Shown piece by piece: positions 1-64,000 of a stretch of 64,000 bases of DNA (positions are counted from its first letter, which is position 1; every line of letters begins with the position of its first letter). Source of the DNA: Domibacillus indicus (GTDB taxonomy: Bacteria > Bacillota > Bacilli > Bacillales > Domibacillaceae); assembly GCF_000970685.1 (NCBI RefSeq), contig NZ_LAJB01000002.1, forward strand, positions 1 through 64,000, in the 5' to 3' direction. The notes under the pieces are model-generated. The model was not told the DNA's origin, searched no databases, and worked only from the letters and a program-made list of their open reading frames with translations. The position numbers were made by a program, and so were the translations under genes.

Positions 1-215
1 GTCCTCTTTCTTTTGTTTAAAATCAACAATATTGTTTAACAAAGCCTTCTCTTTAAAAGAACCGGAGGTTTCATTCCGATTAATCCACCGATCAAGAGAT
101 GACCGAGTCAGATCATATTCATTAATAATGGCCCGCTTCATTTTTTATTCTAGTACAGCTGTATCATTTGCTTTTTGAACTCAAACGTAAATGTACGGTG
201 TTCTCGCTTTGTCAT
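1..215 (-). pseudogene. IS3-family transposase OrfA remnant, runs off left edge
   Basis: Read on the minus strand from an ATG at 215, the sequence starts MTKREHRTFTFEFKKQMIQLY and then meets a TAG stop. The homology continues in a shifted frame with an HTH-like stretch (EYDLTRSSLDRWINRNETSG). This is the N-terminal helix-turn-helix part of IS3-group OrfA proteins (IS150-like). The stop plus frame change means it is inactive. The rest lies left of the window. It marks the accessory nature of this end. Confidence 0.75.
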
Positions 216-427
216 AGTTGGTGCTCCTCATCTGTTTTAGGTTAGGAAGTGTACGTGACCTTAATTTTTCTGCCCAGATAAGTGTAGACGCTCCACTGGT
301 TGGAAACAACATGTGATTCACTAGTAAAAAGACAAGGTGCTTGGACGATATACAGAATAAAAGAAACTAGATCAAATGTAACTCGTACAGAACTTCCAAT
401 CATAAATATAAGGGGGAAATTAATAAA

Positions 428-1537
428 ATGGAATTAAAATATGGTTTTTATGATTCAAAAGGATCAATGAAGATACCACCTAAATTTGAGCGTGCTGAGT
501 GCTATCATAACGGTTTTGCAGCCGTTCAATTAGATGGGAAATGGGGACTTATTAACATGGATGGTGAGTTTGCCATTCCACCAAAATTTCCTGCTGATAG
601 TTATAAACTATTTAAATTTAGTGAGGGGCTTATTCTCATTCAAAATTTAGAATCCCAAAAATATGGATTTCTTGATCAACAGGGACATCTCAAAATCCCT
701 TTCCAATACACACTTTTTGGCTCTTTTATGGAAGGGCTATTAGTATTTGAAAGTGAAAATGGGAAATATGGATTTTGTGATAAAGATGGTAAAGTGGTCA
801 TTGAGCCTCAATATATAGGGGTTAATCATGGATTTATAAAAGGTTTTTCAGAGGTGCTAATTGATGGACAAGACCAATGGGTTCTGATCAACAAAAAAGG
901 TGAAATAATTGATAATTCTCCTTTCTCTAGAGAAGTATGGGATGAAATGGTAGATAAATCTTCTTTTGATGGAATGCGGTACCAATTAATGCCTATAATT
1001 CATAATAAATCAATTGTGAAAGGTACACTTCCCCCAATAGAGGAATTTAGACATTGGAACAAGATATATTCAACTAAACCTGGATTTGGTCATACAATGG
1101 TTGACCTCAATTGGACACAAGTGAATGGCGAAAAGGCTGTGGCACATGTGTTTTTAAAAGGCTTAGGCTCAGAAGAATATCTTAAATTGAAAGAAAAATA
1201 TGAAGGTAAATTAAAATACACTGTAGAGAATGAAGGATTTTTTGAAGATATTCTCAATGAGTGTCTATTGTGGTTGTATGTAGACTGGAGAAAATTAGAG
1301 AGGCTAAGCCCTCACACACAAGAAGAGTTTCTGAAAGGAATTAGTAGAGAAATAGCAGCATTTGTGGTTTATGGAGTTTCTACATTGAATTCTTTTTATG
1401 CAAATGCCTTAAAGCATTTTGTTCCCCATCCAGTATTAAAAGCTAAAAGAGCAGCTTATGCTACTAGTAGTTATGACAAGAAGTCTAGCTTATATGATGA
1501 TTATACTGATGTACTTGAGTACAACGATAATCATTAA
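428..1537 (+). CDS. WG-repeat-containing protein
   Basis: A 369-residue protein whose first ~160 residues carry five WG-type repeats, with signatures YGFYDSKG, WGLINMDG, YGFLDQQG, YGFCDKDG and WVLINKKG, each followed by a short I-P-x-F/Y strand. WG repeats are beta structures of mostly unknown role, common in Firmicute accessory regions. Residues ~165-369 are mixed alpha/beta and match nothing I recognise. No signal peptide or membrane segment is seen, so it is probably cytosolic. The ATG at 428 follows an AAGGGGG ribosome site. It stands alone between an IS relic and a decayed gene. Confidence 0.8.
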   Translation: MELKYGFYDSKGSMKIPPKFERAECYHNGFAAVQLDGKWGLINMDGEFAIPPKFPADSYKLFKFSEGLILIQNLESQKYGFLDQQGHLKIPFQYTLFGSFMEGLLVFESENGKYGFCDKDGKVVIEPQYIGVNHGFIKGFSEVLIDGQDQWVLINKKGEIIDNSPFSREVWDEMVDKSSFDGMRYQLMPIIHNKSIVKGTLPPIEEFRHWNKIYSTKPGFGHTMVDLNWTQVNGEKAVAHVFLKGLGSEEYLKLKEKYEGKLKYTVENEGFFEDILNECLLWLYVDWRKLERLSPHTQEEFLKGISREIAAFVVYGVSTLNSFYANALKHFVPHPVLKAKRAAYATSSYDKKSSLYDDYTDVLEYNDNH

Positions 1538-1592
1538 TGAAAAAGTTTAATTACTAACGCAGTATAAATAAGGAGAATAAGCTACAATTATA

Positions 1593-1893
1593 ATGTTCTT
1601 TAAAAGAAAAACCAAACAAAAAAATTATGAGAAACCACGGAAGAAAAAAAGGATCTATAAAGGTCGAAATTTATTTGCCGGAAAAGCACCTTGAAAAGAG
1701 CGATATTGATAATCTTGTGGGTGGTGTTTATGATGATCTGCAGAAGGCAAGTTATAAAACCAATTTAAATGAAAAGTATAAGCAGTATATAAGGTAGCTG
1801 GTGTAGTTGCATCAGGATTAGGGTTAGTTGCAGCAACCAAAAATCCAACAGTGCTTAAAGAGGGAGTAAAAGCGGCTACAAAGTTCAAAAGAT
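1593..1893 (+). pseudogene. Decayed small gene, unknown family
   Basis: Three short overlapping reading frames follow one another: 1593-1694 (33 residues, very basic), 1627-1797 (56 residues, ending EKYKQYIR), and a third frame to a stop near 1893 reading KVAGVVASGLGLVAATKNP. The last contains a small hydrophobic stretch. The arrangement suggests one small basic, possibly membrane-associated protein broken by frameshifts. The middle frame could still be a free-standing small ORF. No family was recognised. Confidence 0.35.
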
Positions 1894-2022
1894 AATTACG
1901 GTAATTTTTTAAAAAGTTATCAATGACTGATAATGTAACGGTGTAGAAGATTTGTAATCGCCTATTTCTATTGTAGTCAATTGATGATGTGTAATGACAA
2001 GGTACAGAATGGAGAATCGACA

Positions 2023-3792
2023 ATGGCTACGACAATCGAAGTGAACAAACAGAGTGTGAAACAATTATTAGAAACAGGCAAAGTTAATAAATTCATTATC
2101 CCTGAGTATCAACGTCCATATGCGTGGACTGACGAACAAATTCAAACGCTCTTTGAGGATTTAGTAGAGTACACAGAAAATGATAATGAAAGCACTTATT
2201 TTCTTGGAACAATTGTTTCTTACGAGAATGAGGATGACGAACAGGAAATTATAGATGGTCAACAGCGAATTACATCTTTGTTTTTATTGCTTCGTGCACT
2301 CTACTCAAAACTTAATTCAATGACAGAAACAAAAGAAGTAAAAAATTTTAAGGGACAAATTGAATCAGCATTGTGGCAACAGGATGAATTAACTGCTGAG
2401 GTTGATTTCGAAAAAACGCTTATTGAATCCCGGGTGATGAGAGATGAAGGAAACAAAATTTTTGCTAAAATTCTTACTAGTGGCACTATTAATGACGATG
2501 TGAAAGATAACTATTCGTTAAACTATAAATTATTTACAGGGCTAATTGAGAAATATGCTACTAATGAGCCAGAATTGTTTTTCTGGTTCATCCGAAATGT
2601 TTTGAACAAAGCGATTTTATTACCAATTACGGCAGATTCACAAGATACGGCTTTAACTATTTTCTCAACTCTAAATGATAGAGGATTAGCTTTATCCGAT
2701 GCAGATATTTTTAAAGCAAAGATTTATAATCAATTGGATGCTGAAGGGAAAGCCGTGTTTATTGAACAGTGGCAACAACTTGATGATGAAGCTACAAATG
2801 CGAATGAAAGTATTCAAAAACTATTTTATTATTATATGTTCTATTTGAGAGCATTAGAAAACGATAGAAATACAACAACACCAGGAATAAGGAAATATTA
2901 TTCAAGGAATAACTTTGGGCAGTTATATAAGAGCGACGTGATGAAGAACCTTAATACGGTGCTTAATTTATGGATAGTAGTTAATAATCGTGTAGAAATC
3001 GAAAATGAAGAATGGTCGAAAAATATTGAAATTAAACAAGTGCTTGATGGGTTAACTTCGTATCCAAATGAATTTTGGAAGTACCCAGTGGTTATTTATT
3101 ACCTTAAATATCATGATTCGCAAGATTTTGAAGTCCTATTCTTAAAATTCCTCAAGAAACTACTTGCAGTGTTGGCGGCAAGGTATATAGTTACGCCAAC
3201 TATTAATGCTGTAAAGCGAGGAATCTTGAATTTAAACTCTGAAATTATTAGATCCTCTATGCCGAAATTTGATTTTGCTACAGTAGATGAACAGGAATTA
3301 AAAGGGAAGATAAAAATGGCTCACCGTAATACTGTTCGTATGATATTGAAGATTCTTGCTTATCGAAGTCAGAAGGAATTACTTCCTGAGAAATGGGAAA
3401 TAGAGCATATCCTTCCTCAAAAATGGCAATCAAGTTATTTCCCAAACAATTCTGATGGAGAAGTCAAAGAGTTAGTGGAACACATTGGGAATAAGATTCC
3501 TTTTGAGAAAAAGCTAAACATTATTGCAAGTAATGGATACTTTAAAAAGAAACAAGAAAGTTACAAGAAATCAAAAGTACAGTCATTACTTGATCTTTCT
3601 AATCAACATAATGACTGGGGGCTAAATGAAATTCGAGAAAGAGACATTCGGATTTCTGATGAGGTGTTAATCACACTAATGGATTGGGGATTAAATCAAT
3701 CTGAATTTCCTGTTCAAGAAGAACAATCTCCAGTTCCAACCCCTGAAGAATCTAAGATAATTGAAGAGTTAAAAAGAAAAGGTTTAATTTAA
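2023..3792 (+). CDS. DUF262/DUF1524 protein, GmrSD-like restriction nuclease
   Basis: A 589-residue protein with the two-domain layout of GmrSD/BrxU-type enzymes. The N-terminal DUF262 (ParB-like) domain shows IPEYQRPYAW near residue 27 and IIDGQQRITSL near residue 77; the DGQQR motif binds and hydrolyses nucleotide in this family. The C-terminal DUF1524 HNH-type nuclease region shows EIEHILPQ near residue 459. GmrSD enzymes cleave modified (often glucosylated hydroxymethylcytosine) phage DNA; the target here is unknown. Start at ATG 2023 is chosen because GGAG lies at 2011-2014; an upstream in-frame start at 1981 has no such site. Probable phage defence, acting alone or with the next gene. 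Confidence 0.85.
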   Translation: MATTIEVNKQSVKQLLETGKVNKFIIPEYQRPYAWTDEQIQTLFEDLVEYTENDNESTYFLGTIVSYENEDDEQEIIDGQQRITSLFLLLRALYSKLNSMTETKEVKNFKGQIESALWQQDELTAEVDFEKTLIESRVMRDEGNKIFAKILTSGTINDDVKDNYSLNYKLFTGLIEKYATNEPELFFWFIRNVLNKAILLPITADSQDTALTIFSTLNDRGLALSDADIFKAKIYNQLDAEGKAVFIEQWQQLDDEATNANESIQKLFYYYMFYLRALENDRNTTTPGIRKYYSRNNFGQLYKSDVMKNLNTVLNLWIVVNNRVEIENEEWSKNIEIKQVLDGLTSYPNEFWKYPVVIYYLKYHDSQDFEVLFLKFLKKLLAVLAARYIVTPTINAVKRGILNLNSEIIRSSMPKFDFATVDEQELKGKIKMAHRNTVRMILKILAYRSQKELLPEKWEIEHILPQKWQSSYFPNNSDGEVKELVEHIGNKIPFEKKLNIIASNGYFKKKQESYKKSKVQSLLDLSNQHNDWGLNEIRERDIRISDEVLITLMDWGLNQSEFPVQEEQSPVPTPEESKIIEELKRKGLI

Positions 3793-3885
3793 GAGTACTT
3801 GTTGCCTAAACGTATTTGAGTCAATAACTAGGAACTCATTAGAATTATTGAAATATTGCTATCGGACACGAGGAGAGAGCTGCAA

Positions 3886-4842
3886 ATGGAGCCGGAAAAG
3901 AAGAGGGCTAAATCTAGCCCCAAACAATCACTTCAAAGATATTTGTTTCCAATTACGATAATTTCATCAATATTAATTTCAGGGTCAGTCGGATACATAG
4001 CTAGTCAGATAGCTATCAATAATAGTTCTAGTGACTCCGCAGAGATAAATGCTATGAAGAACCAACTAACTGAAAATAGGGAGGATTCAATAAAAGTAAT
4101 AGAAACAGAAATACCAAAAATAATTAGCGATTTAGAGAAATATAATCAGGATATAAATTTAATAGATGAAAATATTAAGTGGTTAGATGGAAATTTAGCT
4201 CCTATAAGAGATGCAACAGGTAAATTTGACACAGCAATTTCCGTCGTAAATGGAGTCAGCACTTTTGTTAATGTTCCAATTGCAAGTAAAATGAGTACGA
4301 ATTTAGCTTTTGCACAGATTAAACTTGAAGAAGTTGATAGCATATTATTCCGTATGGAGAACTTAACAGTTATCAAACAAGAGATGAGTGATTCTCATCA
4401 CAAGTTAAAGTTATTATACGAAGAATATCAAAAGGAAAAAAGCATTGAAAAGTTACTTCTTATTGAACAAGAGTTAAACTCAAACTTAATTTATCAGATT
4501 GAAGATTTAAGAAATATCACTATGGAAGCTCATGAAGTTTTTGAACTATCTTCAAGTGTATTAGGGATAGTAAATACAGCTAAATCCTCTTTAAATTCAA
4601 TACGGGAAACGGGGGAAAATACGCTAGATGCAATTCAGTTTTGGAAGGACAATGAAGAGAATTCTGAAATGGGGGCAAATATAAAGGAGAACTTAGAAAA
4701 GGATTTAGAAGCTTCTAAAGAGGAGATTCAAGATCTACCCAAGGAATTAGATCAACAATCCAAGGACAGTATTACGTCAATAAATGATGTTAAAGAGGAG
4801 CTACAGATTATAAGATTAGCACAAATGGTCATTGGTGAATGA
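3886..4842 (+). CDS. Membrane-anchored coiled-coil protein, unknown function
   Basis: 318 residues from ATG 3886, chosen because AGGAG lies at 3871-3875; a TTG at 3856 is in frame but less likely. A basic N-terminus (KKRAKSSPKQ) precedes one membrane helix at about residues 20-42 (YLFPITIISSILISGSVGYI). The remainder is strongly charged, predicted helical, with coiled-coil character and no cysteine. A single helix with positive residues inside suggests an N-in/C-out anchor, though the opposite cannot be excluded. It follows the DUF262 gene by 93 bp on the same strand, so a functional link is possible but unproven. Confidence 0.6.
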   Translation: MEPEKKRAKSSPKQSLQRYLFPITIISSILISGSVGYIASQIAINNSSSDSAEINAMKNQLTENREDSIKVIETEIPKIISDLEKYNQDINLIDENIKWLDGNLAPIRDATGKFDTAISVVNGVSTFVNVPIASKMSTNLAFAQIKLEEVDSILFRMENLTVIKQEMSDSHHKLKLLYEEYQKEKSIEKLLLIEQELNSNLIYQIEDLRNITMEAHEVFELSSSVLGIVNTAKSSLNSIRETGENTLDAIQFWKDNEENSEMGANIKENLEKDLEASKEEIQDLPKELDQQSKDSITSINDVKEELQIIRLAQMVIGE

Positions 4843-4946
4843 ATAACGAGAGAGTATAATACCTTTTTTAAATTTTTTCGCATATAGATGATTTACGGTG
4901 AACCGTATTACAAATAATAGTAGAGCGGAAATTTGAAATAGTCGTT

Positions 4947-5091
4947 GAAGAATGAAGACCACAATTATTTATGGGATTACCAAAACGGGGAAGATGGTAA
5001 GGCTTATGGAGTTTTTAGCAAGGCAGAAGAGAAAGTGTTTGTTGAAATGAATTTTAGTGAAGATAGTAAACGCTTATTAGAAGGGATGTAA
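4947..5091 (+). pseudogene. C-terminal gene fragment, unknown
   Basis: An open stretch reads DHNYLWDYQNGEDGKAYGV, then KAEEKVFVEMNFSEDSKRLLEGM and a TAA stop. It looks like genuine protein (acidic/aromatic, natural codon mix) but lacks an in-frame start with a ribosome site; an upstream stop cuts it off. Probably the tail of a lost gene. The rest of 4843-5139 holds nothing else I can identify. Confidence 0.3.
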
Positions 5092-5139
5092 CATTTATAG
5101 AAAACAGCGAAATTCTTATTTGATCACAGGGAGGGTGAA

Positions 5140-5547
5140 ATGAAAAAGAGGACTTTAATAAAAGGTTGGGTTGTCATGCTCCTTTGTATCTTTTATATCG
5201 TCTTTTTAGACAAAGAAGTAGTATTAAAAAGCCAATCCCCTCATACAAACCGTTATATTGAAATCATTCAGTATGGAAGTGGCGTATTAGATCGGAAGAC
5301 GGTTCAAGTTGTTTTTCTTGAAGAAAATAAAGTGATAGCGAAAAAGCCATATGCTTTATTAAGGAGGGTAGGCAGCTTTGAGGATGGGCATGTATCATGG
5401 ACTGAAATGGAGAGCTCACAATCAGAAAGGGTGAATATTCAAACGGTTTACAGCACTAATTTTTTTGGCGATCTAGAATCGAGACAAATGGTATTCAATT
5501 ATGCTTCATTAGAAGCAGAAACAAGCGTATTTCCCTATAATCTCTAA
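5140..5547 (+). CDS. Small membrane-anchored protein, unknown function
   Basis: 135 residues from an ATG behind a strong GGGAGGGTGAA ribosome site. A basic N-terminus (MKKRTLIKG) and one hydrophobic segment at about residues 9-25 (WVVMLLCIFYIVFL) give a signal anchor; the remainder (residues 28-135) is likely extracytoplasmic and beta-rich. There is no lipobox. It resembles small conserved secreted/membrane proteins of Bacillus by layout only; the family is not recognised. It lies just outside the end of an IS3 remnant. Confidence 0.55.
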   Translation: MKKRTLIKGWVVMLLCIFYIVFLDKEVVLKSQSPHTNRYIEIIQYGSGVLDRKTVQVVFLEENKVIAKKPYALLRRVGSFEDGHVSWTEMESSQSERVNIQTVYSTNFFGDLESRQMVFNYASLEAETSVFPYNL

Positions 5548-5589
5548 AGCAACCAATTAGTGATTAAAGATTAAACAAACTGATTTGCC

Positions 5590-6245
5590 CCCCGTCAAAT
5601 AGACACTCATAAAGAGCTACATAGCCTTCACATAATATTCAACAGGGGAAAGGTTATGTAGTTTCTTTTGACACCTTGAGATGTTATAAAAGTCGAGGTA
5701 TTTATGTATGGCTTGTTCAATTTCAAAAATATTATTAAACGTTAGGAGATAAAATCACTCAGCCTTTAAATGTCCAAAAAAGCTTTCAATACAAGCATTG
5801 TCCAGACAATTTCCTTTTCTAGACATACTTGCTTTCATGCCATAGGTCTTCAGCGCAGGGTGATAGGCGCGGGATGTATATTGTACGCCTTGATTACTAT
5901 GCAGAAGAGTGTCCTTTACAGGGCGCTTTTTACAGGCTGCTTCAAGCGTATCAAACACCAACTGGAGATTATTTACCTGGCTTATCTTGTAGGAGACAAC
6001 TTCATTATTATACAAATCATAAATAACAGATAAGTAAAAGAGTTGTTTATTGAAAGGAAGGCTGGTTACATCCATTACCCATTTTTCATTCGGCCGGGCA
6101 GCTTGAAACCCTCGATTTAAGTAGTTTTTTGACACGACACAGACTTCTCTCTTCCCATGAACTAGGCGTTTTTTACGAATCCTGGCTTGAATGCCGAACT
6201 CCTTCATCAGTCTATAAATTCTTTTATGGTTTCCCCGGTCGACTA
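5590..6245 (-). pseudogene. IS3-family transposase OrfB remnant
   Basis: Minus-strand DDE transposase (rve domain) cut at its 5' end near 6245. Seen motifs: NHKRIYRLMKEFGIQAR, WVMDVTSLPF (first Asp), LLHSNQGVQYTS, and the final SFFGHLKAE. An in-frame TGA follows KAE; the frame then continues (HKYLDFYNISRCQKKLHNLS...) to a TAG near 5614. The second catalytic Asp, normally HSDQG, is Asn here. The end near 5580-5590 (TTTGCCCCCCGTCAAATAG) resembles an IS3-group terminus. Truncation, nonsense codon and active-site change all make it dead. Confidence 0.85.
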
Positions 6246-6365
6246 TTTATGCTGAATACAAAAAACAAAAGAATTAATTAATTAAAAATATACGCTAGTA
6301 TTGTTTTTGAGAAGTTTGTTTAAGAAGATTTCAAATACAATGTTAACTATTTGAATTCTACATTA

Positions 6366-6414
6366 ATAGCTGAAGATAGGGAATGTTTCCTCTTAACTCT
6401 CAGCTATTTTTTGA
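6366..6414 (+). terminator. Stem-loop with T-run
   Basis: AATAGCTGA pairs with TCAGCTATT around a ~27-nt partly paired loop, followed by TTTTTT. It fits an intrinsic terminator on the plus strand, but no intact plus-strand gene lies directly upstream, so it probably belonged to something lost at the IS junction. Confidence 0.45.
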
Positions 6415-6441
6415 TAATTTGCTTCTAATTTATCCAGCTTT

Positions 6442-7209
6442 TTAAATTTGCTTCTTTTTACATGAAAAACAGATATAATATTTTCGTGGTGCATTTACAG
6501 CAACATGATATGGGAGGGAGGAGAAACCTTTTTCATCGATATCAACTCTGGTCTCATAATAGATTCCTAAATCTTTTTTACACTTGATACAATACATAGG
6601 CTTAATAGATGGAAGGCTTCTCGCAGTTATTTTATTTTGAGCCATGATATCTTTTTTATGTAAACCCTCAAGTTTTTCTTTTTGTTTTAAAGATACCAAG
6701 AATAGTTTTCCGCGTTCTGCTAATCGATAAAGTGCATTCGAATCTCTAGAGACAAGCTTTAACCTTTCCATAATATCTAGAGTCAACTCATAGGAAATAT
6801 TGTATAAGCATTTCTCTTTAGCGTCATTAGTAGAGAGTTCAACACCTGAGAGATGAATAAAAAATAGTGAGTCTGTATCTTGCTTCTTTTGTTCTATATT
6901 CGAATAATTTTTTTTTTCAATAGGTATTAAATGTTCTAATGAGTCTATGATTGGTTGGAGAACCTGTAAATCGTTTTGAGAATATTTAAGGTCAAAGACT
7001 TTATTTACAAACCGATGTAAATGCAGCGGAAGGACTTTCTGCTCAAAATATTGAAGGAAAGAAACATAGTTATAAAACTTTTCAGAATTATATACTATGC
7101 CTGAGAAATCAACTGCGATATATTCTAATAAGGATACACCATTCAAATAAATTTCACCTGTGTAATTATCTTTACTATTTTGAATAGAACACTTTATTTT
7201 TATGTGCAT
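6442..7209 (-). CDS. Protein with C-terminal zinc ribbon, unknown function
   Basis: 255 residues. The N-terminal ~200 residues are mixed alpha/beta without a recognised domain. The last ~45 residues form a zinc-ribbon-like pattern: CIKCKKDLG, then about 35 residues, then CFSCKKK, giving two CxxC knuckles. This suggests metal-stabilised nucleic-acid or protein binding. The start ATG at 7209 follows GAGAGG. It is flanked by an IS3 remnant and the membrane-protein pair and is transcribed alone. Function unknown. Confidence 0.5.
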   Translation of the reverse strand: MHIKIKCSIQNSKDNYTGEIYLNGVSLLEYIAVDFSGIVYNSEKFYNYVSFLQYFEQKVLPLHLHRFVNKVFDLKYSQNDLQVLQPIIDSLEHLIPIEKKNYSNIEQKKQDTDSLFFIHLSGVELSTNDAKEKCLYNISYELTLDIMERLKLVSRDSNALYRLAERGKLFLVSLKQKEKLEGLHKKDIMAQNKITARSLPSIKPMYCIKCKKDLGIYYETRVDIDEKGFSSLPYHVAVNAPRKYYICFSCKKKQI

Positions 7210-7461
7210 TTAACTGCCTCTCTTTCTTTTATTAATATTAATGAGTACCATTATTTTAGTTAAAATACAATTTGAAATTTTGAAACTATGTTATCGGATT
7301 GATAATTTTCTAGAGACTATTGAATATGTAGCTAAACTAGTAGATTGATAGCTTTCTTTCAAATGAAAAGTATTGACAGAAAATTATTTAGATTATTTAA
7401 AGATAGAGTGGCAAAATTAAGGAAGAGAGAGACCTATATACATAACAGCAATTAGGTTAAA
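7210..7461. other. AT-rich intergenic stretch
   Basis: Upstream of the zinc-ribbon gene and downstream of the 7524-8714 gene. It is very AT-rich, and no ORF with a ribosome site or structured element was found apart from the terminator at 7462-7497. It presumably holds the promoter of the zinc-ribbon gene; I could not single out a convincing -35/-10 pair. Confidence 0.4.
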
Positions 7462-7497
7462 AGAGCAACCAACCGTACAGGTTGGTTGCTCTTTTTT
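7462..7497 (-). terminator. Intrinsic terminator, bidirectional form
   Basis: AGAGCAACCAACC pairs perfectly with GGTTGGTTGCTCT around a 5-nt loop. T-runs occur on both strands (six T on plus, four on minus). It lies just after the stop of the minus-strand gene at 7524, which it most likely terminates. Confidence 0.8.
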
Positions 7498-7523
7498 GTA
7501 TCGTTGATATATCGTTTCGAATA

Positions 7524-8714
7524 CTATGTAGTCAATTCTTCCATCGCTTCATTCACATACATCAAATGTTTAACAAACGCTTGATTTAATTCGCGAAAAT
7601 GCTCCATTTTTAAATTTCCGAAATAATTCTTTTCCCACTGAGCAATGGCTTCCCGAATGATGTCTGTACCGAGTTCCTCCATGTAATTCGAAATGCTTTT
7701 ATTGTTCATATCTTTTAACTTTAATGTATACAGTTGCTGTAGAAAAAATTGATGATAGCGATTGACGGCCTCATCGATATCCTTTTTTCGATTTTCTATA
7801 GCTTTGTCTTTTGTGATAAAACCTGTTGCAACCGTAATTAGGGCTGTAAATAGTGCAATAGGGGGGAAAACGTTCAGCATGGCATATGTTAACGTATGCC
7901 ACCCAATAGCTAACCCTACTGCGCCGATAACTGCTGAACCTAGCCCCATTGCTAATACTTGCTCTGCCGTACCAAACTGAAAATCAACTTTTAAATTCGT
8001 CTGGGCTGAATTTGCGATCGAAAAAGCGGACAGTCTTTTGATGTTTGGCACATTTGATGCTATTTGCTCGATCCATTTTTCTTCATACCTTTTTGACGCA
8101 TTTTTGAAAATATCCCCCATCGCATCCGTCACAATTTTATTACTTAAATGTTTCTCCAACAACGATTCAACAATTGACTTGGCATCAACCATATCGGTTT
8201 GGTCAAATACCTCCTTGCCCTTAAACTCCTTAGAAATCGAATTAATTCCTTTCATGGCAGCATTCAGAAGGGAACCTCCGCTTTTTTTCGCTGAATCTCT
8301 GAGACCACTGTACCAAGCTCCGTCTTTTTCAATTTCCTTGTACATGATCCACTTTTTGTTGTTGATAAACGTCAAGAGTTCCCGTTCAACTTCATTCATA
8401 AAATCGTGATACGCTTTCGGATTAAATTCAAGAAGGTTGTTTTTCTTTTGGGTAATCTCGTCGGTAATATTTAAATATTGGCTGCTTTGTGCTTGGATAA
8501 AAATTTGCTCCTTCATTAAAGCCAACTGCGCCTGATCGCTTGTTCGAACTTTCGCTAAAAGATCATGGCTCTCTGAAACAGCAGCCTTTAAGGATTGCTC
8601 AATATTCAATCCCATTTTCGGATCCGCTTTTTTTATTTTTTCGAAGATAGTTTGAAAGGCATTTAAATTCAAAATTTCATCTTTATATACTACTGTTATT
8701 GTCAATTCCGTCAC
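7524..8714 (-). CDS. Helical protein with hydrophobic hairpin, unknown function
   Basis: 396 residues, starting at GTG 8714 directly after the TAG stop of the upstream gene (TAGGTG), so probably translationally coupled. Residues ~1-225 are charged and helical; residues ~245-300 form a strongly hydrophobic double segment (GLGSAVIGAVGLAIGW and ANVFPPIALFTALITVATGF-like); a helical tail follows (RKKDIDEAVNRYHQFFLQQL). This helix-paddle-helix layout recalls the stalk and membrane paddle of bacterial dynamin-like proteins, but no GTPase domain is present, so the likeness is only architectural. With its partner it forms a two-gene module of unknown purpose. Confidence 0.6.
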   Translation of the reverse strand: MTELTITVVYKDEILNLNAFQTIFEKIKKADPKMGLNIEQSLKAAVSESHDLLAKVRTSDQAQLALMKEQIFIQAQSSQYLNITDEITQKKNNLLEFNPKAYHDFMNEVERELLTFINNKKWIMYKEIEKDGAWYSGLRDSAKKSGGSLLNAAMKGINSISKEFKGKEVFDQTDMVDAKSIVESLLEKHLSNKIVTDAMGDIFKNASKRYEEKWIEQIASNVPNIKRLSAFSIANSAQTNLKVDFQFGTAEQVLAMGLGSAVIGAVGLAIGWHTLTYAMLNVFPPIALFTALITVATGFITKDKAIENRKKDIDEAVNRYHQFFLQQLYTLKLKDMNNKSISNYMEELGTDIIREAIAQWEKNYFGNLKMEHFRELNQAFVKHLMYVNEAMEELTT

Positions 8715-9584
8715 CTACCCTAATGAAAGTGATACTTTGCGAAGAATGGAAGCTGTGGGCTTTATCATGTCTTTTATTCTCATGAATGCTTTCTCTGGGT
8801 GATCTAATGAATAACTAATGGCTAGTGCTGCACCGATAGCTGCTATGCACCCTAACCAAATAGGACCTCCAACAAGCCCTCCAATTAATAAGGAGCTTCC
8901 TGAAACAATTGCTCCCTTGCCGCCTTGTATCAATGCTTCTTTTTTATTTTCAGATTTTGACAGTGAATATACTAATCCTCCAGCTGCTACTGGAAAGAGC
9001 ATTGGATTGGCACTGGCAATAGAGGAAATAAGATAAGCGCCTGACAACTTTGAAACACAAGAAGGGTCTAATTTTTTCCCGACTAGCAAAGTTGATAATA
9101 GGGCAATCATTCCTCCCAGCAATTCCGGTCCATTAATGGTTAAAGCATCTGCTAGAAAAGGCTTGGATAGCCCAAATGGTTGCACGATATGTGCAACTTG
9201 TTGAAATTGTTGCGACGTTAATGAAAAAAAGGGATTGATGCCAGAAACTGATGCGGTATCGCGTAATAAATGTTCGCCCGCTTGCAAAACTTCCGTTGCA
9301 AATGAATCATCTGCTTTAACGTCCCTCACTGCTTGAAATGCCCCCCAAATAGAATGCTGGCCATCAAGGAGATGATGATATGAGGATCCACCAACATGCG
9401 TACTATTATAAACAGCATCAATAGCACGGTCGTACTCATCAAAATTATGATTGAATTCATGAGCCATCCACTGTGCTAGGGAATGACTCCCTGTAATCAA
9501 TCCGACATCAAAAGCAATTGGTGTTCTTCCACTTCCAGTCAGGCCGAGTTGGATATTTCTAAGGCGTTTTTCATGCTCCATCAT
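8715..9584 (-). CDS. Membrane protein with conserved His-rich N-terminal domain, unknown
   Basis: 289 residues, ATG 9584 behind AGGTGG. Residues ~1-125 look like a soluble domain rich in His and acidic residues: AHEFNHNFDEYDRAI near 38-52 and SSYHHLLDGQHSIWGAF near 67-84. Residues ~150-265 are Gly/Ala-rich with several hydrophobic segments (LGGMIALLSTLLVG, FPVAAGGLVYSL, SGSSLLIGGLVGGPIWLGCIAAIGAALAI in part). It may be a membrane-associated enzyme or effector; the paired histidines could bind metal. I do not recognise the family. It is the first gene of a tight two-gene unit with 7524-8714. Confidence 0.6.
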   Translation of the reverse strand: MMEHEKRLRNIQLGLTGSGRTPIAFDVGLITGSHSLAQWMAHEFNHNFDEYDRAIDAVYNSTHVGGSSYHHLLDGQHSIWGAFQAVRDVKADDSFATEVLQAGEHLLRDTASVSGINPFFSLTSQQFQQVAHIVQPFGLSKPFLADALTINGPELLGGMIALLSTLLVGKKLDPSCVSKLSGAYLISSIASANPMLFPVAAGGLVYSLSKSENKKEALIQGGKGAIVSGSSLLIGGLVGGPIWLGCIAAIGAALAISYSLDHPEKAFMRIKDMIKPTASILRKVSLSLG

Positions 9585-9961
9585 CTTTATTCCACCTTTT
9601 GATCGCTTAATATAAAAAAGCCAAATAGTGTTTTATGTATTATCTAATGATTATATAGTACCATAAAAATTTCAATTTACATGTAATAATTTGTATAAAC
9701 GAAAATCTTTTGCACTATTTTTTATAAAAATCTCAAATGTTATGATGGATTTGTTTGTTTATGGCTATAAATTTGTTTTTCTAATTCCATCACTAGGCTA
9801 CAATTAGCGGCATATACTTTTTTAGTATTAATCGGCAAAATAATTATTCCCATGGTCTATTCCCGTTTTTTCGTTCGATCTAATAATTGAATTATTCCAA
9901 AGAAATGGCAGAGTAACTTACTATATACTACAATAAAATAAAAAATGGGAGGGGAATTATT
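9585..9961. other. Divergent intergenic region, no gene seen
   Basis: 377 bp of AT-rich DNA between the divergent genes at 9584 (minus) and 9962 (plus). It must hold both promoters. No ORF with a ribosome site and no clear operator symmetry was found. Confidence 0.4.
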
Positions 9962-10144
9962 ATGGACTCACATGAAGAAAAGTTGATAGAACAAGGCAGA
10001 GAACAAGGGATCAAAGTATTTGAGCTGCTAATACAAGGGCAGTCAGCTGAAGACGTAGCAAAACAGATGGGACTACCTCTAGAAAAGATAGAAAGGGTAA
10101 AAAAAATAGCAGAAAAATTTGTCCAGAAAGACACAAAGAAATAA
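9962..10144 (+). CDS. Small protein resembling the C-terminal tail of Rpn nucleases
   Basis: 60 residues behind a strong GGGAGGGGAA ribosome site. The sequence KLIEQGREQGIKVFELLIQG followed by SAEDVAKQMGLPLEKIERVK matches the helical tail typical of Rpn/PD-(D/E)XK-transposase proteins (an EQGxEQGI segment, then an LSxEEIAxxTGLSxEEI-like helix-turn-helix), but the nuclease domain is absent. In Rpn systems such short tail proteins can act as inhibitors of the nuclease; here that is inference. It may instead be a relic of a full-length rpn gene, though its own ribosome site argues for expression. A PD-(D/E)XK nuclease gene follows 110 bp downstream. Confidence 0.6.
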   Translation: MDSHEEKLIEQGREQGIKVFELLIQGQSAEDVAKQMGLPLEKIERVKKIAEKFVQKDTKK

Positions 10145-10254
10145 CACCTTGTCTCTAAAAGTATTATCGTAACTGATTTTTGCAGGTATGTAACACTAAA
10201 AGCGAGAAGCGGTTTAATATATGAAAAAGAAATCGATTTGAATGGAGAAGGGCG

Positions 10255-11430
10255 ATGCAACTACTTTCTGAAAAGGAAATTGAAGATATTTTAGTTCTAT
10301 ACCCAGAGTTAATTGAAGAAGGCCTCACTCTAATAAAAAGACAAGGACAACTAGAGAATCGAAGAACAGACTTAATGTTCAAGGATAATAATAATCAAAT
10401 CTTGCTAGTTGAACTAAAAAAAGGGGAAATTACACTTGGACATATTGAACAAATTGAGGATTATATACAGAAACTGAGCAAACAAAACTTGCCTGTAATT
10501 CGCGGAATGATCATTGGACAGTTTATCCCTAATTCCCTCCGAGTACTATGCCAGCAAAAGAATATTGAATGGAAAGAAATTAAAACTGAGGTTATATACA
10601 ACCATTTGCTTGAGAATGATAAAGAAATTCTAGAGCAACACTTTTATAGTGGAAAATTACACTTGAAATCCTTAGAAAAAGAATCTATCAGTTTCCAAGA
10701 ATATTTAAATGAAACCTCTCCTTTTGGAGTACCTTATACATCCTATCAATTTTTCAAACCAATTGATGCAAGTCCAGCATTAAGCGAGGATAAACAAGCA
10801 AATCAGGTCATTGCGGATCAATTTAAAAACCTTATTTTACATTTAAATTTCGACAGAATGATGTTTCATCAAAATATAAGGGTAATACGAAAACCGAATT
10901 CCCAACCAACCTGGGTAGTGAAAACGAAAGATGGTTCGTGGCAAGGGTATGTCCTAAATTACTTAATTTATAAAAACCAGGAGAGTCAACCTATTTCATG
11001 TGAAGTCTATTTAGGCACTATAGGATATAGAGGGAACAAACCTGTCTTTGAAGATGAAACATCCCGCTTTATTGTTATAGATGTTGGGAAAGGCAAACAA
11101 AAAGTTTCAACTCAATATGGTTTTCATAAATATTTAAGGACTGAGGCAGAAGCGCTTTTTCCATTTTATGAATTAAAATTCAGTGCAAGAGGGTTGCCCA
11201 AGTCTATTTGGGATAGTATTTATCGATCTTTAAGCAGATACGGTTACCATGTTCGAGACTCTGAAGATAGAAAGTCAAAATTACTTTGGATTGGGGATAT
11301 TAATTTAAACGATTCAAATGTGGAAAAGAGCCTAGGAAATCTCATTGAAGCTCTATTTGCGACGACTATTGTAAAATCACATTTTAAAGAAGCAGGAAAA
11401 GGTATTTTATTTGAATTCTTAAATGAGTAA
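10255..11430 (+). CDS. NucS-like PD-(D/E)XK nuclease family protein
   Basis: 391 residues, ATG 10255 after GGAGAAGGG. Residues ~1-130 fit the NucS/DUF91 type nuclease fold: RRTDLMFKD near 39-47 supplies the catalytic Asp, ILLVELKKGE near 51-60 supplies the E-x-K, and GHIEQIEDYI follows as in NucS. Residues ~190-391 form a second domain not recognised by me. It is likely a DNA endonuclease, plausibly anti-phage given its surroundings. It lies downstream of the Rpn-tail-like gene on the same strand. No membrane segments. Confidence 0.7.
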   Translation: MQLLSEKEIEDILVLYPELIEEGLTLIKRQGQLENRRTDLMFKDNNNQILLVELKKGEITLGHIEQIEDYIQKLSKQNLPVIRGMIIGQFIPNSLRVLCQQKNIEWKEIKTEVIYNHLLENDKEILEQHFYSGKLHLKSLEKESISFQEYLNETSPFGVPYTSYQFFKPIDASPALSEDKQANQVIADQFKNLILHLNFDRMMFHQNIRVIRKPNSQPTWVVKTKDGSWQGYVLNYLIYKNQESQPISCEVYLGTIGYRGNKPVFEDETSRFIVIDVGKGKQKVSTQYGFHKYLRTEAEALFPFYELKFSARGLPKSIWDSIYRSLSRYGYHVRDSEDRKSKLLWIGDINLNDSNVEKSLGNLIEALFATTIVKSHFKEAGKGILFEFLNE

Positions 11431-11484
11431 ACTTAACCATATCCTTGCTTAGATTTTTAAACCAGCTAGCATTAAAGGTAGGCT

Positions 11485-11525
11485 GCAGATCATCCCTCTG
11501 CCTTGAGTTACTGAAGATGATCTGC
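11485..11525. repeat. Inverted repeat between convergent genes
   Basis: GCAGATCATC (11485-11494) pairs perfectly with GATGATCTGC (11516-11525) around a 21-nt loop, in the convergent gap between the nuclease gene and the minus-strand gene at 11609. Neither side has a T-run, so it is a weak terminator at best. Confidence 0.5.
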
Positions 11526-11608
11526 ATCACATAAAAATACTTTTGCATAGCAGGTGTTTTTTATTATCAAGTTTTGTTAGCCGTCATTAAATCACTCTTT
11601 GCGTTTTT

Positions 11609-11929
11609 TTAACTGCTAAAACTTTTAACTTTTGCAACAACTGTTAACTCACCACGAGATACTTTATGTAAGTGCCACCACCATTCCTCGATTGGTCGAT
11701 TTGTGTTGGAAAAGTCATATACTTCCTGAAGATGATGTAATAATGCTTCAGCATTTTCAATTATTTTATAGTCGCATTTTTCAAGTTCTATTTTTTCTTG
11801 TTCGGTCAATAAATGGCATACTTCGTGCATCTCGCTGCGGATATGGAGGTTTTCGATAGACTCGTGAGGATTAATATCAAAATTACAAAGGTCTTTGTGT
11901 AGGTTCTTGATTTCGTATAAATATAACAT
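11609..11929 (-). CDS. Small hypothetical protein
   Basis: 106 residues, ATG 11929 after GAGGTGATAAT, a good ribosome site. Acidic, helical, with a His/Trp-rich patch (PIEEWWWHLHKV) near residues 79-90. No membrane segment, no known motif. It looks like a small soluble protein; role unknown. It is transcribed alone, toward the nuclease gene. Confidence 0.5.
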   Translation of the reverse strand: MLYLYEIKNLHKDLCNFDINPHESIENLHIRSEMHEVCHLLTEQEKIELEKCDYKIIENAEALLHHLQEVYDFSNTNRPIEEWWWHLHKVSRGELTVVAKVKSFSS

Positions 11930-12084
11930 ATTATCACCTCATTGTAAGATAATATATAGCAATACACATTACCAATTACCAAAATAATAGCAATATTATT
12001 TCAATTTTGTAAATAGAAACTAGAAAATATCCCAAGGATTACTTAGTATTTATAAAGAATGATCGAAAGACAACAAGGAATGAT

Positions 12085-13440
12085 TTACACCTTCAAAGTA
12101 AAAACACTTGAATTTTCAAATGGCGTTAAAACCTTTAAAGGAATTATCTCTTTATTATGGTATCCCAAAAGGTAGTTATGAGTGTCTATCTTACATGCTT
12201 CGCCGCATTCATCCAGCCATTCCTGAAAAAGATAGGGGGTTGATGATGTAAGGTTACGTGATGTTATATACCTATGATATGAATGCCTCCCAATTCGATG
12301 GCATAAATAACAAAGTGCCTTACCGTTATTAGGATCCAGCTTTAAATGGGGAAAACTTTTTTTATCGTATACATGATGAGCTTCTAAGTAGGAATCTAGT
12401 CCACAATTAAAGCAAACATTATTTCCAAGGTCTTTCACTTTATATGCCCAAATTTGCAGCTTACCTTTTGATTTTCCAGAGAAGTTTGGACGGCACATAG
12501 GACATTTCGATGTTAAAATATCAGCTACACATTTGATCCCTGAGAAATTGCATATCATACAATGAAATTCTATTCGATATTTATTGTTTTGGTATTCATC
12601 TTGGAACTGCTTTTTAGATATTAATATCTTTAGATTATTTTTTACAAACCTTTCCTCAACCTCTTCGTACGTCAACGTTCTTAGACTATTAATGAATTTA
12701 TTCCCACATTCTTTATGCATCAAGTTTCCTTGCAAAACTTCCCTTAATTTACTGGTCTTTTCTTTACCGCAAAAATTGCATGTGTGTTTTACTCCGAATT
12801 CACTATTTTTGCCTTTAAACATGTTATATTCTGTTTCGGTTGAAAATAGCTTTACCTCAACGTCTTTGTTTATATTATTGTAATACTGAAATAAATCCTT
12901 TAGTCGTGCATACGGTAATCGCAACTTATCTCGTTTTTTATCAGGACCGCAAACATTGCAACATCCTTTGAATATTTGCCAATATATCATATCTATAAGA
13001 TGACCTTCTGGGCATGTGAACTTATGGGAGCCATGATAATCTGTGTATTGGCTGTGGAGTATATATCCAACTTTTCTAGCTTTCTCTTCGGCCTCTTCCT
13101 GCGTGAGTTTTCTGCACGTATTTAAACAATACTTGCATATTTGGCCCTTCCTCAACTTTTCTACACTTGTAGTAAAACTCAAGGAATGAGGATGATTCTT
13201 ACATGTTACATTAAATTTTTCAGATACCTTGTTATAAGTAAAGCTGGTGCTTACGGGCTCTAAATTCAAAAGAGATAATAATTCTCGAACATATTCAGTT
13301 GTCCATAGTTTAGTGCCATGTTTGTAATTGATTTTAGTTTTTAATGAATCAACATAAGCTTCGATAAACTTTTTGACATATTGGTGTTTCACTTCCCAAC
13401 TCTCTTCGAGATATTCTGATGGCAAGGAGAAAAGTTTCAT
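12085..13440 (-). CDS. HNH endonuclease with multiple zinc-finger repeats
   Basis: 451 residues from ATG 13440, chosen because GGGAGG lies ~11 nt before it; a GTG at 13452 touches the ribosome site. After a helical N-terminus come several treble-clef-like knuckles: CKYCLNTC, CPEGH...CCNVCG, CNFCGKEK, and CMICNFSG...CPMC. The C-terminal HNH domain reads CFNCGLDSYLEAHHVYDKKS then NGKALCYLCH, holding the catalytic His pair, the Asn and structural zinc cysteines. It is similar in build to phage-type and accessory HNH proteins with DUF4379-like ribbons. Probably a DNA nuclease that recognises DNA through its zinc repeats. The tandem repeat array begins ~200 bp upstream of its start. Confidence 0.75.
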   Translation of the reverse strand: MKLFSLPSEYLEESWEVKHQYVKKFIEAYVDSLKTKINYKHGTKLWTTEYVRELLSLLNLEPVSTSFTYNKVSEKFNVTCKNHPHSLSFTTSVEKLRKGQICKYCLNTCRKLTQEEAEEKARKVGYILHSQYTDYHGSHKFTCPEGHLIDMIYWQIFKGCCNVCGPDKKRDKLRLPYARLKDLFQYYNNINKDVEVKLFSTETEYNMFKGKNSEFGVKHTCNFCGKEKTSKLREVLQGNLMHKECGNKFINSLRTLTYEEVEERFVKNNLKILISKKQFQDEYQNNKYRIEFHCMICNFSGIKCVADILTSKCPMCRPNFSGKSKGKLQIWAYKVKDLGNNVCFNCGLDSYLEAHHVYDKKSFPHLKLDPNNGKALCYLCHRIGRHSYHRYITSRNLTSSTPYLFQEWLDECGEACKIDTHNYLLGYHNKEIIPLKVLTPFENSSVFTLKV

Positions 13441-13640
13441 GCAATCTAGCACCTCCCAAATTTTATAAACTATCTTTATTCACCTTCAAAATCTTTTATT
13501 CCTAAAAATTTAATCAATCAAAATCTAGATTATTTAATCATGATTTAAAATAGATGGAATTCTAAGCATAAAAAAGCAAAATGCAATATATTAATTCCTA
13601 AATTTCAGGGAAAAATGATCCGGCTTTTTTACCTGAGTTA

Positions 13641-14175
13641 ATAGGAACCATATATGGTTCCTATATATAAAAACCATATAGATACCGTGAAAATCCCTAT
13701 AAATAAAGGGATTTTTATCGGTTGCTTTGTGGAGAATACTTCGTCACGAAGGCTTATACAACGCGAACTGTTTAATAGGAACCATATATGGTTCCTATAT
13801 ATAAGAACCATATAGATACCGTGAAAATCCCTATAAATAAAGGGATTTTCATCGATTGCTTTGTGAAGAATACTTCGTCACGAAGGCTTATACAACGCAA
13901 AATGTTTAATAGGAACCATATATGGTTCCTATATATAAAAAGCATTAGCAGATATCGTGAAAATCTTTATAAATAAAGGGATTACCATCGATTGTTTTGT
14001 GGGGAATGTTCGTCACGAAGGCTTATACAACGCGAACTGTTTAATAGGAACCATATATGGTTCCTATATATAAGAACCATATAGATACCGTGAAAATCTC
14101 TATAAATAAAGGAATTGCCATCGATTGCTTTGTGGAGAATATCTGTCACGAAGGCTTATACAATGCGAAATGTTC
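13641..14175. repeat. Four tandem 134/135-bp repeats with internal dyads
   Basis: Units begin at 13641, 13775, 13909 and 14044 (spacing 134, 134, 135) and a degenerate fifth start is visible near 14176. Each opens with the perfect 20-bp palindrome AGGAACCATATATGGTTCCT, then has ATCCCT/AGGGAT flanking an 8-nt AT loop (imperfect in copies 3 and 4), then CTTCGT-C-ACGAAG, reduced in copies 3 and 4, and the conserved CACGAAGGCTTATACAACGC. Each unit can also be read as MVPIYKNHIDTVK..., but since 134 is not a multiple of three the frame shifts from copy to copy, so a repeated protein is unlikely. No matching unit elsewhere in the window. Confidence 0.9.
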
Positions 14176-14239
14176 AGTAGAAACCGTTAATGATTTTTAC
14201 TATAAAAAAACAGAATTACCTCTCAATAATTCATTTTGA

Positions 14240-15455
14240 TGTTATATGGAGAATTTAATTGTAAATACAGCAAAAAAGGATGTTAATAACTATCCTAAGT
14301 TCAGGAATAAAAAAGTCGATATCGAGGAGATTTTAGAAAATATAGAACTTGTGGTGCTTAGCAATTAGGAGTGGTACGGCAGCAAATCCTATCTAAGATA
14401 AGGGCAGGAAGAAGCTGCTCCATGTATCATTTAGGTCGTAAACTCTACCTGGATCAAGTTACTGTTATTTGTATAGTTATGCAAGTGAGTAATGCAATAA
14501 CCGAACGACCCAATCACATAGGTAGGTATGTTATTGGGGTATGTTATTTCAATTAACATACCTTATTCGTTAAAAAAGCAGGAGTAGCAAGGGTTCGGAT
14601 CAGTTTTACAAGCCACAGGAAATCCCGACTATAATAGAAAATACTATCCGATTTGGTAGGAGTCAGCAGTTTTCTAAAGTCCCGTGTTTGGGTGGTTTCG
14701 CCATTTTATAAATATACATATTTTTTTGTTTTAATCCAATTCGGGATCCCTGATAATATATATTGCTTTAATATAGCATGGCATACATGCTTGGAAAGGT
14801 AGATATATCTTCGCGACCTTCTATGAAGACTCGGTCTAGAGGAATGAATGAAAAACCTAATTTTTTATGAATTGATAAGTTGAAACAAAAGCGGTAATCA
14901 GGATTGGTTTATTATGCTCTATATGGCTAAACGGAAAAAACGAAGAAATGAGTCAACCCTGATAAAGTTTTTAAGTAATATAAGAGAACGGTTATTAATG
15001 GAACTGTTGAGACACTGGCCTTGCCATCTGACAAAAAATTTTTATACCGAACAGGACGTAGCACAGTGAAAACGTAAAAAAAGCAAAAATTATTGGGTTT
15101 TTAATGGAACAGAAAGGTCCAAGTTGATCAAAACGAAAATTTGAGAATCAGTTTGACTGAGCCACTAAGTGATTCTGCTGGTTATAAAAGATAAATTCAA
15201 GTTAAAATGGAAAACTGTTTGTAACCGCCCATATATTATAGAGAGAAAATCATATCAAACGGCTGATTTTCAATAAAGAATTTAATTAAATATAAAAAGG
15301 AATTTAAAATACTCTTTACAGGAATTAATGAATATAGTATATTATAAACATCAGATCGCTAACAGAGGAAACAGACAGCAATTTGTTTAGCGAAGATTTA
15401 ATGAAATTATTTTTCTATAGGCAGGTGTTGAACTATAACTGACAAAAAAAGAGGA
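14240..15455. other. 1.2-kb region without convincing genes
   Basis: Only short frames occur, such as a 40-residue frame from an ATG near 14248 to a TAG at ~14368 and a 52-codon basic frame near 14913-15069 (MLYMAKRKKRRNESTLIKF); neither has a good ribosome site or known family. Near 14549-14573 GGTATGTTA pairs with TAACATACC. The AT-rich content and lack of coding potential suggest decayed mobile DNA. The 3' end presumably contains the promoter for the gene at 15465. Confidence 0.45.
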
Positions 15456-15464
15456 GTGATGGCG

Positions 15465-16262
15465 ATGAACTTAATGAAACTTGAAATGATGAATGCAACA
15501 GATCGTGTAGGAGAAGCGCTTCAGACAAGAGGCTTATTTGTGAAGACACATGGCGGCGTACTTACATTGACTAAGGAAAATACAGATAATGACATTAAAA
15601 AGGTCCGATTTCTTCTTGAAAAGTTAAACATTCCAACACTGTGGAAAAGCAGTTATTCATTTGAAGTACTGATCAATCAGCTGCCGATTTCTATAATGAA
15701 AAAGATTATGCACGAAAAAGGAAAATCATTTCCGATTCGGATGGAAGGGTACCATTTCAAATGGCGCTCATTTGCACAGCGCCGCTTTGGTATCAAAGTA
15801 AATGCGCTTGATCTTGATGCCAATATGGCCATGTTTGTAAAGTCGCTAAATCTGGCTGGGGTCACTACGCTGGCCGGCTGCAGCGGTCATCATCGTTTTT
15901 CACCGAAAGTACAGCTGTCTGGTATCTACCAAGGTATGTGGTTCACCGTTATTCAGCAGCGCTACTTTAATGAACTATCCCTTCATTATAAATGGGATAC
16001 TTATTTTGCAACAGAAACGGGAGCTGCCATTGTCGCTAAGAAAGCTGTCGGTGAATCATGGGACATGGATTTTATTTATCAAGATACGGTGCAAATGGCG
16101 TGCGTCCTCCAACAGCATGCCGAAGAAATTCGGGAATTGAAGAAAACATGCTTTAAGCGAAATAAAGAAATGAAGCAGCATGTTGAGAAGATGGTAAACG
16201 AGAAAAAGTACAATGAGTTGTTGGAATGGATGAGCGAAGAAGTGAATAAGGAAAGGGAATAA
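15465..16262 (+). CDS. Conserved hypothetical protein
   Basis: 265 residues from ATG 15465, placed 8 nt after GGAG; GTG 15456 and ATG 15459 are in frame but too close to that site. The protein has a compact mixed alpha/beta core including LAGVTTLAGCSGHHRFSPKVQ near residues 127-147, where Cys and paired His may bind metal, and a charged helical C-terminus (KKTCFKRNKEMKQHVEKMVNEKK). No membrane segment. Base composition is somewhat higher in GC than the AT-rich DNA before it. Family not recognised; it lies between the repeat region and the restriction locus. Confidence 0.55.
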   Translation: MNLMKLEMMNATDRVGEALQTRGLFVKTHGGVLTLTKENTDNDIKKVRFLLEKLNIPTLWKSSYSFEVLINQLPISIMKKIMHEKGKSFPIRMEGYHFKWRSFAQRRFGIKVNALDLDANMAMFVKSLNLAGVTTLAGCSGHHRFSPKVQLSGIYQGMWFTVIQQRYFNELSLHYKWDTYFATETGAAIVAKKAVGESWDMDFIYQDTVQMACVLQQHAEEIRELKKTCFKRNKEMKQHVEKMVNEKKYNELLEWMSEEVNKERE

Positions 16263-16422
16263 AGTTATTCAGTAATTCTCCTTTAGACAAGTGGGCAAAC
16301 TGAAGAATGTGTTTAAATGGATTTTAAAACTAAGAGTGACAGAGCAACACTAACAGCATCCCATTAAATTATAAATGAATGTTTAAAATAAGAAACACAC
16401 CAATTCGTTAGGAGGAATGTGA

Positions 16423-16770
16423 TTGAAAACGATCCTTATCGTAGGTGGATTTAACAAAGCTGGTTACCAAGAAGTTGGAAAGAAAAATGGTGAGTACAAT
16501 ATATTGTTTCACAATGGTATAATTAAACGACAAAGCACTTCAGTATTCGAAAAGTTAGTGAAACAAGCTGATTGTGTAGTTCTCTTACAAGCGGCCTGTT
16601 CCCATAAAACCATGTGGGAAGTGAAAACACTGACAAAGAAGTATGCTGTACCAGTAACATATCCAAGAAGCAGAGGGATTACAGGAGCAATTAACTCTGC
16701 ATTGGAGATATTGAAAAATAATTCCCTTTTTTTGAGCTATAATAAAAAGAGAATTAATAATACCGTTTAA
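16423..16770 (+). CDS. DUF2325 domain protein
   Basis: 115 residues from TTG 16423, behind GGAGG. The pattern ILIVGGFNKAGYQEVGKKNG, a central ADCVVLLQAACSHKTMWEVK and a C-terminal VPVTYPRSRG matches DUF2325, small Rossmann-like proteins that often accompany DNA-processing genes in Firmicutes. The conserved Cys-Ser-His and YPRSRG are present. Biochemistry is not established. It is followed after 21 bp by the divergent methylase gene, so the two are probably one transcript. Confidence 0.75.
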   Translation: MKTILIVGGFNKAGYQEVGKKNGEYNILFHNGIIKRQSTSVFEKLVKQADCVVLLQAACSHKTMWEVKTLTKKYAVPVTYPRSRGITGAINSALEILKNNSLFLSYNKKRINNTV

Positions 16771-16791
16771 AGAAATTGAGGAGGGAATAAT

Positions 16792-18717
16792 TTGTCTAGA
16801 GAAAAAGCATTAGAATTTTTAAATGAATTAGAAGGGCGATTCGAGCAAAAAGAAACTAAGGAAAATGTAACAATCGAAATACTAAAACTGCACGCCCTGT
16901 TTTACGCAATGGAACAAAAAAGTTATTCGAATAAGTTGACAGAAATCGTTGCCAGGGAAGACTTCAAAAATAAGTTGGGCACCGTAAAAGAGAGCTTAAC
17001 GGAAATGTATAAAAAGTTGGAACTTCTTGAACCAGCCCTGCTAAATGTATTTCTTACAGAATCATTCAAGGACATTGAAGAAGATGTTTTTTATAAAATG
17101 GTTGTTCTTTTCGACCGCTATGGATTAACAAAGGAAGAATATCGAAATAAAAATATGGTTGTTGAATTTTTTAATGCTTTAATTGATGAATTGTTTTCAG
17201 CTTCCAAAGTATTTGACTTTACTCCTAAAGGATTAATTCAATTGATGGTACAGTCATTAAAACCAGGTAGCGGAACAGTTTATGATGCTACTGCTGGAAT
17301 TGCGAATATTGCGGTAGCTGCATACGACTATGCACGAAGTAATGGAAATGATGTAACAGTTTATGGACAAGAAATTAATGAAAACCTTTTTATTCTTGGA
17401 AAACTTAACTTATTTATCAGCAATATCTTACCATTGAAGGGCGATATAAAATTAGGCGATACGATTCGCGAACCAAAATGGGTGGAAAACAGTCGGATCA
17501 AGCAATTTGATTATGTTCTGATGAATTATCCATTTGGTTTAAGAGACTGGGGATATGATTTTGCAGAAAAGGATCCTTATGATCGTTTTAAAATGTATGC
17601 TATACCTCCAAAGTCACAAGGAGATTACGGGTTTATCTTACACGCATTATCATCCTTGAATAATACAGGTAAAGCGGCTATTGTGGTACCTTTTGGAATA
17701 CTGGTCAGGGGAGCAGCAGAAAGGAAAATAAGATCTATCCTTTTAAAAGACGATGTAATTGAAAGCATTGTTTCATTGCCGACCAATTTATTCAGCGGTA
17801 CAGGTATTCAGGTTGCTCTTCTTATATTGAATAAAAACAAACCGGCAGAAAAAAAAGGAAAAGTACAATTTGTAAATGCGGAAGGAGATTATGAACGCAC
17901 AAGAACACAAAGGTTTTTGCAGCAAGAACATATTGTTAAAATTACAGACACTTTAGAATCATTCGATACTAAAGAGCAGTATTCGCGAATTGTTTCCATA
18001 CAAGAGATAGAAGAAAATAATTTTGATTTAAATCCCACTTTGTATTTTGTAAATGTTGAACTGAAAACAGAATTCGGAAAGTTGGTATTTAACAAGAAGA
18101 AATACGAAACAGAAACTCCAGCGTTAATTAATATTGAAGAAATAGCAGACGTTATCCGAGGGGTTAACCTGCCAAGCCGAAGACAAATGGAAAATCCGGT
18201 TGGTGAGATTTATCCGGTTATTCAGCTGCGTGATATTGAAAACGGAACAATTCAATTTGAAACAATTGAGAAGTTCCCCGTCCAAACGAGAGATATTGAA
18301 CGCGTTACCGCTAAACCAGGTGATATTCTTGTTTCAAGTAGAGGGACACAGCAAAAAATAGCCATCGTACCTGAATATGAAGGAACCATACTGGTGTCAA
18401 ATATGTTTATTATCGTGCGTGTGGCATCTCCTGAAGAAGTGAACCCTTTATATATTCAACGATTCCTGGAAAGCCCAGCAGGCCAGTATTACTTTGAAGT
18501 TAATCAGAGCGGTTCGGTTATGACTGTATTAACGCCGAACGATATTAAGTCCATTAGCATTCCTCTTATTTCTCTCAAAGAACAATATGAAGTGATTAAG
18601 CGGTGGGAAGAAGCAGACGATTTAATTCGAAAAGCACAAGAAGAACGCAAAAAGCAGTATTTTTCTATATATGAAAGTCTGGGTTTTGGGTCAGCTATTC
18701 AAAAATTAAAGAAGTGA
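16792..18717 (+). CDS. Divergent HsdM-like N6-adenine methylase fused to a TRD-like domain
   Basis: 641 residues from TTG 16792, after GAGGAGG. Residues ~1-120 are a helical N-terminal part; ~140-420 an N6_Mtase domain; ~440-625 an HsdS-like target recognition half ending in a helix (EQYEVIKRWEEADDLIRKAQ). Motif I is DATAGIANIAVA near 165, where HsdM normally has DPTCGSGG, and motif IV is NYPF at 245-248 instead of NPPF. The Asn and Phe remain, so activity is possible but uncertain. Fusing M and S functions recalls type IIG/type I-like single-chain methylases, but no nuclease domain is attached. It precedes the MrpR-like and hsdMSR genes. It could be a second specificity, a modulator, or a non-catalytic DNA-binding relative. 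Confidence 0.8.
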   Translation: MSREKALEFLNELEGRFEQKETKENVTIEILKLHALFYAMEQKSYSNKLTEIVAREDFKNKLGTVKESLTEMYKKLELLEPALLNVFLTESFKDIEEDVFYKMVVLFDRYGLTKEEYRNKNMVVEFFNALIDELFSASKVFDFTPKGLIQLMVQSLKPGSGTVYDATAGIANIAVAAYDYARSNGNDVTVYGQEINENLFILGKLNLFISNILPLKGDIKLGDTIREPKWVENSRIKQFDYVLMNYPFGLRDWGYDFAEKDPYDRFKMYAIPPKSQGDYGFILHALSSLNNTGKAAIVVPFGILVRGAAERKIRSILLKDDVIESIVSLPTNLFSGTGIQVALLILNKNKPAEKKGKVQFVNAEGDYERTRTQRFLQQEHIVKITDTLESFDTKEQYSRIVSIQEIEENNFDLNPTLYFVNVELKTEFGKLVFNKKKYETETPALINIEEIADVIRGVNLPSRRQMENPVGEIYPVIQLRDIENGTIQFETIEKFPVQTRDIERVTAKPGDILVSSRGTQQKIAIVPEYEGTILVSNMFIIVRVASPEEVNPLYIQRFLESPAGQYYFEVNQSGSVMTVLTPNDIKSISIPLISLKEQYEVIKRWEEADDLIRKAQEERKKQYFSIYESLGFGSAIQKLKK

Positions 18718-18720
18718 TGC

Positions 18721-18822
18721 TTGATATCGAAAACCGTTATAAGGAACAAAACCTTTAATAAATGTAAATCTTGCGGAAATCAACGACAGGAATGCTATGA
18801 ACGGTCTAAATACGGCCTATAG
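18721..18822 (+). CDS. Possible 33-residue Cys-containing peptide
   Basis: A TTG immediately after the stop of the methylase gene opens a frame reading MISKTVIRNK, then KCKSCGNQRQECYERSKYGL and TAG. It has a CxxC and a further Cys, and could be a small zinc-binding peptide. The ribosome site is weak (AAAGAAGTG) and the frame is short, so it may be chance. Confidence 0.2.
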   Translation: MISKTVIRNKTFNKCKSCGNQRQECYERSKYGL

Positions 18823-18907
18823 AATGTATATAAAATATAAAGGATGACGTATGAGCTTCTTTAGATGAAAAGAGGGATAAGGATAAAAGGGAAAAGGAGA
18901 GAGGCCA

Positions 18908-19936
18908 ATGCTAAAATTAAACAAAGAAGAACCAAATAATGTTTTATTTAACGAAGAAATCAAAAATGCCTTTTTAGAAGAGCAAATTAATAAAAATATA
19001 ATTACCGTAGAAACAAGCAATAGCTACAAAAGAATTTTTATTAAAACCTCAGAAATTGAACAGAAGATGGGGAAGGATCTAAATAAGTTTAACAAAGAAG
19101 AATTAGAAGCTGTTTTGTTTCAGTTTGAATCCAAGTCTAGAAATACAATTGAAAGTTATGCAAGGATTATTTCAAGTTACTTACATTGGAGTTTACAGAA
19201 GGGGCTGGCTTCCGTAAATGTGTTATCTAGTTTTAGACCCGTTGACTTTGAAAAATACATTGTCAACAAAGAAGAATATATTACGGAAAAAACCCTGAGG
19301 TATTATGAGGATGGCTGTGTAAATTACCAAGATGCTGTCATCCTGCGCCTGCTGTTTACAGGGGTTGCAGGAAAGGAAATGTCTGAAATAAAGAATCTTA
19401 AAAAGCAAGATATTGATGGGGAAAACAACCGCTTGAGGTTAATAAACACACTGCAAGCTGATCAGAATGGAAATCCTGTTAAATACACTGAGCGATATTT
19501 AAGTGTAGATGATCGTACCATTGATTTAATCAAAGGAGCACTTCAAGATCGAATATACCACAAGCGAAATGGTGAAATCAATCAAACGGCTAATAATAAT
19601 ATTAGGCCCTATACAGATCTGGTAAATAGTGATTATGTAATCCGTTCTTCTATTACAAACACTGAAAGATTAAATTCCCAAGTAGACAAATTTTTAATAT
19701 ATAGGAGAGTGGAAATAATTCGCGAGTATTTTGGAATAGAAAATTTAACCGCCAAAATTATTCAGCGTAGCGGTATGATTCATCAAGCCGAAAAACTGAT
19801 TGAGGATAATCAATTAACTTTACATGATTTAAAAATAGTTGCTGACAGATTTAATGTAAAATCTTATCACAACTTGAAGGGCCTTTTAACGATTGAGAAT
19901 ATTCGTAAGGTTTATCCAGGAAATAGGCTGGCTTAA
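18908..19936 (+). CDS. MrpR-like protein: tyrosine-recombinase fold without catalytic Arg
   Basis: 342 residues, ATG 18908 after AAGGAG. An N-terminal SAM-like/core-binding part (~1-130, SRNTIESYARIISSYLHWSLQKG) is followed by a recombinase-like catalytic fold. At the box I position it reads LLFTGVAGKEMSEIKNLKKQDID, where active enzymes have TGxRxxEL: the arginine is missing. It therefore resembles MrpR/YopR, the SPbeta lysogeny repressor built on an inactive tyrosine recombinase. Such proteins can bind DNA and repress. Between the two methylase modules it may regulate the downstream hsdMSR operon. An inactivated integrase relic is the alternative. Confidence 0.7.
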   Translation: MLKLNKEEPNNVLFNEEIKNAFLEEQINKNIITVETSNSYKRIFIKTSEIEQKMGKDLNKFNKEELEAVLFQFESKSRNTIESYARIISSYLHWSLQKGLASVNVLSSFRPVDFEKYIVNKEEYITEKTLRYYEDGCVNYQDAVILRLLFTGVAGKEMSEIKNLKKQDIDGENNRLRLINTLQADQNGNPVKYTERYLSVDDRTIDLIKGALQDRIYHKRNGEINQTANNNIRPYTDLVNSDYVIRSSITNTERLNSQVDKFLIYRRVEIIREYFGIENLTAKIIQRSGMIHQAEKLIEDNQLTLHDLKIVADRFNVKSYHNLKGLLTIENIRKVYPGNRLA

Positions 19937-19954
19937 CAAATTAGAATGGAGCAA

Positions 19955-19987
19955 GGCCCATAGATGCCTTGAAGGGATCTATGGGCC
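19955..19987 (+). repeat. Strong stem-loop between mrpR-like gene and hsdM
   Basis: GGCCCATAGAT pairs perfectly with ATCTATGGGCC around an 11-nt loop, soon after the stop of the MrpR-like gene. No T-run follows, so it may be an mRNA processing/stability element or a DNA site rather than an intrinsic terminator. Confidence 0.6.
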
Positions 19988-20030
19988 GTGTAAATGAGTT
20001 AAACGTTTCTATATCAGAATAAATATTATA

Positions 20031-20058
20031 TTAAACAGAACGAGAATTTTGTTAAAAT
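20031..20058 (+). promoter_or_regulatory. Candidate hsdM promoter
   Basis: TTAAAC (20031-20036), 16-bp spacer, TAAAAT (20053-20058), 38 bp before the hsdM start. A sigma-A-like match by eye only. Confidence 0.4.
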
Positions 20059-20095
20059 AGAGAGAGTTACACTACATCTAAAGGAGACTACCAAC

Positions 20096-21589
20096 TTGGC
20101 GAAAATCACATTACAAGAACTTGAATCCCACTTATGGAAATCAGCGGACATTTTGCGTGGTTCGATTGATTCCAGTGACTATAAAAGCTATATCTTCGGA
20201 TTGCTCTTTATTAAACGGTTGAGCGATGTATTTTATGAAAGGCGTGCTCAATTAATTATGGAACAGGGCCAGGAAATCGGATTAATTTTAGCAGAAGATC
20301 CGGAACAGTATCAATTCTTTGTGCCAGTTGAAGCGCGTTGGGATGAGATCCGCAAAAATGCACAAGATATTGGAACAACCATCAATGTGGCTTTTGAAGC
20401 GCTTGAAAATGAAAACAAAACATTAGAAGGTGTACTGACACCAATTGATTTTAATCGTAAGGAAGTCTTAACAGATGATGTACTTCAGCGCCTCATTCAA
20501 CACTTTTCGATTTTGAGCTTAACAAACGAGAATTTATCAGAGCCGGATATGCTTGGTCGTGCTTATGAGTATCTGATTTCACAATTTGCGGATGATGCTG
20601 GTAAAAAAGGTGGCGAGTTCTATACACCATCGAAAGTGGTAGAGCTTATTGTTAAGCTTATTAAACCAAAAGAAGGCATGCGCGTGTACGATCCGACTTG
20701 TGGATCTGGTGGTATGTTGATTCAATCCGTTGACTACGTACGTGCAAAAGGCGGCAATCCTCAAGCGCTATCATTATATGGCCAGGAGAAAAACCTGAAT
20801 ACATGGAGTATCGCGAAAATGAACTTGCTGCTTCATGGGTTGCCCGATCATGATATTCGCAAAGGGGATACGATTCGCGACCCTAAATTGTTAGAAGACG
20901 GCGAACTTATGCTGTTCGATCGTGTAATTGCCAATCCACCGTTTTCCTTAAAAGAGTGGGGACGTGAGGCAGCAGAAACAGACACATTTGGCCGTTTTCG
21001 TTTTGGGATTCCTCCTAAAAATGCTGGAGATTATGCATTCGTTCAACATATGGTTGCGTCACTCAAGCATGACGGAATAGCTGGCGTTGTAATGCCTCAT
21101 GGTGTGTTATTTCGAGGAGGAGCGGAAGGGAAAATCCGTCAGGATCTTCTTGAATCAGATTTGGTTGAGGCGGTTATTGGGCTGCCATCAGGGCTATTTT
21201 ACGGAACAGGTATACCGGCATGTATTTTAATTCTTAATCGAAACAAACCGGAAGAGCGTAAAGGCAACGTCTTATTTATCTCTGCGGAATCAGATTTTCA
21301 AGAAGGTAAAAATCAAAATACATTACGTGAAATAGATATACTAAAAATCACTGATGCGTTCAATGATTATAAAAATATTGAAAAGTATGCACAATGTGTG
21401 CCAATCGAAGAGATTGAAGAGAACGGTTATAATTTAAATATTAGCCGCTACATTGATAAGTCTGAGGAAGAAGAACTAGTTGATATAAACACTTTGCTGA
21501 CAGATTTGAAAGAGATCGAAAATAAACACCAATTGATCAAACAAAAATTATCAGGTTATTTACAGGAACTCGGAATAGGTGAAGTATAA
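20096..21589 (+). CDS. hsdM: Type I restriction-modification methyltransferase subunit M
   Basis: 497 residues from TTG 20096 behind AAAGGAG. HsdM_N helical region (~1-150), then N6_Mtase with intact motif I DPTCGSGGM near residue 198 and motif IV NPPFSLKEWG near 279. It transfers a methyl group from SAM to adenine in the sequence chosen by HsdS. The stop overlaps the hsdS start (TAATG), so M and S are coupled. Length and motifs are standard, and it is clearly distinct from the divergent methylase at 16792. Confidence 0.95.
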   Translation: MAKITLQELESHLWKSADILRGSIDSSDYKSYIFGLLFIKRLSDVFYERRAQLIMEQGQEIGLILAEDPEQYQFFVPVEARWDEIRKNAQDIGTTINVAFEALENENKTLEGVLTPIDFNRKEVLTDDVLQRLIQHFSILSLTNENLSEPDMLGRAYEYLISQFADDAGKKGGEFYTPSKVVELIVKLIKPKEGMRVYDPTCGSGGMLIQSVDYVRAKGGNPQALSLYGQEKNLNTWSIAKMNLLLHGLPDHDIRKGDTIRDPKLLEDGELMLFDRVIANPPFSLKEWGREAAETDTFGRFRFGIPPKNAGDYAFVQHMVASLKHDGIAGVVMPHGVLFRGGAEGKIRQDLLESDLVEAVIGLPSGLFYGTGIPACILILNRNKPEERKGNVLFISAESDFQEGKNQNTLREIDILKITDAFNDYKNIEKYAQCVPIEEIEENGYNLNISRYIDKSEEEELVDINTLLTDLKEIENKHQLIKQKLSGYLQELGIGEV

Positions 21590-22833
21590 TGAAAACGGAA
21601 TTTAAAGAAGGTTATAAGGAGCAGACAGAAATGGATTCGATTCCATCTAAATGGGAAACGAAAACGGTGGGAGAGCTTTTCACTTTTCAAGGTGGACAAC
21701 AACCTCCGAGAAAGTACTTTTCATCCGAGAAAAAAGAAGGTTATATTCGCTTAATACAGATTCGTGATTACAAAACTGATAAATATCTTACCTATATACC
21801 AAAAGAAATGGCAAAGCGTTTTTGTGATGAAACAGATATCATGATTGGCAGATATGGTCCACCTGTATTTCAGATTCTTAGAGGGTTAGCTGGATCTTAC
21901 AATGTTGCATTGATAAAGGCTATACCTAATGAAAAAAAATTACTAAAGGAATATGCTTATTATTTCTTATGCAAGGAAGAACTTTTCAAATTAATCGATC
22001 ATCTTTCTCAAAGGTCTTCTGGTCAAACAGGAGTGGATATGGATGCTTTGAAAAATTATCCACTTCCACTTCCACCGTTAGAGGAACAACAGAGAATTGC
22101 TGAAATCCTTTCAACAACAGATGAGCAAATTGATAACACAGAGCAGCTCATTCAAAAAACAAAAGAATTGAAAAAAGGTTTAATGCAACAACTTTTAACA
22201 AAAGGAATAGGACACACAGAATTTAAACAGTCAGAGCTTGGTGAAATACCAGAATTGTGGAATGTATATACACTTAGAGACCTAATACGTATTAGAGGTG
22301 GTGCATCTCCATCGAAAATGGGAGTACTTAGCTCGATTGGAAAATATCCATTTTATAAGGTGAATGATTTAAATTTCACTAAAAAATATTTAAATAAATC
22401 CATATTCAATTTCGAAAATCTAAGCTTTGAGGAAATTAAAGAAAATTCTATTATATTTCCTAAAAGGGGTGCTTCAATATTTACTAATAAGATAGCTCTC
22501 GTATCTAGAAGCGGATATATGGACACGAATTTGATGGCTTTAGAAATAAACAATAGCTCGAACTTGTATCACGAGTATCTCTTCTATTTACTTTCTTTTA
22601 GAGGATTAGTAGAATTTGCTGATACGTCTTCTGTGCCGCAAATAAATAATAAACATATTGAGCTTATTAGGTTGGCTATTCCTCCTTTAAGAGAACAACA
22701 AAAAATTGCTGATATCCTCTCAACGATTGACGAGCAAATTGAGACTTATGAGCAGGAGAAAGAGAAGCAAATTGAGTTAAAAAAAGGCTTAATGCAGCAA
22801 TTACTTACAGGAAAAGTGCGGGTGACGGTGTAA
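21589..22833 (+). CDS. hsdS: Type I restriction-modification specificity subunit S
   Basis: 414 residues with two target recognition domains, each followed by the conserved helix: LPPLEEQQRIAEILSTTDEQ near 163-182 and IPPLREQQKIADILSTIDEQ near 364-383, the repeated pairs of HsdS. TRD1 starts with PSKWETKTVGELFTFQGGQQ, TRD2 with PELWNVYTLRDLIRIRGG. The ATG overlaps the hsdM stop. It sets the bipartite DNA target for both methylation and cleavage. No inverted partner hsdS copies were seen nearby, so no evident phase-variation cassette. Confidence 0.95.
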   Translation: MKTEFKEGYKEQTEMDSIPSKWETKTVGELFTFQGGQQPPRKYFSSEKKEGYIRLIQIRDYKTDKYLTYIPKEMAKRFCDETDIMIGRYGPPVFQILRGLAGSYNVALIKAIPNEKKLLKEYAYYFLCKEELFKLIDHLSQRSSGQTGVDMDALKNYPLPLPPLEEQQRIAEILSTTDEQIDNTEQLIQKTKELKKGLMQQLLTKGIGHTEFKQSELGEIPELWNVYTLRDLIRIRGGASPSKMGVLSSIGKYPFYKVNDLNFTKKYLNKSIFNFENLSFEEIKENSIIFPKRGASIFTNKIALVSRSGYMDTNLMALEINNSSNLYHEYLFYLLSFRGLVEFADTSSVPQINNKHIELIRLAIPPLREQQKIADILSTIDEQIETYEQEKEKQIELKKGLMQQLLTGKVRVTV

Positions 22834-22871
22834 ACCGTCCCTTTCTTTGTATACACCAGGAGGTGAAGCAG

Positions 22872-25808
22872 GTGCGAGATCAATTAGAAATGACGGAAGT
22901 AGAGATGCCTTTAGTACGGCAATTACAAGGCTATGGCTATACGTATTTAACCGGGGAAGAGCTGGATATAAGGAAAGACCGACGGGCAAGGACAAGCATT
23001 GTTTTGGAAAAACGGCTGCACAAGGTGTTGAAAGATCTAAACCCTTGGATAATCGATGCCAATATTGATAAAGTTATCGCTGAACTTACGACAATAGCGG
23101 AAGCAGACAGCATGACGGCGAATCAAACTGTGTATGATAAACTGTTTGGCCGGGGCATGGCTGTCCAACAAGACCGCGGGACTGGTAAGAAGAATCAGAC
23201 CGTGACATTGTTTGATTTTGAGAATATCGACAATAACGATTTCCTTGTCATCAATCAGATCAGCTATGAAAATGCGAGTGGAACGATCCGGCCGGATGTA
23301 GTTATTTACATAAATGGACTGCCTCTTGTTGTCGTAGAATGCAAAAGCCCAAAATTAAAATGGGATGCACAGCTGCCAGAAGGGGTCCGGCAATTTGATC
23401 GATATCAGGAAACGCACCCAAAATTGTTCTGGTACAACCAAATGCTGATTGTGACCAGCCGTGATCGTGCACGCATTGGAACGGTTGGGGCACGTCCACA
23501 ACACTATGGTCTCTGGAAAGACCCTTATCCCCTAACATTAGATGATGTGGCCAGTGACCGGCCACAGGACGTGTTAGCGGCGGGAGTATTACGGCGCGAA
23601 GCTGTACTAGATTTGATGCGCAATTTTATTGTCTATGATGGCAAAGTGAAGAAACTCGCACGCTACCAGCAATACCGTGCTGTGAATAAAGCATTAGATC
23701 GGATTGTACGTGGCGAGCGTCCAGATGACCGTGGCGGTGTTGTCTGGCATACACAAGGTTCAGGTAAGTCCCTGACGATGGTGTATTTGGCGATGAAACT
23801 GCGCCGCGTAGCATCACTCGAAAATCCGATGATTGTCATTGTCACTGACCGCCAAGATCTCGATGACCAGATCACGAAGACGTTCCGAAACTGTAATTTC
23901 CCTAATCCTACGCAGGCTGAATCTGTTGCGGACTTGAAACAGCAGCTCACAAGGGGACCGGGGGCCACCGTCATGACCCTTATTCAAAAGTTTCAAGGTG
24001 TTGAAGAAGACGGAACAGGATTCCCTGTCTTAACACAGGCTGAAAACATCATTGTCATGACCGATGAATCGCACCGGTCACAGTACAAAGGGCTGGCGCT
24101 TAACATGCGTAAGGCACTGCCAAATGCAACGTTTATTGCGTTTACCGGTACACCGATTGATAAAAAGAAACGGTCCACAACAGGGAAGTTCGGCGCGTAT
24201 ATCGACAAATACACGATTGAGCAGGCCGTAGAGGATGGCGCAACGGTGCCGATTTTGTATGAATCCCGCCTTCCGCAACTTCAAGTAAAAGGAGAAACGC
24301 TGGATGAATTATTTGAGCGTGTCTTTTATGAATACGATGAAGATGGACGCGAAAAAATTAAGCAAAAGCATGTAAATGAAGAACTGATTCTGACAGCACC
24401 GGATCGAATGGAACAAATTGCGATTGACATCGTAAAGCATTTTGAAAGTCATATCTTGGTCAATGGTTATAAAGCACAGGTTGTTGCGGTATCGCGGCGT
24501 GCAGCCGTCGAATATCAGAAATTGATTCAAACATACGCCGCTGGCAAATTTGAATCGGCCGTTGTTTTCTCAGCAAGGCACAATGATATTGAAGAGCTGA
24601 GAGACTATCATATTTCTAAAGAGGAAGAAAAAGAGCTAATTGAGCGGTTCAAAAAGCCATTCGAAGTGGACAAACTCTCGATGCTCATTGTGTGCGATAA
24701 ACTGCTGACAGGCTTTGATGCTCCAATTGAGCAGGTTATGTATTTAGATCGGCCGCTTCGTGAACATAATTTGCTTCAAGCGATTGCCCGGACAAACCGG
24801 AGATACGATGAAAATAAACATTATGGCTTGATTGTGGATTACTTTGGAGTATCACGCTTCTTAGATCAAGCGCTGGCTGTTTTCAGCTCTAGTGATGTGC
24901 GAGGGGCTCTAGAATCCATTAACGAGGAACTGCCACGCCTGGAGCAACGAAATCGGACGGTTATGCGATTTTTCGATGGCTTGTCTAAAGAACAGCGTGA
25001 AGCAGCAGTACTCCGGCTAAAAGATGAAGATGACCGTGCTGATTTTGACCAGGCGTATAAACGATTTGCAGAAAGCATGGATAAAGTCATGCCAAGTCCA
25101 AAAGCAGAGCCGTATATTGCCGATCTCAAATTCGCCGGCCTGATCCGCCAGCTGGCCAAGTCTCGCTATACAGTAGAGGATGGATTGGATATTGCTGACT
25201 GTGGAGAAAAAGTACGACAGCTTGTCCATAAATATTTGAATATCGAAGGCATTGAAGTGCGAGATCCTGTTCAGCTGTTAGACGGAACATTTAATGAGGA
25301 AGTTGAAAAGAATGTGCTGCCTGAATCAAAAGCTGCCCAGATGGAACATGCTATAAGAAAAGAAATCAGCGTGAAGATTGAAGCGGATGAAGTATACTAC
25401 ACTAAAGTATCTGAGCGTCTTAAACAGCTGCTGGAACGATTTAAAGAGCGTCAGCTCACCATTGATGAACTGATTGAAGAATATCGGCGATTACGTGATG
25501 AGTTAGTTGAAAAAGAGGCGGGGAAAACACAGAGTGGTCTGACAAAAGAGCAGGAACCATATTTCAATAAGTTTCGAGAAGTCTATGAAGGAGTTCGTGA
25601 TGAAGCAGAGTTGAAAGAGTGGTCTGCAGATGTCCACCGTTACTTTGAAGAGCGTGTGACCGTGATTCCAGACTGGAAAGCCAAGATGGACTTCCGGCGT
25701 AAGCTAAATGCGGACTTGAAGATTCTTTTGCTGAAAAAAACAAAGGATCTAGATGAAGCAAACATGCTGTGTGGTTATTTCTCTGCTTTAGCCGAAACAC
25801 AATTTTAA
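22872..25808 (+). CDS. hsdR: Type I restriction endonuclease subunit R
   Basis: 978 residues from GTG 22872, chosen because AGGAGG lies at 22858-22863; GTG 22863 overlaps that site. Nuclease domain with PDVVIYINGLPLVVVECKSP near residues 138-157 (D...ExK), then SF2 helicase: Walker A HTQGSGKSL near 295, DESH near 396, FTGTPI, and TGFDAP in the second RecA lobe. The C-terminal ~200 residues are helical and bind the MTase core. It translocates DNA and cleaves unmodified DNA. It is separated from hsdS by 38 bp and is intact. Confidence 0.95.
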   Translation: MRDQLEMTEVEMPLVRQLQGYGYTYLTGEELDIRKDRRARTSIVLEKRLHKVLKDLNPWIIDANIDKVIAELTTIAEADSMTANQTVYDKLFGRGMAVQQDRGTGKKNQTVTLFDFENIDNNDFLVINQISYENASGTIRPDVVIYINGLPLVVVECKSPKLKWDAQLPEGVRQFDRYQETHPKLFWYNQMLIVTSRDRARIGTVGARPQHYGLWKDPYPLTLDDVASDRPQDVLAAGVLRREAVLDLMRNFIVYDGKVKKLARYQQYRAVNKALDRIVRGERPDDRGGVVWHTQGSGKSLTMVYLAMKLRRVASLENPMIVIVTDRQDLDDQITKTFRNCNFPNPTQAESVADLKQQLTRGPGATVMTLIQKFQGVEEDGTGFPVLTQAENIIVMTDESHRSQYKGLALNMRKALPNATFIAFTGTPIDKKKRSTTGKFGAYIDKYTIEQAVEDGATVPILYESRLPQLQVKGETLDELFERVFYEYDEDGREKIKQKHVNEELILTAPDRMEQIAIDIVKHFESHILVNGYKAQVVAVSRRAAVEYQKLIQTYAAGKFESAVVFSARHNDIEELRDYHISKEEEKELIERFKKPFEVDKLSMLIVCDKLLTGFDAPIEQVMYLDRPLREHNLLQAIARTNRRYDENKHYGLIVDYFGVSRFLDQALAVFSSSDVRGALESINEELPRLEQRNRTVMRFFDGLSKEQREAAVLRLKDEDDRADFDQAYKRFAESMDKVMPSPKAEPYIADLKFAGLIRQLAKSRYTVEDGLDIADCGEKVRQLVHKYLNIEGIEVRDPVQLLDGTFNEEVEKNVLPESKAAQMEHAIRKEISVKIEADEVYYTKVSERLKQLLERFKERQLTIDELIEEYRRLRDELVEKEAGKTQSGLTKEQEPYFNKFREVYEGVRDEAELKEWSADVHRYFEERVTVIPDWKAKMDFRRKLNADLKILLLKKTKDLDEANMLCGYFSALAETQF

Positions 25809-25854
25809 TAAGCTTTGTGAAAAAGAAGAGCCGCTACGCTCTTCTTTTTTGCGT

Positions 25855-26589
25855 TTATACGTAAAGCTGGCTGCCGTTTAGTCTCAGCCACTCTTTTCTT
25901 TCTTCATAGTCAGGCAAAAGCATCCGAAGTGTATCCCAATAAGCCTGCGTATGGTTCATTTCTTTCAAGTGAGCCAATTCATGAGCTAGTACATAATCGA
26001 CCATAGAAACAGGCGCTAAAAAAATCCGCCAGTTCAGAAGGATTCGTCCCTGTGGCGTACAACTACCCCATCGTTTCTCCATGCTTCGTACAGAAAGATC
26101 ACTAGGAGTCTTTCCTAACCGTTGTGTGAAGCGGTTAATTCGCTTTTCAGCAAATCGTTTTCCCTTTTGAATGATCCATTCTTTATACAAAGGATACAAA
26201 TGATTCCGGTAATCTTCGGTTGATGCCTCTAACGGAACCACGGCCTCAAACTGACCTTTAAAAAAACGAAAAGTGGGAACAGAGACTGCTTCCGACCGTA
26301 CTTTTAATCGATAATAACGGCCAAGATAGGGAAGCTTTTCTCCTGAGCGAAATTGAAGAGACCTGCTGGTTACACGCATTTCTTCAAAGTGAGCAAGCTG
26401 TTTCAGTATCCAGGGAGCTTTTTGGAGTAAAATCTGTTCGTATTTTCTTGTGTTTGTTCCAGCGGGAATGGTAACAATGACTTGGCCATCTTCTACGGCA
26501 ATACCAAGGGTTTTTCGGGAGCCCGATTCATGAAGAATGTAAGGGATAGATCTTTTGCCAAATTGAATGGTTTGTTGCAATGGTATCAC
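25855..26589 (-). CDS. YgjP-type zinc metallopeptidase (DUF45)
   Basis: 244 residues. The zinc site HELAHLKEMNH sits near residues 201-211 with the preceding WGSCTPQGRILLNWRI signature near 168-183; both are diagnostic of the YgjP/SprT-like DUF45 family. N-terminal ~90 residues are beta-rich. Such genes are often found beside type I restriction operons; a role there is not established. It is convergent with hsdR, 46 bp apart. The start ATG 26589 opens MIPLQQTIQFGKR. Confidence 0.85.
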   Translation of the reverse strand: MIPLQQTIQFGKRSIPYILHESGSRKTLGIAVEDGQVIVTIPAGTNTRKYEQILLQKAPWILKQLAHFEEMRVTSRSLQFRSGEKLPYLGRYYRLKVRSEAVSVPTFRFFKGQFEAVVPLEASTEDYRNHLYPLYKEWIIQKGKRFAEKRINRFTQRLGKTPSDLSVRSMEKRWGSCTPQGRILLNWRIFLAPVSMVDYVLAHELAHLKEMNHTQAYWDTLRMLLPDYEERKEWLRLNGSQLYV

Positions 26590-26729
26590 ATACTTCCTAT
26601 ATGAAAAGTAACAATTTATTTTAGCATGATCATGTCCTTAAATGAAGGCATTAGCAGAGCGGATATAGGGATTCTTATTAATATAAACTTAGTTTTCAAC
26701 TTTATTAATAAAAAATCAACTATTTGTTA

Positions 26730-26758
26730 TTGACTTTTTTTGATAGTGTGTGTAAATT
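26730..26758 (+). promoter_or_regulatory. Promoter ahead of integrase leader
   Basis: TTGACT (26730-26735), 17-bp spacer, TAAATT (26753-26758). It would start transcripts near 26765, before the hairpin at 26812-26891. Confidence 0.55.
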
Positions 26759-26811
26759 ATTCTACATAGCAATTTCTAAATTTCTTAAAAATTAAATACT
26801 TTATAAGGGAA

Positions 26812-26891
26812 AACCCCAAACTTTAAAACAATGCTCTTGTGCAGGTATTTTCTGTCCAAGAGGGATGCATTTGTTAAGTTTGGGGTTTTTT
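26812..26891 (+). terminator. Long structured terminator in the integrase leader
   Basis: AACCCCAAACTT (26812-26823) pairs perfectly with AAGTTTGGGGTT (26876 on), followed by TTTT. Inside, AATGCTCTTG pairs imperfectly with CAAGAG...GCATT, giving a second stem. It lies between a good promoter and the recombinase gene with no ORF before it, as expected for a transcription attenuator; it could alternatively be a remnant terminator or a recombination site. Confidence 0.6.
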
Positions 26892-26922
26892 GTATTTCTA
26901 GAGTATAACAGGAGGCATACAA

Positions 26923-28164
26923 ATGGAAAATATGGATAACAAAGAGACTCAAGTTGGATTCGAGGCAAACGAAGATTTAGTTTTAAATATTGAGGCTTTA
27001 AGAAAGGTTGTAAATGGAGAAACACCGCTTCTTGAAGCATTTTTTATTGCTTGCAAGTATCATGCATGGTCGGCAAATACCAAAAAAAATTACGAATATC
27101 ATATGCAGAACTTTGTTAGCTTTCTCGTCTTAAATAAAGTAGACCCTCTGTTGAAAAACGTTGATCTTCCAATTTGTAAAGCTTGGCAAAAAAATTTAAA
27201 AGGGCGACTAGGTAAGAAAGATACTACTATTGATAATGCATTTCGGGCGTTAAGATCAATCCTTCGCTTTTATCATCAAATCGGTATACTTGCACAAAAT
27301 CCTTTTGAGTTAATAAAAATAACGATAGAGAGCCAGGATGCACATTCACGTCATTTGACTGTGTTTGAACAAAAACTTGTTTACCTAGCTGTTGAAAAGC
27401 TAAAGCAGGAGGGGTTTGACATTGAATTTAATGTCAAATTTGCATTAGTAACTGCGGCACGAGTCAACACATTAAATGCTGTTAAAGTACAGCACATAAA
27501 TTTTGAAAACAAAACCGTAAAGCTGCGGCAAAGCCGTAAAAACAGCCTTGAAATGCCTCTTAGTCCTACGATGGTTAAGTTAATTCAAAAGCATATCGAC
27601 ACACATAATTTAAAAGCGGAAGACCACCTATTGCGTAATTTAAAGGGAGAACCCCTTCAAAATAAACAATTCAACTATATGATTAAGCGTTTATGTCAGA
27701 AATTAGGGTGGGAAGGGGAAAAAGTATTTTCTCCTCATGGGTTTAGATACACTTTGGCTACCCATCTTGACAGCAAGGGTGCTAGTGACCATGTAATCCA
27801 ACTGAGCCTATCACACAGCAGCAAAGGTAACATGCAGACAACAAAGCGATATATTCATAATAAGTCAAAAACACTGGAAGAACTAAGGCTTTATATACAT
27901 GATTTTGACGCTGAATTTGAAGAGTTCGCTTCGCGGAACCGGCCATTGTTAAAGGGAGTGTCAACCGTTAAGCAGTTGGCGGGGATATTAGAAGAACAGG
28001 CTCTCTTTCAGGAGAGTATGCAAAAAGATGTAAATATTCAAGCTCTTAGCCAAGCGATTGATTTAATAAAAGCAAATCCCGGCCTGCTGCATTTGTCTAA
28101 TACATCTCCTGCATTCAGCAACAATTCGAATTTTGTTCATTATTTAAATGGGAGCCGTTTTTAA
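26923..28164 (+). CDS. Site-specific tyrosine recombinase
   Basis: 413 residues, ATG 26923 after AGGAGG. SAM-like N-terminal DNA-binding domain (~45-145, SANTKKNYEYHMQNFVSFL), then a catalytic domain with TAARVNTL (Arg ~180), SPHGFRYTLATHLDSKG (His/Arg ~271-274) and TTKRYIHNKS (Tyr ~309). All core residues of the Arg-His-Arg-Tyr set appear present, so it is probably active, unlike the MrpR-like protein. Residues after ~330 are an extra helical tail. It lies 29 bp before the DUF927 gene; the two likely form a mobile-element operon. Its att site was not identified. Confidence 0.85.
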   Translation: MENMDNKETQVGFEANEDLVLNIEALRKVVNGETPLLEAFFIACKYHAWSANTKKNYEYHMQNFVSFLVLNKVDPLLKNVDLPICKAWQKNLKGRLGKKDTTIDNAFRALRSILRFYHQIGILAQNPFELIKITIESQDAHSRHLTVFEQKLVYLAVEKLKQEGFDIEFNVKFALVTAARVNTLNAVKVQHINFENKTVKLRQSRKNSLEMPLSPTMVKLIQKHIDTHNLKAEDHLLRNLKGEPLQNKQFNYMIKRLCQKLGWEGEKVFSPHGFRYTLATHLDSKGASDHVIQLSLSHSSKGNMQTTKRYIHNKSKTLEELRLYIHDFDAEFEEFASRNRPLLKGVSTVKQLAGILEEQALFQESMQKDVNIQALSQAIDLIKANPGLLHLSNTSPAFSNNSNFVHYLNGSRF

Positions 28165-28193
28165 TTTTAGCGCAAGAAAGGAGAAGATAACCA

Positions 28194-30023
28194 ATGAGAC
28201 AGCAGGCTTTTTACCCTTATACAAGTGACCTGGATCAGTACCTTCCAACTGGTTTAAAAGACGATATTGATACGGAGAAGGATAAAAACGATTTAGGACA
28301 ACTATTAAATGGCCTCTTACTGCCTGATAAATACAAGTTAGATAAATCAGGAGAGATATGGCGAGATATCTCTCCTGAAACAACCCTGGAACCAAGATGG
28401 AGCCGTATTTCTCTGGCACCCATTTATATTAAATCTCTGTTTTTGGATATTGTCAGTGAAAATGAATATGTAAAATTAGCATGCAAACGAGCAGGTCAAG
28501 AACGGGAATGGTTTGTCAGCAGGGAAGACATCTCCACTTCTAGGATGATTGTTCAAGCTTCAAAATATGGGTTTCCCATTAATACAACAAATGCATCTGC
28601 CATAGTTGAATTTTTAGCTGACTTGGAAGCGGCTAACTTACAGAGACTGCCCTTCCAGAAAATCTCTAGTAAACTAGGCTGGCAAAAAGAACGAAATGGC
28701 TTTCTCTGGGGCAGAAATTATGTGTCCGTTAACGGTCATGTATCTGATGATACAATGGCTCATATAACATTTAAGCATCATGCGGATGAAGAAGCAGCCG
28801 CGGAGGGTTTTAAGACAAATGGGCTGTTAGAAAAATGGATAGAGGGAATAGCGGTTGCTGCCCGTTATCCAAAAGCGATGATTGGCTTTTACGCTTCCTT
28901 TCTCCCGGTTATTTTAGACATTATCAATTGCCCTAATTTTGTTTTGGACTACTGTGGCCTAACTTCAGGAGGCAAAACAACGGCCCTGCGCATAGCAGCA
29001 AGTACTTGTGGAAACCCTGGAGAACAGTCGCAAGATTCTATTATCTATAGCTGGCATTCGACCAAAGCTTGGGTTGAAAAATATGCTTCTTTTATCAACC
29101 ATCTTCCGCTAATTCTGGACGAATCGCAGCTTGCATCATCACCAAGAGATATCGCAAGTGTTTTATACAGTGTAGCCAATGGGAGAGGCAAAGGGAGAGG
29201 TCATGCAACTGGTTTTTATTCTGTTTCATCCTGGAAAACTGTTCTCATCTCAAGTGGCGAGAAGCCGGTTGTCTCGTTTACAAATGATGGAGGCACCAAA
29301 GCGCGCACTTTAACCATCGAAGGGTCTCCATTCGACAAACGGGATATGGAGATAAAAAAAGATATAGATAACATTAATCACACGTTGATCAGTCATTATG
29401 GACATGCTTATCCAATTTTTATTCAATATGTCATGAAACATCAATCTAAATGGGAAGCCTGGAAGGAAGAATACCGGCAAACAGTGTACGAGCTTATATC
29501 GAGTGAAGAAAATGCCGTATTGGGCCGGATCGCAGATTATGTGGCCGCTATTCAGTATGTCGCTTCTCTTGTACACGATGCTTTTCTGGAGAATGAGACT
29601 CCTTTTCCATTTGCATACCATGATGTGCTGAGTGATCTCTGGCAAAAGATGAGAAAGGTAGAAGAAGACCTTGATATTGCTGAAAAAGCGTTTAAAGCCA
29701 TCCTGAATTGGGCGTATGCTTATGAGTCTTCCTTTTACGGACGTGAAGGGCTAGAACCTTGTCCAGAGATGACAGGGCGTTGGGATCACGATCCTAATTG
29801 GCAATTTATCGCGTTTTTCCCCGAGAAACTAAAAGAAAGATTAACACAACTCGGTTATAATTCTCGAAAGGTTCTCTCAGAGTGGCACACTAGAGGCTGG
29901 ATTGAGGATCAGGGGAATGGATTCACCAAAAAAGTCCGTATCAAACAAATCAATAGCAATGTATATATGATTTCGATTCCTCGTAATGCCATCGATGAAA
30001 AACTCCCATACCACAGTGAATAA
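28194..30023 (+). CDS. DUF927 domain ATPase
   Basis: 609 residues, ATG 28194 after AAAGGAG. The central region carries Walker A GLTSGGKTTALR near residue 256 and Walker B LPLILDES near 304, with WHSTKAWVEKYA between, as in DUF927 (superfamily helicase/primase-like ATPases of mobile elements). C-terminal ~430-609 is helical and ends in a winged-helix-like region (LTQLGYNSRKVLSEWHTRGW). It may support replication or mobilisation of the element. It follows the recombinase gene and ends inside a strong bidirectional terminator. Confidence 0.8.
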   Translation: MRQQAFYPYTSDLDQYLPTGLKDDIDTEKDKNDLGQLLNGLLLPDKYKLDKSGEIWRDISPETTLEPRWSRISLAPIYIKSLFLDIVSENEYVKLACKRAGQEREWFVSREDISTSRMIVQASKYGFPINTTNASAIVEFLADLEAANLQRLPFQKISSKLGWQKERNGFLWGRNYVSVNGHVSDDTMAHITFKHHADEEAAAEGFKTNGLLEKWIEGIAVAARYPKAMIGFYASFLPVILDIINCPNFVLDYCGLTSGGKTTALRIAASTCGNPGEQSQDSIIYSWHSTKAWVEKYASFINHLPLILDESQLASSPRDIASVLYSVANGRGKGRGHATGFYSVSSWKTVLISSGEKPVVSFTNDGGTKARTLTIEGSPFDKRDMEIKKDIDNINHTLISHYGHAYPIFIQYVMKHQSKWEAWKEEYRQTVYELISSEENAVLGRIADYVAAIQYVASLVHDAFLENETPFPFAYHDVLSDLWQKMRKVEEDLDIAEKAFKAILNWAYAYESSFYGREGLEPCPEMTGRWDHDPNWQFIAFFPEKLKERLTQLGYNSRKVLSEWHTRGWIEDQGNGFTKKVRIKQINSNVYMISIPRNAIDEKLPYHSE

Positions 30024-30045
30024 TATTCTGTGGTATGGGAGTTTT
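29999..30045 (+). terminator. Bidirectional terminator overlapping the DUF927 stop
   Basis: AAAACTCCCATACCACAG (29999-30016) pairs perfectly with CTGTGGTATGGGAGTTTT (30028-30045). The last codons of the DUF927 gene form the left arm. The T/A-flanked stem can end both this gene and the convergent recombinase gene at 30103. Confidence 0.9.
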
Positions 30046-30060
30046 CTTTTTTAAAGACGT

Positions 30061-30093
30061 GTTCCTATTGTTCTTACTTAGTTTAGTAGGAAC
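30061..30093. repeat. Inverted repeat near recombinase gene end
   Basis: GTTCCTA (30061-30067) and TAGGAAC (30087-30093) flank 19 bp in the gap between the two convergent genes. Paired short arms of this kind can be recombinase binding sites, but the match is only 7 bp. TAGGAACCAT also occurs in the 13.6-kb repeats. Confidence 0.3.
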
Positions 30094-30102
30094 CATGTGC
30101 AT

Positions 30103-31005
30103 TCACAGTTTAAAGGTATTGATAGCTCGTTTTTTTTGCTCAAAATCAACATGCGTGTAGATTGAGGTTGTAGCCAGGCTCTCATGTCCTAACAGCTCTT
30201 GAATCGTTCGTAAATCAACATTCTCTTTGTTTTCCTGTAGCAGTAAGGTCGCAAAAGTATGCCGAAGGTGATGGAGCGTAAACCGCTTAGGCGGGAGTCC
30301 TGCTTTGACGAGTCCCTCTTTGAAAATCTTATGAAGAGCTTGAGGGGTCATCTTTGTCTTATTTTTGCTTAAAAATACTGATTCGGTGCCATGTATCTGA
30401 TACGGAAGCAACCCTTTCTTATAGGCACAAAAAAGTGGGGTAACGGTCGGATGAATAGGAAGAAGGCGCTCTTTTTTTCCTTTTCCCAGCACCAAAATGG
30501 TTTGATTGCTAAGGTCAACCTGCTGCCATGTTAAATCCAAAAGTTCCTGGCGTCTCATACCTGTAGTAGCCAGAAGTTTGATCATCAAGTGATTACGCAA
30601 AGAAAAACGAGAATCATTCTTTTCAAAAAAACGGAAAAGCTGCTGAAGTTCACTTAATGACATATACACTGGCAATTTCTTATCTGCTTTAGGTGGTTCA
30701 ATTCCACCCATAAAGTCAATGGTCATATACTTTTCCCGTAAACAAAAATGAGCAAAGGAATGCAGACAGGAAATGCGCCTGTGAATTGTTTTGGGCTGTA
30801 TTTGGTGGTTTAATACTTGGTCCTGGATAAAACGACGTACAGTCGATGATTGAATCTGTGTAAGGTCAAGCGGCCGGTTGTGGCTGACTAAAAAGTGTTC
30901 AAAGGATTTTAAATCATATGCATATGCGGTTAACGTATGGACCGAATAGTTTTTTTCGACCTGCAAATATAACATGAATTCATCGGCAGCATGATGGAAA
31001 TTCAT
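30103..31005 (-). CDS. XerC/D-type tyrosine recombinase
   Basis: 300 residues from ATG 31005, 7 nt after AGGAGG; an upstream in-frame ATG at 31035 lacks such a site. N-terminal SAM-like domain ([20 protein letters not shown]) then [51 protein letters not shown]: the full Arg-Lys-His-Arg-His-Tyr set. The closest build is XerC/XerD or transposon-type recombinases. Its position in the island and convergence with the DUF927 gene suggest a mobile-element enzyme rather than the chromosomal dimer-resolution Xer. Confidence 0.85.
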
Positions 31006-31035
31006 ATGGAAACCTCCTAGTGAGAAAATGATCAT

Positions 31036-31378
31036 CTGTTAATGTAAAAAAGAAGTGCGTTATCGAAACAAAAGCGGCTGTTATGTAAAGAGACAATAAC
31101 CTAATTATTATGATCAACTTGCGAAAAAGAAGGTGACAATAACGATTATTATCGCAACTTGGAAGAATGGACGTTGAGTGAACAAAATTCTTTTAAAGTT
31201 AACATAATATTTATTATAGAAAGTTATATATCTTTTTTCTCATTTTAGAAGTAAACTTGTAATATTGAGAAAAAAGAGAAATTTAAAAGGCGATTTTTGT
31301 TTCATCACTGCTGCCAGATTTGAAACCACCTGTACGTGCCGGTTTTAACTGATTCTTTTGTTAAGTGATCATGATCAA
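31036..31378. other. AT-rich gap, no gene seen
   Basis: About 340 bp between the recombinase and the decayed nucleotidyltransferase. No ORF with ribosome site and no strong hairpin was found. It presumably holds the recombinase promoter. The composition change from AT-rich to more GC-rich DNA begins just right of it. Confidence 0.4.
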
Positions 31379-31809
31379 TTAAATCATCTTTATGAAGCAA
31401 AAACATCCGGTAAGTCCATTAATAATCTTCATGATTTTCAGGAGCCGGTGGATAATGATGTCTTCAACTGAAATAACAAAAATGCTGGCCGCTTTTTCAT
31501 TCAATTTCAACGACTTTTTCTTCGTTTCCTTCGAGCTGGCTTGAAGGTATTTCAATCGCAATTTCAAGCTTCTCATGGTACCACTCACGTGAGGTTTTGC
31601 TGAATCCAAGCTCTTTTGTCAGCAGATCTCAAATTGTTCCCATCCACTGGTAATAAAATCAACATCGTGTGTCGTATAGTGATTGAGCGTATCAGCTCAA
31701 CAGCCAGGCCGCCCACTACAACCGGCTTAATGCCCTGGCCTGCCATATATTCTGTGAGAAGTCCGGCAAACTCAAACATCCGCTCGCGAATCGGCAGGCG
31801 CCGCAGCAA
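31379..31809 (-). pseudogene. Broken nucleotidyltransferase (DUF6036-like)
   Basis: Minus-strand fragments in different frames: MFEFAGLLTEYMAGQGIKPV then VVVGGLAVEL (the G-G substrate loop), and further down SLKLNEKAASIFVISVEDII then IHRLLK, which are typical of the N- and C-terminal parts of DUF6036/MNT-like nucleotidyltransferases. At least two frame disruptions separate them, and the catalytic Asp pair is lost from frame. A relic, possibly of a toxin-antitoxin-like pair with the gene just upstream. Confidence 0.65.
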
Positions 31810-31832
31810 AAGAACTTTTTTTTTTCAATCCA

Positions 31833-32066
31833 TCAATATGCATCAAAGTAAATTTTCCCCGCCTCTTTAAACACAAATGTCCCTTCCTGCACCGCCCGCT
31901 TTTTTTTTGCCAGAACAAGTGCTGTCAGTGCGTCAGATTCCCCTTTTGAGCGGATTCTGGACCGCTTAATGGATGCCCGGCCGCTTTTGGCGGAATAAAG
32001 CTGGGCATTGACAGAAGGGCGTTTTTTGTTTACCGATGATTCCAAAGCAGAAAATTGAATTTTCAT
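31833..32066 (-). CDS. Small basic protein, partner of the broken nucleotidyltransferase
   Basis: 77 residues from ATG 32066, behind GAAAGGGG. MKIQFSALESSVNKKRPSVN then a Ser/Arg/Lys-rich middle (KSGRASIKRSRIRSKGES) and LTALVLAKKKRAVQEGTFVF. It is intact and precedes the nucleotidyltransferase remnant on the same strand, so the two were probably one operon. No known domain; an antitoxin-type role is conceivable only by position. Confidence 0.5.
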   Translation of the reverse strand: MKIQFSALESSVNKKRPSVNAQLYSAKSGRASIKRSRIRSKGESDALTALVLAKKKRAVQEGTFVFKEAGKIYFDAY

Positions 32067-32123
32067 AAAAGCCCCTTCTTTCGTTTTATTACTAGTATAT
32101 CCGATTTTAAACAGCTGGGTACG

Positions 32124-32157
32124 AAAAAAGCACAACTCCTTTACTGGAGCCGTGCTT
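32124..32157 (-). terminator. Terminator of the sulfate operon
   Basis: On the minus strand AAGCACGGCTCC pairs with GGAGTTGTGCTT (one mismatch region) and is followed by TTTTTT, right after the stop of the TSUP gene. Confidence 0.85.
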
Positions 32158-32165
32158 CACATAAA

Positions 32166-33071
32166 TTAATAAGAAGTTTCTTCTGCTGCAAGCAGTGTCT
32201 GCTTTTCTCTTTTAGAAATGTTTCGTTCTTTTTGAATCATGAAAATGGTGAGCGGGATCCAGATAACAAGCAGTGCGATGAAGATTGCTGACTTTGCAGA
32301 TCCTGAGATCGCTGTGTACGCTAATATCGCATTTAAATTGGTCATGATGAGCATGCCGCTTACGATAACAGCCAGCACACGGGTCGGCAGGCTTTTGACA
32401 ATCCATGCTGCAAACGGCGCTGCAATAATGCCGCCAAGCATAATAGCACCCGCCCAGAGCCAGTTGATTTTATCGGGACCAAGCGAAATCATAAATCCAA
32501 TTGTAGCTGATACAGCAATAGCAAATTCGCTGGCTGCAACAGTACCGATTACTTTCCGCGGCTCCATTCCTTTTTGGGAAAGCAGGGCCGGCGTAGCGAT
32601 GGGTCCCCATCCACCGCCTCCGCTCGCATCAAAAAATCCCCCAATCAGGCCCAGTGGTATGAAAAACCGGTTTGTTGGCGCCTTTGGTGCCTGGCTGCGC
32701 GCATCTTTTAACAAAAGAAAACGACCGAGTATAAACAGTCCAAGGCAAAGCAGGAACCCAGAAACGTAAAGACGCACGTACTCTCCTGTCAGGCTGCTTA
32801 AAAACGTTGCGCCGGCAAAAGCGCCGATAGCACCGGGTACAATCAGTTTTCTCAGCATAGCTTTGTCTACATTGCCGAACTGGCGGTGGCTGATGCCCGA
32901 TGCCGCTGTAGTCACTACCTCTGCCATATGAACGGAAGCGGAAGCGACAGCGGGGGCAATGCCTGCGGTTAAAAGCAATGTAGTGGAGGTCAGGCCGTAA
33001 CCCATTCCAAGTGAACCATCAACAAGCTGGGCAGCAAGCCCGACAAGCGCAAAGATAATAAAACGTTCCAT
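32166..33071 (-). CDS. TSUP family anion permease (TauE/SafE)
   Basis: 301 residues with about eight hydrophobic segments in two similar halves; the N-terminus FIIFALVGLAAQLVDGSLGMGYG and the mid motif GGFFDASGGGGWGPIATPALL are the paired TSUP signatures. TSUP proteins move sulfite, sulfonates or related anions; being last in a sulfate-assimilation operon points to sulfite export or sulfate/thiosulfate uptake. The B. subtilis cysH operon has the unrelated permease CysP instead, so this may take that place. 18 bp after sirC. Confidence 0.85.
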   Translation of the reverse strand: MERFIIFALVGLAAQLVDGSLGMGYGLTSTTLLLTAGIAPAVASASVHMAEVVTTAASGISHRQFGNVDKAMLRKLIVPGAIGAFAGATFLSSLTGEYVRLYVSGFLLCLGLFILGRFLLLKDARSQAPKAPTNRFFIPLGLIGGFFDASGGGGWGPIATPALLSQKGMEPRKVIGTVAASEFAIAVSATIGFMISLGPDKINWLWAGAIMLGGIIAAPFAAWIVKSLPTRVLAVIVSGMLIMTNLNAILAYTAISGSAKSAIFIALLVIWIPLTIFMIQKERNISKREKQTLLAAEETSY

Positions 33072-33089
33072 ATTGGTTCCTCCTGTGAT

Positions 33090-33710
33090 CTACAAACCGG
33101 GATAGCGTGAAAGAAGATCCGCCATATATTGTTCCCGTTCTTCCGGGTGGTCAAGATACCGGGATTCCGCTGCTTTTTTCAGCCACATTCTCCGTTCCGG
33201 CCGAGCATCAATATTGTTTTTAATATACTGTCGTGCCTCAAACAAAAAATCTAAATAGTCTTCATACCGCTCATCAAATTCGTCTTCAAGCCGGTTTCGT
33301 ATTTGAGTTGACAGGGTTGGGCTTGCCCCGCCTGTCGAAACGCTGATCATCAGCCTGCCGCGGATCAGCACAGCAGGGATTTGCGCATTGCCAAGGTCGT
33401 TATGCTCCGCATGAACAACCAGTTTGCCATGCTGGACCGCAAGCTCTGCCATCCGGGCATTGGCTTCCCTGTCATCAGTCACAAGCATAATTAAAAAGGC
33501 ATTCTCAAGATCGCACCATTCTACTTTTTTGCGATGGATCACCACTTTTTCTGCAGCGGCGAGCCGTTCAATAGACGGATGGCATTCCGGACTGACTACA
33601 TGCGGCTTTATGCCGAAGCGAAGCAGGTTTTCGATTTTATGAAGAGCGACCGGTCCGCCGCCGGCAATGACGACTTTTTGGCCGCGCAGGTCAATCATAA
33701 TGGGAAACAT
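33090..33710 (-). CDS. sirC: Precorrin-2 dehydrogenase, sirohaem synthesis
   Basis: 206 residues. The N-terminus FPIMIDLRGQKVVIAGGGPVALHKIENLL is the Rossmann NAD site; STGGASPTLSTQIRNRLE is the family's second signature. It oxidises precorrin-2 to sirohydrochlorin (YlnF in B. subtilis). The start overlaps the sirB gene by 16 bp, showing tight coupling. It works with sumT and sirB to make the sirohaem needed by sulfite reductase. Confidence 0.9.
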   Translation of the reverse strand: MFPIMIDLRGQKVVIAGGGPVALHKIENLLRFGIKPHVVSPECHPSIERLAAAEKVVIHRKKVEWCDLENAFLIMLVTDDREANARMAELAVQHGKLVVHAEHNDLGNAQIPAVLIRGRLMISVSTGGASPTLSTQIRNRLEDEFDERYEDYLDFLFEARQYIKNNIDARPERRMWLKKAAESRYLDHPEEREQYMADLLSRYPGL

Positions 33711-34444
33711 ACGGGCTCCGACTGGGCGGCCTCATTGACGCGCTCTGCTAACAGGCGGCTGATTACGGGATCGTAGCCAAGGTGCCGGCACAGGTAAACG
33801 TCTCCGTCCATTTCAAGCTTTTTCACAGCGCGGTCCATCGTTTTGGTTAATACGCCGGTAAACAAAATATAAGGAACGATAAACAGCTGCTTTGGATGTT
33901 GAGAAGCCGCCTCCTGGAGAGAATCCTCAAAAGCAGGCTCACAGGCAGCCATATATCCAATATACACATCAGTTAACTTGGTTTTTTCTTGAAAGAGAGA
34001 CCGAATGCGGCTGAAATCTTTCTTTGTTGCCGGATCACTGCTGCCGCGGCCAACAAGAAGGACAGCTGCATCCGGTGATATCGGTGCGGCTTCTTTCATT
34101 CGGTCAATCAATACATCAATAATTTGTTCGTTTACCCCGAGAGGCCTGCCGTAACGGATCACAGCATCAGGGAACTTTTCTGCGGCACTGGCAAGCTCCT
34201 GCGGAATATCTTCTTTCGCATGGCCGGCTGTTAAAAGAAGAAACGGAATCGCCGTGATATCCGTTGCTCCTTTTTCCACGCAGGCACGGAGCCCTTCTTC
34301 AATAGAAGGCTCTGAGAGCTCAAGATAGCAAATTTCCTGGATGGGTATATCAACAAGCGGCATGGTTTCTTTAATAAAGTCTGCCGCCTGCCGTGCACCT
34401 TCTTTTACACGGGTTCCATGGCAAATATAAAGAACAGCTTTCAC
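33695..34444 (-). CDS. sirB: Sirohydrochlorin ferrochelatase
   Basis: 249 residues of the CbiX/SirB class. HGTRVKEGARQAADFI (His near 9), AIPFLLLTAGHAKEDIP (His near 74) and LLVGRGSSDPATKKD are the typical motifs; the two histidines bind the metal. Inserts iron into sirohydrochlorin. It overlaps sumT by 4 bp and sirC by 16 bp. Confidence 0.9.
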   Translation of the reverse strand: MKAVLYICHGTRVKEGARQAADFIKETMPLVDIPIQEICYLELSEPSIEEGLRACVEKGATDITAIPFLLLTAGHAKEDIPQELASAAEKFPDAVIRYGRPLGVNEQIIDVLIDRMKEAAPISPDAAVLLVGRGSSDPATKKDFSRIRSLFQEKTKLTDVYIGYMAACEPAFEDSLQEAASQHPKQLFIVPYILFTGVLTKTMDRAVKKLEMDGDVYLCRHLGYDPVISRLLAERVNEAAQSEPVCFPL

Positions 34445-35214
34445 CCTTTGGCACCTCCCGTTACGGTTCCTGCATTTTCTTCAAACCATTGTAGCTCGCT
34501 CCGCATCTTTACAACGTCGCCGATAATAATCATGCTCGGGTTGGTAATGCCTTTCTTTTGGGCCACATCATGAATATCCAGAAGCGTGCCCGTTACCGTC
34601 TGCTGCTTATCCGTTGTTCCCCAGTGAATGAGAGCTGCAGGTGTTTCGGGAGATTTTCCGTATTTCATCAGTTTTTCCTGAATATACGGTAGATTTTTTA
34701 CGCCCATATAAACGGCAATTGTATCAATGCCTTTTGCCAGGGACGCCCATTTCAGTTCTTCATCGGCACCTTCTTTGCGGTGGCCGGTTACGATGGCAAA
34801 AGAAGCTCCGTGATCACGGTGTGTAACAGGAATGCCGGCATAAGCGGGTGCGGCGATACCGGACGTAATGCCCGGCACAACTTCAAACTCCACTCCGTTT
34901 TGGACCGCAAACGCCGCTTCCTCGCCGCCGCGTCCAAACACATAGGGATCGCCGCCTTTTAAGCGGACCACCTGCTTCCCCTGTCTGGCATGCTCTACAA
35001 GAAGTTCATTTATATTTTCCTGCTGGACAAAATGGCGGTCCGGCAGTTTCCCGCAAAAAAGAAGCTCGGCTCCTTCTTTCGCATGCTTGAGCAGTTCCAT
35101 GCTGATCAGGCGGTCATACAAAATAACATCCGCTTCCTGTATGGCTTTTAATCCTTTCACCGTAATTAAATCCGGATCTCCCGGACCTGCACCGACAAGC
35201 CAAATTTTGCCCAT
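34441..35214 (-). CDS. sumT: Uroporphyrinogen-III C-methyltransferase
   Basis: 257 residues from ATG 35214 with GGAGG 7 nt upstream. VGAGPGDPDLITVKGLKAIQ, VVRLKGGDPYVFGRGGEE and GITSGIAAPAYAGIPVTHR are the SAM-dependent methyltransferase motifs of the CobA/SUMT family (YlnD). First committed step of sirohaem synthesis. It is a single-function enzyme; the dehydrogenase and chelatase steps are in separate genes downstream. Confidence 0.92.
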   Translation of the reverse strand: MGKIWLVGAGPGDPDLITVKGLKAIQEADVILYDRLISMELLKHAKEGAELLFCGKLPDRHFVQQENINELLVEHARQGKQVVRLKGGDPYVFGRGGEEAAFAVQNGVEFEVVPGITSGIAAPAYAGIPVTHRDHGASFAIVTGHRKEGADEELKWASLAKGIDTIAVYMGVKNLPYIQEKLMKYGKSPETPAALIHWGTTDKQQTVTGTLLDIHDVAQKKGITNPSMIIIGDVVKMRSELQWFEENAGTVTGGAKG

Positions 35215-35245
35215 CGTGCCACCTCCGTTCATCGTGCTTTTCTTT

Positions 35246-35845
35246 TTATTGTAGCATGTTTTTTTCTTTTAAATAGCCGATAATTTGATCCACACACTCT
35301 TCAACGGAGTACTGATCTGTGTTTACAACAAGCTCGGGCTTTTCCGGTGCTTCATATGGAGATGAAATGCCCGTGAATTCAGGGATTTCTCCCGCTCTTG
35401 CTTTTTTATACAATCCTTTTGGATCGCGCGCTTCACATTTTTCAATCGGGCACTCTACGTATACTTCAATAAACTCATCCTCGTTAAGAAGAGCGCGGAC
35501 AGTATCCCGGTCTTCGCGGAATGGCGAAATAAAAGCAGTAAACACAAGCTGGCCGCCATCAACAAACAGCTTTGCTACTTCGCCGATGCGGCGGATGTTT
35601 TCTTTCCGTGCTTCATCGGAAAAGCCAAGGTCTTTATTCAGGCCATGACGGACATTGTCCCCGTCAAGTACATATGTGCTTACGCCAAGGTCAAACAAGC
35701 GGCGGGCCGCTGCATTTGCGACCGTTGACTTGCCTGAGCCGGACAGCCCGGTAAACCATAAAACCGCGCTGTGATGTCCGTTTTTCTCACGACGTTCTTC
35801 TTTTGTTAATGACTGTTCATGCCATACGATATTGTTGTTTGTCAT
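35246..35845 (-). CDS. cysC: Adenylylsulfate kinase
   Basis: 199 residues. Walker [12 protein letters not shown] near 32-42, then [16 protein letters not shown] and [10 protein letters not shown], all hallmarks of APS kinase. Phosphorylates APS to PAPS. Located 16 bp after sat. Standard length. Confidence 0.95.
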
Positions 35846-35861
35846 GTTTATTCTCCTCCAA

Positions 35862-37001
35862 TTAGGCGTTCGTCGGCTGCTTCATGCCGCGGATTAGTAC
35901 TTCAACCACTTCTTTACGGCTGAATTCTGCTGGCGGGATTTCACCGGCACGGAGCATTTCACGCACTTTTGTGCCAGAAAGAATAACATGGTCTTCTTTT
36001 GAATGCGGGCATGTTTTTGATGATGCCATGTTGCCGCATTTTTTGCAGAAAAAGCTGTGTTCAAAGAATAGCAGGGTAATGCCGATTTCTTCCGCTGTGA
36101 AGTTAGAGAAGATTTCCTGCGCTTCATACGTGCCGTAGTAGTCGCCTACACCTGCATGGTCACGGCCGACAATGAAGTGCGTGCAGCCGTAGTTTTTGCG
36201 AACAAGCGCGTGGAAAATCGCTTCGCGCGGGCCTGCATAGCGCATCGCCGCCGGGAACACAGCAAGCTTTACTCGGTCAGCCGGATAGTAGTCACGGAGA
36301 AGCACCTGATAGCTTTCCATGCGGATATCAGCCGGAATATCATCTGATTTCGTTTCGCCTACCAGCGGATTTAAAAGAAGCGCGTCGACAATTTCAAGCG
36401 CTGATTTTTGAATGTACTCATGCGCACGGTGAACCGGGTTCCGTGTTTGGAAGCCGACAATTTTATTCCAGCCGTTTTCTTGGAAAATGCGGCGTGTTTC
36501 GGCCGGGTCAAAGTAAAATTCTGCGAACTGCTCGCGTTCAATGCGTTTCACAAGCGTAATCGGACCGCCAAGATAAACAGAACCGCGGTCATAAACTTTT
36601 TTCACGCCTGGATGTGCTTCTTCTGTTGTTTTATACACATTTTGCGCTTCGAGCTTTTGATCAGGCTCATAAATATCTTCAATTGATAAGACGCCGTAAA
36701 CAGTGCCGTTTTGTTTTAAAAGAACCGTATCGCCTTTTTCGTAACCTGATGCATCTTGTACCGGAAGAGTAATCGGGATGCTCCACACTGTGCCATCTGC
36801 CAGGCGCATATTTTTTACGACACTGTCATAGTCTTTTTGTGTTAAAAAGCCGGTAAGCGGGCTGAATGCGCCTGTAGCGATCAGTTCAAGGTCGCTGAGA
36901 GCAGTTGCATCAAGCTCCACTTCTTTTGAAATGCCGGACAGGTCAAGTTCCGGATTGTACTGGTTAATAAGTTGGCCTCCATGGGCAGCAATGTTCGTCA
37001 T
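35862..37001 (-). CDS. sat: Sulfate adenylyltransferase
   Basis: 379 residues; active-site motifs [12 protein letters not shown] near 195-206 and [12 protein letters not shown], as in Bacillus-type homomeric ATP sulfurylase. [16 protein letters not shown] zinc-like knuckle near 318-332 matches the family. It makes APS from sulfate and ATP. It is separated from cysH by 64 bp. Confidence 0.95.
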
Positions 37002-37065
37002 GTAAAATTACCTCCGATTATATTTAAATCACATTATAAATAATGCTTGCTTCTTTAAAATAAAA

Positions 37066-37785
37066 TTAAGGGTTGGTTGTATGCAGGCCGCACTCTGTTT
37101 TGCCGGAACCGCTCCAGCGGCCGGAACGCAGGTCCTCCATTGTAAATGCAGGCTTTGTGCACGGTTCGCAGCCGATGCTTGGATATCCCTGGTCATGCAG
37201 CACGTTATAATCAAGCTCGTGCTTCGATACATAACGCCATACATCTTTCCAGGTCCAGTGGATCAGCGGGCACACTTTAATTTTGTGGAACCGGTTATCC
37301 AGGTTTAGATAATTTGTGTTCGCTCTTGATTCGGACTGCTCGCGGCGCAGACCTGAAATCCAGGCTGTCGACGGCGAGAGAGCTTTCTCAAGCGGTACAA
37401 TTTTTCGGATCTCGCAGCATTTATTCGGATTGGTCGCAAACAGGTCCGGTCCAAATTTTCCGGCCTGTTCTTCTATCGTCATTTCCGGCTGCTGCAGCCG
37501 GATGTTCAGCTGCGGATAACGCGCTTTTACTTTATCAATCGTTTCATATGTTTCTTTAAAATGATAATGCGTATCAAGAAAAACGATTTCCGCATCCGGC
37601 TTCACTTTTGCGATTAAGTCAATTAAGACAATCCCCTCGATTCCGAAACTGCAGGCATACACTAATTTCTCTCCATACGTGTCATATGCCCATTGCAATG
37701 TTTCAAGTGCACCTTTTGTTTCTGAATCCGCTGGAAAATCAGGAATTTGATCCTGAAGCTCGTTCCATGATTCAAATGTAACCAT
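37066..37785 (-). CDS. cysH: APS/PAPS reductase
   Basis: 239 residues. It has NKCCEIRK near 121-128 and [10 protein letters not shown] near 206-215, the two cysteine pairs that bind the 4Fe-4S cluster of APS-reducing enzymes, plus the C-terminal ECGLH carrying the catalytic Cys. It reduces (P)APS to sulfite. First gene of the operon cysH-sat-cysC-sumT-sirB-sirC-TSUP. No SAM riboswitch (S-box) is visible in its short leader, unlike in B. subtilis. Confidence 0.93.
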
Positions 37786-37826
37786 TAATGCCCACCTCTC
37801 TTGTCGGTATTCTAATGAATGAATTT

Positions 37827-37854
37827 AGTTTACCAGAAAATAACGCAAAGTCAA
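37827..37854 (-). promoter_or_regulatory. cysH operon promoter
   Basis: On the minus strand TTGACT (37849-37854), 16-bp spacer, TAAACT (37827-37832), leaving a leader of ~35 nt before the cysH start. A GGAATT element sits near 37870, just upstream of the -35, and could be part of a sulfur-regulator site; that is speculative. Confidence 0.6.
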
Positions 37855-37936
37855 TCCTATTCGCTTACTCGGAATTAAAAAAAGATTTGGTGTCGCTTTC
37901 AGCGGGCTGTCTGTTCTTTTTTTAGCGCGAGAGTGA

Positions 37937-37942
37937 TATAAT
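37937..37942 (+). promoter_or_regulatory. -10 box of the ykpA-like gene
   Basis: A perfect TATAAT 36 bp before the start codon. The -35 (TTCTTT, 17 bp upstream) is weak. Confidence 0.55.
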
Positions 37943-37978
37943 CAGATGCGATGAATTCATATTGGGAGGAAACCACAT

Positions 37979-39601
37979 TTGATTACAGTACAAGATGTCA
38001 GCCTGCGCTTTGGCGACAAGAAATTGTTTGAAGATATTAACCTGAAATTCACACCGGGAAACTGCTACGGATTGATCGGTGCAAACGGAGCAGGAAAATC
38101 AACGTTTGTTAAAATTCTTGCAGGTGACCTGGAGCCGCAGACAGGCCATGTGTCGATGCCAAAAGACGCCCGCCTTGCCGTTTTAAAGCAGAATCACTTT
38201 GAATATGAAGAGTACAGCGTAATGGAAACTGTCATTATGGGCTATGCCCGCCTGTATGAAGTGATGAAAGAAAAAGATGCCATTTATATGAAAGCCGACT
38301 TCACCGATGAAGATGGAATGCGTGCTGCCGAGCTTGAAGGCGAATTTGCCGAAATGAATGGCTGGGAAGCAGAATCGGAAGCAGCCATTTTGCTGTCAGG
38401 CCTTGGTATTTCAGAAGCTTTTCATAATAAGCAGATGTCAGACCTGGATGGATCGGAAAAAGTAAAAGTGCTTTTAGCACAGGCTTTGTTTGGGAAGCCG
38501 GATGTTTTGCTTCTTGATGAGCCGACCAACCACCTGGATATCGAAGCGATCCGCTGGCTGGAAGAGTTTTTAATTAACTTTGAAAATACCGTTATTGTTG
38601 TTTCCCATGACCGCCACTTTTTAAATAAAGTATGCACACATACAGCGGATCTTGACTTTGGGAAAATTCAGATCTATGCCGGAAACTATGATTTCTGGTA
38701 TGAATCAAGCCAGCTTGCCCAGAAGCTTCAGGCGGATGCCAACAAGAAAAAAGAAGAAAAAATCAAAGAGCTTCAGGCCTTTATTGCCCGCTTCAGTGCG
38801 AATGCTTCAAAATCAAAGCAGGCGACGTCCCGTAAAAAATCACTTGATAAAATTACACTCGACGACATCAAGCCATCTTCCCGCCGTTACCCATATGTCC
38901 AGTTTACGCCGGAACGGGAAATTGGGAACGATGTTCTTCGAGTTGACGGCCTGTCTAAAACCATTGATGGCGTAAAAGTGCTTGATAATGTCAGCTTTAT
39001 TATGAATAAAGATGATAAAATTGCTCTTGTTGGCACAAATGAAGCGGCAAAAACAGCGCTGTTTAAAATTTTGGCCGGTGAAATGGAGCCGGATGAGGGT
39101 TCTTACAAATGGGGTGTGACAACCTCCCAGGCGTATTTCCCGAAAGATAACTCGGAGTATTTTGACGGCTCTGACCAGACCCTTGTTGAGTGGCTGCGCC
39201 AGTTTTCACCGGCAGATGAAAGCGAAAGCTTCCTGCGCGGCTTCCTTGGACGGATGCTGTTTTCCGGTGAAGAAGCATTGAAAAAAGCAAGCGTGCTCTC
39301 AGGAGGAGAAAAAGTCCGCTGCATGCTGTCAAAAATGATGCTTTCAGGCTCCAATGTTCTTCTGCTCGATGAGCCTACCAACCATTTGGATTTGGAATCG
39401 ATCACCGCGCTGAACAACGGATTGATCAATTTTAAAGGCTCGATGATTTTTGCTTCGCATGACCACCAGTTTGTTCAGTCAACAGCAAACCGGATCATCG
39501 ACCTTACGCCAAACGGCATCGTCGATAAAGCGGTCACGTATGATGAGTATCTGGATGATGCTGAGCTTCAGAAAAAAGTAAAAGCGATGTACGCATCGTA
39601 A
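37979..39601 (+). CDS. ykpA: ABC-F family ATPase
   Basis: 540 residues from TTG 37979, after GGGAGG. Two ABC modules: Walker A GANGAGKST near 37, signature LDGSEKVKVLLAQALF, Walker B VLLLDEPTNHLDIEA; then a linker (~240-300) and a second module with LSGGEKVRCMLSKMM and VLLLDEPTNHLDLES. The second P-loop is degenerate (GTNEAAKTALFK), as in YkpA-type ABC-F proteins. No membrane domain; ABC-F proteins act on ribosomes. Length matches B. subtilis YkpA. Confidence 0.85.
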   Translation: MITVQDVSLRFGDKKLFEDINLKFTPGNCYGLIGANGAGKSTFVKILAGDLEPQTGHVSMPKDARLAVLKQNHFEYEEYSVMETVIMGYARLYEVMKEKDAIYMKADFTDEDGMRAAELEGEFAEMNGWEAESEAAILLSGLGISEAFHNKQMSDLDGSEKVKVLLAQALFGKPDVLLLDEPTNHLDIEAIRWLEEFLINFENTVIVVSHDRHFLNKVCTHTADLDFGKIQIYAGNYDFWYESSQLAQKLQADANKKKEEKIKELQAFIARFSANASKSKQATSRKKSLDKITLDDIKPSSRRYPYVQFTPEREIGNDVLRVDGLSKTIDGVKVLDNVSFIMNKDDKIALVGTNEAAKTALFKILAGEMEPDEGSYKWGVTTSQAYFPKDNSEYFDGSDQTLVEWLRQFSPADESESFLRGFLGRMLFSGEEALKKASVLSGGEKVRCMLSKMMLSGSNVLLLDEPTNHLDLESITALNNGLINFKGSMIFASHDHQFVQSTANRIIDLTPNGIVDKAVTYDEYLDDAELQKKVKAMYAS

Positions 39602-39610
39602 AGCATTAAA

Positions 39611-39635
39611 AAAGCACCCGATCCGGGTGCTTTTT
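39611..39635 (+). terminator. Bidirectional terminator
   Basis: AAAGCACCCGATCCGGGTGCTTTTT: a GC-rich 9-bp stem with T-runs on both strands, between convergent ykpA and uspA-type genes. Confidence 0.9.
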
Positions 39636-39638
39636 CTT

Positions 39639-40058
39639 TTATTTTACAATCATGACCGGACAGTTCGCCCGCTTCATCACTTTATGGCTGACACTGCCCA
39701 GGACCAGCTGCTGCAGTTTATTCAGCCCCCGGCTTCCGAGAATCACCAGATCCGCCTGTTGTTCATTCGCGAATTTGATAATGACCGGACCTGGATTTCC
39801 ATCTTTTACTGCCACAGTGTACGGGATTTCTTTCTCGCTAAACAGCGCTTCATGGCGGCTTAGTTTTTCTCTTCGCTCCATTTGCACTGCAGCCAGCCGG
39901 TCTTTTTGAAGGCCTTCCCCTCTTTGCTCATCCGGCCTGGGGATAAACAAAAGGGTTACCCGGCAGCCCCTCGAAAGGGCGGCAAGCGTTGCGGCGTGCC
40001 AGGCTGCGCGGAAAGAATGGTCAGAGCCGTCCGCTGCCAGAACAATGTGTTTATACAT
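39639..40058 (-). CDS. Universal stress protein (UspA family)
   Basis: 139 residues from ATG 40058, behind AAGGGGA; a longer frame exists upstream but lacks a ribosome site. MYKHIVLAADGSDHSFRAAW at the N-terminus and GSRGLNKLQQLVLGSVSHKV near the C-terminus form the G-x2-G-x9-G-S ATP-binding motif. Cytosolic, probably dimeric. It lies 16 bp after the CoA-disulfide-reductase-like gene. Confidence 0.9.
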   Translation of the reverse strand: MYKHIVLAADGSDHSFRAAWHAATLAALSRGCRVTLLFIPRPDEQRGEGLQKDRLAAVQMERREKLSRHEALFSEKEIPYTVAVKDGNPGPVIIKFANEQQADLVILGSRGLNKLQQLVLGSVSHKVMKRANCPVMIVK

Positions 40059-40074
40059 AAGCGGTTCCCCTTGT

Positions 40075-41397
40075 TTATGTAGCTCGGCGTGCCGCTTGCT
40101 GAACCGGATCCCAGACACCATTGACCGGGGGACAATAACTTAAATCCAAATCCTCCAGTTCTTCTACTGTCATTTGATTAAACAAAGCAGCTGCGAGCAC
40201 ATCAATTCGTTTTTCAGCTCCATGCTGTCCAATTGCCTGGCCGCCAAGCAGCCGGCGGCTTTTTGGATCATAGAGAATTTTTACACGCAAAGGCACAGCA
40301 CCCGGATAATAGCCGGCCCTGTCTTTCGTCTCGATCGTAGATGTTCGAAAGAAACGGCCTTCCTGCTGCGCTTCTTTTTCGGTTAATCCTGTCGAAGCGG
40401 CAATCAGATTAAAGAATTTGAAGACGGATGTGCCTGTGATGCCTTTAAAAGAACGGCGGGCTCCCGCCATGTTTAACCCGGCAATCCGTCCCTGTTTATT
40501 GGCTGTTGTGCCAAGCGGAATATAATCGGGCTTTTGTTTGACAAGATGAAAATGGGAAGCGCAGTCTCCGGCAGCGTAAATGCCGGGAACCGAGGTTTCA
40601 AGCCGGTCATTCACCGTAATGGCGCCGTTTGGCAGCATATGGATGCCTGTTTTCTTTAAAAAGGCGGTATTCGGTCGGACGCCGACAGAAGCCATTATAA
40701 GATCAGCCCTGTACTGGTTTCGGTCTGTCACCACACGCCCCTTTTCGATGGACTCCACAGTTTCATTTAATGTCAAAATAATACCGTGCTGTTCTGCTTC
40801 CTGATGAAGAAGCTCCGCCATATCCGGATCAAGCATCGAAGCGATATGGCTGCCGCGCTGGATTACCCGAATTCGTTTGCCAAGCCTGTGAATGTTTTCC
40901 GCTGCCTCGAGTCCGATATACCCTGCTCCAATAATCACAACATCGTTTACCTGCTCATGATCCAGATCCTCCAAAAGACGCTTCGTGTCAGGAATGGTCT
41001 TCATTACATGAATCGTCTGCTGAGAAGCACCCTTCCAGCCCGGCACGACAGGACTCGCTCCTGTTGCGATCAGCAGGCGGTCGTAGGGCTGCGTAAACTC
41101 TTCTCCCGACTGGTGGTTTTTCCCAGAAACAGTGCGCTCTGAGGGGCTGATGGAAGTCACTTCATGGAGAATACGTGCATCTATTCCATACTTTGACCGG
41201 AATGTCTCCACGCTTCTGGCAATTAAATCATCTGTTGAATCAATCAGGCGGCCTGCCACGTAAGGCAGGCCGCATTGGCCGTATGAATAAACAGAGCCTT
41301 TTTCAAAAACGGTAATATCCGCGCCCGGGTCATTGCGGACAATTTGCATGGCCGCACTCATGCCGGCTGCGTCACCGCCGATGATGACGTATTTCAT
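40075..41397 (-). CDS. FAD-dependent CoA-disulfide reductase-like enzyme
   Basis: 440 residues. FAD site IGGDAAGMSAAMQIV at the N-terminus, single redox Cys in SYGQCGLPYVAG near residue 43, NAD site VVIIGAGYIGLEAAENI near 155, and YAAGDCASHF near 275. This is the CoADR/NADH oxidase group of pyridine nucleotide-disulfide oxidoreductases; no C-terminal rhodanese domain is attached. Likely keeps CoA thiols reduced. The ATG overlaps the stop of the acetyltransferase gene. Confidence 0.85.
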   Translation of the reverse strand: MKYVIIGGDAAGMSAAMQIVRNDPGADITVFEKGSVYSYGQCGLPYVAGRLIDSTDDLIARSVETFRSKYGIDARILHEVTSISPSERTVSGKNHQSGEEFTQPYDRLLIATGASPVVPGWKGASQQTIHVMKTIPDTKRLLEDLDHEQVNDVVIIGAGYIGLEAAENIHRLGKRIRVIQRGSHIASMLDPDMAELLHQEAEQHGIILTLNETVESIEKGRVVTDRNQYRADLIMASVGVRPNTAFLKKTGIHMLPNGAITVNDRLETSVPGIYAAGDCASHFHLVKQKPDYIPLGTTANKQGRIAGLNMAGARRSFKGITGTSVFKFFNLIAASTGLTEKEAQQEGRFFRTSTIETKDRAGYYPGAVPLRVKILYDPKSRRLLGGQAIGQHGAEKRIDVLAAALFNQMTVEELEDLDLSYCPPVNGVWDPVQQAARRAT

Positions 41398-41675
41398 TTT
41401 GCCAGCGCATTTACATCATCATATTTTCCGCCTCTTGAAAATTTGGCCACAACATAGGAACAGGACGGAATGATTTTCAGGTTTTCCTCTCTTGCGTAAT
41501 CTGCAAGCGCATCAAGCAGCTGTTCCGCTACACCGCCGCCGCGAAGTTCGTTTGCCACATACGTATGGTTGGCATTGATCGTTTTATCACCTGCAGGCAC
41601 ATACGTAATTTCCGCCACGCGCCGGCCGTCTTTCTCCATATAAAAGATTCCTTCTGCCTGTTTAATTGGTTCCAT
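41394..41675 (-). CDS. Small GNAT-type N-acetyltransferase (NATD1/YjdJ-like)
   Basis: 93 residues from ATG 41675, behind AAAGGGG. The pattern ITYVPAGDKTINANHTYVANELRGGGVAEQLLDAL with a later CSYVVAKF matches the tiny GCN5-related NATD1 family that binds acetyl-CoA through RGGGVA. Substrate unknown. First gene of a three-gene minus-strand unit. Confidence 0.85.
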   Translation of the reverse strand: MEPIKQAEGIFYMEKDGRRVAEITYVPAGDKTINANHTYVANELRGGGVAEQLLDALADYAREENLKIIPSCSYVVAKFSRGGKYDDVNALAK

Positions 41676-41826
41676 TGACAAAAACCCCTTTCTTTGTTCT
41701 TCTTTAACAGTATACCCTTTACTAGTGGACTCATTAACCTCTTTTGAGATTCGGCGCAAGAAAAGCTGCATCTGAATATGCTACAATATGAGGAAACGAG
41801 TGATTGAACGAAAGGAGTTGTCGGCT

Positions 41827-42480
41827 GTGAAGAAGCCTTCGACAACACATATATTTTCCAGAGGTGAGGAAATTGCGAATTCCATCACTCACGGAATTGG
41901 CGCCCTGCTCAGTATCGCCGGGCTTGTTTTGCTAATTGTTTTTTCTGCTCTTTACGGAAACGGCTGGCACCTGGCAGGGTTTATGGTCTTTGGGATTACA
42001 ATGGTGCTGCTTTATATGTCTTCCACGCTTGTGCACAGTTTTCCGCATGGGAAAGTCAAGGATTTATTTGAGATTTTTGACCATGCCTCGATTTATTTGT
42101 TTATTGCCGGCACCTACACTCCCTTTCTGTTTGTTGCCGTACAGGGAGCGCTCGGCTGGACGCTGTTTGGGCTGATATGGGGAATGGCCATTGCTGGAAC
42201 CGTCTTTAAGTGTTTTTTTGTGAAACGGTTTGTTGGCTTATCGACCCTTTTGTATGTCGTTATGGGCTGGCTGATTGTATTTGCCTGGGGGCCTTTGACA
42301 GCGGCTCTGTCCCCTCTGACGCTGTCTTTTCTCGTAACGGGGGGCGTGTTGTATACGGCAGGAGCGGTTTTCTATGTCTGGCGGGGATTTCCGTATCATC
42401 ATATGATCTGGCATTTGTTTGTTCTGGCGGGAAGTGTGTTTCACTTTTTTGCGGTGCTCGGGCTTCTCCCGGATGCATAA
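41827..42480 (+). CDS. Haemolysin III / TrhA (PAQR-type) membrane protein
   Basis: 217 residues from GTG 41827, with AAGGAG ~9 nt upstream; an ATG at 41788 is in frame but lacks a site. Seven hydrophobic segments and the conserved NSITHGIGALLS, SSTLVHSFPHG, FDHASIYLFIAGTYTPF and HHMIWHLFVLAGSVFHF, whose Ser, His and Asp form the PAQR metal site. Role may be membrane lipid/fluidity homeostasis. Monocistronic with its own terminator. Confidence 0.9.
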   Translation: MKKPSTTHIFSRGEEIANSITHGIGALLSIAGLVLLIVFSALYGNGWHLAGFMVFGITMVLLYMSSTLVHSFPHGKVKDLFEIFDHASIYLFIAGTYTPFLFVAVQGALGWTLFGLIWGMAIAGTVFKCFFVKRFVGLSTLLYVVMGWLIVFAWGPLTAALSPLTLSFLVTGGVLYTAGAVFYVWRGFPYHHMIWHLFVLAGSVFHFFAVLGLLPDA

Positions 42481-42513
42481 AAGGCTGTCTCTATTTTCTG
42501 AGACAGCCTTTTT
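42481..42513 (+). terminator. Terminator between convergent genes
   Basis: AAGGCTGTCTC pairs with GAGACAGCCTT, then TTT. On the minus strand the hairpin is followed by TTTTATG, so it could also serve the citrate operon. Confidence 0.85.
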
Positions 42514-42542
42514 GGCGGAAAAAGCAAAGGCAGCGAATGAGA

Positions 42543-43493
42543 TTATTTCTGGTTCATGATATACCGGTACTTTTTCGTATCTGCTTCAAGCAGTGCGGCA
42601 GTGTCCTCACTGTTGCGGTAAAAAGAAGTCCAGTGATTTTTTTTCAGCTCTTCCCTCCAGTAAGGAGACGACTGAACCTCCGCTAATAAAGAAGACCACT
42701 GCTCCTTTTCCTGCCCGCTCATATTGCCCGGGCCCATGACGCCGCGCCAGTGAGGAAAAACAACATCTATCCCCTGCTCTTTCCAGGTTGGCACGCCGGG
42801 AAGATGGCTGAGCCGCTCCGGCGACGAAATGGCAATAATCCGCACCTTTTCCTTCGCCGCAAATGCTTCCGACTGGGAGGAAGAAAGAGAGGCGGCCGCA
42901 ATTTCGCCTGACTGAAGAGCAGCCAACAGCTCATCGCCATTTGAATAGCGGTAAAAACGCAGGGATGCAGCAGACAATCCTTCCGCCCGGGCTGCTTCGA
43001 TAAAAGCAATTTGATCATCATTTCCAAATTGGGGCTCTATTCCAATCGGATAACGCTCCGGCTGTTTTTTCAACTGCTTCATAAGATCCTTGATCGACTG
43101 AGCGGATGATCCTTCCCTAACAATCACAGCCTGCCATTCACTCGCCATCACAGCAAGCGGCGTAAAATCCTGATAGCTGCGCGGGCTGTGGCCAAGAAGA
43201 TTATTGGTTAAAAGAAGGCTTGAGATCATCGCAGCGGTACCGGGGCCTGACTCCTGCAGACGTGCCCATCCGTCGTCTCCCCCATCTCCTTCTTCATAGA
43301 GAATCTGTATATTCCGATCCGCCAGCTTTTCTTTTTCCATCACCGTTTTAATGGATTTAGCAAGGGCATCCCATCCGCCGTCCGGGGAACCCGGTACGAT
43401 AAAGGTCAGCTTTTGCTCTGTAAGCTCCGGTTCCGGCTGTATACAGCCGGAAAGCGTGAGGAGTATAAGCAGTACAGGTGTGTATTTTTTCAT
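42543..43493 (-). CDS. TctC-family substrate-binding lipoprotein (YflP-like)
   Basis: 316 residues. Lipoprotein signal MKKYTPVLLILLTLSGC with lipobox at Cys17. The body matches the Bug/TctC solute-binding fold (KLTFIVPGSPDGGWDALAKS, then PQFGNDDQIAFIEAARAEGL). In B. subtilis yflP sits with citS-citT and citM; no TctAB permease is present here, so it may act as an extracellular citrate sensor partner. Its ATG overlaps the stop of the response-regulator gene. Confidence 0.85.
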   Translation of the reverse strand: MKKYTPVLLILLTLSGCIQPEPELTEQKLTFIVPGSPDGGWDALAKSIKTVMEKEKLADRNIQILYEEGDGGDDGWARLQESGPGTAAMISSLLLTNNLLGHSPRSYQDFTPLAVMASEWQAVIVREGSSAQSIKDLMKQLKKQPERYPIGIEPQFGNDDQIAFIEAARAEGLSAASLRFYRYSNGDELLAALQSGEIAAASLSSSQSEAFAAKEKVRIIAISSPERLSHLPGVPTWKEQGIDVVFPHWRGVMGPGNMSGQEKEQWSSLLAEVQSSPYWREELKKNHWTSFYRNSEDTAALLEADTKKYRYIMNQK

Positions 43494-44173
43494 TTTGCCA
43501 CGTTGAAGTATCGGCGTTCCGGCCGGCCGACGATCCCGTACTCATGTTCAACGCGGCACTCGCCGACCGTTACTAAATATTCCAGGTACCGGCGGGCTGT
43601 GGTACGGGAAGCCCCGATTTTTGCACCCATCTCTTCAATGGAAATGCCGTCTTTTAGCTCCTGGAGAACGCTGGATACCCGGTTTAGCGTGACACTGTCG
43701 ATGCCGGTCGGAAGCTGGGCCGCCTGCACAGGAGCCTGCTGCGTGGTTCCGGCAAAATAAGCATCCACTACATCCTGTGTAACATGGTCTGTTGTGGCTA
43801 AAAGATGTTTTTTCTTTTGGTACCGTTCCATTACGGCCGTGAATTTTTCTAGTGATACCGGCTTAACCAGGTAATGAAAAACACCGTAGCGAAGCGCCTC
43901 CTGCAGCATATGCTTTTCTGAAGCAGCGGTTACCATGATAATATCTGTTTTCGGGAACCGTTCCTTTATGACCGGCAGAAGCTCCGTGCCCAGCATATCC
44001 GGCATGTAAATATCAAGCAAAAGCAAATCCGCTTCTTTTTCCTCGAGCAATGCCAGTGTCTCCGCTGCGTTCAGTGCTTTGCCGGTAACCGTAAAGCCGT
44101 TTAACTGCTGAAGAAATTGCTCCTGTATATTGGCAATGCGAAAATCGTCTTCTGCAATTGCAACACGAATCAT
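43490..44173 (-). CDS. citT: CitT/DctR-type response regulator
   Basis: 227 residues. Receiver domain with EDD near 8-10, phospho-acceptor in LLLLDIYMPDMLG (Asp ~54), VTAAS and LVKPVS (Lys ~103). A C-terminal HTH (IEEMGAKIGASRTTARRYLEYL) is of the CitB/DctR type. Paired with the sensor kinase 15 bp upstream. Likely activates citM in response to citrate; name by context. Confidence 0.85.
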   Translation of the reverse strand: MIRVAIAEDDFRIANIQEQFLQQLNGFTVTGKALNAAETLALLEEKEADLLLLDIYMPDMLGTELLPVIKERFPKTDIIMVTAASEKHMLQEALRYGVFHYLVKPVSLEKFTAVMERYQKKKHLLATTDHVTQDVVDAYFAGTTQQAPVQAAQLPTGIDSVTLNRVSSVLQELKDGISIEEMGAKIGASRTTARRYLEYLVTVGECRVEHEYGIVGRPERRYFNVAK

Positions 44174-44188
44174 AGTTATCCATCCTTT

Positions 44189-45454
44189 TTATCTAGTCTC
44201 TTTTGGTATGTAAATGGTGAAAATAGTGCCGGCAGATTCATTGGGTATAACTTCGATCATCCCTTGAAAGGATTCAACCGCTTCTTTCACATTATGAAGG
44301 CCAAATCCCCGCCCTTCTCCTTTCGTTGAGTAGCCTTTCTCAAACAAAAGCTGGAGGGCTTCTTCGTCAATGCCCGTTCCGTTATCCGTCACTTCAATAA
44401 TAAGCGTCGGGCTGGCGTCGGTAATCAGGAAGGTAACACGCGGCTCCTTTTCCTGCTTTACGGCTTCAAAGGCGTTATCAATCAAGTTGCTGATCACGGT
44501 CAGCAGTGAATGTCCGTCTACGTGGGCAGGAAGAGCCGATAGAACGCTTTCCTGTTCAATCGCAAAGGATATCTTCCGCTCGGATGCTTTAGCGGTTTTG
44601 CCTAATAAAACAGCTTGAACCAGGTCATCCTGAATTTGGTTAAAGACAATCTGGTTTTGAAGGGACACATTGTCCGCTTCTTTTTGGATAAAATCAATCG
44701 CTGCCTCGTTTCGCCCAAGCTGCAAAAGCCCCGACAGTACATACAGCTTATTTTTAAATTCGTGCGTTTGTGCGCGCAGCTCATCCGAATACAGACGCAT
44801 CTCGTCAATGGTCTTTTTATACATCGCCGCAATTTTCGAAGGCTCAAAGCCAAGCGTATCAGCCAGAATGCTCCTGGTCAGCCATAAACCGCCCAGAACG
44901 CCTGCCAGAAGGGCGAAAGCGGCTGCCAGTAAAATATCTCCGGTTTGCGCGGCTGTTTTTTGTGCAATCGATTTTTTGGAAAACTCGACGGAAACGGTGC
45001 CAATTACTTCGGTGTAACGATTGGTTGTTTTCATAATCGGCGCTTTGCCGATAATAGCTTGTCCATCCGTGCCGGCTTCCTCTACTGTATAGGTTCCGCC
45101 GTAAATAAGAGAACGGCTGTCAGACTCGCGAAGCGGCTTCGCCTCACCGCCGGTGGATAAAACGGTGCCGTTTCGTCCCGCTATTGAAATGGACCGGGCC
45201 TCCGTCCGCTCCTGGATATGCTCAAGTACAGGCAGAAGCGCTTCGCGATCATGGTTTTCTGATAAAAAAGCGGTCGTTTCCGGCATAAGAGAAATCGTCT
45301 GTGCGGTTTGAAGAGACAGCTGATGGACCTGCTCAGCCGTCTCTCCTGACTGAATGGCGTAAAAAACAGCCGACATGCCGGCTATAATGAAAAAGAGCAG
45401 GGCAAAAACCAGTGTAAAAATTTTGGTCCGGAGTGAAACCGTTCTTGTTTTCAT
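44189..45454 (-). CDS. citS: CitS/DcuS-type sensor histidine kinase
   Basis: 421 residues from ATG 45454 with GGAG just upstream. Membrane helix ~13-35, an extracytoplasmic PDC/PAS-like sensor (~36-165), second helix (~170-195), a SPOB-like dimerisation part with phospho-His in AQTHEFKNKLYVLSGLLQLG, and HATPase with NLIDNAFEAV and GTGIDEEAL, GRGFGLHNV. The HEFKNKL motif is typical of the CitA/DcuS family. Citrate sensor by context. Separated from citM by a terminator. Confidence 0.88.
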   Translation of the reverse strand: MKTRTVSLRTKIFTLVFALLFFIIAGMSAVFYAIQSGETAEQVHQLSLQTAQTISLMPETTAFLSENHDREALLPVLEHIQERTEARSISIAGRNGTVLSTGGEAKPLRESDSRSLIYGGTYTVEEAGTDGQAIIGKAPIMKTTNRYTEVIGTVSVEFSKKSIAQKTAAQTGDILLAAAFALLAGVLGGLWLTRSILADTLGFEPSKIAAMYKKTIDEMRLYSDELRAQTHEFKNKLYVLSGLLQLGRNEAAIDFIQKEADNVSLQNQIVFNQIQDDLVQAVLLGKTAKASERKISFAIEQESVLSALPAHVDGHSLLTVISNLIDNAFEAVKQEKEPRVTFLITDASPTLIIEVTDNGTGIDEEALQLLFEKGYSTKGEGRGFGLHNVKEAVESFQGMIEVIPNESAGTIFTIYIPKETR

Positions 45455-45510
45455 GAAGACTCCAATCTGCTTTTGATCAAATTGTACGAAACATTTGAAT
45501 AGAAGAAAAG

Positions 45511-45548
45511 AAAAAATCCCGGATTCCGAAAAATTCCGGACCGGGATT
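45511..45548 (-). terminator. Terminator after citM
   Basis: On the minus strand AATCCCGGTCCGGAA pairs with TTCGGAATCCGGGATT, followed by TTTTC. It lies right after the citM stop, so citM and citST may be separate or partly read-through units. Confidence 0.85.
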
Positions 45549-45552
45549 ACCA

Positions 45553-46884
45553 TTACAAGGAAATAACACCAAATAGCACAGCGGCAATGGTCATAACAAG
45601 GGATGTACCAATTGTCCAAAGAACCGTAAACCGCTGATACTGGCCAAAATCAACCTTCGCCATCCCCACAAGCAGGTAGGTTGAAGCAACAAGCGGGCTG
45701 AGCAAGTGAACAGGCTGTCCAAGCAGCGAAGCCCGGCCAAGCTCAACAGCGCTAATGCCGTAATTCGAAGCGGCTTCTGCAAGAATCGGCAGCACCCCGA
45801 AGTAATAGGCATCATTAGACATGAAGAATGTCAGCGGCATGCTTGTAATCGCTGTAATAACCGGAAGATGCGGTCCCATTGCATCTGGAATAATGGCGAC
45901 AAGGCTGTTGGCCATCGCATCGACCATTTCCGTTCCAGATAAAATGCCTGTGAAAACACCTGCAGCAAAAACAAGTGAGACAACGGCAAGTACATTTCCT
46001 GCATGGGCAGCGATCCGCTCTTTTTGATGAGCAACATTCGGATAGTTAATCGTAATCGCAATGGCAAATGCTAGCATAAACAAAATTGGAAGCGGCATAA
46101 CGCCTAAAATAAGCAATGTCATAAGAGCAGCTGTCAGGATAAAGTTAACCCAGAGAAGCTTGGGACGCTTCCATTTGGCTTCTTCTTCTGAAACAGCGGC
46201 CGTCCCGAAAAACGTTAAGTAGCTTTTGCCTTCCGCCGGCTGGTGAAGTTCTTCCATTGAAAGAACGCCAAGGCGTTTCCGTTCCCTTTTTCCCATCCAG
46301 TAAGCGGATAAAATCACCCAGGCAGCCCCCGCCAGCATAACTGGAATTAAAGGGTTAAACAGCTCCTGCATATCAAGGCTCAGGGCGCTTGCTGCACGGG
46401 CAGTCGGTCCGCCCCATGGTGTTAAGTTGGTAACTCCGCAAGCCATAAGCGCAACGGCCGGCAGAATAAGCGGGTTCATTTTCAGGCGCTGATAAAGCGG
46501 CAGCATTGCTGAAATGGTAATCATATACGTTGTTGTTCCGTCACCGTCAAGTGAAACCGTCATGGCCAGTATAGCAGTACCGACAACAATTTTCATCGGA
46601 TCGCCTTTTACGGCTTTTAAGATTTTGCCAACCACTGGATCAAAAAGCCCGGCATCGATCATAACACCAAAATACAAAATAGCAAACATCAGCATAACGC
46701 CGGTCGGCGCAAGTTCTGTAATCCCTGTAAGGGCCATTTCACCAAGATTTGAACCAAATCCGGCAAAGACAGCAAACGCAGCCGGCACAATCATCAGGGC
46801 AATTAACGCGGACAATTTTCCGCTCATAATTAAATACATGAAAACAGCTACCATAGAAAAACCTAAAATGGCGAGCATTGTCAT
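45553..46884 (-). CDS. citM: CitMHS family metal-citrate/H+ symporter
   Basis: 443 residues from ATG 46884 (AAAGGAG 10 nt upstream; GTG 46893 is too close). Roughly a dozen membrane segments; LAILGFSMVAVFMYLIMSGK at the start, TVSLDGDGTTTYMITISAML and NLTPWGGPTARAASAL are family signatures. Takes up citrate complexed to divalent metal. Beside CitST-like genes as in B. subtilis, where CitST induces citM. A cre-like site upstream suggests glucose repression. Confidence 0.9.
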   Translation of the reverse strand: MTMLAILGFSMVAVFMYLIMSGKLSALIALMIVPAAFAVFAGFGSNLGEMALTGITELAPTGVMLMFAILYFGVMIDAGLFDPVVGKILKAVKGDPMKIVVGTAILAMTVSLDGDGTTTYMITISAMLPLYQRLKMNPLILPAVALMACGVTNLTPWGGPTARAASALSLDMQELFNPLIPVMLAGAAWVILSAYWMGKRERKRLGVLSMEELHQPAEGKSYLTFFGTAAVSEEEAKWKRPKLLWVNFILTAALMTLLILGVMPLPILFMLAFAIAITINYPNVAHQKERIAAHAGNVLAVVSLVFAAGVFTGILSGTEMVDAMANSLVAIIPDAMGPHLPVITAITSMPLTFFMSNDAYYFGVLPILAEAASNYGISAVELGRASLLGQPVHLLSPLVASTYLLVGMAKVDFGQYQRFTVLWTIGTSLVMTIAAVLFGVISL

Positions 46885-46912
46885 CGTACCCACACTCCTT
46901 TTTCACATTCTT

Positions 46913-46926
46913 TGAAAACGCTTTAT
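46913..46926 (-). promoter_or_regulatory. cre-like site upstream of citM
   Basis: TGAAAACGCTTTAT matches most of the CcpA cre consensus TGWNANCGNTNWCA, failing at the end. It sits ~30 bp before the citM start. CcpA repression of citM is known in B. subtilis; here it is inferred. Confidence 0.5.
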
Positions 46927-47149
46927 TATTGAATAATTTAATTAATTTAAGCGGAAACGTATATAAAACGAAAATTAAAAAATTATTAACAATAAAAGCT
47001 TTTTTGTTCATAAAAATTTTTTTTTTGCTGTGTTTGTTTTTCGAATGAAAGGAAGAAAGAAACCCCTGTTTCTCTCCGGTCTGTTTATTTCCTAACGGGC
47101 GGGGTAGAAATTTACTAAATAACAGCTTCAGCATAAAGGAGGGTTTGCA

Positions 47150-47422
47150 GTGGATTCGCTTTTAAAAAAGAAATGGCTCGCCGGAGGAATGGCAGCGTTT
47201 CTCGCGCTGGGCGGCCTGGCCGGCTGCGGCGGCAGTGAAGATGAAGAGCCTGCAGAAGAACAGGAAGGCCAGCTGGACGAAGAAAACGAGCCGGATCATG
47301 ACAACGAGGATCAAAACGACCAGCTGGATGATCAAATTGAACAGGATGATACGATCAATGACGGCGTTGATATGCAGGACGGCGAAAAAGATGATCAGCT
47401 CGACGAAGAAGAAAGCCAATAG
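47150..47422 (+). CDS. Small acidic lipoprotein
   Basis: 90 residues from GTG 47150, behind AAGGAGGG. A signal peptide ends in LGGLAGC (Cys ~26) with GG after it; the remaining ~60 residues are almost all Asp, Glu, Gln and Asn, low complexity (DQLDDQIEQDD). A membrane-tethered anionic tail, perhaps cation-binding. No family recognised. Monocistronic with its own terminator. Confidence 0.75.
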   Translation: MDSLLKKKWLAGGMAAFLALGGLAGCGGSEDEEPAEEQEGQLDEENEPDHDNEDQNDQLDDQIEQDDTINDGVDMQDGEKDDQLDEEESQ

Positions 47423-47453
47423 CTCCTTTTATGCTCCTGGCTTTTCATAAATA

Positions 47454-47488
47454 CAAAGAAGCTTCTGATTTGTTCAGAAGCTTCTTTG
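47454..47488 (+). terminator. Bidirectional terminator
   Basis: CAAAGAAGCTTCTGA pairs perfectly with TCAGAAGCTTCTTTG, between the lipoprotein gene and convergent rtp. Confidence 0.85.
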
Positions 47489-47505
47489 TTTGTGGTTTTA
47501 TATGA

Positions 47506-47865
47506 TTAATACACGTCTTCCAGGGCTTTTCGCAAAAGCGACATGCTGCGGTCAAGATCGGTTTTCACTTGTTTTTTATACAGCTTTGCTTTTTCATAAT
47601 CAGCAAACTGATAGATAACAATTTCTTTGTATTTAGCGCCTTCCTGTATTTTTTTCTGGCGTTTTAGTATTCCATCGTCAATTAATTCGTGGAGTGACCG
47701 GTATATTTCCGAATGGTTTGGTTCATAACCAAAAGCCTTGAAAGATGCTTTTAACTCGTCCATCGCCTGCATTCCATACATTTTATGCTCTTCAACAAAC
47801 CGAATCATATAAAGCTTTAAAAATGCGCGCTGTTTGATTAAAAATTTCCCTTCACCTCTGGGCAT
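47506..47865 (-). CDS. rtp: Replication termination protein homologue
   Basis: 119 residues. FLIKQRAFLKLYMIRFVEEH, YGMQAMDELKASFKAFGYEP then NHSEIYRSLHELIDDGILK and YQFADYEKAKLYKKQ closely follow B. subtilis Rtp (winged helix with C-terminal dimer helix). Rtp dimers bind Ter sites and block replication forks. No Ter-like CTATGTACYAAAT site was found directly upstream, where B. subtilis has TerI/TerII. If it is functional, this window may be near the terminus; some relatives carry rtp elsewhere. Confidence 0.88.
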   Translation of the reverse strand: MPRGEGKFLIKQRAFLKLYMIRFVEEHKMYGMQAMDELKASFKAFGYEPNHSEIYRSLHELIDDGILKRQKKIQEGAKYKEIVIYQFADYEKAKLYKKQVKTDLDRSMSLLRKALEDVY

Positions 47866-47950
47866 TGGTAATCACTCCTTTTCTTTTCATTTTAATGAAA
47901 TATGTTTTGTTTGTCAAAATTGAATTTTGCACATAATGGTTTTAGTGAAA

Positions 47951-47964
47951 GCGGCTTCAGCCGC
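47951..47964 (-). terminator. Short GC hairpin after phospholipase D gene
   Basis: GCGGC-TTCA-GCCGC just past the stop at 47969. The T-run is better on the plus strand (GTTTTT); weak terminator for the minus-strand gene. Confidence 0.45.
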
Positions 47965-47968
47965 GTTT

Positions 47969-49408
47969 TTAAAAGGTGGTGAAATGGGTGGTTTTTTGGA
48001 ACGAGTAAATCATCCGCTTCCAGAGAGAGATTTTTTCACTGTGTTTTTCGTATGGATCTGTGTAAACAGCTCCCCTGTTTTCCCAAATCATATGAAAATA
48101 ACGGTCCACTTCCCTGATTAGTTCACTGTCGTGGGGCGCCCTTATTTTTATATCTGTTTCCGGATTGTAGTTGTTTAAGTTCCGTGATGTGTGGTTTGCC
48201 GACCCGCTGATGATAACTGTTTCTTTTTTATGCTTCACGTAAATCATTTTGGGATGAAACTGCTCCGGCTCCTGTGCGAACCAGCGTATTTCCACTTCGT
48301 TATCTGTATCCTCCCGCAGTTCAGCGGCCATTGGAATATTGGGCAGTCCTGTTTTTTTACGGCCGAATGAGTTTTTATTTGTATCAAGAACCAGCCTCAC
48401 CTCTGCTCCCCGCTCGGCCGCATCCGTCAAGCCTTCAACAACGGTCCGGTCAGCTAAATAAAACATCGCCATCCAGATTTCGTCGCCTTTTTCTGCTTTG
48501 CTGATTTCTTCATGGACAGCATCCTGTATTTTTGCTTCTGTCAGCAGCTGCACATGAATCGTTCCCTGGTTTTTATGAGGAGCAATCTCTTCTGGAAATG
48601 TTATTTTCCTGCTGGTATCCGCGGCCGCTTTCTCACTTTTCAGCATATCATTGACCAGCGCCCCTTTTACTTCAAATGCCACATTGGCAAAATAAAAGCT
48701 TGCATCATGCGGGTTGGCTGAACTGATCAGCGTTGTTTTCTCTGTAGTCATGGTTTTGCGGTGGTTGGCTTTAATATTAAAAAGCTTTAAATAAGAGCGA
48801 ATCGTCATATCCGGCGCTGTTTCCGAAAGTGCATTCGGCAGCCAGCCGTCCTGGCTGTTTCCCCACCAAGTAAACAGCATCCGGTACAGGCCGCTGTAAA
48901 CAGGCGTCGGGTCCCGGAACGCATCCATATTCGTTTCAACTACTTCAATGCCGGCTTTTTTCATTTTTTCAAATTCCGGCACAGCGTGGGATTGATAGGA
49001 TGAGTTTACTTCGTCTGTTATGAAGAGAATGGGCATACGGGGATTTGCTTCTTTTTTGGCAAGCAGGGCTTCTGTAATTTTTGCGGCAATACCCGGGTAC
49101 TCTTTCTCTTTTTCATGATAGGAGTTAAACAAAAAATAATCGAGAATAATAAATTGTTCTGCTTCTTCTATTATAGCAAGCATCCTTGTGAAAATTTCTT
49201 CTTCATAAAAGGTCCGGCTATCTTTTTGGCCAGACAGGTTATAGAAAAACCCAATGTCTTTTTCCTCTACGGTATATTCCCTGCTTTCATAGGAAATGTT
49301 CTCCGGCAGAGGCCGGTATACATTGAAAAGCATGACTGTTACATAGAAAGCAAGAAAGATAATTGTAAAAAGCCGCCGTTTTCCCCATTTATCGAGTGTT
49401 TTTTTCAT
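47969..49408 (-). CDS. Phospholipase D family protein, membrane-anchored
   Basis: 479 residues. One N-terminal membrane helix (~14-30, FTIIFLAFYVTVMLFNV). Two PLD half-motifs: NHRKTMTTE near 212-220 and FHPKMIYVK near 414-422, followed by SGSANHTSRN. Both keep His and Lys but lack the usual Asp (Glu and Lys instead). Cardiolipin synthase-like layout, but activity could be altered. Extracellular or membrane-surface domain likely. Monocistronic. Confidence 0.8.
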   Translation of the reverse strand: MKKTLDKWGKRRLFTIIFLAFYVTVMLFNVYRPLPENISYESREYTVEEKDIGFFYNLSGQKDSRTFYEEEIFTRMLAIIEEAEQFIILDYFLFNSYHEKEKEYPGIAAKITEALLAKKEANPRMPILFITDEVNSSYQSHAVPEFEKMKKAGIEVVETNMDAFRDPTPVYSGLYRMLFTWWGNSQDGWLPNALSETAPDMTIRSYLKLFNIKANHRKTMTTEKTTLISSANPHDASFYFANVAFEVKGALVNDMLKSEKAAADTSRKITFPEEIAPHKNQGTIHVQLLTEAKIQDAVHEEISKAEKGDEIWMAMFYLADRTVVEGLTDAAERGAEVRLVLDTNKNSFGRKKTGLPNIPMAAELREDTDNEVEIRWFAQEPEQFHPKMIYVKHKKETVIISGSANHTSRNLNNYNPETDIKIRAPHDSELIREVDRYFHMIWENRGAVYTDPYEKHSEKISLWKRMIYSFQKTTHFTTF

Positions 49409-49477
49409 AACCGGCCTCCGTTCTCTTTACGGGTAATATACCCATGCGCGTAGAGGCAAAAACCGGTCAGAAAGCGG

Positions 49478-50542
49478 CTAAACACGTTTAAAAAGCATGG
49501 CTGCCCCAATCCCTCCCGCACTTCCGACCGCGGCAATTCCATAGGTTTCCCGGCGCTCCTGCATGCCATAAAAAAGCCGCAGAACCAGCATGGCGCCTGA
49601 TGCCCCGTACGGATGGCCAAGTGCCAGCCCGCCGCCGTTTGGATTGATTTTCTCAAAAGGAATGTCCAGCCTGCGGGCGGCATAAATAATTTTCACCGCA
49701 AAGGCTTCGTTTATTTCCCAGACATCAATATCAGAAGCCCGCAGTCCTGTTTTCTGGAGCAGTTTTTTAATCGCCGGAACCGGCGTCGCCGCAGGAAAGT
49801 TCGGATCTGCGCCGGCTGTGGCACTTGCTTCTACTTTTAAACCAGCTGCCCTGTCAGAGGTCAGGGTGACCGCGCAGGCTGCATCATTAAAAGCAGACGC
49901 ATTCAGCGCCGTAATCGTGCCGCCCGCTTTAAAAGCCGCTTTCGCGCGGAGAGCCATTTTCTCAATCGGGCGCTCTTTCATGGCTGCTTCATCCTGTATA
50001 TATCCATGAATCGAAACGATTTCTTTTTGAAACCGCTGTTTTTTTACTGACTCTGTATACCGTTTGTAGCTCAGGACGGCATAATGATCCTGTTCTGCCC
50101 GGGTAATACGCTCCCGCTCGGCCAGCCATTCTGCCGCCATTCCCATCTCGGGATCACCTATCCATTCAGAAGAGAAAATGGCTTTTTCCGGACGTGGGGA
50201 CGTGCTTGAGCTTTCACAGCCGCCTGCAATAATGCATTGTGCTTCTCCAGATCGAATAAGCGCCGCGCCAAGCCGGACCGCTTCCAAACCGGAGGAACAC
50301 TGCCGGTCAATCGTCAAGCCGGGCACTGTATCAGGAAGACCGGCTGTTAATGAAGCAAGGCGGGCAATATTCCCGCCCGGTCCTGTCACATTGCCCAAAA
50401 TGATTTCATCGGGCAGTGTGCCTGATGACTCCGCCAGCTCTTTTAAAACAGGAGCTGCTAATTCGGCTGCGCCTGTATGGGCAAAAATTCCGTTTTGGAT
50501 GCCGACCGGTGTCCGGCGGGCATCCGTTATGTAAACATTCAT
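49478..50542 (-). CDS. yhfS: Thiolase family acyl-CoA acetyltransferase (YhfS-like)
   Basis: 354 residues. Nucleophile Cys in IDRQCSSGLEAVRLG near 84, NEAFAVKIIY, and GHPYGASGAM carry the Cys, Asn and His. The second catalytic Cys (usually CxGGG) reads VGSAGGIG, so Ser replaces it. Shorter than classical thiolases (~390). It overlaps the upstream ligase gene by 4 bp, matching the yhfT-yhfS pair of B. subtilis. Confidence 0.85.
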   Translation of the reverse strand: MNVYITDARRTPVGIQNGIFAHTGAAELAAPVLKELAESSGTLPDEIILGNVTGPGGNIARLASLTAGLPDTVPGLTIDRQCSSGLEAVRLGAALIRSGEAQCIIAGGCESSSTSPRPEKAIFSSEWIGDPEMGMAAEWLAERERITRAEQDHYAVLSYKRYTESVKKQRFQKEIVSIHGYIQDEAAMKERPIEKMALRAKAAFKAGGTITALNASAFNDAACAVTLTSDRAAGLKVEASATAGADPNFPAATPVPAIKKLLQKTGLRASDIDVWEINEAFAVKIIYAARRLDIPFEKINPNGGGLALGHPYGASGAMLVLRLFYGMQERRETYGIAAVGSAGGIGAAMLFKRV

Positions 50543-51942
50543 AGAAGCATCTCCCTCGCTTTTTGCTGCAGGTCCTGCCGGGCGATTTTCCCATTGGTTG
50601 TCAGCGGGATCGAATCTGCCTGAATCCAGCGTCTTGGCAGCTTTTCAGTGGACAAGGCTTCTCTAGCAAATGCCCTGACCGACTCCCGGGCCGCCTCTCC
50701 TGTATAAAAGCAGACAATTCGTTCGCCAAGATGGGAATCCGGCACAGAGGTAACAGCAGCCATGTCCACACCCGGGCATCTGGCAATGACCCGCTCAATT
50801 TCTTCCGGATAAACATTGACACCGCCGGTAATGATCATAAACTCGTTTCTGCCGACAATGTATAAGTAGCCGTCTTCGTCTACATATCCCGCGTCACCGA
50901 CCGTGTAAAAACCATCTTCTTCAAGATTGAGCATGCAGTCTCCTTCCTTTATATACCCGCTGAACAGCATCGGACTTTTCACAAAAACGGTGCCGATTTG
51001 ATGGGCAGGAAGGTTTTTTCCCTGCGCACGGATGTTAATCGTTACTCCCGTGCTTGGTTTTCCGGATGAAGCAGGCCGTTTTTTGTAATCGTCCGGCGTC
51101 ATATAAGATACAAAGCTCAGCTCAGAAGCCCCGTAAAACTCATAAAGCGGCACAAACGGATACAAAGAAGTCCATTCCTGCTTTCGTTCCGCAGTCCATC
51201 CGGCTCCGGATAAAAACACAATCCCGTTTGATGTGAAGACCCCTTCTGATTTTATGCCTTCAAGCATTGTTGGGACTGCATAGAAAACAAAGGAGCGTAA
51301 CGAATTCAGTGTATCAATGGTGCTGCGGGGCAAAAACTTGTCCATCAGGACAATCGGCTGCCCGCTAAAAAGAGCAAAAGCGACGCCGTATAGAAAAAGG
51401 GAATGATGGACAGGCCCGGCGATCACGGCTGTTTCCCGTCCGGTCAGCGGAAAATCAGCCAGGCCCGCTTCAAAGCTTTTCAGCCAGGAATGCTGGCTGC
51501 GCACAAACTGTTTTGGCGTGCCGCTTGAGCCGGATGTAAAACCCGAGTAAAACAGTGCCCCGGAATCCGGATGGCAATAAGAAGAAGGTTCTGTTTTTTG
51601 AATAGAGCTGCCAGCCTGCTGAAGATCCCCGGTATCCAGGAAGAGCGCCGGATTTGCCAGCCGAAGCCGTTCATCCCGTTCCGCAGCGGTCATTCGCGGG
51701 TCAAGCGGCATAAAAATAAACCCGGCCCGGACAGCTCCGCAAAACAAAGCGATCGTTTCCCACTGATTTCTTGCCGTTACCGCCACCGTATCACCCGGCT
51801 GGCCGTGGAGCAAAAGCCAGGCGGCAGCCCGTTTTGTTACGTTCTCCCACTCCCTGCATGTAAAAGATTGATCCGGCGTTTGTAAACAAATGAACTCCGG
51901 ACACGTTTGTGCCCGGAGCGATTGTACAGATGTGATATTCAT
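50539..51942 (-). CDS. yhfT: AMP-binding acyl-CoA ligase (YhfT-like)
   Basis: 467 residues of the ANL superfamily: YSGFTSGSSGTPKQ (P-loop-like), LYEFYGASE, YTVGDAGYVDEDGYLYIVGR and the C-terminal TTNGKIARQ Lys. Activates an acyl group to acyl-CoA. Between bioY and yhfS; the BirA box before bioY suggests these genes belong to the biotin regulon and may help supply a biotin precursor, as proposed for B. subtilis. Confidence 0.85.
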   Translation of the reverse strand: MNITSVQSLRAQTCPEFICLQTPDQSFTCREWENVTKRAAAWLLLHGQPGDTVAVTARNQWETIALFCGAVRAGFIFMPLDPRMTAAERDERLRLANPALFLDTGDLQQAGSSIQKTEPSSYCHPDSGALFYSGFTSGSSGTPKQFVRSQHSWLKSFEAGLADFPLTGRETAVIAGPVHHSLFLYGVAFALFSGQPIVLMDKFLPRSTIDTLNSLRSFVFYAVPTMLEGIKSEGVFTSNGIVFLSGAGWTAERKQEWTSLYPFVPLYEFYGASELSFVSYMTPDDYKKRPASSGKPSTGVTINIRAQGKNLPAHQIGTVFVKSPMLFSGYIKEGDCMLNLEEDGFYTVGDAGYVDEDGYLYIVGRNEFMIITGGVNVYPEEIERVIARCPGVDMAAVTSVPDSHLGERIVCFYTGEAARESVRAFAREALSTEKLPRRWIQADSIPLTTNGKIARQDLQQKAREMLL

Positions 51943-51973
51943 CTTCGATCCCCCTGCTCTACTATATCAGTTT

Positions 51974-52528
51974 TTACGCAGCGCGGCGAAAGGACGGCAC
52001 AGCCTGCAAAGCGGTCCGCAATTTCGGAACGAGGGCAGCCGCCGCTATTGATTTTAATATGTCTCCCGGGATAAACGCCATGCTGGAAATGGCAACTTCT
52101 TTTAGTCCAACTCCTGTAACAAGCGCTTGAACCGGTATACCGATTGCATATAAAACGACGACACCGCCGAGAAGGTTAGCAGCAAATGTCCGGCGCGCTG
52201 TCAGCTTTGCTGCGCGCTCTGTGAGAAGGCCGACAACAAAAGCGCCGGCAATCCAGGACACGATAAAGCCTGCGCTCGGTCCTGCAAAAACAGCCAGGCC
52301 GCCGCGCCCCCCGGCTAAAATCGGTGCTCCTGCGGCAACGGTAAGCAGAAAAATGATCTGGCTGAGAGCTCCAAGACGTGCACCCAGCACTCCTCCTGCA
52401 ATCATCACCCCGATTGTTTGAAATGAGATAGGCACCGGCGTAAAAGAAAGCGGAATCGGCGGCAGGAAGCCGAGAATAGCCATAACCGCTGCGAACATGG
52501 CAGCCTGCATCCAGTGTATTGTTTTCAT
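51974..52528 (-). CDS. bioY: BioY, biotin ECF transporter substrate component
   Basis: 184 residues from ATG 52528 with GGGGGAG upstream. Six hydrophobic segments; FTPVPISFQTIGVMIAGGVL and GRGGLAVFAGPSAGFIVSW are BioY signatures. Binds biotin in the membrane. First gene of bioY-yhfT-yhfS, downstream of a promoter overlapped by a BirA operator. Confidence 0.93.
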   Translation of the reverse strand: MKTIHWMQAAMFAAVMAILGFLPPIPLSFTPVPISFQTIGVMIAGGVLGARLGALSQIIFLLTVAAGAPILAGGRGGLAVFAGPSAGFIVSWIAGAFVVGLLTERAAKLTARRTFAANLLGGVVVLYAIGIPVQALVTGVGLKEVAISSMAFIPGDILKSIAAAALVPKLRTALQAVPSFRRAA

Positions 52529-52558
52529 TATGTACTCCCCCAATAAATTGTTTTTCTC

Positions 52559-52610
52559 ATTGTAAAGCGGCTCCTCACTATTGTCAACCTTATTTTATTA
52601 AGGTTGACAA
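52559..52610 (-). promoter_or_regulatory. bioY promoter and BirA operator
   Basis: Dyad TTGTCAACC-N12-GGTTGACAA at 52581-52610 matches the Firmicute BirA box (TTGTTAACC...GGTTAACAA). On the minus strand its right arm contains the -35 TTGACA (52582-52587), 17 bp from TACAAT (52559-52564), so bound BirA would block initiation. Confidence 0.88.
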
Positions 52611-52688
52611 ATAACCCGACAGCCTTTTGCGGGCTGATATGTTAAAATAAGTGCCGTACATATATTTCGAGGCAATGAGGTGCTTGTT

Positions 52689-53852
52689 TTGACGATTGAA
52701 CCTTCTGTAAAAATGGCTTCATTCGGGCCATCTATTTTTAGTGATTTAAAAGCTTATGCGACTGCACAAAAACAAAAAGGAAATGTACTGATTGATTTAA
52801 GCCTTGGCAGCCCGGATCTGCCGCCGGACGACCGGATACGGACTATTCTCGCTGATGAAAGCCGGAAGCCGGAAGCCTACGGTTATACGCTGGAAGGAAC
52901 CGGGCAGTTTTATGAAGCGGTAGCCAATTATTATAAAAGACGCTCCGGAGTAACACTTCAGCCAGGAACCGATATTGTTCAGACGATGGGTTCCCAGGAA
53001 GGCCTTGTTCACCTCCCGCTTGCTTTTTGCAATCCAGGTGATGTCGTTTTGACGACGAATCCGGCTTATGTCGCTTATGAAGCGGGTATTACTCTTGCAG
53101 GAGCGGTTCCTTATTACATGCCGCTTCGCCCGGAAAATCGCTTTTTGCCGGATTTATCCCTGATTCCGGACGCCGTAGCGAAAAAAGCAAAGCTGATGAT
53201 TTTAAACCTGCCGGGCAACCCGGTGCCGGCCATGCCGGACGATGCTTTTTTTGAGAAGGTCATTGCATTTGCTAAAAAGCATCAAATTATTGTGCTGCAT
53301 GATGCTGCTTATTCGGAATTTTATTTTACCGGCGACAGGCCGTTTAGTTTTCTGGCCATTCCTGGGGCGATGGACGTTGGAATGGAGATTAATTCGTTAT
53401 CGAAAAGCTTCAGCCTCGCAGGAGCACGTGTTGCGTATATTGCTGGAAATGCGGGCATGATTGCGGTCCTAAAGCAGTTAAAATCAAACCTTGATTATGG
53501 CGTATTCAATCCGGTTCAAGCGGCGGCCTCCTTTGCCCTTGACCGGGCGGAAGAAATTACCGGCAGGCTTCGGGCCGAATTTCGCGCTCGGGCTGCTGCA
53601 CTCTCCGCCGGCCTGCAGGAAAACGGCTGGCCTGTTGAGCGGCCAGAAGGCGGCATGTTTTTATGGGCCAAAATTCCGCGCGGAGAAGACGACCGGGCTT
53701 TTGTGTTTCAAGCCGTTGATCAATCGGGGGTTGTCATGGTCCCTGGCAGTGCCTTTGGAACAGAGGGGAAAGGATACGTACGGATTGCTCTTGTCCAGCC
53801 GGTTCCGGTGCTCAAGCAGGCAGCAGACCGGCTGAAAAAGGTGATTGTATGA
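52689..53852 (+). CDS. Class I/II aminotransferase, DapL-like group
   Basis: 387 residues from TTG 52689, behind GAGGTG. PLP features: LNLPGNPVPA (Asn ~180), LHDAAYSEFYF (Asp, Tyr ~207), NSLSKSFSLAGARVAYI (Lys ~237) and YVRIALVQP (Arg near the C-terminus). Similar to LL-diaminopimelate aminotransferase-like enzymes and B. subtilis relatives; substrate not certain. It is divergent from bioY and runs 16 bp ahead of the potassium-channel gene. Confidence 0.8.
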   Translation: MTIEPSVKMASFGPSIFSDLKAYATAQKQKGNVLIDLSLGSPDLPPDDRIRTILADESRKPEAYGYTLEGTGQFYEAVANYYKRRSGVTLQPGTDIVQTMGSQEGLVHLPLAFCNPGDVVLTTNPAYVAYEAGITLAGAVPYYMPLRPENRFLPDLSLIPDAVAKKAKLMILNLPGNPVPAMPDDAFFEKVIAFAKKHQIIVLHDAAYSEFYFTGDRPFSFLAIPGAMDVGMEINSLSKSFSLAGARVAYIAGNAGMIAVLKQLKSNLDYGVFNPVQAAASFALDRAEEITGRLRAEFRARAAALSAGLQENGWPVERPEGGMFLWAKIPRGEDDRAFVFQAVDQSGVVMVPGSAFGTEGKGYVRIALVQPVPVLKQAADRLKKVIV

Positions 53853-53868
53853 ATGAGGTGGACGGGGT

Positions 53869-55233
53869 ATGGCCATGATGACAAAACTGAAATTAAGACG
53901 CACCCTGCGGCTGTCTCCCTTTCAGGTTATTGTGCTTCTTTATTTGAGCGGCGCTTTTTTTTCAAGCATTTTACTGCTTTTGCCGGTCGCCCATAAACCG
54001 GGTGTGGACATTGCTTTTATTGACGCTGTTTTTGTTGCTGTGAGTGCCCTCAGCGTCACCGGACTGACTCCGGTCAGTACCATTGACACGTTCAGCACAA
54101 CCGGCTATTTTTTTATTCTGCTCATTCTGCAGGTCGGCGGCGTCGGTATTATGACCTTCAGCTCGATGGTCTGGCTGCTGTTCGGCAAACGAATCGGCAT
54201 GCGGGAGCGCCAGCTGATTATGGCGGACCAGAACCGGACGGATTTAAGCGGGCTTGTTAAATTAATGCGTGAAATCTTTTTGCTGATTCTGGTGATTGAA
54301 GCGGTTGGCGCTGTTATTCTTGGCATTTATTTTACCCAGTATTATCCGACAATCAGCGAAGCTTTTTTACATGGCCTGTTTGCTTCTGTCAGTGCGACAA
54401 CCAATGGCGGGTTTGACATAACCGGCGCTTCTCTGATTCCATATGCAAATGATTATTTCGTCCAGTTTGTGAACATTATCTTAATTATTCTTGGCGCAAT
54501 TGGGTTTCCTGTTTTAATTGAGGTAAAGGACTTTTTAACATACCGCGGGCCGCGCAAATTTACATTCAGCTTGTTTACAAAGTTAACCGTAACCATGTAC
54601 GTTTTTCTGGCTCTTGCCGGAACGGCCGGCCTGATTGTATTTGAACAAAAAAACTTTTTACTCGGCAAAACATGGCATGAATCGTTTTTCTATGCTTTTT
54701 TTCAGTCGATTGCTTCAAGAAGCGGCGGGCTGACCACGATGGATTTAAATGATTTTTCGTCACCTTCCCTGCTTCTGCTGTCGCTGCTGATGTTTATCGG
54801 AGCTTCCCCGTCAAGTGTGGGAGGCGGCTTGAGGACAACCACCGTGGCCATCGCGGCTTTAAGCATTTTTACCTTTGCCCGCGGCAAAAATACGATTAAA
54901 GTATTTAACCGGGAAGTCCATCCGATTGATGTCCACCGCTCCTTTGTGGTAATCGCAGCTGGAACCTTTATTTGGTGCATGTCAATTATGGTACTTTCGT
55001 ATTTAGAGCCCGAGGTAGCGCTTTTGCCGATTGTGTATGAGGTATCTTCCGCTTTTGGAACAACCGGGTCATCCCTTGGCATTACCGGAGTGGTTGGAAC
55101 GCCGGCTAAAATCATTTTAATTATCCTGATGTTTATCGGCCGCGTCGGGCTGTTTTCACTTTTATTCCTGATCCGCGGCAGAGAAATAAAAGATTCCTAT
55201 CATTATCCAAAAGAACGGATTTTGATTGGATAA
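53869..55233 (+). CDS. Ktr/Trk-type potassium uptake membrane subunit
   Basis: 454 residues, four membrane-pore-membrane repeats with selectivity loops SVTGLTPV, SATTNGGFD, SRSGGLTTM and FGTTGSSLG. Size and N-terminus (SPFQVIVLLYLSGAFFSSIL) match KtrB/KtrD (sodium-dependent K+ uptake). No regulatory KtrA-type gene is adjacent, as for ktrD in B. subtilis. ATG 53869 follows GAGGTG. Confidence 0.88.
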   Translation: MAMMTKLKLRRTLRLSPFQVIVLLYLSGAFFSSILLLLPVAHKPGVDIAFIDAVFVAVSALSVTGLTPVSTIDTFSTTGYFFILLILQVGGVGIMTFSSMVWLLFGKRIGMRERQLIMADQNRTDLSGLVKLMREIFLLILVIEAVGAVILGIYFTQYYPTISEAFLHGLFASVSATTNGGFDITGASLIPYANDYFVQFVNIILIILGAIGFPVLIEVKDFLTYRGPRKFTFSLFTKLTVTMYVFLALAGTAGLIVFEQKNFLLGKTWHESFFYAFFQSIASRSGGLTTMDLNDFSSPSLLLLSLLMFIGASPSSVGGGLRTTTVAIAALSIFTFARGKNTIKVFNREVHPIDVHRSFVVIAAGTFIWCMSIMVLSYLEPEVALLPIVYEVSSAFGTTGSSLGITGVVGTPAKIILIILMFIGRVGLFSLLFLIRGREIKDSYHYPKERILIG

Positions 55234-55235
55234 AA

Positions 55236-55260
55236 AAAGCCGCCATTATCGGCGGCTTTT
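55236..55260. terminator. Bidirectional terminator
   Basis: AAAAGCCGCC-ATTATC-GGCGGCTTTT. The last codons and stop (55246) of the convergent FocA-type gene fall in this stem. Confidence 0.9.
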
Positions 55261-56094
55261 GCTTGCTTGCAGCAGCTTTAAAGAAATATGCTCTTTGGCT
55301 GCTGCTTCTTTTTTTTCAATCGGTTTTGCTAAATACATATAGACCATGCCGACAAACACACTGCCGCCGATGATGTTTCCTGCTGTCACAGGGAGTAAAT
55401 TATAAAGAGCGCTGGCAGCCGAAATGGTTTCCGGATGCGGTACGGCAAGCGCCAGGCTGAACAATACCATGTTGGCCACGCTGTGCTCAAAGCCGGCTAC
55501 AACGAAGGTCATCACAAACAGAAGCATTGTAACAATTTTGGCCATGTCCCCTTTCATCTGCATCGGAATCCACACCGCAAGGCAGACAATCCAATTACAT
55601 AAAATCGCTTTAAAAAACAGTTCGGACACCGGATAGTGCATTTTATGGGCAACAACATCCATTAAGTACTGGGAATTAGCCGGGTCATTGTAAATGCCCG
55701 CTCCGCTGATAAACAGACTGAAAGAAACAGCGCCAAGCAGGTTTCCGACATAGCAGGCTGCAAGAACGGCCAGCGCATCCTTCCAGGTTGTTTTGCCGCT
55801 GATGGTGCTCATAGTAAAATACATTGTATTGCCGGTAAACAGCTCTGCACCTCCATATATAATCAGAACAAGAGCAATACCGAAGAAAGCGCCGAGCATA
55901 AGCGGCACAGCCGGAGAACCTGTGTCATAAAACGGTTCAGCCAGTTTAAAGGAGAGCATGACTGCAAAGCCGATAAAAAAGCTGGCCAGCATTGCTTTTA
56001 TAACGTATTGTATAGGATTATGTTTTAAAATCGCTGTTTTTTTCTGCGCCCACGCATTAATTTCTTCATACGCTTCTTTGTTCATGTCCTTCAC
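55246..56094 (-). CDS. Formate/nitrite transporter family channel
   Basis: 282 residues, six membrane segments. GGAELFTGNTMYFTM, CYVGNLLGAVSFSLF, CNWIVCLAVWIPM and GFEHSVANMV hold the FNT pore residues (Lys near TWKDA, His in FEHSVANM). Conducts formate, nitrite or related small anions. A Rex operator lies between its promoter and its start, so it should be induced at high NADH, as for B. subtilis ywcJ. Confidence 0.9.
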   Translation of the reverse strand: MKDMNKEAYEEINAWAQKKTAILKHNPIQYVIKAMLASFFIGFAVMLSFKLAEPFYDTGSPAVPLMLGAFFGIALVLIIYGGAELFTGNTMYFTMSTISGKTTWKDALAVLAACYVGNLLGAVSFSLFISGAGIYNDPANSQYLMDVVAHKMHYPVSELFFKAILCNWIVCLAVWIPMQMKGDMAKIVTMLLFVMTFVVAGFEHSVANMVLFSLALAVPHPETISAASALYNLLPVTAGNIIGGSVFVGMVYMYLAKPIEKKEAAAKEHISLKLLQASKSRR

Positions 56095-56112
56095 TCACCA
56101 TTCTTGTTTTGT

Positions 56113-56173
56113 TTGTGAAATATTTCACAATTAATTTATACTTTTATTATACGCCCCTTCCTCCGAATGTCTA
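56113..56173 (-). promoter_or_regulatory. Rex operator and promoter of the FNT gene
   Basis: Perfect 18-bp palindrome TTGTGAAATATTTCACAA at 56113-56130 matches the Rex consensus. On the minus strand the promoter is TAGACA (56168-56173), 16-bp spacer, TATAAT (56146-56151); the operator lies just downstream of the -10. Confidence 0.88.
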
Positions 56174-56175
56174 TA

Positions 56176-56196
56176 AAAAAGTTGTCACAACTTTTT
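56176..56196. promoter_or_regulatory. Second perfect palindrome upstream of the FNT promoter
   Basis: AAAAAGTTGT, central C, ACAACTTTTT. It adjoins the -35 box from upstream, an activator-like position. Regulator not identified. Confidence 0.5.
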
Positions 56197-56230
56197 GACT
56201 GTTTTTAAAGCGGTATCATTTTTGGGATTA

Positions 56231-56257
56231 AAAAAAGATGGCTTGAAAAAGCCACCT
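56231..56257 (-). terminator. Terminator of the lrgAB-like pair
   Basis: On the minus strand GGTGGCTT-TTTC-AAGCCATC followed by TTTTTTT, immediately after the lrgB stop. Confidence 0.85.
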
Positions 56258-56929
56258 TTAAAGAAGAGGAAAAAACCATGGCAGGATAAGTGCTGTTATG
56301 ATCGAGGCAAACCCCATCGCAGCGCTGGAAACAGCTCCCTGCACTGGGCCTTCAAGTACCGCCTGGCTTGTACCAATCCCGTGTGAAACAGTTCCAACCG
56401 CCAGGCCGCGTGAAAACGGATCTTTCATCCGGAAAATTGTTAAAAGGGGCGGGCCAAATACAGCGCCAAAAATGCCGGCTGTCATAACAAATGCGGCGGC
56501 AAGGGCCGGATCGCCGCCGATGATTGCGGCTGCTTCAATTGCCACAGGTGTTGTTACTGCTTTTACCGCAGCAGCTGCCTGAATCGTTTCAGACAAGCCA
56601 AAAGCTGCTGACAGCCATACAGCAGAAGCAATCGTCGCCATCGTGCCCACTGTTATACCGATAAAAGCCGGCAAAAACCGCTCCATTAAAACCGCGCGAT
56701 TATGGTAAAGCGGAACAGCAAGTGCCACGGTTGCCGGGCCCAGCAAAAACGTCATGATATTTTTGGCCGGTATGTATTCTTCATAAGAAACATCCCCTGC
56801 CAGAAAAACAATAATGATTGCCGCTGTTGAAGTAAAAACAGGTGTTGTCAAAGGAGAGGAAAACCGGATGGACAGAAGCCGTGCGCCCAGGTAAACAGCA
56901 ATCGTCAATACAATATATACCACTGTCAC
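56258..56929 (-). CDS. LrgB/CidB-family membrane protein
   Basis: 223 residues, multiple membrane segments; FLLGPATVALAVPLY, KAVTTPVAIEAAAIIGGDPA and SHGIGTSQAV are LrgB signatures. Works with the LrgA partner in holin-like/pyruvate transport functions. It overlaps the lrgA-like gene by 4 bp. Confidence 0.9.
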   Translation of the reverse strand: MTVVYIVLTIAVYLGARLLSIRFSSPLTTPVFTSTAAIIIVFLAGDVSYEEYIPAKNIMTFLLGPATVALAVPLYHNRAVLMERFLPAFIGITVGTMATIASAVWLSAAFGLSETIQAAAAVKAVTTPVAIEAAAIIGGDPALAAAFVMTAGIFGAVFGPPLLTIFRMKDPFSRGLAVGTVSHGIGTSQAVLEGPVQGAVSSAAMGFASIITALILPWFFPLL

Positions 56930-57294
56930 TGTTTAGGCTTCCTTTTCACTGTTAAAAAGTGCGAAAGCCCGGCCGTTATAAACAAGCCGATAACGGAGCT
57001 GCCTGCAATCATAAAAAACAGCACGAGCCCATCCGAGCGGATTAACTCTCCGTATGCCATAAGCCCAACGGCAATCGGAATAAAAAAGAAGCCCAGATGC
57101 TTATTTAAAAAACCGGCGCCTGAACGGATAAAGCGGTCCGGCACCGCTCCTGACAGCAGCAGAAGCAAAAGCGTGACCATGCCAAACACACTTGCCGGGA
57201 TTGGAATATGCAGGAAAGAAACTGCCCGGGCCGACAGCTGGTAAAGGGCCGTTAAAAACAAAAGCTGCGCAATGAAAAAAGCCGCATTTTTCAT
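56926..57294 (-). CDS. LrgA/CidA-family holin-like protein
   Basis: 122 residues with four membrane segments; IPIPASVFGMVTLLLLLLSG is the family signature, and LGFFFIPIAVGLMAYGELI follows. Partner of the LrgB-like protein. Its start overlaps the stop of the MaoC gene by 4 bp. Confidence 0.88.
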   Translation of the reverse strand: MKNAAFFIAQLLFLTALYQLSARAVSFLHIPIPASVFGMVTLLLLLLSGAVPDRFIRSGAGFLNKHLGFFFIPIAVGLMAYGELIRSDGLVLFFMIAGSSVIGLFITAGLSHFLTVKRKPKQ

Positions 57295-57653
57295 TGTTCG
57301 TTCCGGTTAACCGCAAACGTGCCTTTCATTTTCACTTCGCCCGTTTCGCTTTCAATGATGATGCTGCCCTTTCCTTCTGCTTCATTGATCCAGCTTCCTT
57401 TTACCACAAGCGGCTCATCCGGAAATGTCATTCCTTGAAAACGGACATCATAGGAAGCAAGCGGGACCGCTCCCCACTCTTTTAAAGCCCGGCTGCCAAG
57501 AGCCATGACCAGCATTCCGTGTGCAATACAGCCTGGCAGGCCAGCTTTTTTTGCATAGGCAGGATCGGTATGTATTGGATTATTATCGCCGGACGCCTCC
57601 GCGTAAGCGCGGATATCATCCGCTGTAATGATCCAGGGAATAGGATTAAACAT
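57291..57653 (-). CDS. MaoC-like dehydratase, catalytic half
   Basis: 120 residues from ATG 57653, 6 nt after AAAGGAG. Hot-dog fold with the hydratase 2 motif YAEASGDNNPIHTDPAYAKKAG (Asp and His). Acts on enoyl-/hydroxyacyl-thioesters. Overlaps the upstream half-protein by 8 bp; together they imitate a two-domain (R)-specific hydratase. Confidence 0.85.
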   Translation of the reverse strand: MFNPIPWIITADDIRAYAEASGDNNPIHTDPAYAKKAGLPGCIAHGMLVMALGSRALKEWGAVPLASYDVRFQGMTFPDEPLVVKGSWINEAEGKGSIIIESETGEVKMKGTFAVNRNEQ

Positions 57654-58041
57654 GAGTGTCTCCTTTCTGCTCAATTAATGTCGAGCGCGAAATAACCGCT
57701 GGCTTATTTTCCTTTGTGTAAACTGTTTCCAGCCTGGCAAACGTCATTCCTCTTTTGGCTGTTCTTCCCGCCATATAGACGACTGCTTCGATCTGGTCGC
57801 CCGGTAAAAGCGGAGATATGTATTCATACGACTGGCTGCCGTGAAGCACGCAGGCCGGATCAAATTGAAGCAGCTCCGTCAGCTTTTGAAACGGCAGGCC
57901 TCCGTGAAAGTCCATGGCTGTTGGAAATGTCGGCGGAAACTGTTCATTCGAATTTTCTTCAAAAACCGCCTGCTGAAACGCCCGCACCCGGTTCGGATCA
58001 ATCGTGTACGAATATCGATACAATTCTGTTTTTTCCTTCAT
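57646..58041 (-). CDS. MaoC-like N-terminal half (FAS1_DH-type)
   Basis: 131 residues of the non-catalytic hot-dog half: NEQFPPTFPTAMDF, LHGSQSYEYISPLLPGDQIE and MTFARLETVYTKENKPAVIS. The D-x4-H catalytic pair is absent. Coupled by overlap to the catalytic half, suggesting a heterodimer. The substrate is unknown. Confidence 0.8.
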   Translation of the reverse strand: MKEKTELYRYSYTIDPNRVRAFQQAVFEENSNEQFPPTFPTAMDFHGGLPFQKLTELLQFDPACVLHGSQSYEYISPLLPGDQIEAVVYMAGRTAKRGMTFARLETVYTKENKPAVISRSTLIEQKGDTHV

Positions 58042-58082
58042 GCTCTCACCCTTTCTTTTCTTGATTCTACCATACTAAAAGC

Positions 58083-58109
58083 AAAAAAAGCCCCTGAGAA
58101 AGGGCTTTT
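58083..58109 (-). terminator. bioB terminator
   Basis: On the minus strand AAAAGCCCT-TTCTC-AGGGGCTTTTTTT, directly after the bioB stop. Confidence 0.88.
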
Positions 58110-58111
58110 CG

Positions 58112-59107
58112 TTAACAGACAGGTTCCTGCTCGTGTGCGTGCTCCACAATGAACCCCATGTCTTCAATCATTTTATGATCCGCTGTTATTTCCTGGCCGG
58201 CCGTGGTTAAATAGCTGCCGAGAAAAATCGAATTGGCCGCATATAAGCCGAGCGGCTGAATCGACCGCAGGTTCACTTCCCGGCCGCCGGAAATGCGGAT
58301 TTCTTTTGAAGGATTGACAAACCGGAACAGGGCAAGCACTTTTAAACAAAAAGAAGGCGTGAGCGGCTTTGCATTTTCCAGCTTTGTGCCTGGAATGGCA
58401 TGCAAAAAATTAACCGGGATTGAATCAGCATCCAGCTCGCGCAGGCTAAAAGCCATGTTCACAATATCCTCATTGGTTTCGCCCATGCCGATAATTACAC
58501 CAGAGCATGGAGACATGCCGCTTTCTTTTACCTGTCCGACAGTTTCCGTCCGGTCGTCATAGGTGTGAGTGGTGGTAATGGCGCTGTGATGATTTTTGGA
58601 TGTATTAATATTATGGTTATAGCGGTCTACGCCCGCTTCTTTGAGCTGGGCGGCCTGTCCGGGCTTGAGGATGCCAAGGCACGCGCAAATACGCATCGGG
58701 TATTTCTTTTTTATTTCTTTCACCGCTCCTGTTACTGTATCAAGCTCTTTCCTGGACGGGCCTCTTCCGCTCGCTACAATGCAATATGTATTGGCGCCAA
58801 GGGAATACGCTTTTTCTGCACCTGCGACAATCTGCTCATGCTCCATCATCCGGTACTTTTGAATGGGAGCCGTTGATTTGGCTGATTGAGAACAATAGCC
58901 GCAGTCTTCCGGGCAGAGGCCGGATTTTGTATTAATGATCATATTTAGTTTTACTTTTTTGCCGTAATAATGGCGGCGGATCTGGAACGCCCCATCAAGC
59001 AGCTGCAGCAGTTCTTCTTCCGGGCTTTCTAGTATTTGCATGGCTTCCGCCTGTGAAAGCTTGCAGCCATTTAAAACCTGGCCGGCTAGTTGAGTCCATG
59101 TTGACAT
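58112..59107 (-). CDS. bioB: Biotin synthase
   Basis: 331 residues from ATG 59107, 8 nt after AAAGGAG. Radical-SAM Cys triad CPEDCGYCSQS near 66-76; YNHNINTSKNHH and SGGREVNLRS are biotin-synthase motifs for the second Fe-S cluster. Converts dethiobiotin to biotin. Other bio genes are not adjacent. Under a BirA operator. Confidence 0.95.
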   Translation of the reverse strand: MSTWTQLAGQVLNGCKLSQAEAMQILESPEEELLQLLDGAFQIRRHYYGKKVKLNMIINTKSGLCPEDCGYCSQSAKSTAPIQKYRMMEHEQIVAGAEKAYSLGANTYCIVASGRGPSRKELDTVTGAVKEIKKKYPMRICACLGILKPGQAAQLKEAGVDRYNHNINTSKNHHSAITTTHTYDDRTETVGQVKESGMSPCSGVIIGMGETNEDIVNMAFSLRELDADSIPVNFLHAIPGTKLENAKPLTPSFCLKVLALFRFVNPSKEIRISGGREVNLRSIQPLGLYAANSIFLGSYLTTAGQEITADHKMIEDMGFIVEHAHEQEPVC

Positions 59108-59130
59108 AAGCATCTCTCCTTTTTTTCCAG

Positions 59131-59182
59131 ATTAAAGGATAAATATTTAATTTGTCAACCTTTTTTAATTTAAAGTTAACAA
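59131..59182 (-). promoter_or_regulatory. bioB promoter and BirA operator
   Basis: TTGTCAACC-N13-AGTTAACAA at 59152-59182 matches the BirA box. On the minus strand the -35 TTGACA (59153-59158) lies in one arm, 16 bp from TTTAAT (59131-59136). Confidence 0.85.
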
Positions 59183-59277
59183 TAAACCTTTTACTCATTC
59201 GTTGTTTTCATAGAGAAAAAGGAGTATACTTTTTGTGTCTAAAGGAACTAGCCTGCTAGCAGGCGCAGGAGGAACGA

Positions 59278-60042
59278 ATGTTGAAAAAACCATTAATAGG
59301 TGCACTTACGGTCTTATCCGCTTTATTATTGTCAGGCTGCCAGAGTGCACAGACAGAAGGCCATTTTTTTCACGATTATTTAGTGAATCCGTTTGTAGAG
59401 CTGATTCACTGGCTTGGAGAAATGCTCGGAAGCTACGGTCTTGCCATCATTGTGATCACGGTTGCTGTCCGGCTTATTCTCATGCCTCTTATGCTTAATT
59501 CCATGAAAAAGCAGGCGGTTATGCGCAGGAAGATGGATATAGTCAAGCCGCAGATGATGGACATTCAAACCCGCTTAAAAGCGGCGAAAGACCAGGATGA
59601 GCAGCGGAAGATTCAAATGGAAATGATGAATCTTTATAAAGAAAATAACATTAACCCAATGGCGATGGGCTGCCTTCCCATGCTGCTGCAGCTGCCGGTG
59701 TGGACGGGTCTTTATTATGCCATCACCATTTCCGAGGACATTCAAACGCATGAATTTTTATGGTTCCAGCTTGGCCAGCCGGATATCGCGATGGCTGTGA
59801 TCGCCGGAATAATGTACTATATTCAATTCAGGCTGTCCATGCAGACCATGCCGGCTGAACAGCAGCAGCAAATGAAGCTCATCGGCCTGCTGTCGCCTGT
59901 CATGATTTTAATTTTCTCTTTTAATGCTCCAGCTGCTTTGCCGATTTACTGGAGTGTCAGCGGCCTTATCCTGATTTTCCAGTCCTGGCTCGGACGCAAA
60001 TACTTTCAAAATCACCCGCCGGCCGAAGAAAGCGCGAAGTGA
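59278..60042 (+). CDS. yidC: YidC/OxaA-type membrane protein insertase
   Basis: 254 residues. Lipoprotein signal ending LLLSGC (Cys ~21), then five membrane segments; VAVRLILMPLMLNSMKKQ carries the groove Arg, and NPMAMGCLPMLLQLPVWTGLY and APAALPIYWSVSGL are family signatures. Inserts membrane proteins. Chromosomal context differs from the rnpA-spoIIIJ-jag set, so probably the second paralogue (YqjG-type). ATG follows GGAGG. Confidence 0.92.
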   Translation: MLKKPLIGALTVLSALLLSGCQSAQTEGHFFHDYLVNPFVELIHWLGEMLGSYGLAIIVITVAVRLILMPLMLNSMKKQAVMRRKMDIVKPQMMDIQTRLKAAKDQDEQRKIQMEMMNLYKENNINPMAMGCLPMLLQLPVWTGLYYAITISEDIQTHEFLWFQLGQPDIAMAVIAGIMYYIQFRLSMQTMPAEQQQQMKLIGLLSPVMILIFSFNAPAALPIYWSVSGLILIFQSWLGRKYFQNHPPAEESAK

Positions 60043-60047
60043 TGAAT

Positions 60048-60074
60048 GCCCCTTTTTAAAAAAGGGGTTTTTTT
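60048..60074 (+). terminator. yidC terminator
   Basis: CCCCTTTTT pairs with AAAAAGGGG, then TTTTTTT. Confidence 0.85.
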
Positions 60075-60189
60075 AATAGAAAAAACGTAAACACTGTAAA
60101 ATATGAAACTTTTTCACCGGCCTGTCCGTATAAAGAAATAAAATACGCTCACAATGCTGGGCGAAATGATAAAATGGAGTGGATGAACG

Positions 60190-60885
60190 ATGCGATATTC
60201 TCTTTACTGGCTTCGTCGTGCTGCCGTTTCACTCGGAGCGGCCCTTCTTTTAGCGGCGTTGTTTGACGGATTGTTGGCGTATGGAGCATTTGCAGCCGGC
60301 TTTGCTGTGGCATTTATGCTGTACACCAATTTTAGCAATAGACGGATCCAAAAAAAGTACGGGCTGAACCGGGGAGAATATTACTATATATTGGATCAGT
60401 TGAAAGAAGCAAAAGAAAAGCTGTCGCGGCTGCAGCACTTGTTTTTAAAAGTACGGAGCCTGCGCTCATTAAAACAGATGATTGAGCTGAACAGCCTTGT
60501 CAAGCGAATTTATTCTGTTGTAAAAAAAGAGCCAAAGCGTTTTTATGAGATTGAGCCATTTTTCTACTCGCACCTTGACTCTGTTGTGGCGCTTGCTGAA
60601 AAATCATCTCTTCTCACAAGCAAAAAAATAAAAGATCCGGAAATGAAAAAATCATTGCTTGAAACAACTGAAACACTCGGCGACCTGTCTAAAACACTTG
60701 AAGCGGATCTCCGCCAGGTCCTTGCCCGAGATATTGAGCATTTAACCATTGAGCTCGATGTTGCCAGACAGCAGACGAGCCGGACCAGGCAGCTGATTGA
60801 TACTGAGACAGTTAAGGAAGGAGAAAAAGAAGATGAACAACGAATTACAACCACAACCGGCACCCGTTACGGGCGCAAAAAATGA
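60190..60885 (+). CDS. xpaC: XpaC-like protein
   Basis: 231 residues. Two hydrophobic segments at ~8-25 and ~30-45, then a charged helical cytosolic part ([20 protein letters not shown]). Matches the 5-bromo-4-chloroindolyl phosphate hydrolysis (XpaC) family. Next to yaaN as in B. subtilis. The 3' end overlaps the yaaN start by 53 bp. Confidence 0.85.
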
Positions 60886-62014
60886 TGATTTACTAGATGA
60901 CCTGCTTTCCAATCCATTCGGGGATATGCCGGCAGCACCAAATGCGTCTGCCCCTTCCCAGCAATCAAAACGGCTCGTGGATCTTTTGCCGGATGAGCAC
61001 CGGCAAAAAGCCCAGCAGCTTGCTTCCCAGATTGATGCCGGCAACCAGCAGGCCGTTTTCTCATTCGGAACTGCCGCGCAGACCAAGCTGTCTGAGTTTT
61101 CCCATCATATGCTTGATCACGTGCAGCGAAAGGATATCGGGCCAATTGGGGATATTTTAAATGATTTAATGAAAAGCTTGAAAAACGTGGACCCGGACGA
61201 GCTGCGCGATGAAAAACGCAATGTTTTCTCCCGTATGTTTGGAAAAGTAACCGACTCCGTACAGGAGGTTATGACGCGCTACCAGAAAGTCGGCGCCCAA
61301 ATAGACCGGATCGGCGTAAAGCTTGAGCATTCCAAACGGGGACTGGTTGAAGACATCCGGATGCTTGAACAGTTATACGAAAAAAATAAGGAATATTTTC
61401 AGGCGCTGAATATTTACATCGCGGCCGGTGAATTAAAGCTGGAGGAAATTGAAACAAAAACGATTCCAGAGCTGCGCCAAAAAGCGGAGCGGACCGGCGA
61501 CCAAATGGATTTTCAGGATGTAAACGATATGATTGCGTTTGCAGACCGGCTTGAAAAACGCCTGCACGACTTAAAGCTGAGCCGCCAGATTACCATCCAG
61601 AGTGCGCCGCAAATCCGCTTAATCCAAAATACAAACCAGGCGCTGGCGGAAAAAATCCAGTCCTCCATCTTAACGGCAGTTCCGCTCTGGAAAAACCAGA
61701 TTGCGATTGCCCTGACACTTGTTCGCCAGCAAAAAGCGGTACAGGCCCAAAAAGAAGTGTCGCGGACAACCAACGACCTTCTTCTGAAAAATTCAGAAAT
61801 GCTGAAGGTCAACTCAATTGAAACAGCCCGCGAAAATGAACGCGGCCTTGTTGATATTGAAACACTGAAGAAAACGCAGGATAACTTAATTACAACTCTT
61901 GAAGAAACAATCCGCATCCAGCAGGATGGCCGGGCAAAACGGAAAGCGGCTGAGGACGAATTACTCGTAATGGAAGATGATTTAAAACAGCGTCTTCTCC
62001 GTTTAAAACAATAA
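60833..62014 (+). CDS. yaaN: Toxic anion resistance protein, TelA/YaaN family
   Basis: 393 residues from ATG 60833 behind AGGAAGGAG. Helical throughout; [36 protein letters not shown] and [21 protein letters not shown] are TelA signatures. Implicated in tellurite and cell-envelope stress; mechanism unclear. Coupled with xpaC by overlap. Confidence 0.92.
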
Positions 62015-62021
62015 TAATGGC

Positions 62022-62054
62022 AAAAAGCTGTCCTGAAGCAGGACAGCTTTTTTA
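62022..62054 (+). terminator. Terminator between convergent yaaN and brnQ
   Basis: AAAAAGCTGTCCT-GAAGC-AGGACAGCTTTTTT; suits both strands. Confidence 0.9.
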
Positions 62055-63335
62055 TTTAGGCTTTATAAGTTTTCCAGCTAATGCTCCTGCAGCAGCCGGA
62101 AACACCCAGCCGAGCCCGCTCTCGAAGAACGGCACCCAGCCAATCCACTGTGCAAGCGGGCCTGTGTTTAATCCAAATGCAGCGGCACCATCATAGAGGC
62201 TGTATACAGCTGTTAATATCATGGCTCCTGCATACATAAAGCGCGACTGGCCAATCAGCGGCTGAAGCAGTGACAAAATAATCAGAACAATAGCAAAAGG
62301 ATACAGCATTACCAGGATGGGCACCGAGACAGAGATAATCGTGCTTAATCCCAGGTTGGCAATCAAAAAGCTGATTACTGTAAAAAGCCCCACGTATGTT
62401 TTATAAGAAAGGGCCGGCTGCTTTTCCTCAAAAAACTGTGCGCAGGCCGATGTTAAGCCAATACATGTCGTCAAGCAGGCCAGCGCCACAATAATGCCCA
62501 GCAGCAGCTTGCCAAATGAACCGAATAAAGCGGAAGAAGCCGCCGTTAAAATAGCAGCGCCATTGTTAAACTGCTCCGCACCCGGCATATGAACACCAAT
62601 CCATCCAATTGATCCGTATACAACGGCAAGCCCTGCCGCCGCAATCAGGCCGGCTATGCCGGTATAGCGGAGGATCTCCTTCTGGCCGGTAATGCCTTTG
62701 CTGCGCAGCGAATTGATTACCACGATGCCAAAAGCCAGCGCCGCAATTGTATCCATTGTTAAATAGCCTTCAATAAACCCGGCTGTAAATGGAGCTTCCG
62801 CATACTTTTCGGCCGTGTCTCCTGCCGGGTGGTCAAACTGGAAAAATGCCGCCACACAAAGAGCGGCAATGGCGAGCAGCAAAACCGGTGTTAAAAACTG
62901 GCCGATCATATCTACAAGCCTGGAGGGATTTAAGCTCAGCACGTATACAAGCGCAAAAAAGAAAGCGGTAAACACAAATAAAACAAGCCGTGATTCGCCA
63001 TCAAAAAAGGGAGCCGCCCCCATTTCAAAGGCGACACTCGCTCCGCGCGGGATGCCAAAAAACGGGCCGATTGCAAGATAAATAAGCACGGCGAACATCA
63101 AACCAAACAGCGGGTGTACACGGCTGCCAATTGACGTAATGCCGTCTTTTGACAGCGCAATAGCCAGCACAGCTAAAAACGGAAGGCTGACGCCGGTTAT
63201 GATAAACCCGGTAATGGCAGGCAGAAACGATGACCCTGCCTCCATACCAAGATACGGCGGGAAAATTAAATTTCCGGCACCGAAAAAAAGAGCAAATAAC
63301 ATAAGCCCGATGAGAACAATATCGGTTTTTTTCAA
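62052..63335 (-). CDS. brnQ: Branched-chain amino acid transporter, LIVCS family
   Basis: 427 residues, about twelve membrane segments; ALFFGAGNLIFPPYLGMEAG at the start and ACLTTCIGLTSACAQFFEE are BrnQ signatures. Imports Leu/Ile/Val with Na+ or H+. Monocistronic. No T-box leader is visible in the short upstream gap. Confidence 0.92.
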   Translation of the reverse strand: MKKTDIVLIGLMLFALFFGAGNLIFPPYLGMEAGSSFLPAITGFIITGVSLPFLAVLAIALSKDGITSIGSRVHPLFGLMFAVLIYLAIGPFFGIPRGASVAFEMGAAPFFDGESRLVLFVFTAFFFALVYVLSLNPSRLVDMIGQFLTPVLLLAIAALCVAAFFQFDHPAGDTAEKYAEAPFTAGFIEGYLTMDTIAALAFGIVVINSLRSKGITGQKEILRYTGIAGLIAAAGLAVVYGSIGWIGVHMPGAEQFNNGAAILTAASSALFGSFGKLLLGIIVALACLTTCIGLTSACAQFFEEKQPALSYKTYVGLFTVISFLIANLGLSTIISVSVPILVMLYPFAIVLIILSLLQPLIGQSRFMYAGAMILTAVYSLYDGAAAFGLNTGPLAQWIGWVPFFESGLGWVFPAAAGALAGKLIKPK

Positions 63336-63350
63336 GATGAAACGTCCTTT

Positions 63351-64000
63351 CTAAATGCTGTCGAACAGTAATTTTTTTAAAATTGGTGCCAAAACGTGCG
63401 GAAGTTCGGAAACATCCGGCGCCATAATCGATCCATGTCCATAGATCGTCTTCATTGTCTCCCGGCGCGCTTCATCAAGTGCTTCATCCCCGATAAATAA
63501 ATTAAACACCGTCATGCCTTTTTTGCGCGCTGCCATGACAGCCTCGTGTGTATCGAGCACGCCGTTTTTATCATAATCAGCGGCAGAAGGCTCCCCATCA
63601 GAAAACACAATCAAAAACTTCCGCTCTTCACTGCGGCGCTCCATTTTTTCAATCGCCAGGCGCAGCGCAAAACCATCACGATTGTCTTCTTCTGGACGAA
63701 GCTGCATAATCGCGTATCCGGTTTCCGCCTGATAGGATGAGTGAAATGGCACAGCAGTCAAAAAGTAGTTCGGCTTAACTTCTTTTGACAGAGATGAAGT
63801 ATCTTCCCAAAAACCGGTAATTTCATGCGGCACTCGAAGCGCCGCCAGCGTTTCATGAAACAGGACCGCACTTTTTTTCACGTCGTCCATTTTATCATAC
63901 ATAGACGCCGAACTATCAATTAATAAATAAAAAGAAGCATTAATTTCTCGGGAAGGCTCCTGTTTTTTAAAGAAAAGGCGCGGATTATCGTCGGTATAAA
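63351..64000 (-). CDS. VWA-domain protein (NorD/CobT-like), 3' part only
   Basis: The frame continues past an internal ATG at 63902 to the right edge, reading EINASFYLLIDSSASMYDKM, so the MIDAS motif DxSxS is present and the gene is cut by the window end. Later elements include FLIVFSDGEPSAADYDKNGV and FNLFIGDEAL. Resembles the C-terminal VWA domain of NorD/cobaltochelatase CobT-type proteins, which work with MoxR AAA+ ATPases. Intact in what is visible. Confidence 0.75.
   Translation of the reverse strand, partial: YTDDNPRLFFKKQEPSREINASFYLLIDSSASMYDKMDDVKKSAVLFHETLAALRVPHEITGFWEDTSSLSKEVKPNYFLTAVPFHSSYQAETGYAIMQLRPEEDNRDGFALRLAIEKMERRSEERKFLIVFSDGEPSAADYDKNGVLDTHEAVMAARKKGMTVFNLFIGDEALDEARRETMKTIYGHGSIMAPDVSELPHVLAPILKKLLFDSI

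Follow-up and report, generated by a model that had tools for sequence, protein, structure and literature searches.

The locus at 16423-25808 of the window (the whole 64,000-nucleotide stretch of Domibacillus indicus DNA analysed here) raises the question of what a separate methylase is doing ahead of a complete type I restriction-modification (RM) operon. The original prediction was that the first three genes, encoding a DUF2325 protein, a 641-residue M~S methylase (MS641) and an MrpR-like protein, may be an accessory module with a role in sensing, in regulating the type I enzyme or in giving it a second specificity. The open reading frame list and Pfam searches confirmed all six plus-strand genes with the domains ascribed to them (Table 1), separated in order by 21, 190 and 159 bp, a 1-bp overlap and 29 bp. 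As expected of a type I system, hsdMSR (20096-25808) encodes HsdM, a two-TRD HsdS and an HsdR with nuclease and SF2 translocase, the last scoring 585.4 bits against TIGR00348 (cut-off 284.55). The MrpR-like protein passed both MrpR Pfam domains (80.5 and 60.7 bits, cut-offs 27); MrpR itself is described as having lost the recombinase catalytic residues (PMC10516654).

Table 1. Genes and predicted control elements of the locus, by window position.
Feature	Position	Strand	Remarks
Predicted operator O1, core GGAATTTAAAATACT (RGWA-N7-TWCY)	15299..15313	+	One base 5' of -35 box
Predicted operon promoter	15315..15343	+	-35 TTTACA, 17 bp, -10 TATATT
268-aa protein gene	15456..16262	+	Fold without assignment; probably first operon gene
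DUF2325 protein, 115 aa	16423..16770	+	PF10087, 1.8e-15
T-tract, 7 T	16727..16733	+	17-23 nt before start of O2 core
Predicted operator O2, core AGAATTAATAATACC	16750..16764	+	Within 3' end of DUF2325 gene
MS641	16792..18717	+	N6_Mtase 8.3e-70; one weak Methylase_S, 0.0031
MrpR-like protein	18908..19936	+	MrpR_N_CB/MrpR_C_cat (Pfam), tyrosine-recombinase type; local addition
HsdM	20096..21589	+	HsdM_N and N6_Mtase
HsdS, two TRDs	21589..22833	+	Two Methylase_S stretches
HsdR	22863..25808	+	HSDR_N, SWI2_SNF2 and T1R domains

The operon probably starts one gene upstream of this locus, at the gene for a 268-aa protein (15456), since the protein is homologous to a ~220-aa protein located 3' of MS641 in related loci and a promoter block conserved in the subfamily (15297-15321) lies in front of the gene. 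Neither this gene nor the operator sites described below featured in the original prediction. Relatives of the 268-aa protein were present in 11 of the 43 MS641 loci, 3' or 5' of MS641. The protein had no Pfam match, and its AF2 model (mean pLDDT 80.5) matched no PDB fold at E ≤ 0.001 (best E 0.088). For DUF2325, no PDB match was obtained up to E 1 and no literature linking it to restriction-modification was found.

MS641 proved to be a leader protein spread across Bacillota, with hsdM, hsdS and hsdR following on the same strand in 34/43 loci and in 23 of 30 sequence groups (a hand count, the groups being hand-set from identities). The methylase is therefore not mostly found apart from hsdMSR, and the idea of a regulatory accessory module fits it well. 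The MrpR-like gene was encountered at only one of the 43 loci (search within 5 kb at E ≤ 1e-3, using a profile made solely from the window's protein); for this gene the original refutation test thus succeeds, and a composite including it as one conserved system was rejected on that count. DUF2325 lies 5' of MS641 in 13/43 loci, a frequent, optional companion rather than a constant part. At a few other loci the genes behind MS641 were DISARM-, Mza- or type IIG-like, as judged by PADLOC applied to 10 chosen proteins. The locus set omits L123 and L125 (same genomes as L021 and L022), L023 (an HsdM locus), the MS641-like G906, which contains a stop, and the partial G557; the distant branches L100, L103-L107 and L114 were compared by eye.

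The genes behind MS641 are exchanged while the leader is kept. Across the 28 of 39 loci that were compared, pairs of MS641 at 60-80% identity (methylase 72.0%, TRD 70.2%) were linked to hsdM and hsdS genes with identities of 26.9% and 17.9%, and at L030/L031 MS641 was 91-95% identical beside hsdM at 23%. Where hsdM itself was 80-100% identical, hsdS averaged 35.9% (range 25-100). The TRD of MS641 is thus as conserved as its methylase domain, unlike the linked HsdS. The part of the original prediction by which MS641 supplies the type I enzyme, or its linked R subunit, with an extra specificity was abandoned, because the TRD is conserved beside unrelated HsdM and HsdS and because MS641 also precedes operons devoid of hsdMSR.

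In MS641 a single chain carries a gamma-class N6-methylase domain followed by one TRD of the type I sort and, at the C terminus, a helix, the arrangement of the homodimeric gamma-class (M~S) methyltransferases. The closest solved sequence to its TRD was Esub1 (PDB 8vsq, 8vsr; E 1.5e-32 with the family profile), which differs in that the solved chain is ~200 aa and lacks a methylase; literature searches on Esub1 and 8VSQ/8VSR returned nothing relevant among the matches listed. MS641 scored below the NCBIfam cut-offs for MAD2 and MAD5 of the MADS system (35.3 bits against a cut-off of 720, and 45.4 against 400). At the level of sequence, its catalytic motif IV is relaxed while the SAM pocket is retained. 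D165, G169 and E/D194 of the pocket were each kept in 42/43 members. The intact motif NPP(F/Y) was replaced by NYPF in the window, and its first Pro and its Asn were present in 13/43 and 28/43 MS641, respectively, compared with 28/28 linked HsdM in both cases (p 4e-10 and 2e-4). The first residue was N, D or S in 39/43 members, with E, T, H and A in single members.

Many MS641 operons contain a 15-bp interrupted palindrome, RGWA-N7-TWCY, at two places, one close to the -35 box (O1) and the other a short way 5' of the MS641 start (O2), the O2 core ending 27 bp before the MS641 start codon in the window. The form AGTA-N7-TACT ranked first of 2048 arm-by-spacer palindromes upstream of MS641 and occurred in 10/28 groups, against 1.02 expected from flanking DNA (Poisson times 2048 = 3e-4). 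RGWAN7TWCY was found within 75 bp 5' of the start in 25/39 MS641 genes versus 15/480 other genes; the remaining 14 of 39 (L100, L103-L114, L116) had no site in this range, and four of them (L108, L110, L111, L113) carried AGTAN7TACT farther upstream. Among 18 hand-chosen representatives, O1 was assigned in 12 under a loose promoter rule and O2 in 17. Most of these counts come from the loci that also served to define the motif. The held-out set consists of four loci added after the motif had been fixed, and sites were present in 4/4. L122 and L127 are distant from the loci used, and L124 and L126 are near relatives; in L122 the second site is located 5' of DUF2325, and in L127 a single site overlaps the -35 box and O2 is absent. 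In the host genome RGWATTNNNAATWCY occurred at 8 places, two of them O1 and O2, against 3 for the reversed control. The conserved block containing O1 was recovered with 3 mismatches (0 expected in shuffles) and recurs in seven related loci. The promoter scored 10/12, a score unsurpassed among the 20 promoter-like matches between 15200 and 20200 and shared with at least one of them; 17.6 such matches are expected in shuffles. A fixed spacing between O1 and O2 was rejected, as the distance varied between about 89 and 1451 bp.

Most O2 sites are set apart by a T-tract whose distance from the site is nearly constant. A run of at least 5 T preceded the site in 25/27 O2, 5/20 O1-like and 29/519 other motif copies, the O2 exceptions being L022 and L033; the L127 site (within 75 bp, overlapping -35) was hand-assigned to O1 and lies outside the O2 count, which becomes 25/28 with it. 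An intrinsic terminator 5' of O2 was considered and rejected, the T-tract being without a strong hairpin. A DNA-only search of 397 genomes for a T-tract with a GTAAT-type site, returned 40 rows versus about 58 in the reversed control; its gap of 10-14 nt, where most O2 have about 16, makes it a weak test. Five places fell at MS641 operons, only one of them with a coding-strand T-tract.

Our preferred reading, to which we assign a probability of about 0.57, is that MS641 heads its operon as a dedicated autoregulatory protein and evolved from an M~S methyltransferase of the gamma class (type I-like) that worked as a homodimer. From these patterns in the DNA we infer that MS641 would be the protein binding O1 and O2, that its binding would repress the operon and that O2 would work as a roadblock. 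By analogy with the half-S enzyme EcoR124INT, which reads GAAN7TTC (PMC3320862), a one-TRD homodimer could read a site of the RGWA-N7-TWCY type, two copies of the single TRD reading GWA-N7-TWC. MS641 at O1, adjoining the -35 box, would hinder initiation, and MS641 at O2, just 5' of its own gene, would halt elongating RNA polymerase on the upstream T-tract. Expression of MS641 and of the defence genes that follow would then be confined to times when the protein is in short supply or cannot bind. The outcome would be negative feedback, plus a burst of expression on entry of the operon into a new cell or on titration or inactivation of MS641. A wider version, rather improbable as a whole, would make the MS641 proteins a widespread group of defence repressors descended from methylases, in which the SAM pocket acts as a gauge and the leader senses counter-defence, beyond being a feedback valve: with SAM and without a DNA-mimic inhibitor, the dimer would sit on O1/O2 and keep the defence operon low, and phage anti-restriction proteins, whether they titrate type I-like methylases (Ocr, ArdA) or deplete SAM, would release it and turn RM, DISARM or Mza genes on.

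Were MS641 an active adenine methylase, methylation of O1/O2 rather than mere occupancy might set the operon on or off. The retained SAM pocket and the N, D or S that begins motif IV in most members are compatible with such an epigenetic switch, and promoter methylation controls CfrBI, AhdI and LlaDII, as listed in a review (PMC12707154); the otherwise relaxed motif IV, whose first Pro and Asn are intact in every linked HsdM, makes it an unlikely explanation. The same relaxation counts against an ordinary solitary methylase that marks the genome with a second specificity, the palindromes being incidental. Homodimeric M~S modification enzymes with a methylase domain and TRD are known, e.g., M.XmnI, GAAN4TTC (PMC3874165), but the palindromes lie at two recurring positions and the TRD is conserved to the same degree as the methylase domain, leaving this reading very unlikely.

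It is also conceivable, if quite unlikely, that the palindromes are read by a different regulator, be it a host factor, DUF2325 or one of the small accessory proteins, of which MS641 is a client. Binding by MS641 is itself a prediction, and DUF2325 and the 268-aa-like protein are frequent companions; sites were nevertheless present in L029, L032 and L035-L037, where both proteins went undetected. Moreover, a control set of 18 hsdM loci presumed to be free of MS641 (those of 37 candidates that passed an ORF and upstream-length rule, possibly including the MS641-like L059 and L086) contained no AGTAN7TACT, and RGWAN7TWCY at 0.27/kb. The operator form also mostly tracks the TRD tree, an agreement that could be partly due to common descent. 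Finally, the best fold matches of MS641, PacII M1 and M2, together with its place in one operon with hsdMSR, would suit a structural role within the type I enzyme, MS641 joining HsdM/HsdR in a mixed complex resembling PacII M1M2S. Its own TRD, its company of unrelated HsdM/HsdS and its position before DISARM- and Mza-like genes render this highly improbable.

The proposed autoregulator shares features with several known systems. M.XmnI, M.DrdI (GACN6GTC) and EcoR124INT likewise pair a single methylase domain with a single type I-like TRD in each unit and have a C-terminal helix and an interrupted palindromic site (presumed for MS641); unlike them, MS641 has a relaxed motif IV, no same-specificity nuclease seen beside it and presumed sites at operator positions of another RM operon. 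The C proteins that control type II RM systems, among them above all C.Kpn2I, which acts as an elongation roadblock (PMC6237814), resemble the proposal in having a site beside -35 and one within a transcribed gene. They are small controllers that bind via HTH motifs (PMC12707154), whereas MS641 is methylase-derived and neither it nor DUF2325 matched an HTH family up to E 0.1 (Pfam). A methylase also controls RM transcription in the case of the regulatory methyltransferases (M.EcoRII, Ecl18kI, SsoII) and of promoter methylation (CfrBI, AhdI, LlaDII), where the system's own modification enzyme regulates, via a fused repressor domain or its methylation (PMC12707154); MS641 is a separate methylase with its own TRD ahead of a full hsdMSR, and no HTH repressor domain of the EcoRII/SsoII kind is fused to it. 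RptR, a repressor of type I RM islands described in 2025, is similarly a leader with conserved sites before type I RM, but it differs in its small size and in its target, TAGCTA present as three direct repeats (PMC12255303).

Little seems to be known about how transcription of type I RM genes is controlled, and a 2025 review names one C protein for a type I locus, that of Mycoplasma gallisepticum (PMC12707154); no prior description of a leader switch of the MS641 kind was found in the literature. Placed at the head of many restriction operons, the methylase-like protein appears to be an integral switch that controls the defence genes downstream. If true, MS641 would be a general control layer common to unrelated RM and apparently DISARM-/Mza-like operons in Bacillota, and the model makes exact predictions as to which bases, distance and gene are involved. 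For annotation, it warns that a genomic N6-methylase with a TRD is not necessarily a modification enzyme. No MS641 was found in phage records at 1e-50, and viral contigs gave five matches to the methylase part only (29-32% identity); among plasmids, one full-length MS641 was present, on pSJ25 of Salimicrobium jeotgali.

All six genes of the original prediction were present and their family assignments were borne out by domain matches, with hsdM-hsdS-hsdR (20096-25808) forming a complete classical type I system. MS641, the 641-aa M~S methylase proposed as its controller, carries an N6-methylase domain (residues 143-421), a single type I specificity domain (TRD, residues ~446-615) and, in an AlphaFold model (mean pLDDT 86.1), a predicted long C-terminal helix (residues 595-632). 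The PacII methylase subunits were its top PDB fold matches, and the nearest relative of the specificity domain by sequence was Esub1 (8vsq/8vsr; family-profile E 1.5e-32), for which a literature search found no paper.

Interrupted palindromes close to promoters were noticed on reading the regions upstream of MS641 genes. The 1.6 kb ahead of each of 39 MS641 genes was scanned for 256 arms with 8 spacers, and AGTA-N7-TACT ranked top, with 10 of 28 groups carrying it where flanking DNA at these loci predicted 1.02. Its density was 0.36/kb upstream of MS641 versus 0.02/kb elsewhere, and that of RGWA-N7-TWCY 1.21/kb versus 0.35/kb. Two positions recurred, namely O1, a candidate operator just ahead of the -35 box, and a second candidate, O2, at most 75 bp before the MS641 start. 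Sites at the O2 position were seen at 25 of 39 MS641 starts (17/30 when counted by group); among the starts of other genes, 15 of 480 had one (Fisher 1.5e-22). The 14 starts with no site within 75 bp belonged mostly to distant branches, four of them having AGTAN7TACT further upstream. A run of at least five T preceded O2 in 25 of 27 loci (absent from L022 and L033), ending 15-19 nt ahead of the O2 core (22 in L024), and was found at 5/20 O1-like sites and 29/519 other motif copies; no strong hairpin was found ahead of the O2 T-tract.

Candidate control elements of the operon in the window
Feature	Position	Remark
O1	15299-15313	
Predicted promoter	TTTACA at 15315, TATATT ending 15343	follows O1
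T-tract (seven T)	16727-16733	precedes O2
O2	16750-16764	within the end of the DUF2325 gene

O1 and O2 were the only two matches to RGWAWTNNNAWTWCY in the 64-kb window (0.72 expected; 10 of 100 shuffles reached two). They were also two of eight genome matches to the stricter RGWATTNNNAATWCY, versus three in the reversed control, and the chance of two such matches in a 1.55-kb leader, estimated from the other six, was 3e-6. The promoter was the joint best match in 15200-20200, such matches being at least as common in shuffles. Four loci fetched once the motif was fixed all contained sites: L124 and L126, both near relatives of loci seen earlier, had O1 and O2 each, L127 had a single site overlapping the -35 box, and L122 had two palindromes, the second ahead of DUF2325 and not of MS641. 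A DNA-only search of 397 genomes for a T-tract plus a GTAAT-type site, with a gap of 10-14 nt while most O2 sites have about 16, gave no overall enrichment (40 rows in 30 genomes versus ~58 in the reversed control). Three of the 30 fetched loci were MS641 operons and two more places lay in MS641 leaders, the T-tract being on the coding strand at one of these five; with its gap shorter than in most O2, this search was a poor test for O2 and does not support the reading.

MS641 itself is the expected binder of these sites. By analogy, a single-TRD M~S chain would be expected to read an interrupted palindrome as a dimer, M.XmnI (GAAN4TTC) and M.DrdI (GACN6GTC) being such enzymes (PMC3874165). The EcoR124INT site, GAAN7TTC (PMC3320862), has a 3-7-3 layout identical to that of GWA-N7-TWC at MS641 loci, and GAA-N7-TTC itself occurs at O1 of L025 and L026. 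Site form mostly followed the TRD tree (GWATTnnnAATWC in the clade of the window, GTAATnnnATTAC in most others; exceptions L101, L102, L115 and L127), a match that could in part be a product of relatedness alone. Sites were present in loci with no detected DUF2325 or small accessory genes, e.g., L029 and L035-L037.

Among the 28 of 39 loci with M and S genes, identity of the MS641 TRD tracked that of the methylase domain both in the 60-80% bin (70.2% versus 72.0%) and in the lowest (29.5% versus 33.1%), whereas in the former the linked HsdM (26.9%) and HsdS (17.9%) were unrelated, suggesting that RM genes were exchanged while MS641 DNA specificity was held. This is as expected if the specificity serves a fixed regulatory target, rather than protection. 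Linked HsdS averaged 35.9% identity where HsdM were 80-100% identical, and vary as is usual for type I systems.

Methylation as the mode of action was weighed by comparing 43 MS641 with 28 linked HsdM. SAM-pocket positions were about equally kept in MS641 (D165, G169 and E/D194, 42/43 each), whereas motif IV was relaxed, its Asn being found in 28/43 versus 28/28 HsdM (p 2e-4) and its first Pro in 13/43 versus 28/28 (p 4e-10); occupancy is therefore favoured over methylation. Activity is unlikely in members with E, T, H or A at motif IV, yet possible in those with NYPF, as in the window, because N-x-P-F is similar to the motif found in rRNA adenine dimethylases.

Since O1 adjoins the -35 box, MS641 bound there would occlude the promoter. 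As O2 lies inside the transcription unit, with the T-tract about one polymerase half-length upstream, MS641 at O2 would act as a roadblock terminating polymerase at that tract. T-rich stretches aid release at roadblocks, and the spacing argument is based on the polymerase front-edge distance. C.Kpn2I acts on its own gene as a roadblock, with occlusion proposed at the methylase promoter (PMC6237814), and Bacillus roadblocks include CcpA and CodY (PMC10310618). Alternatively, O1 may activate and O2 repress, as in C-protein circuits. Among the matches listed in the open-licence literature, no M~S methylase controlling a type I system was described; a 2025 RM review covers other controllers (PMC12707154), and in the text of an earlier review on the regulation of RM systems (PMC3874152) 'hsdM' and 'Type I R-M' are absent, other terms occurring in the reference list only.

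Of 397 genomes in the order, 15 had MS641 relatives (E <= 1e-100), the genome of the window among them. Profile searches found full-length relatives in other parts of the class and phylum, most remaining matches listed being HsdM-like, lacking the TRD part. Genome contigs gave MS641 in four named genomes (a fifth match, L023, was HsdM). A single plasmid carried it, pSJ25 of Salimicrobium jeotgali, with the annotated order DUF2325 - MS641 - hypothetical - hsdM - hsdS - hsdR. The accessory module proposed originally, of DUF2325, MS641 and an MrpR-like gene beside hsdMSR, stood in part: of 43 loci, 34 had hsdMSR behind MS641, within 12 kb and on its strand (including L036, with broken hsd genes; 23/30 groups by hand count), and 13 had DUF2325 upstream, but the MrpR-like gene occurred in the window alone. 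A relative of the 268-aa protein, probably encoded by the first operon gene of the window, adjoined MS641 in 11 loci, and a ~175-aa protein in five.

Nine loci had no hsdMSR. DISARM-like genes (DrmA 3.7e-171, DrmB 9.5e-61), with an MzaA match, lay behind MS641 in L109; the MS641 leader preceded a helicase with an MzaC match in L020, and a PLD-helicase-like and a type IIG-like gene in L099. L033 had a type IV-like helicase upstream, L035 retained hsdR remnants and L108 stopped at a contig end; the others were L102, L115 and L116. Behind closely similar MS641 in related genomes, hsd genes were intact (L037, L126), broken (L036) or reduced to hsdR remnants (L035), with leader and sites retained in all four. 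L122 (NZ_CP011363.1), a compact 25.5-kb plasmid with the whole module and hsdMSR, would be a convenient laboratory source.

Upstream of the operon lie a GmrSD-type nuclease (1981-3792) and a protein carrying a NucS C-terminal domain (10255-11430), which give the region the look of a defence island. A YgjP-like metallopeptidase gene (25855-26589, minus strand) adjoins hsdR on the opposite strand, directly followed at 26923-30023 by genes for a tyrosine recombinase (413 aa) and a DUF927/Cch-HTH protein resembling the SCCmec replicative helicase Cch1 (NF047345) below cut-off (100.7/700 bits); the pair possibly marks a mobile element of cassette type that carries the island. At 13788-14239, two nearby short ORFs share a near-identical starting peptide (MVPIYKNHIDTVKI...), a local duplication.
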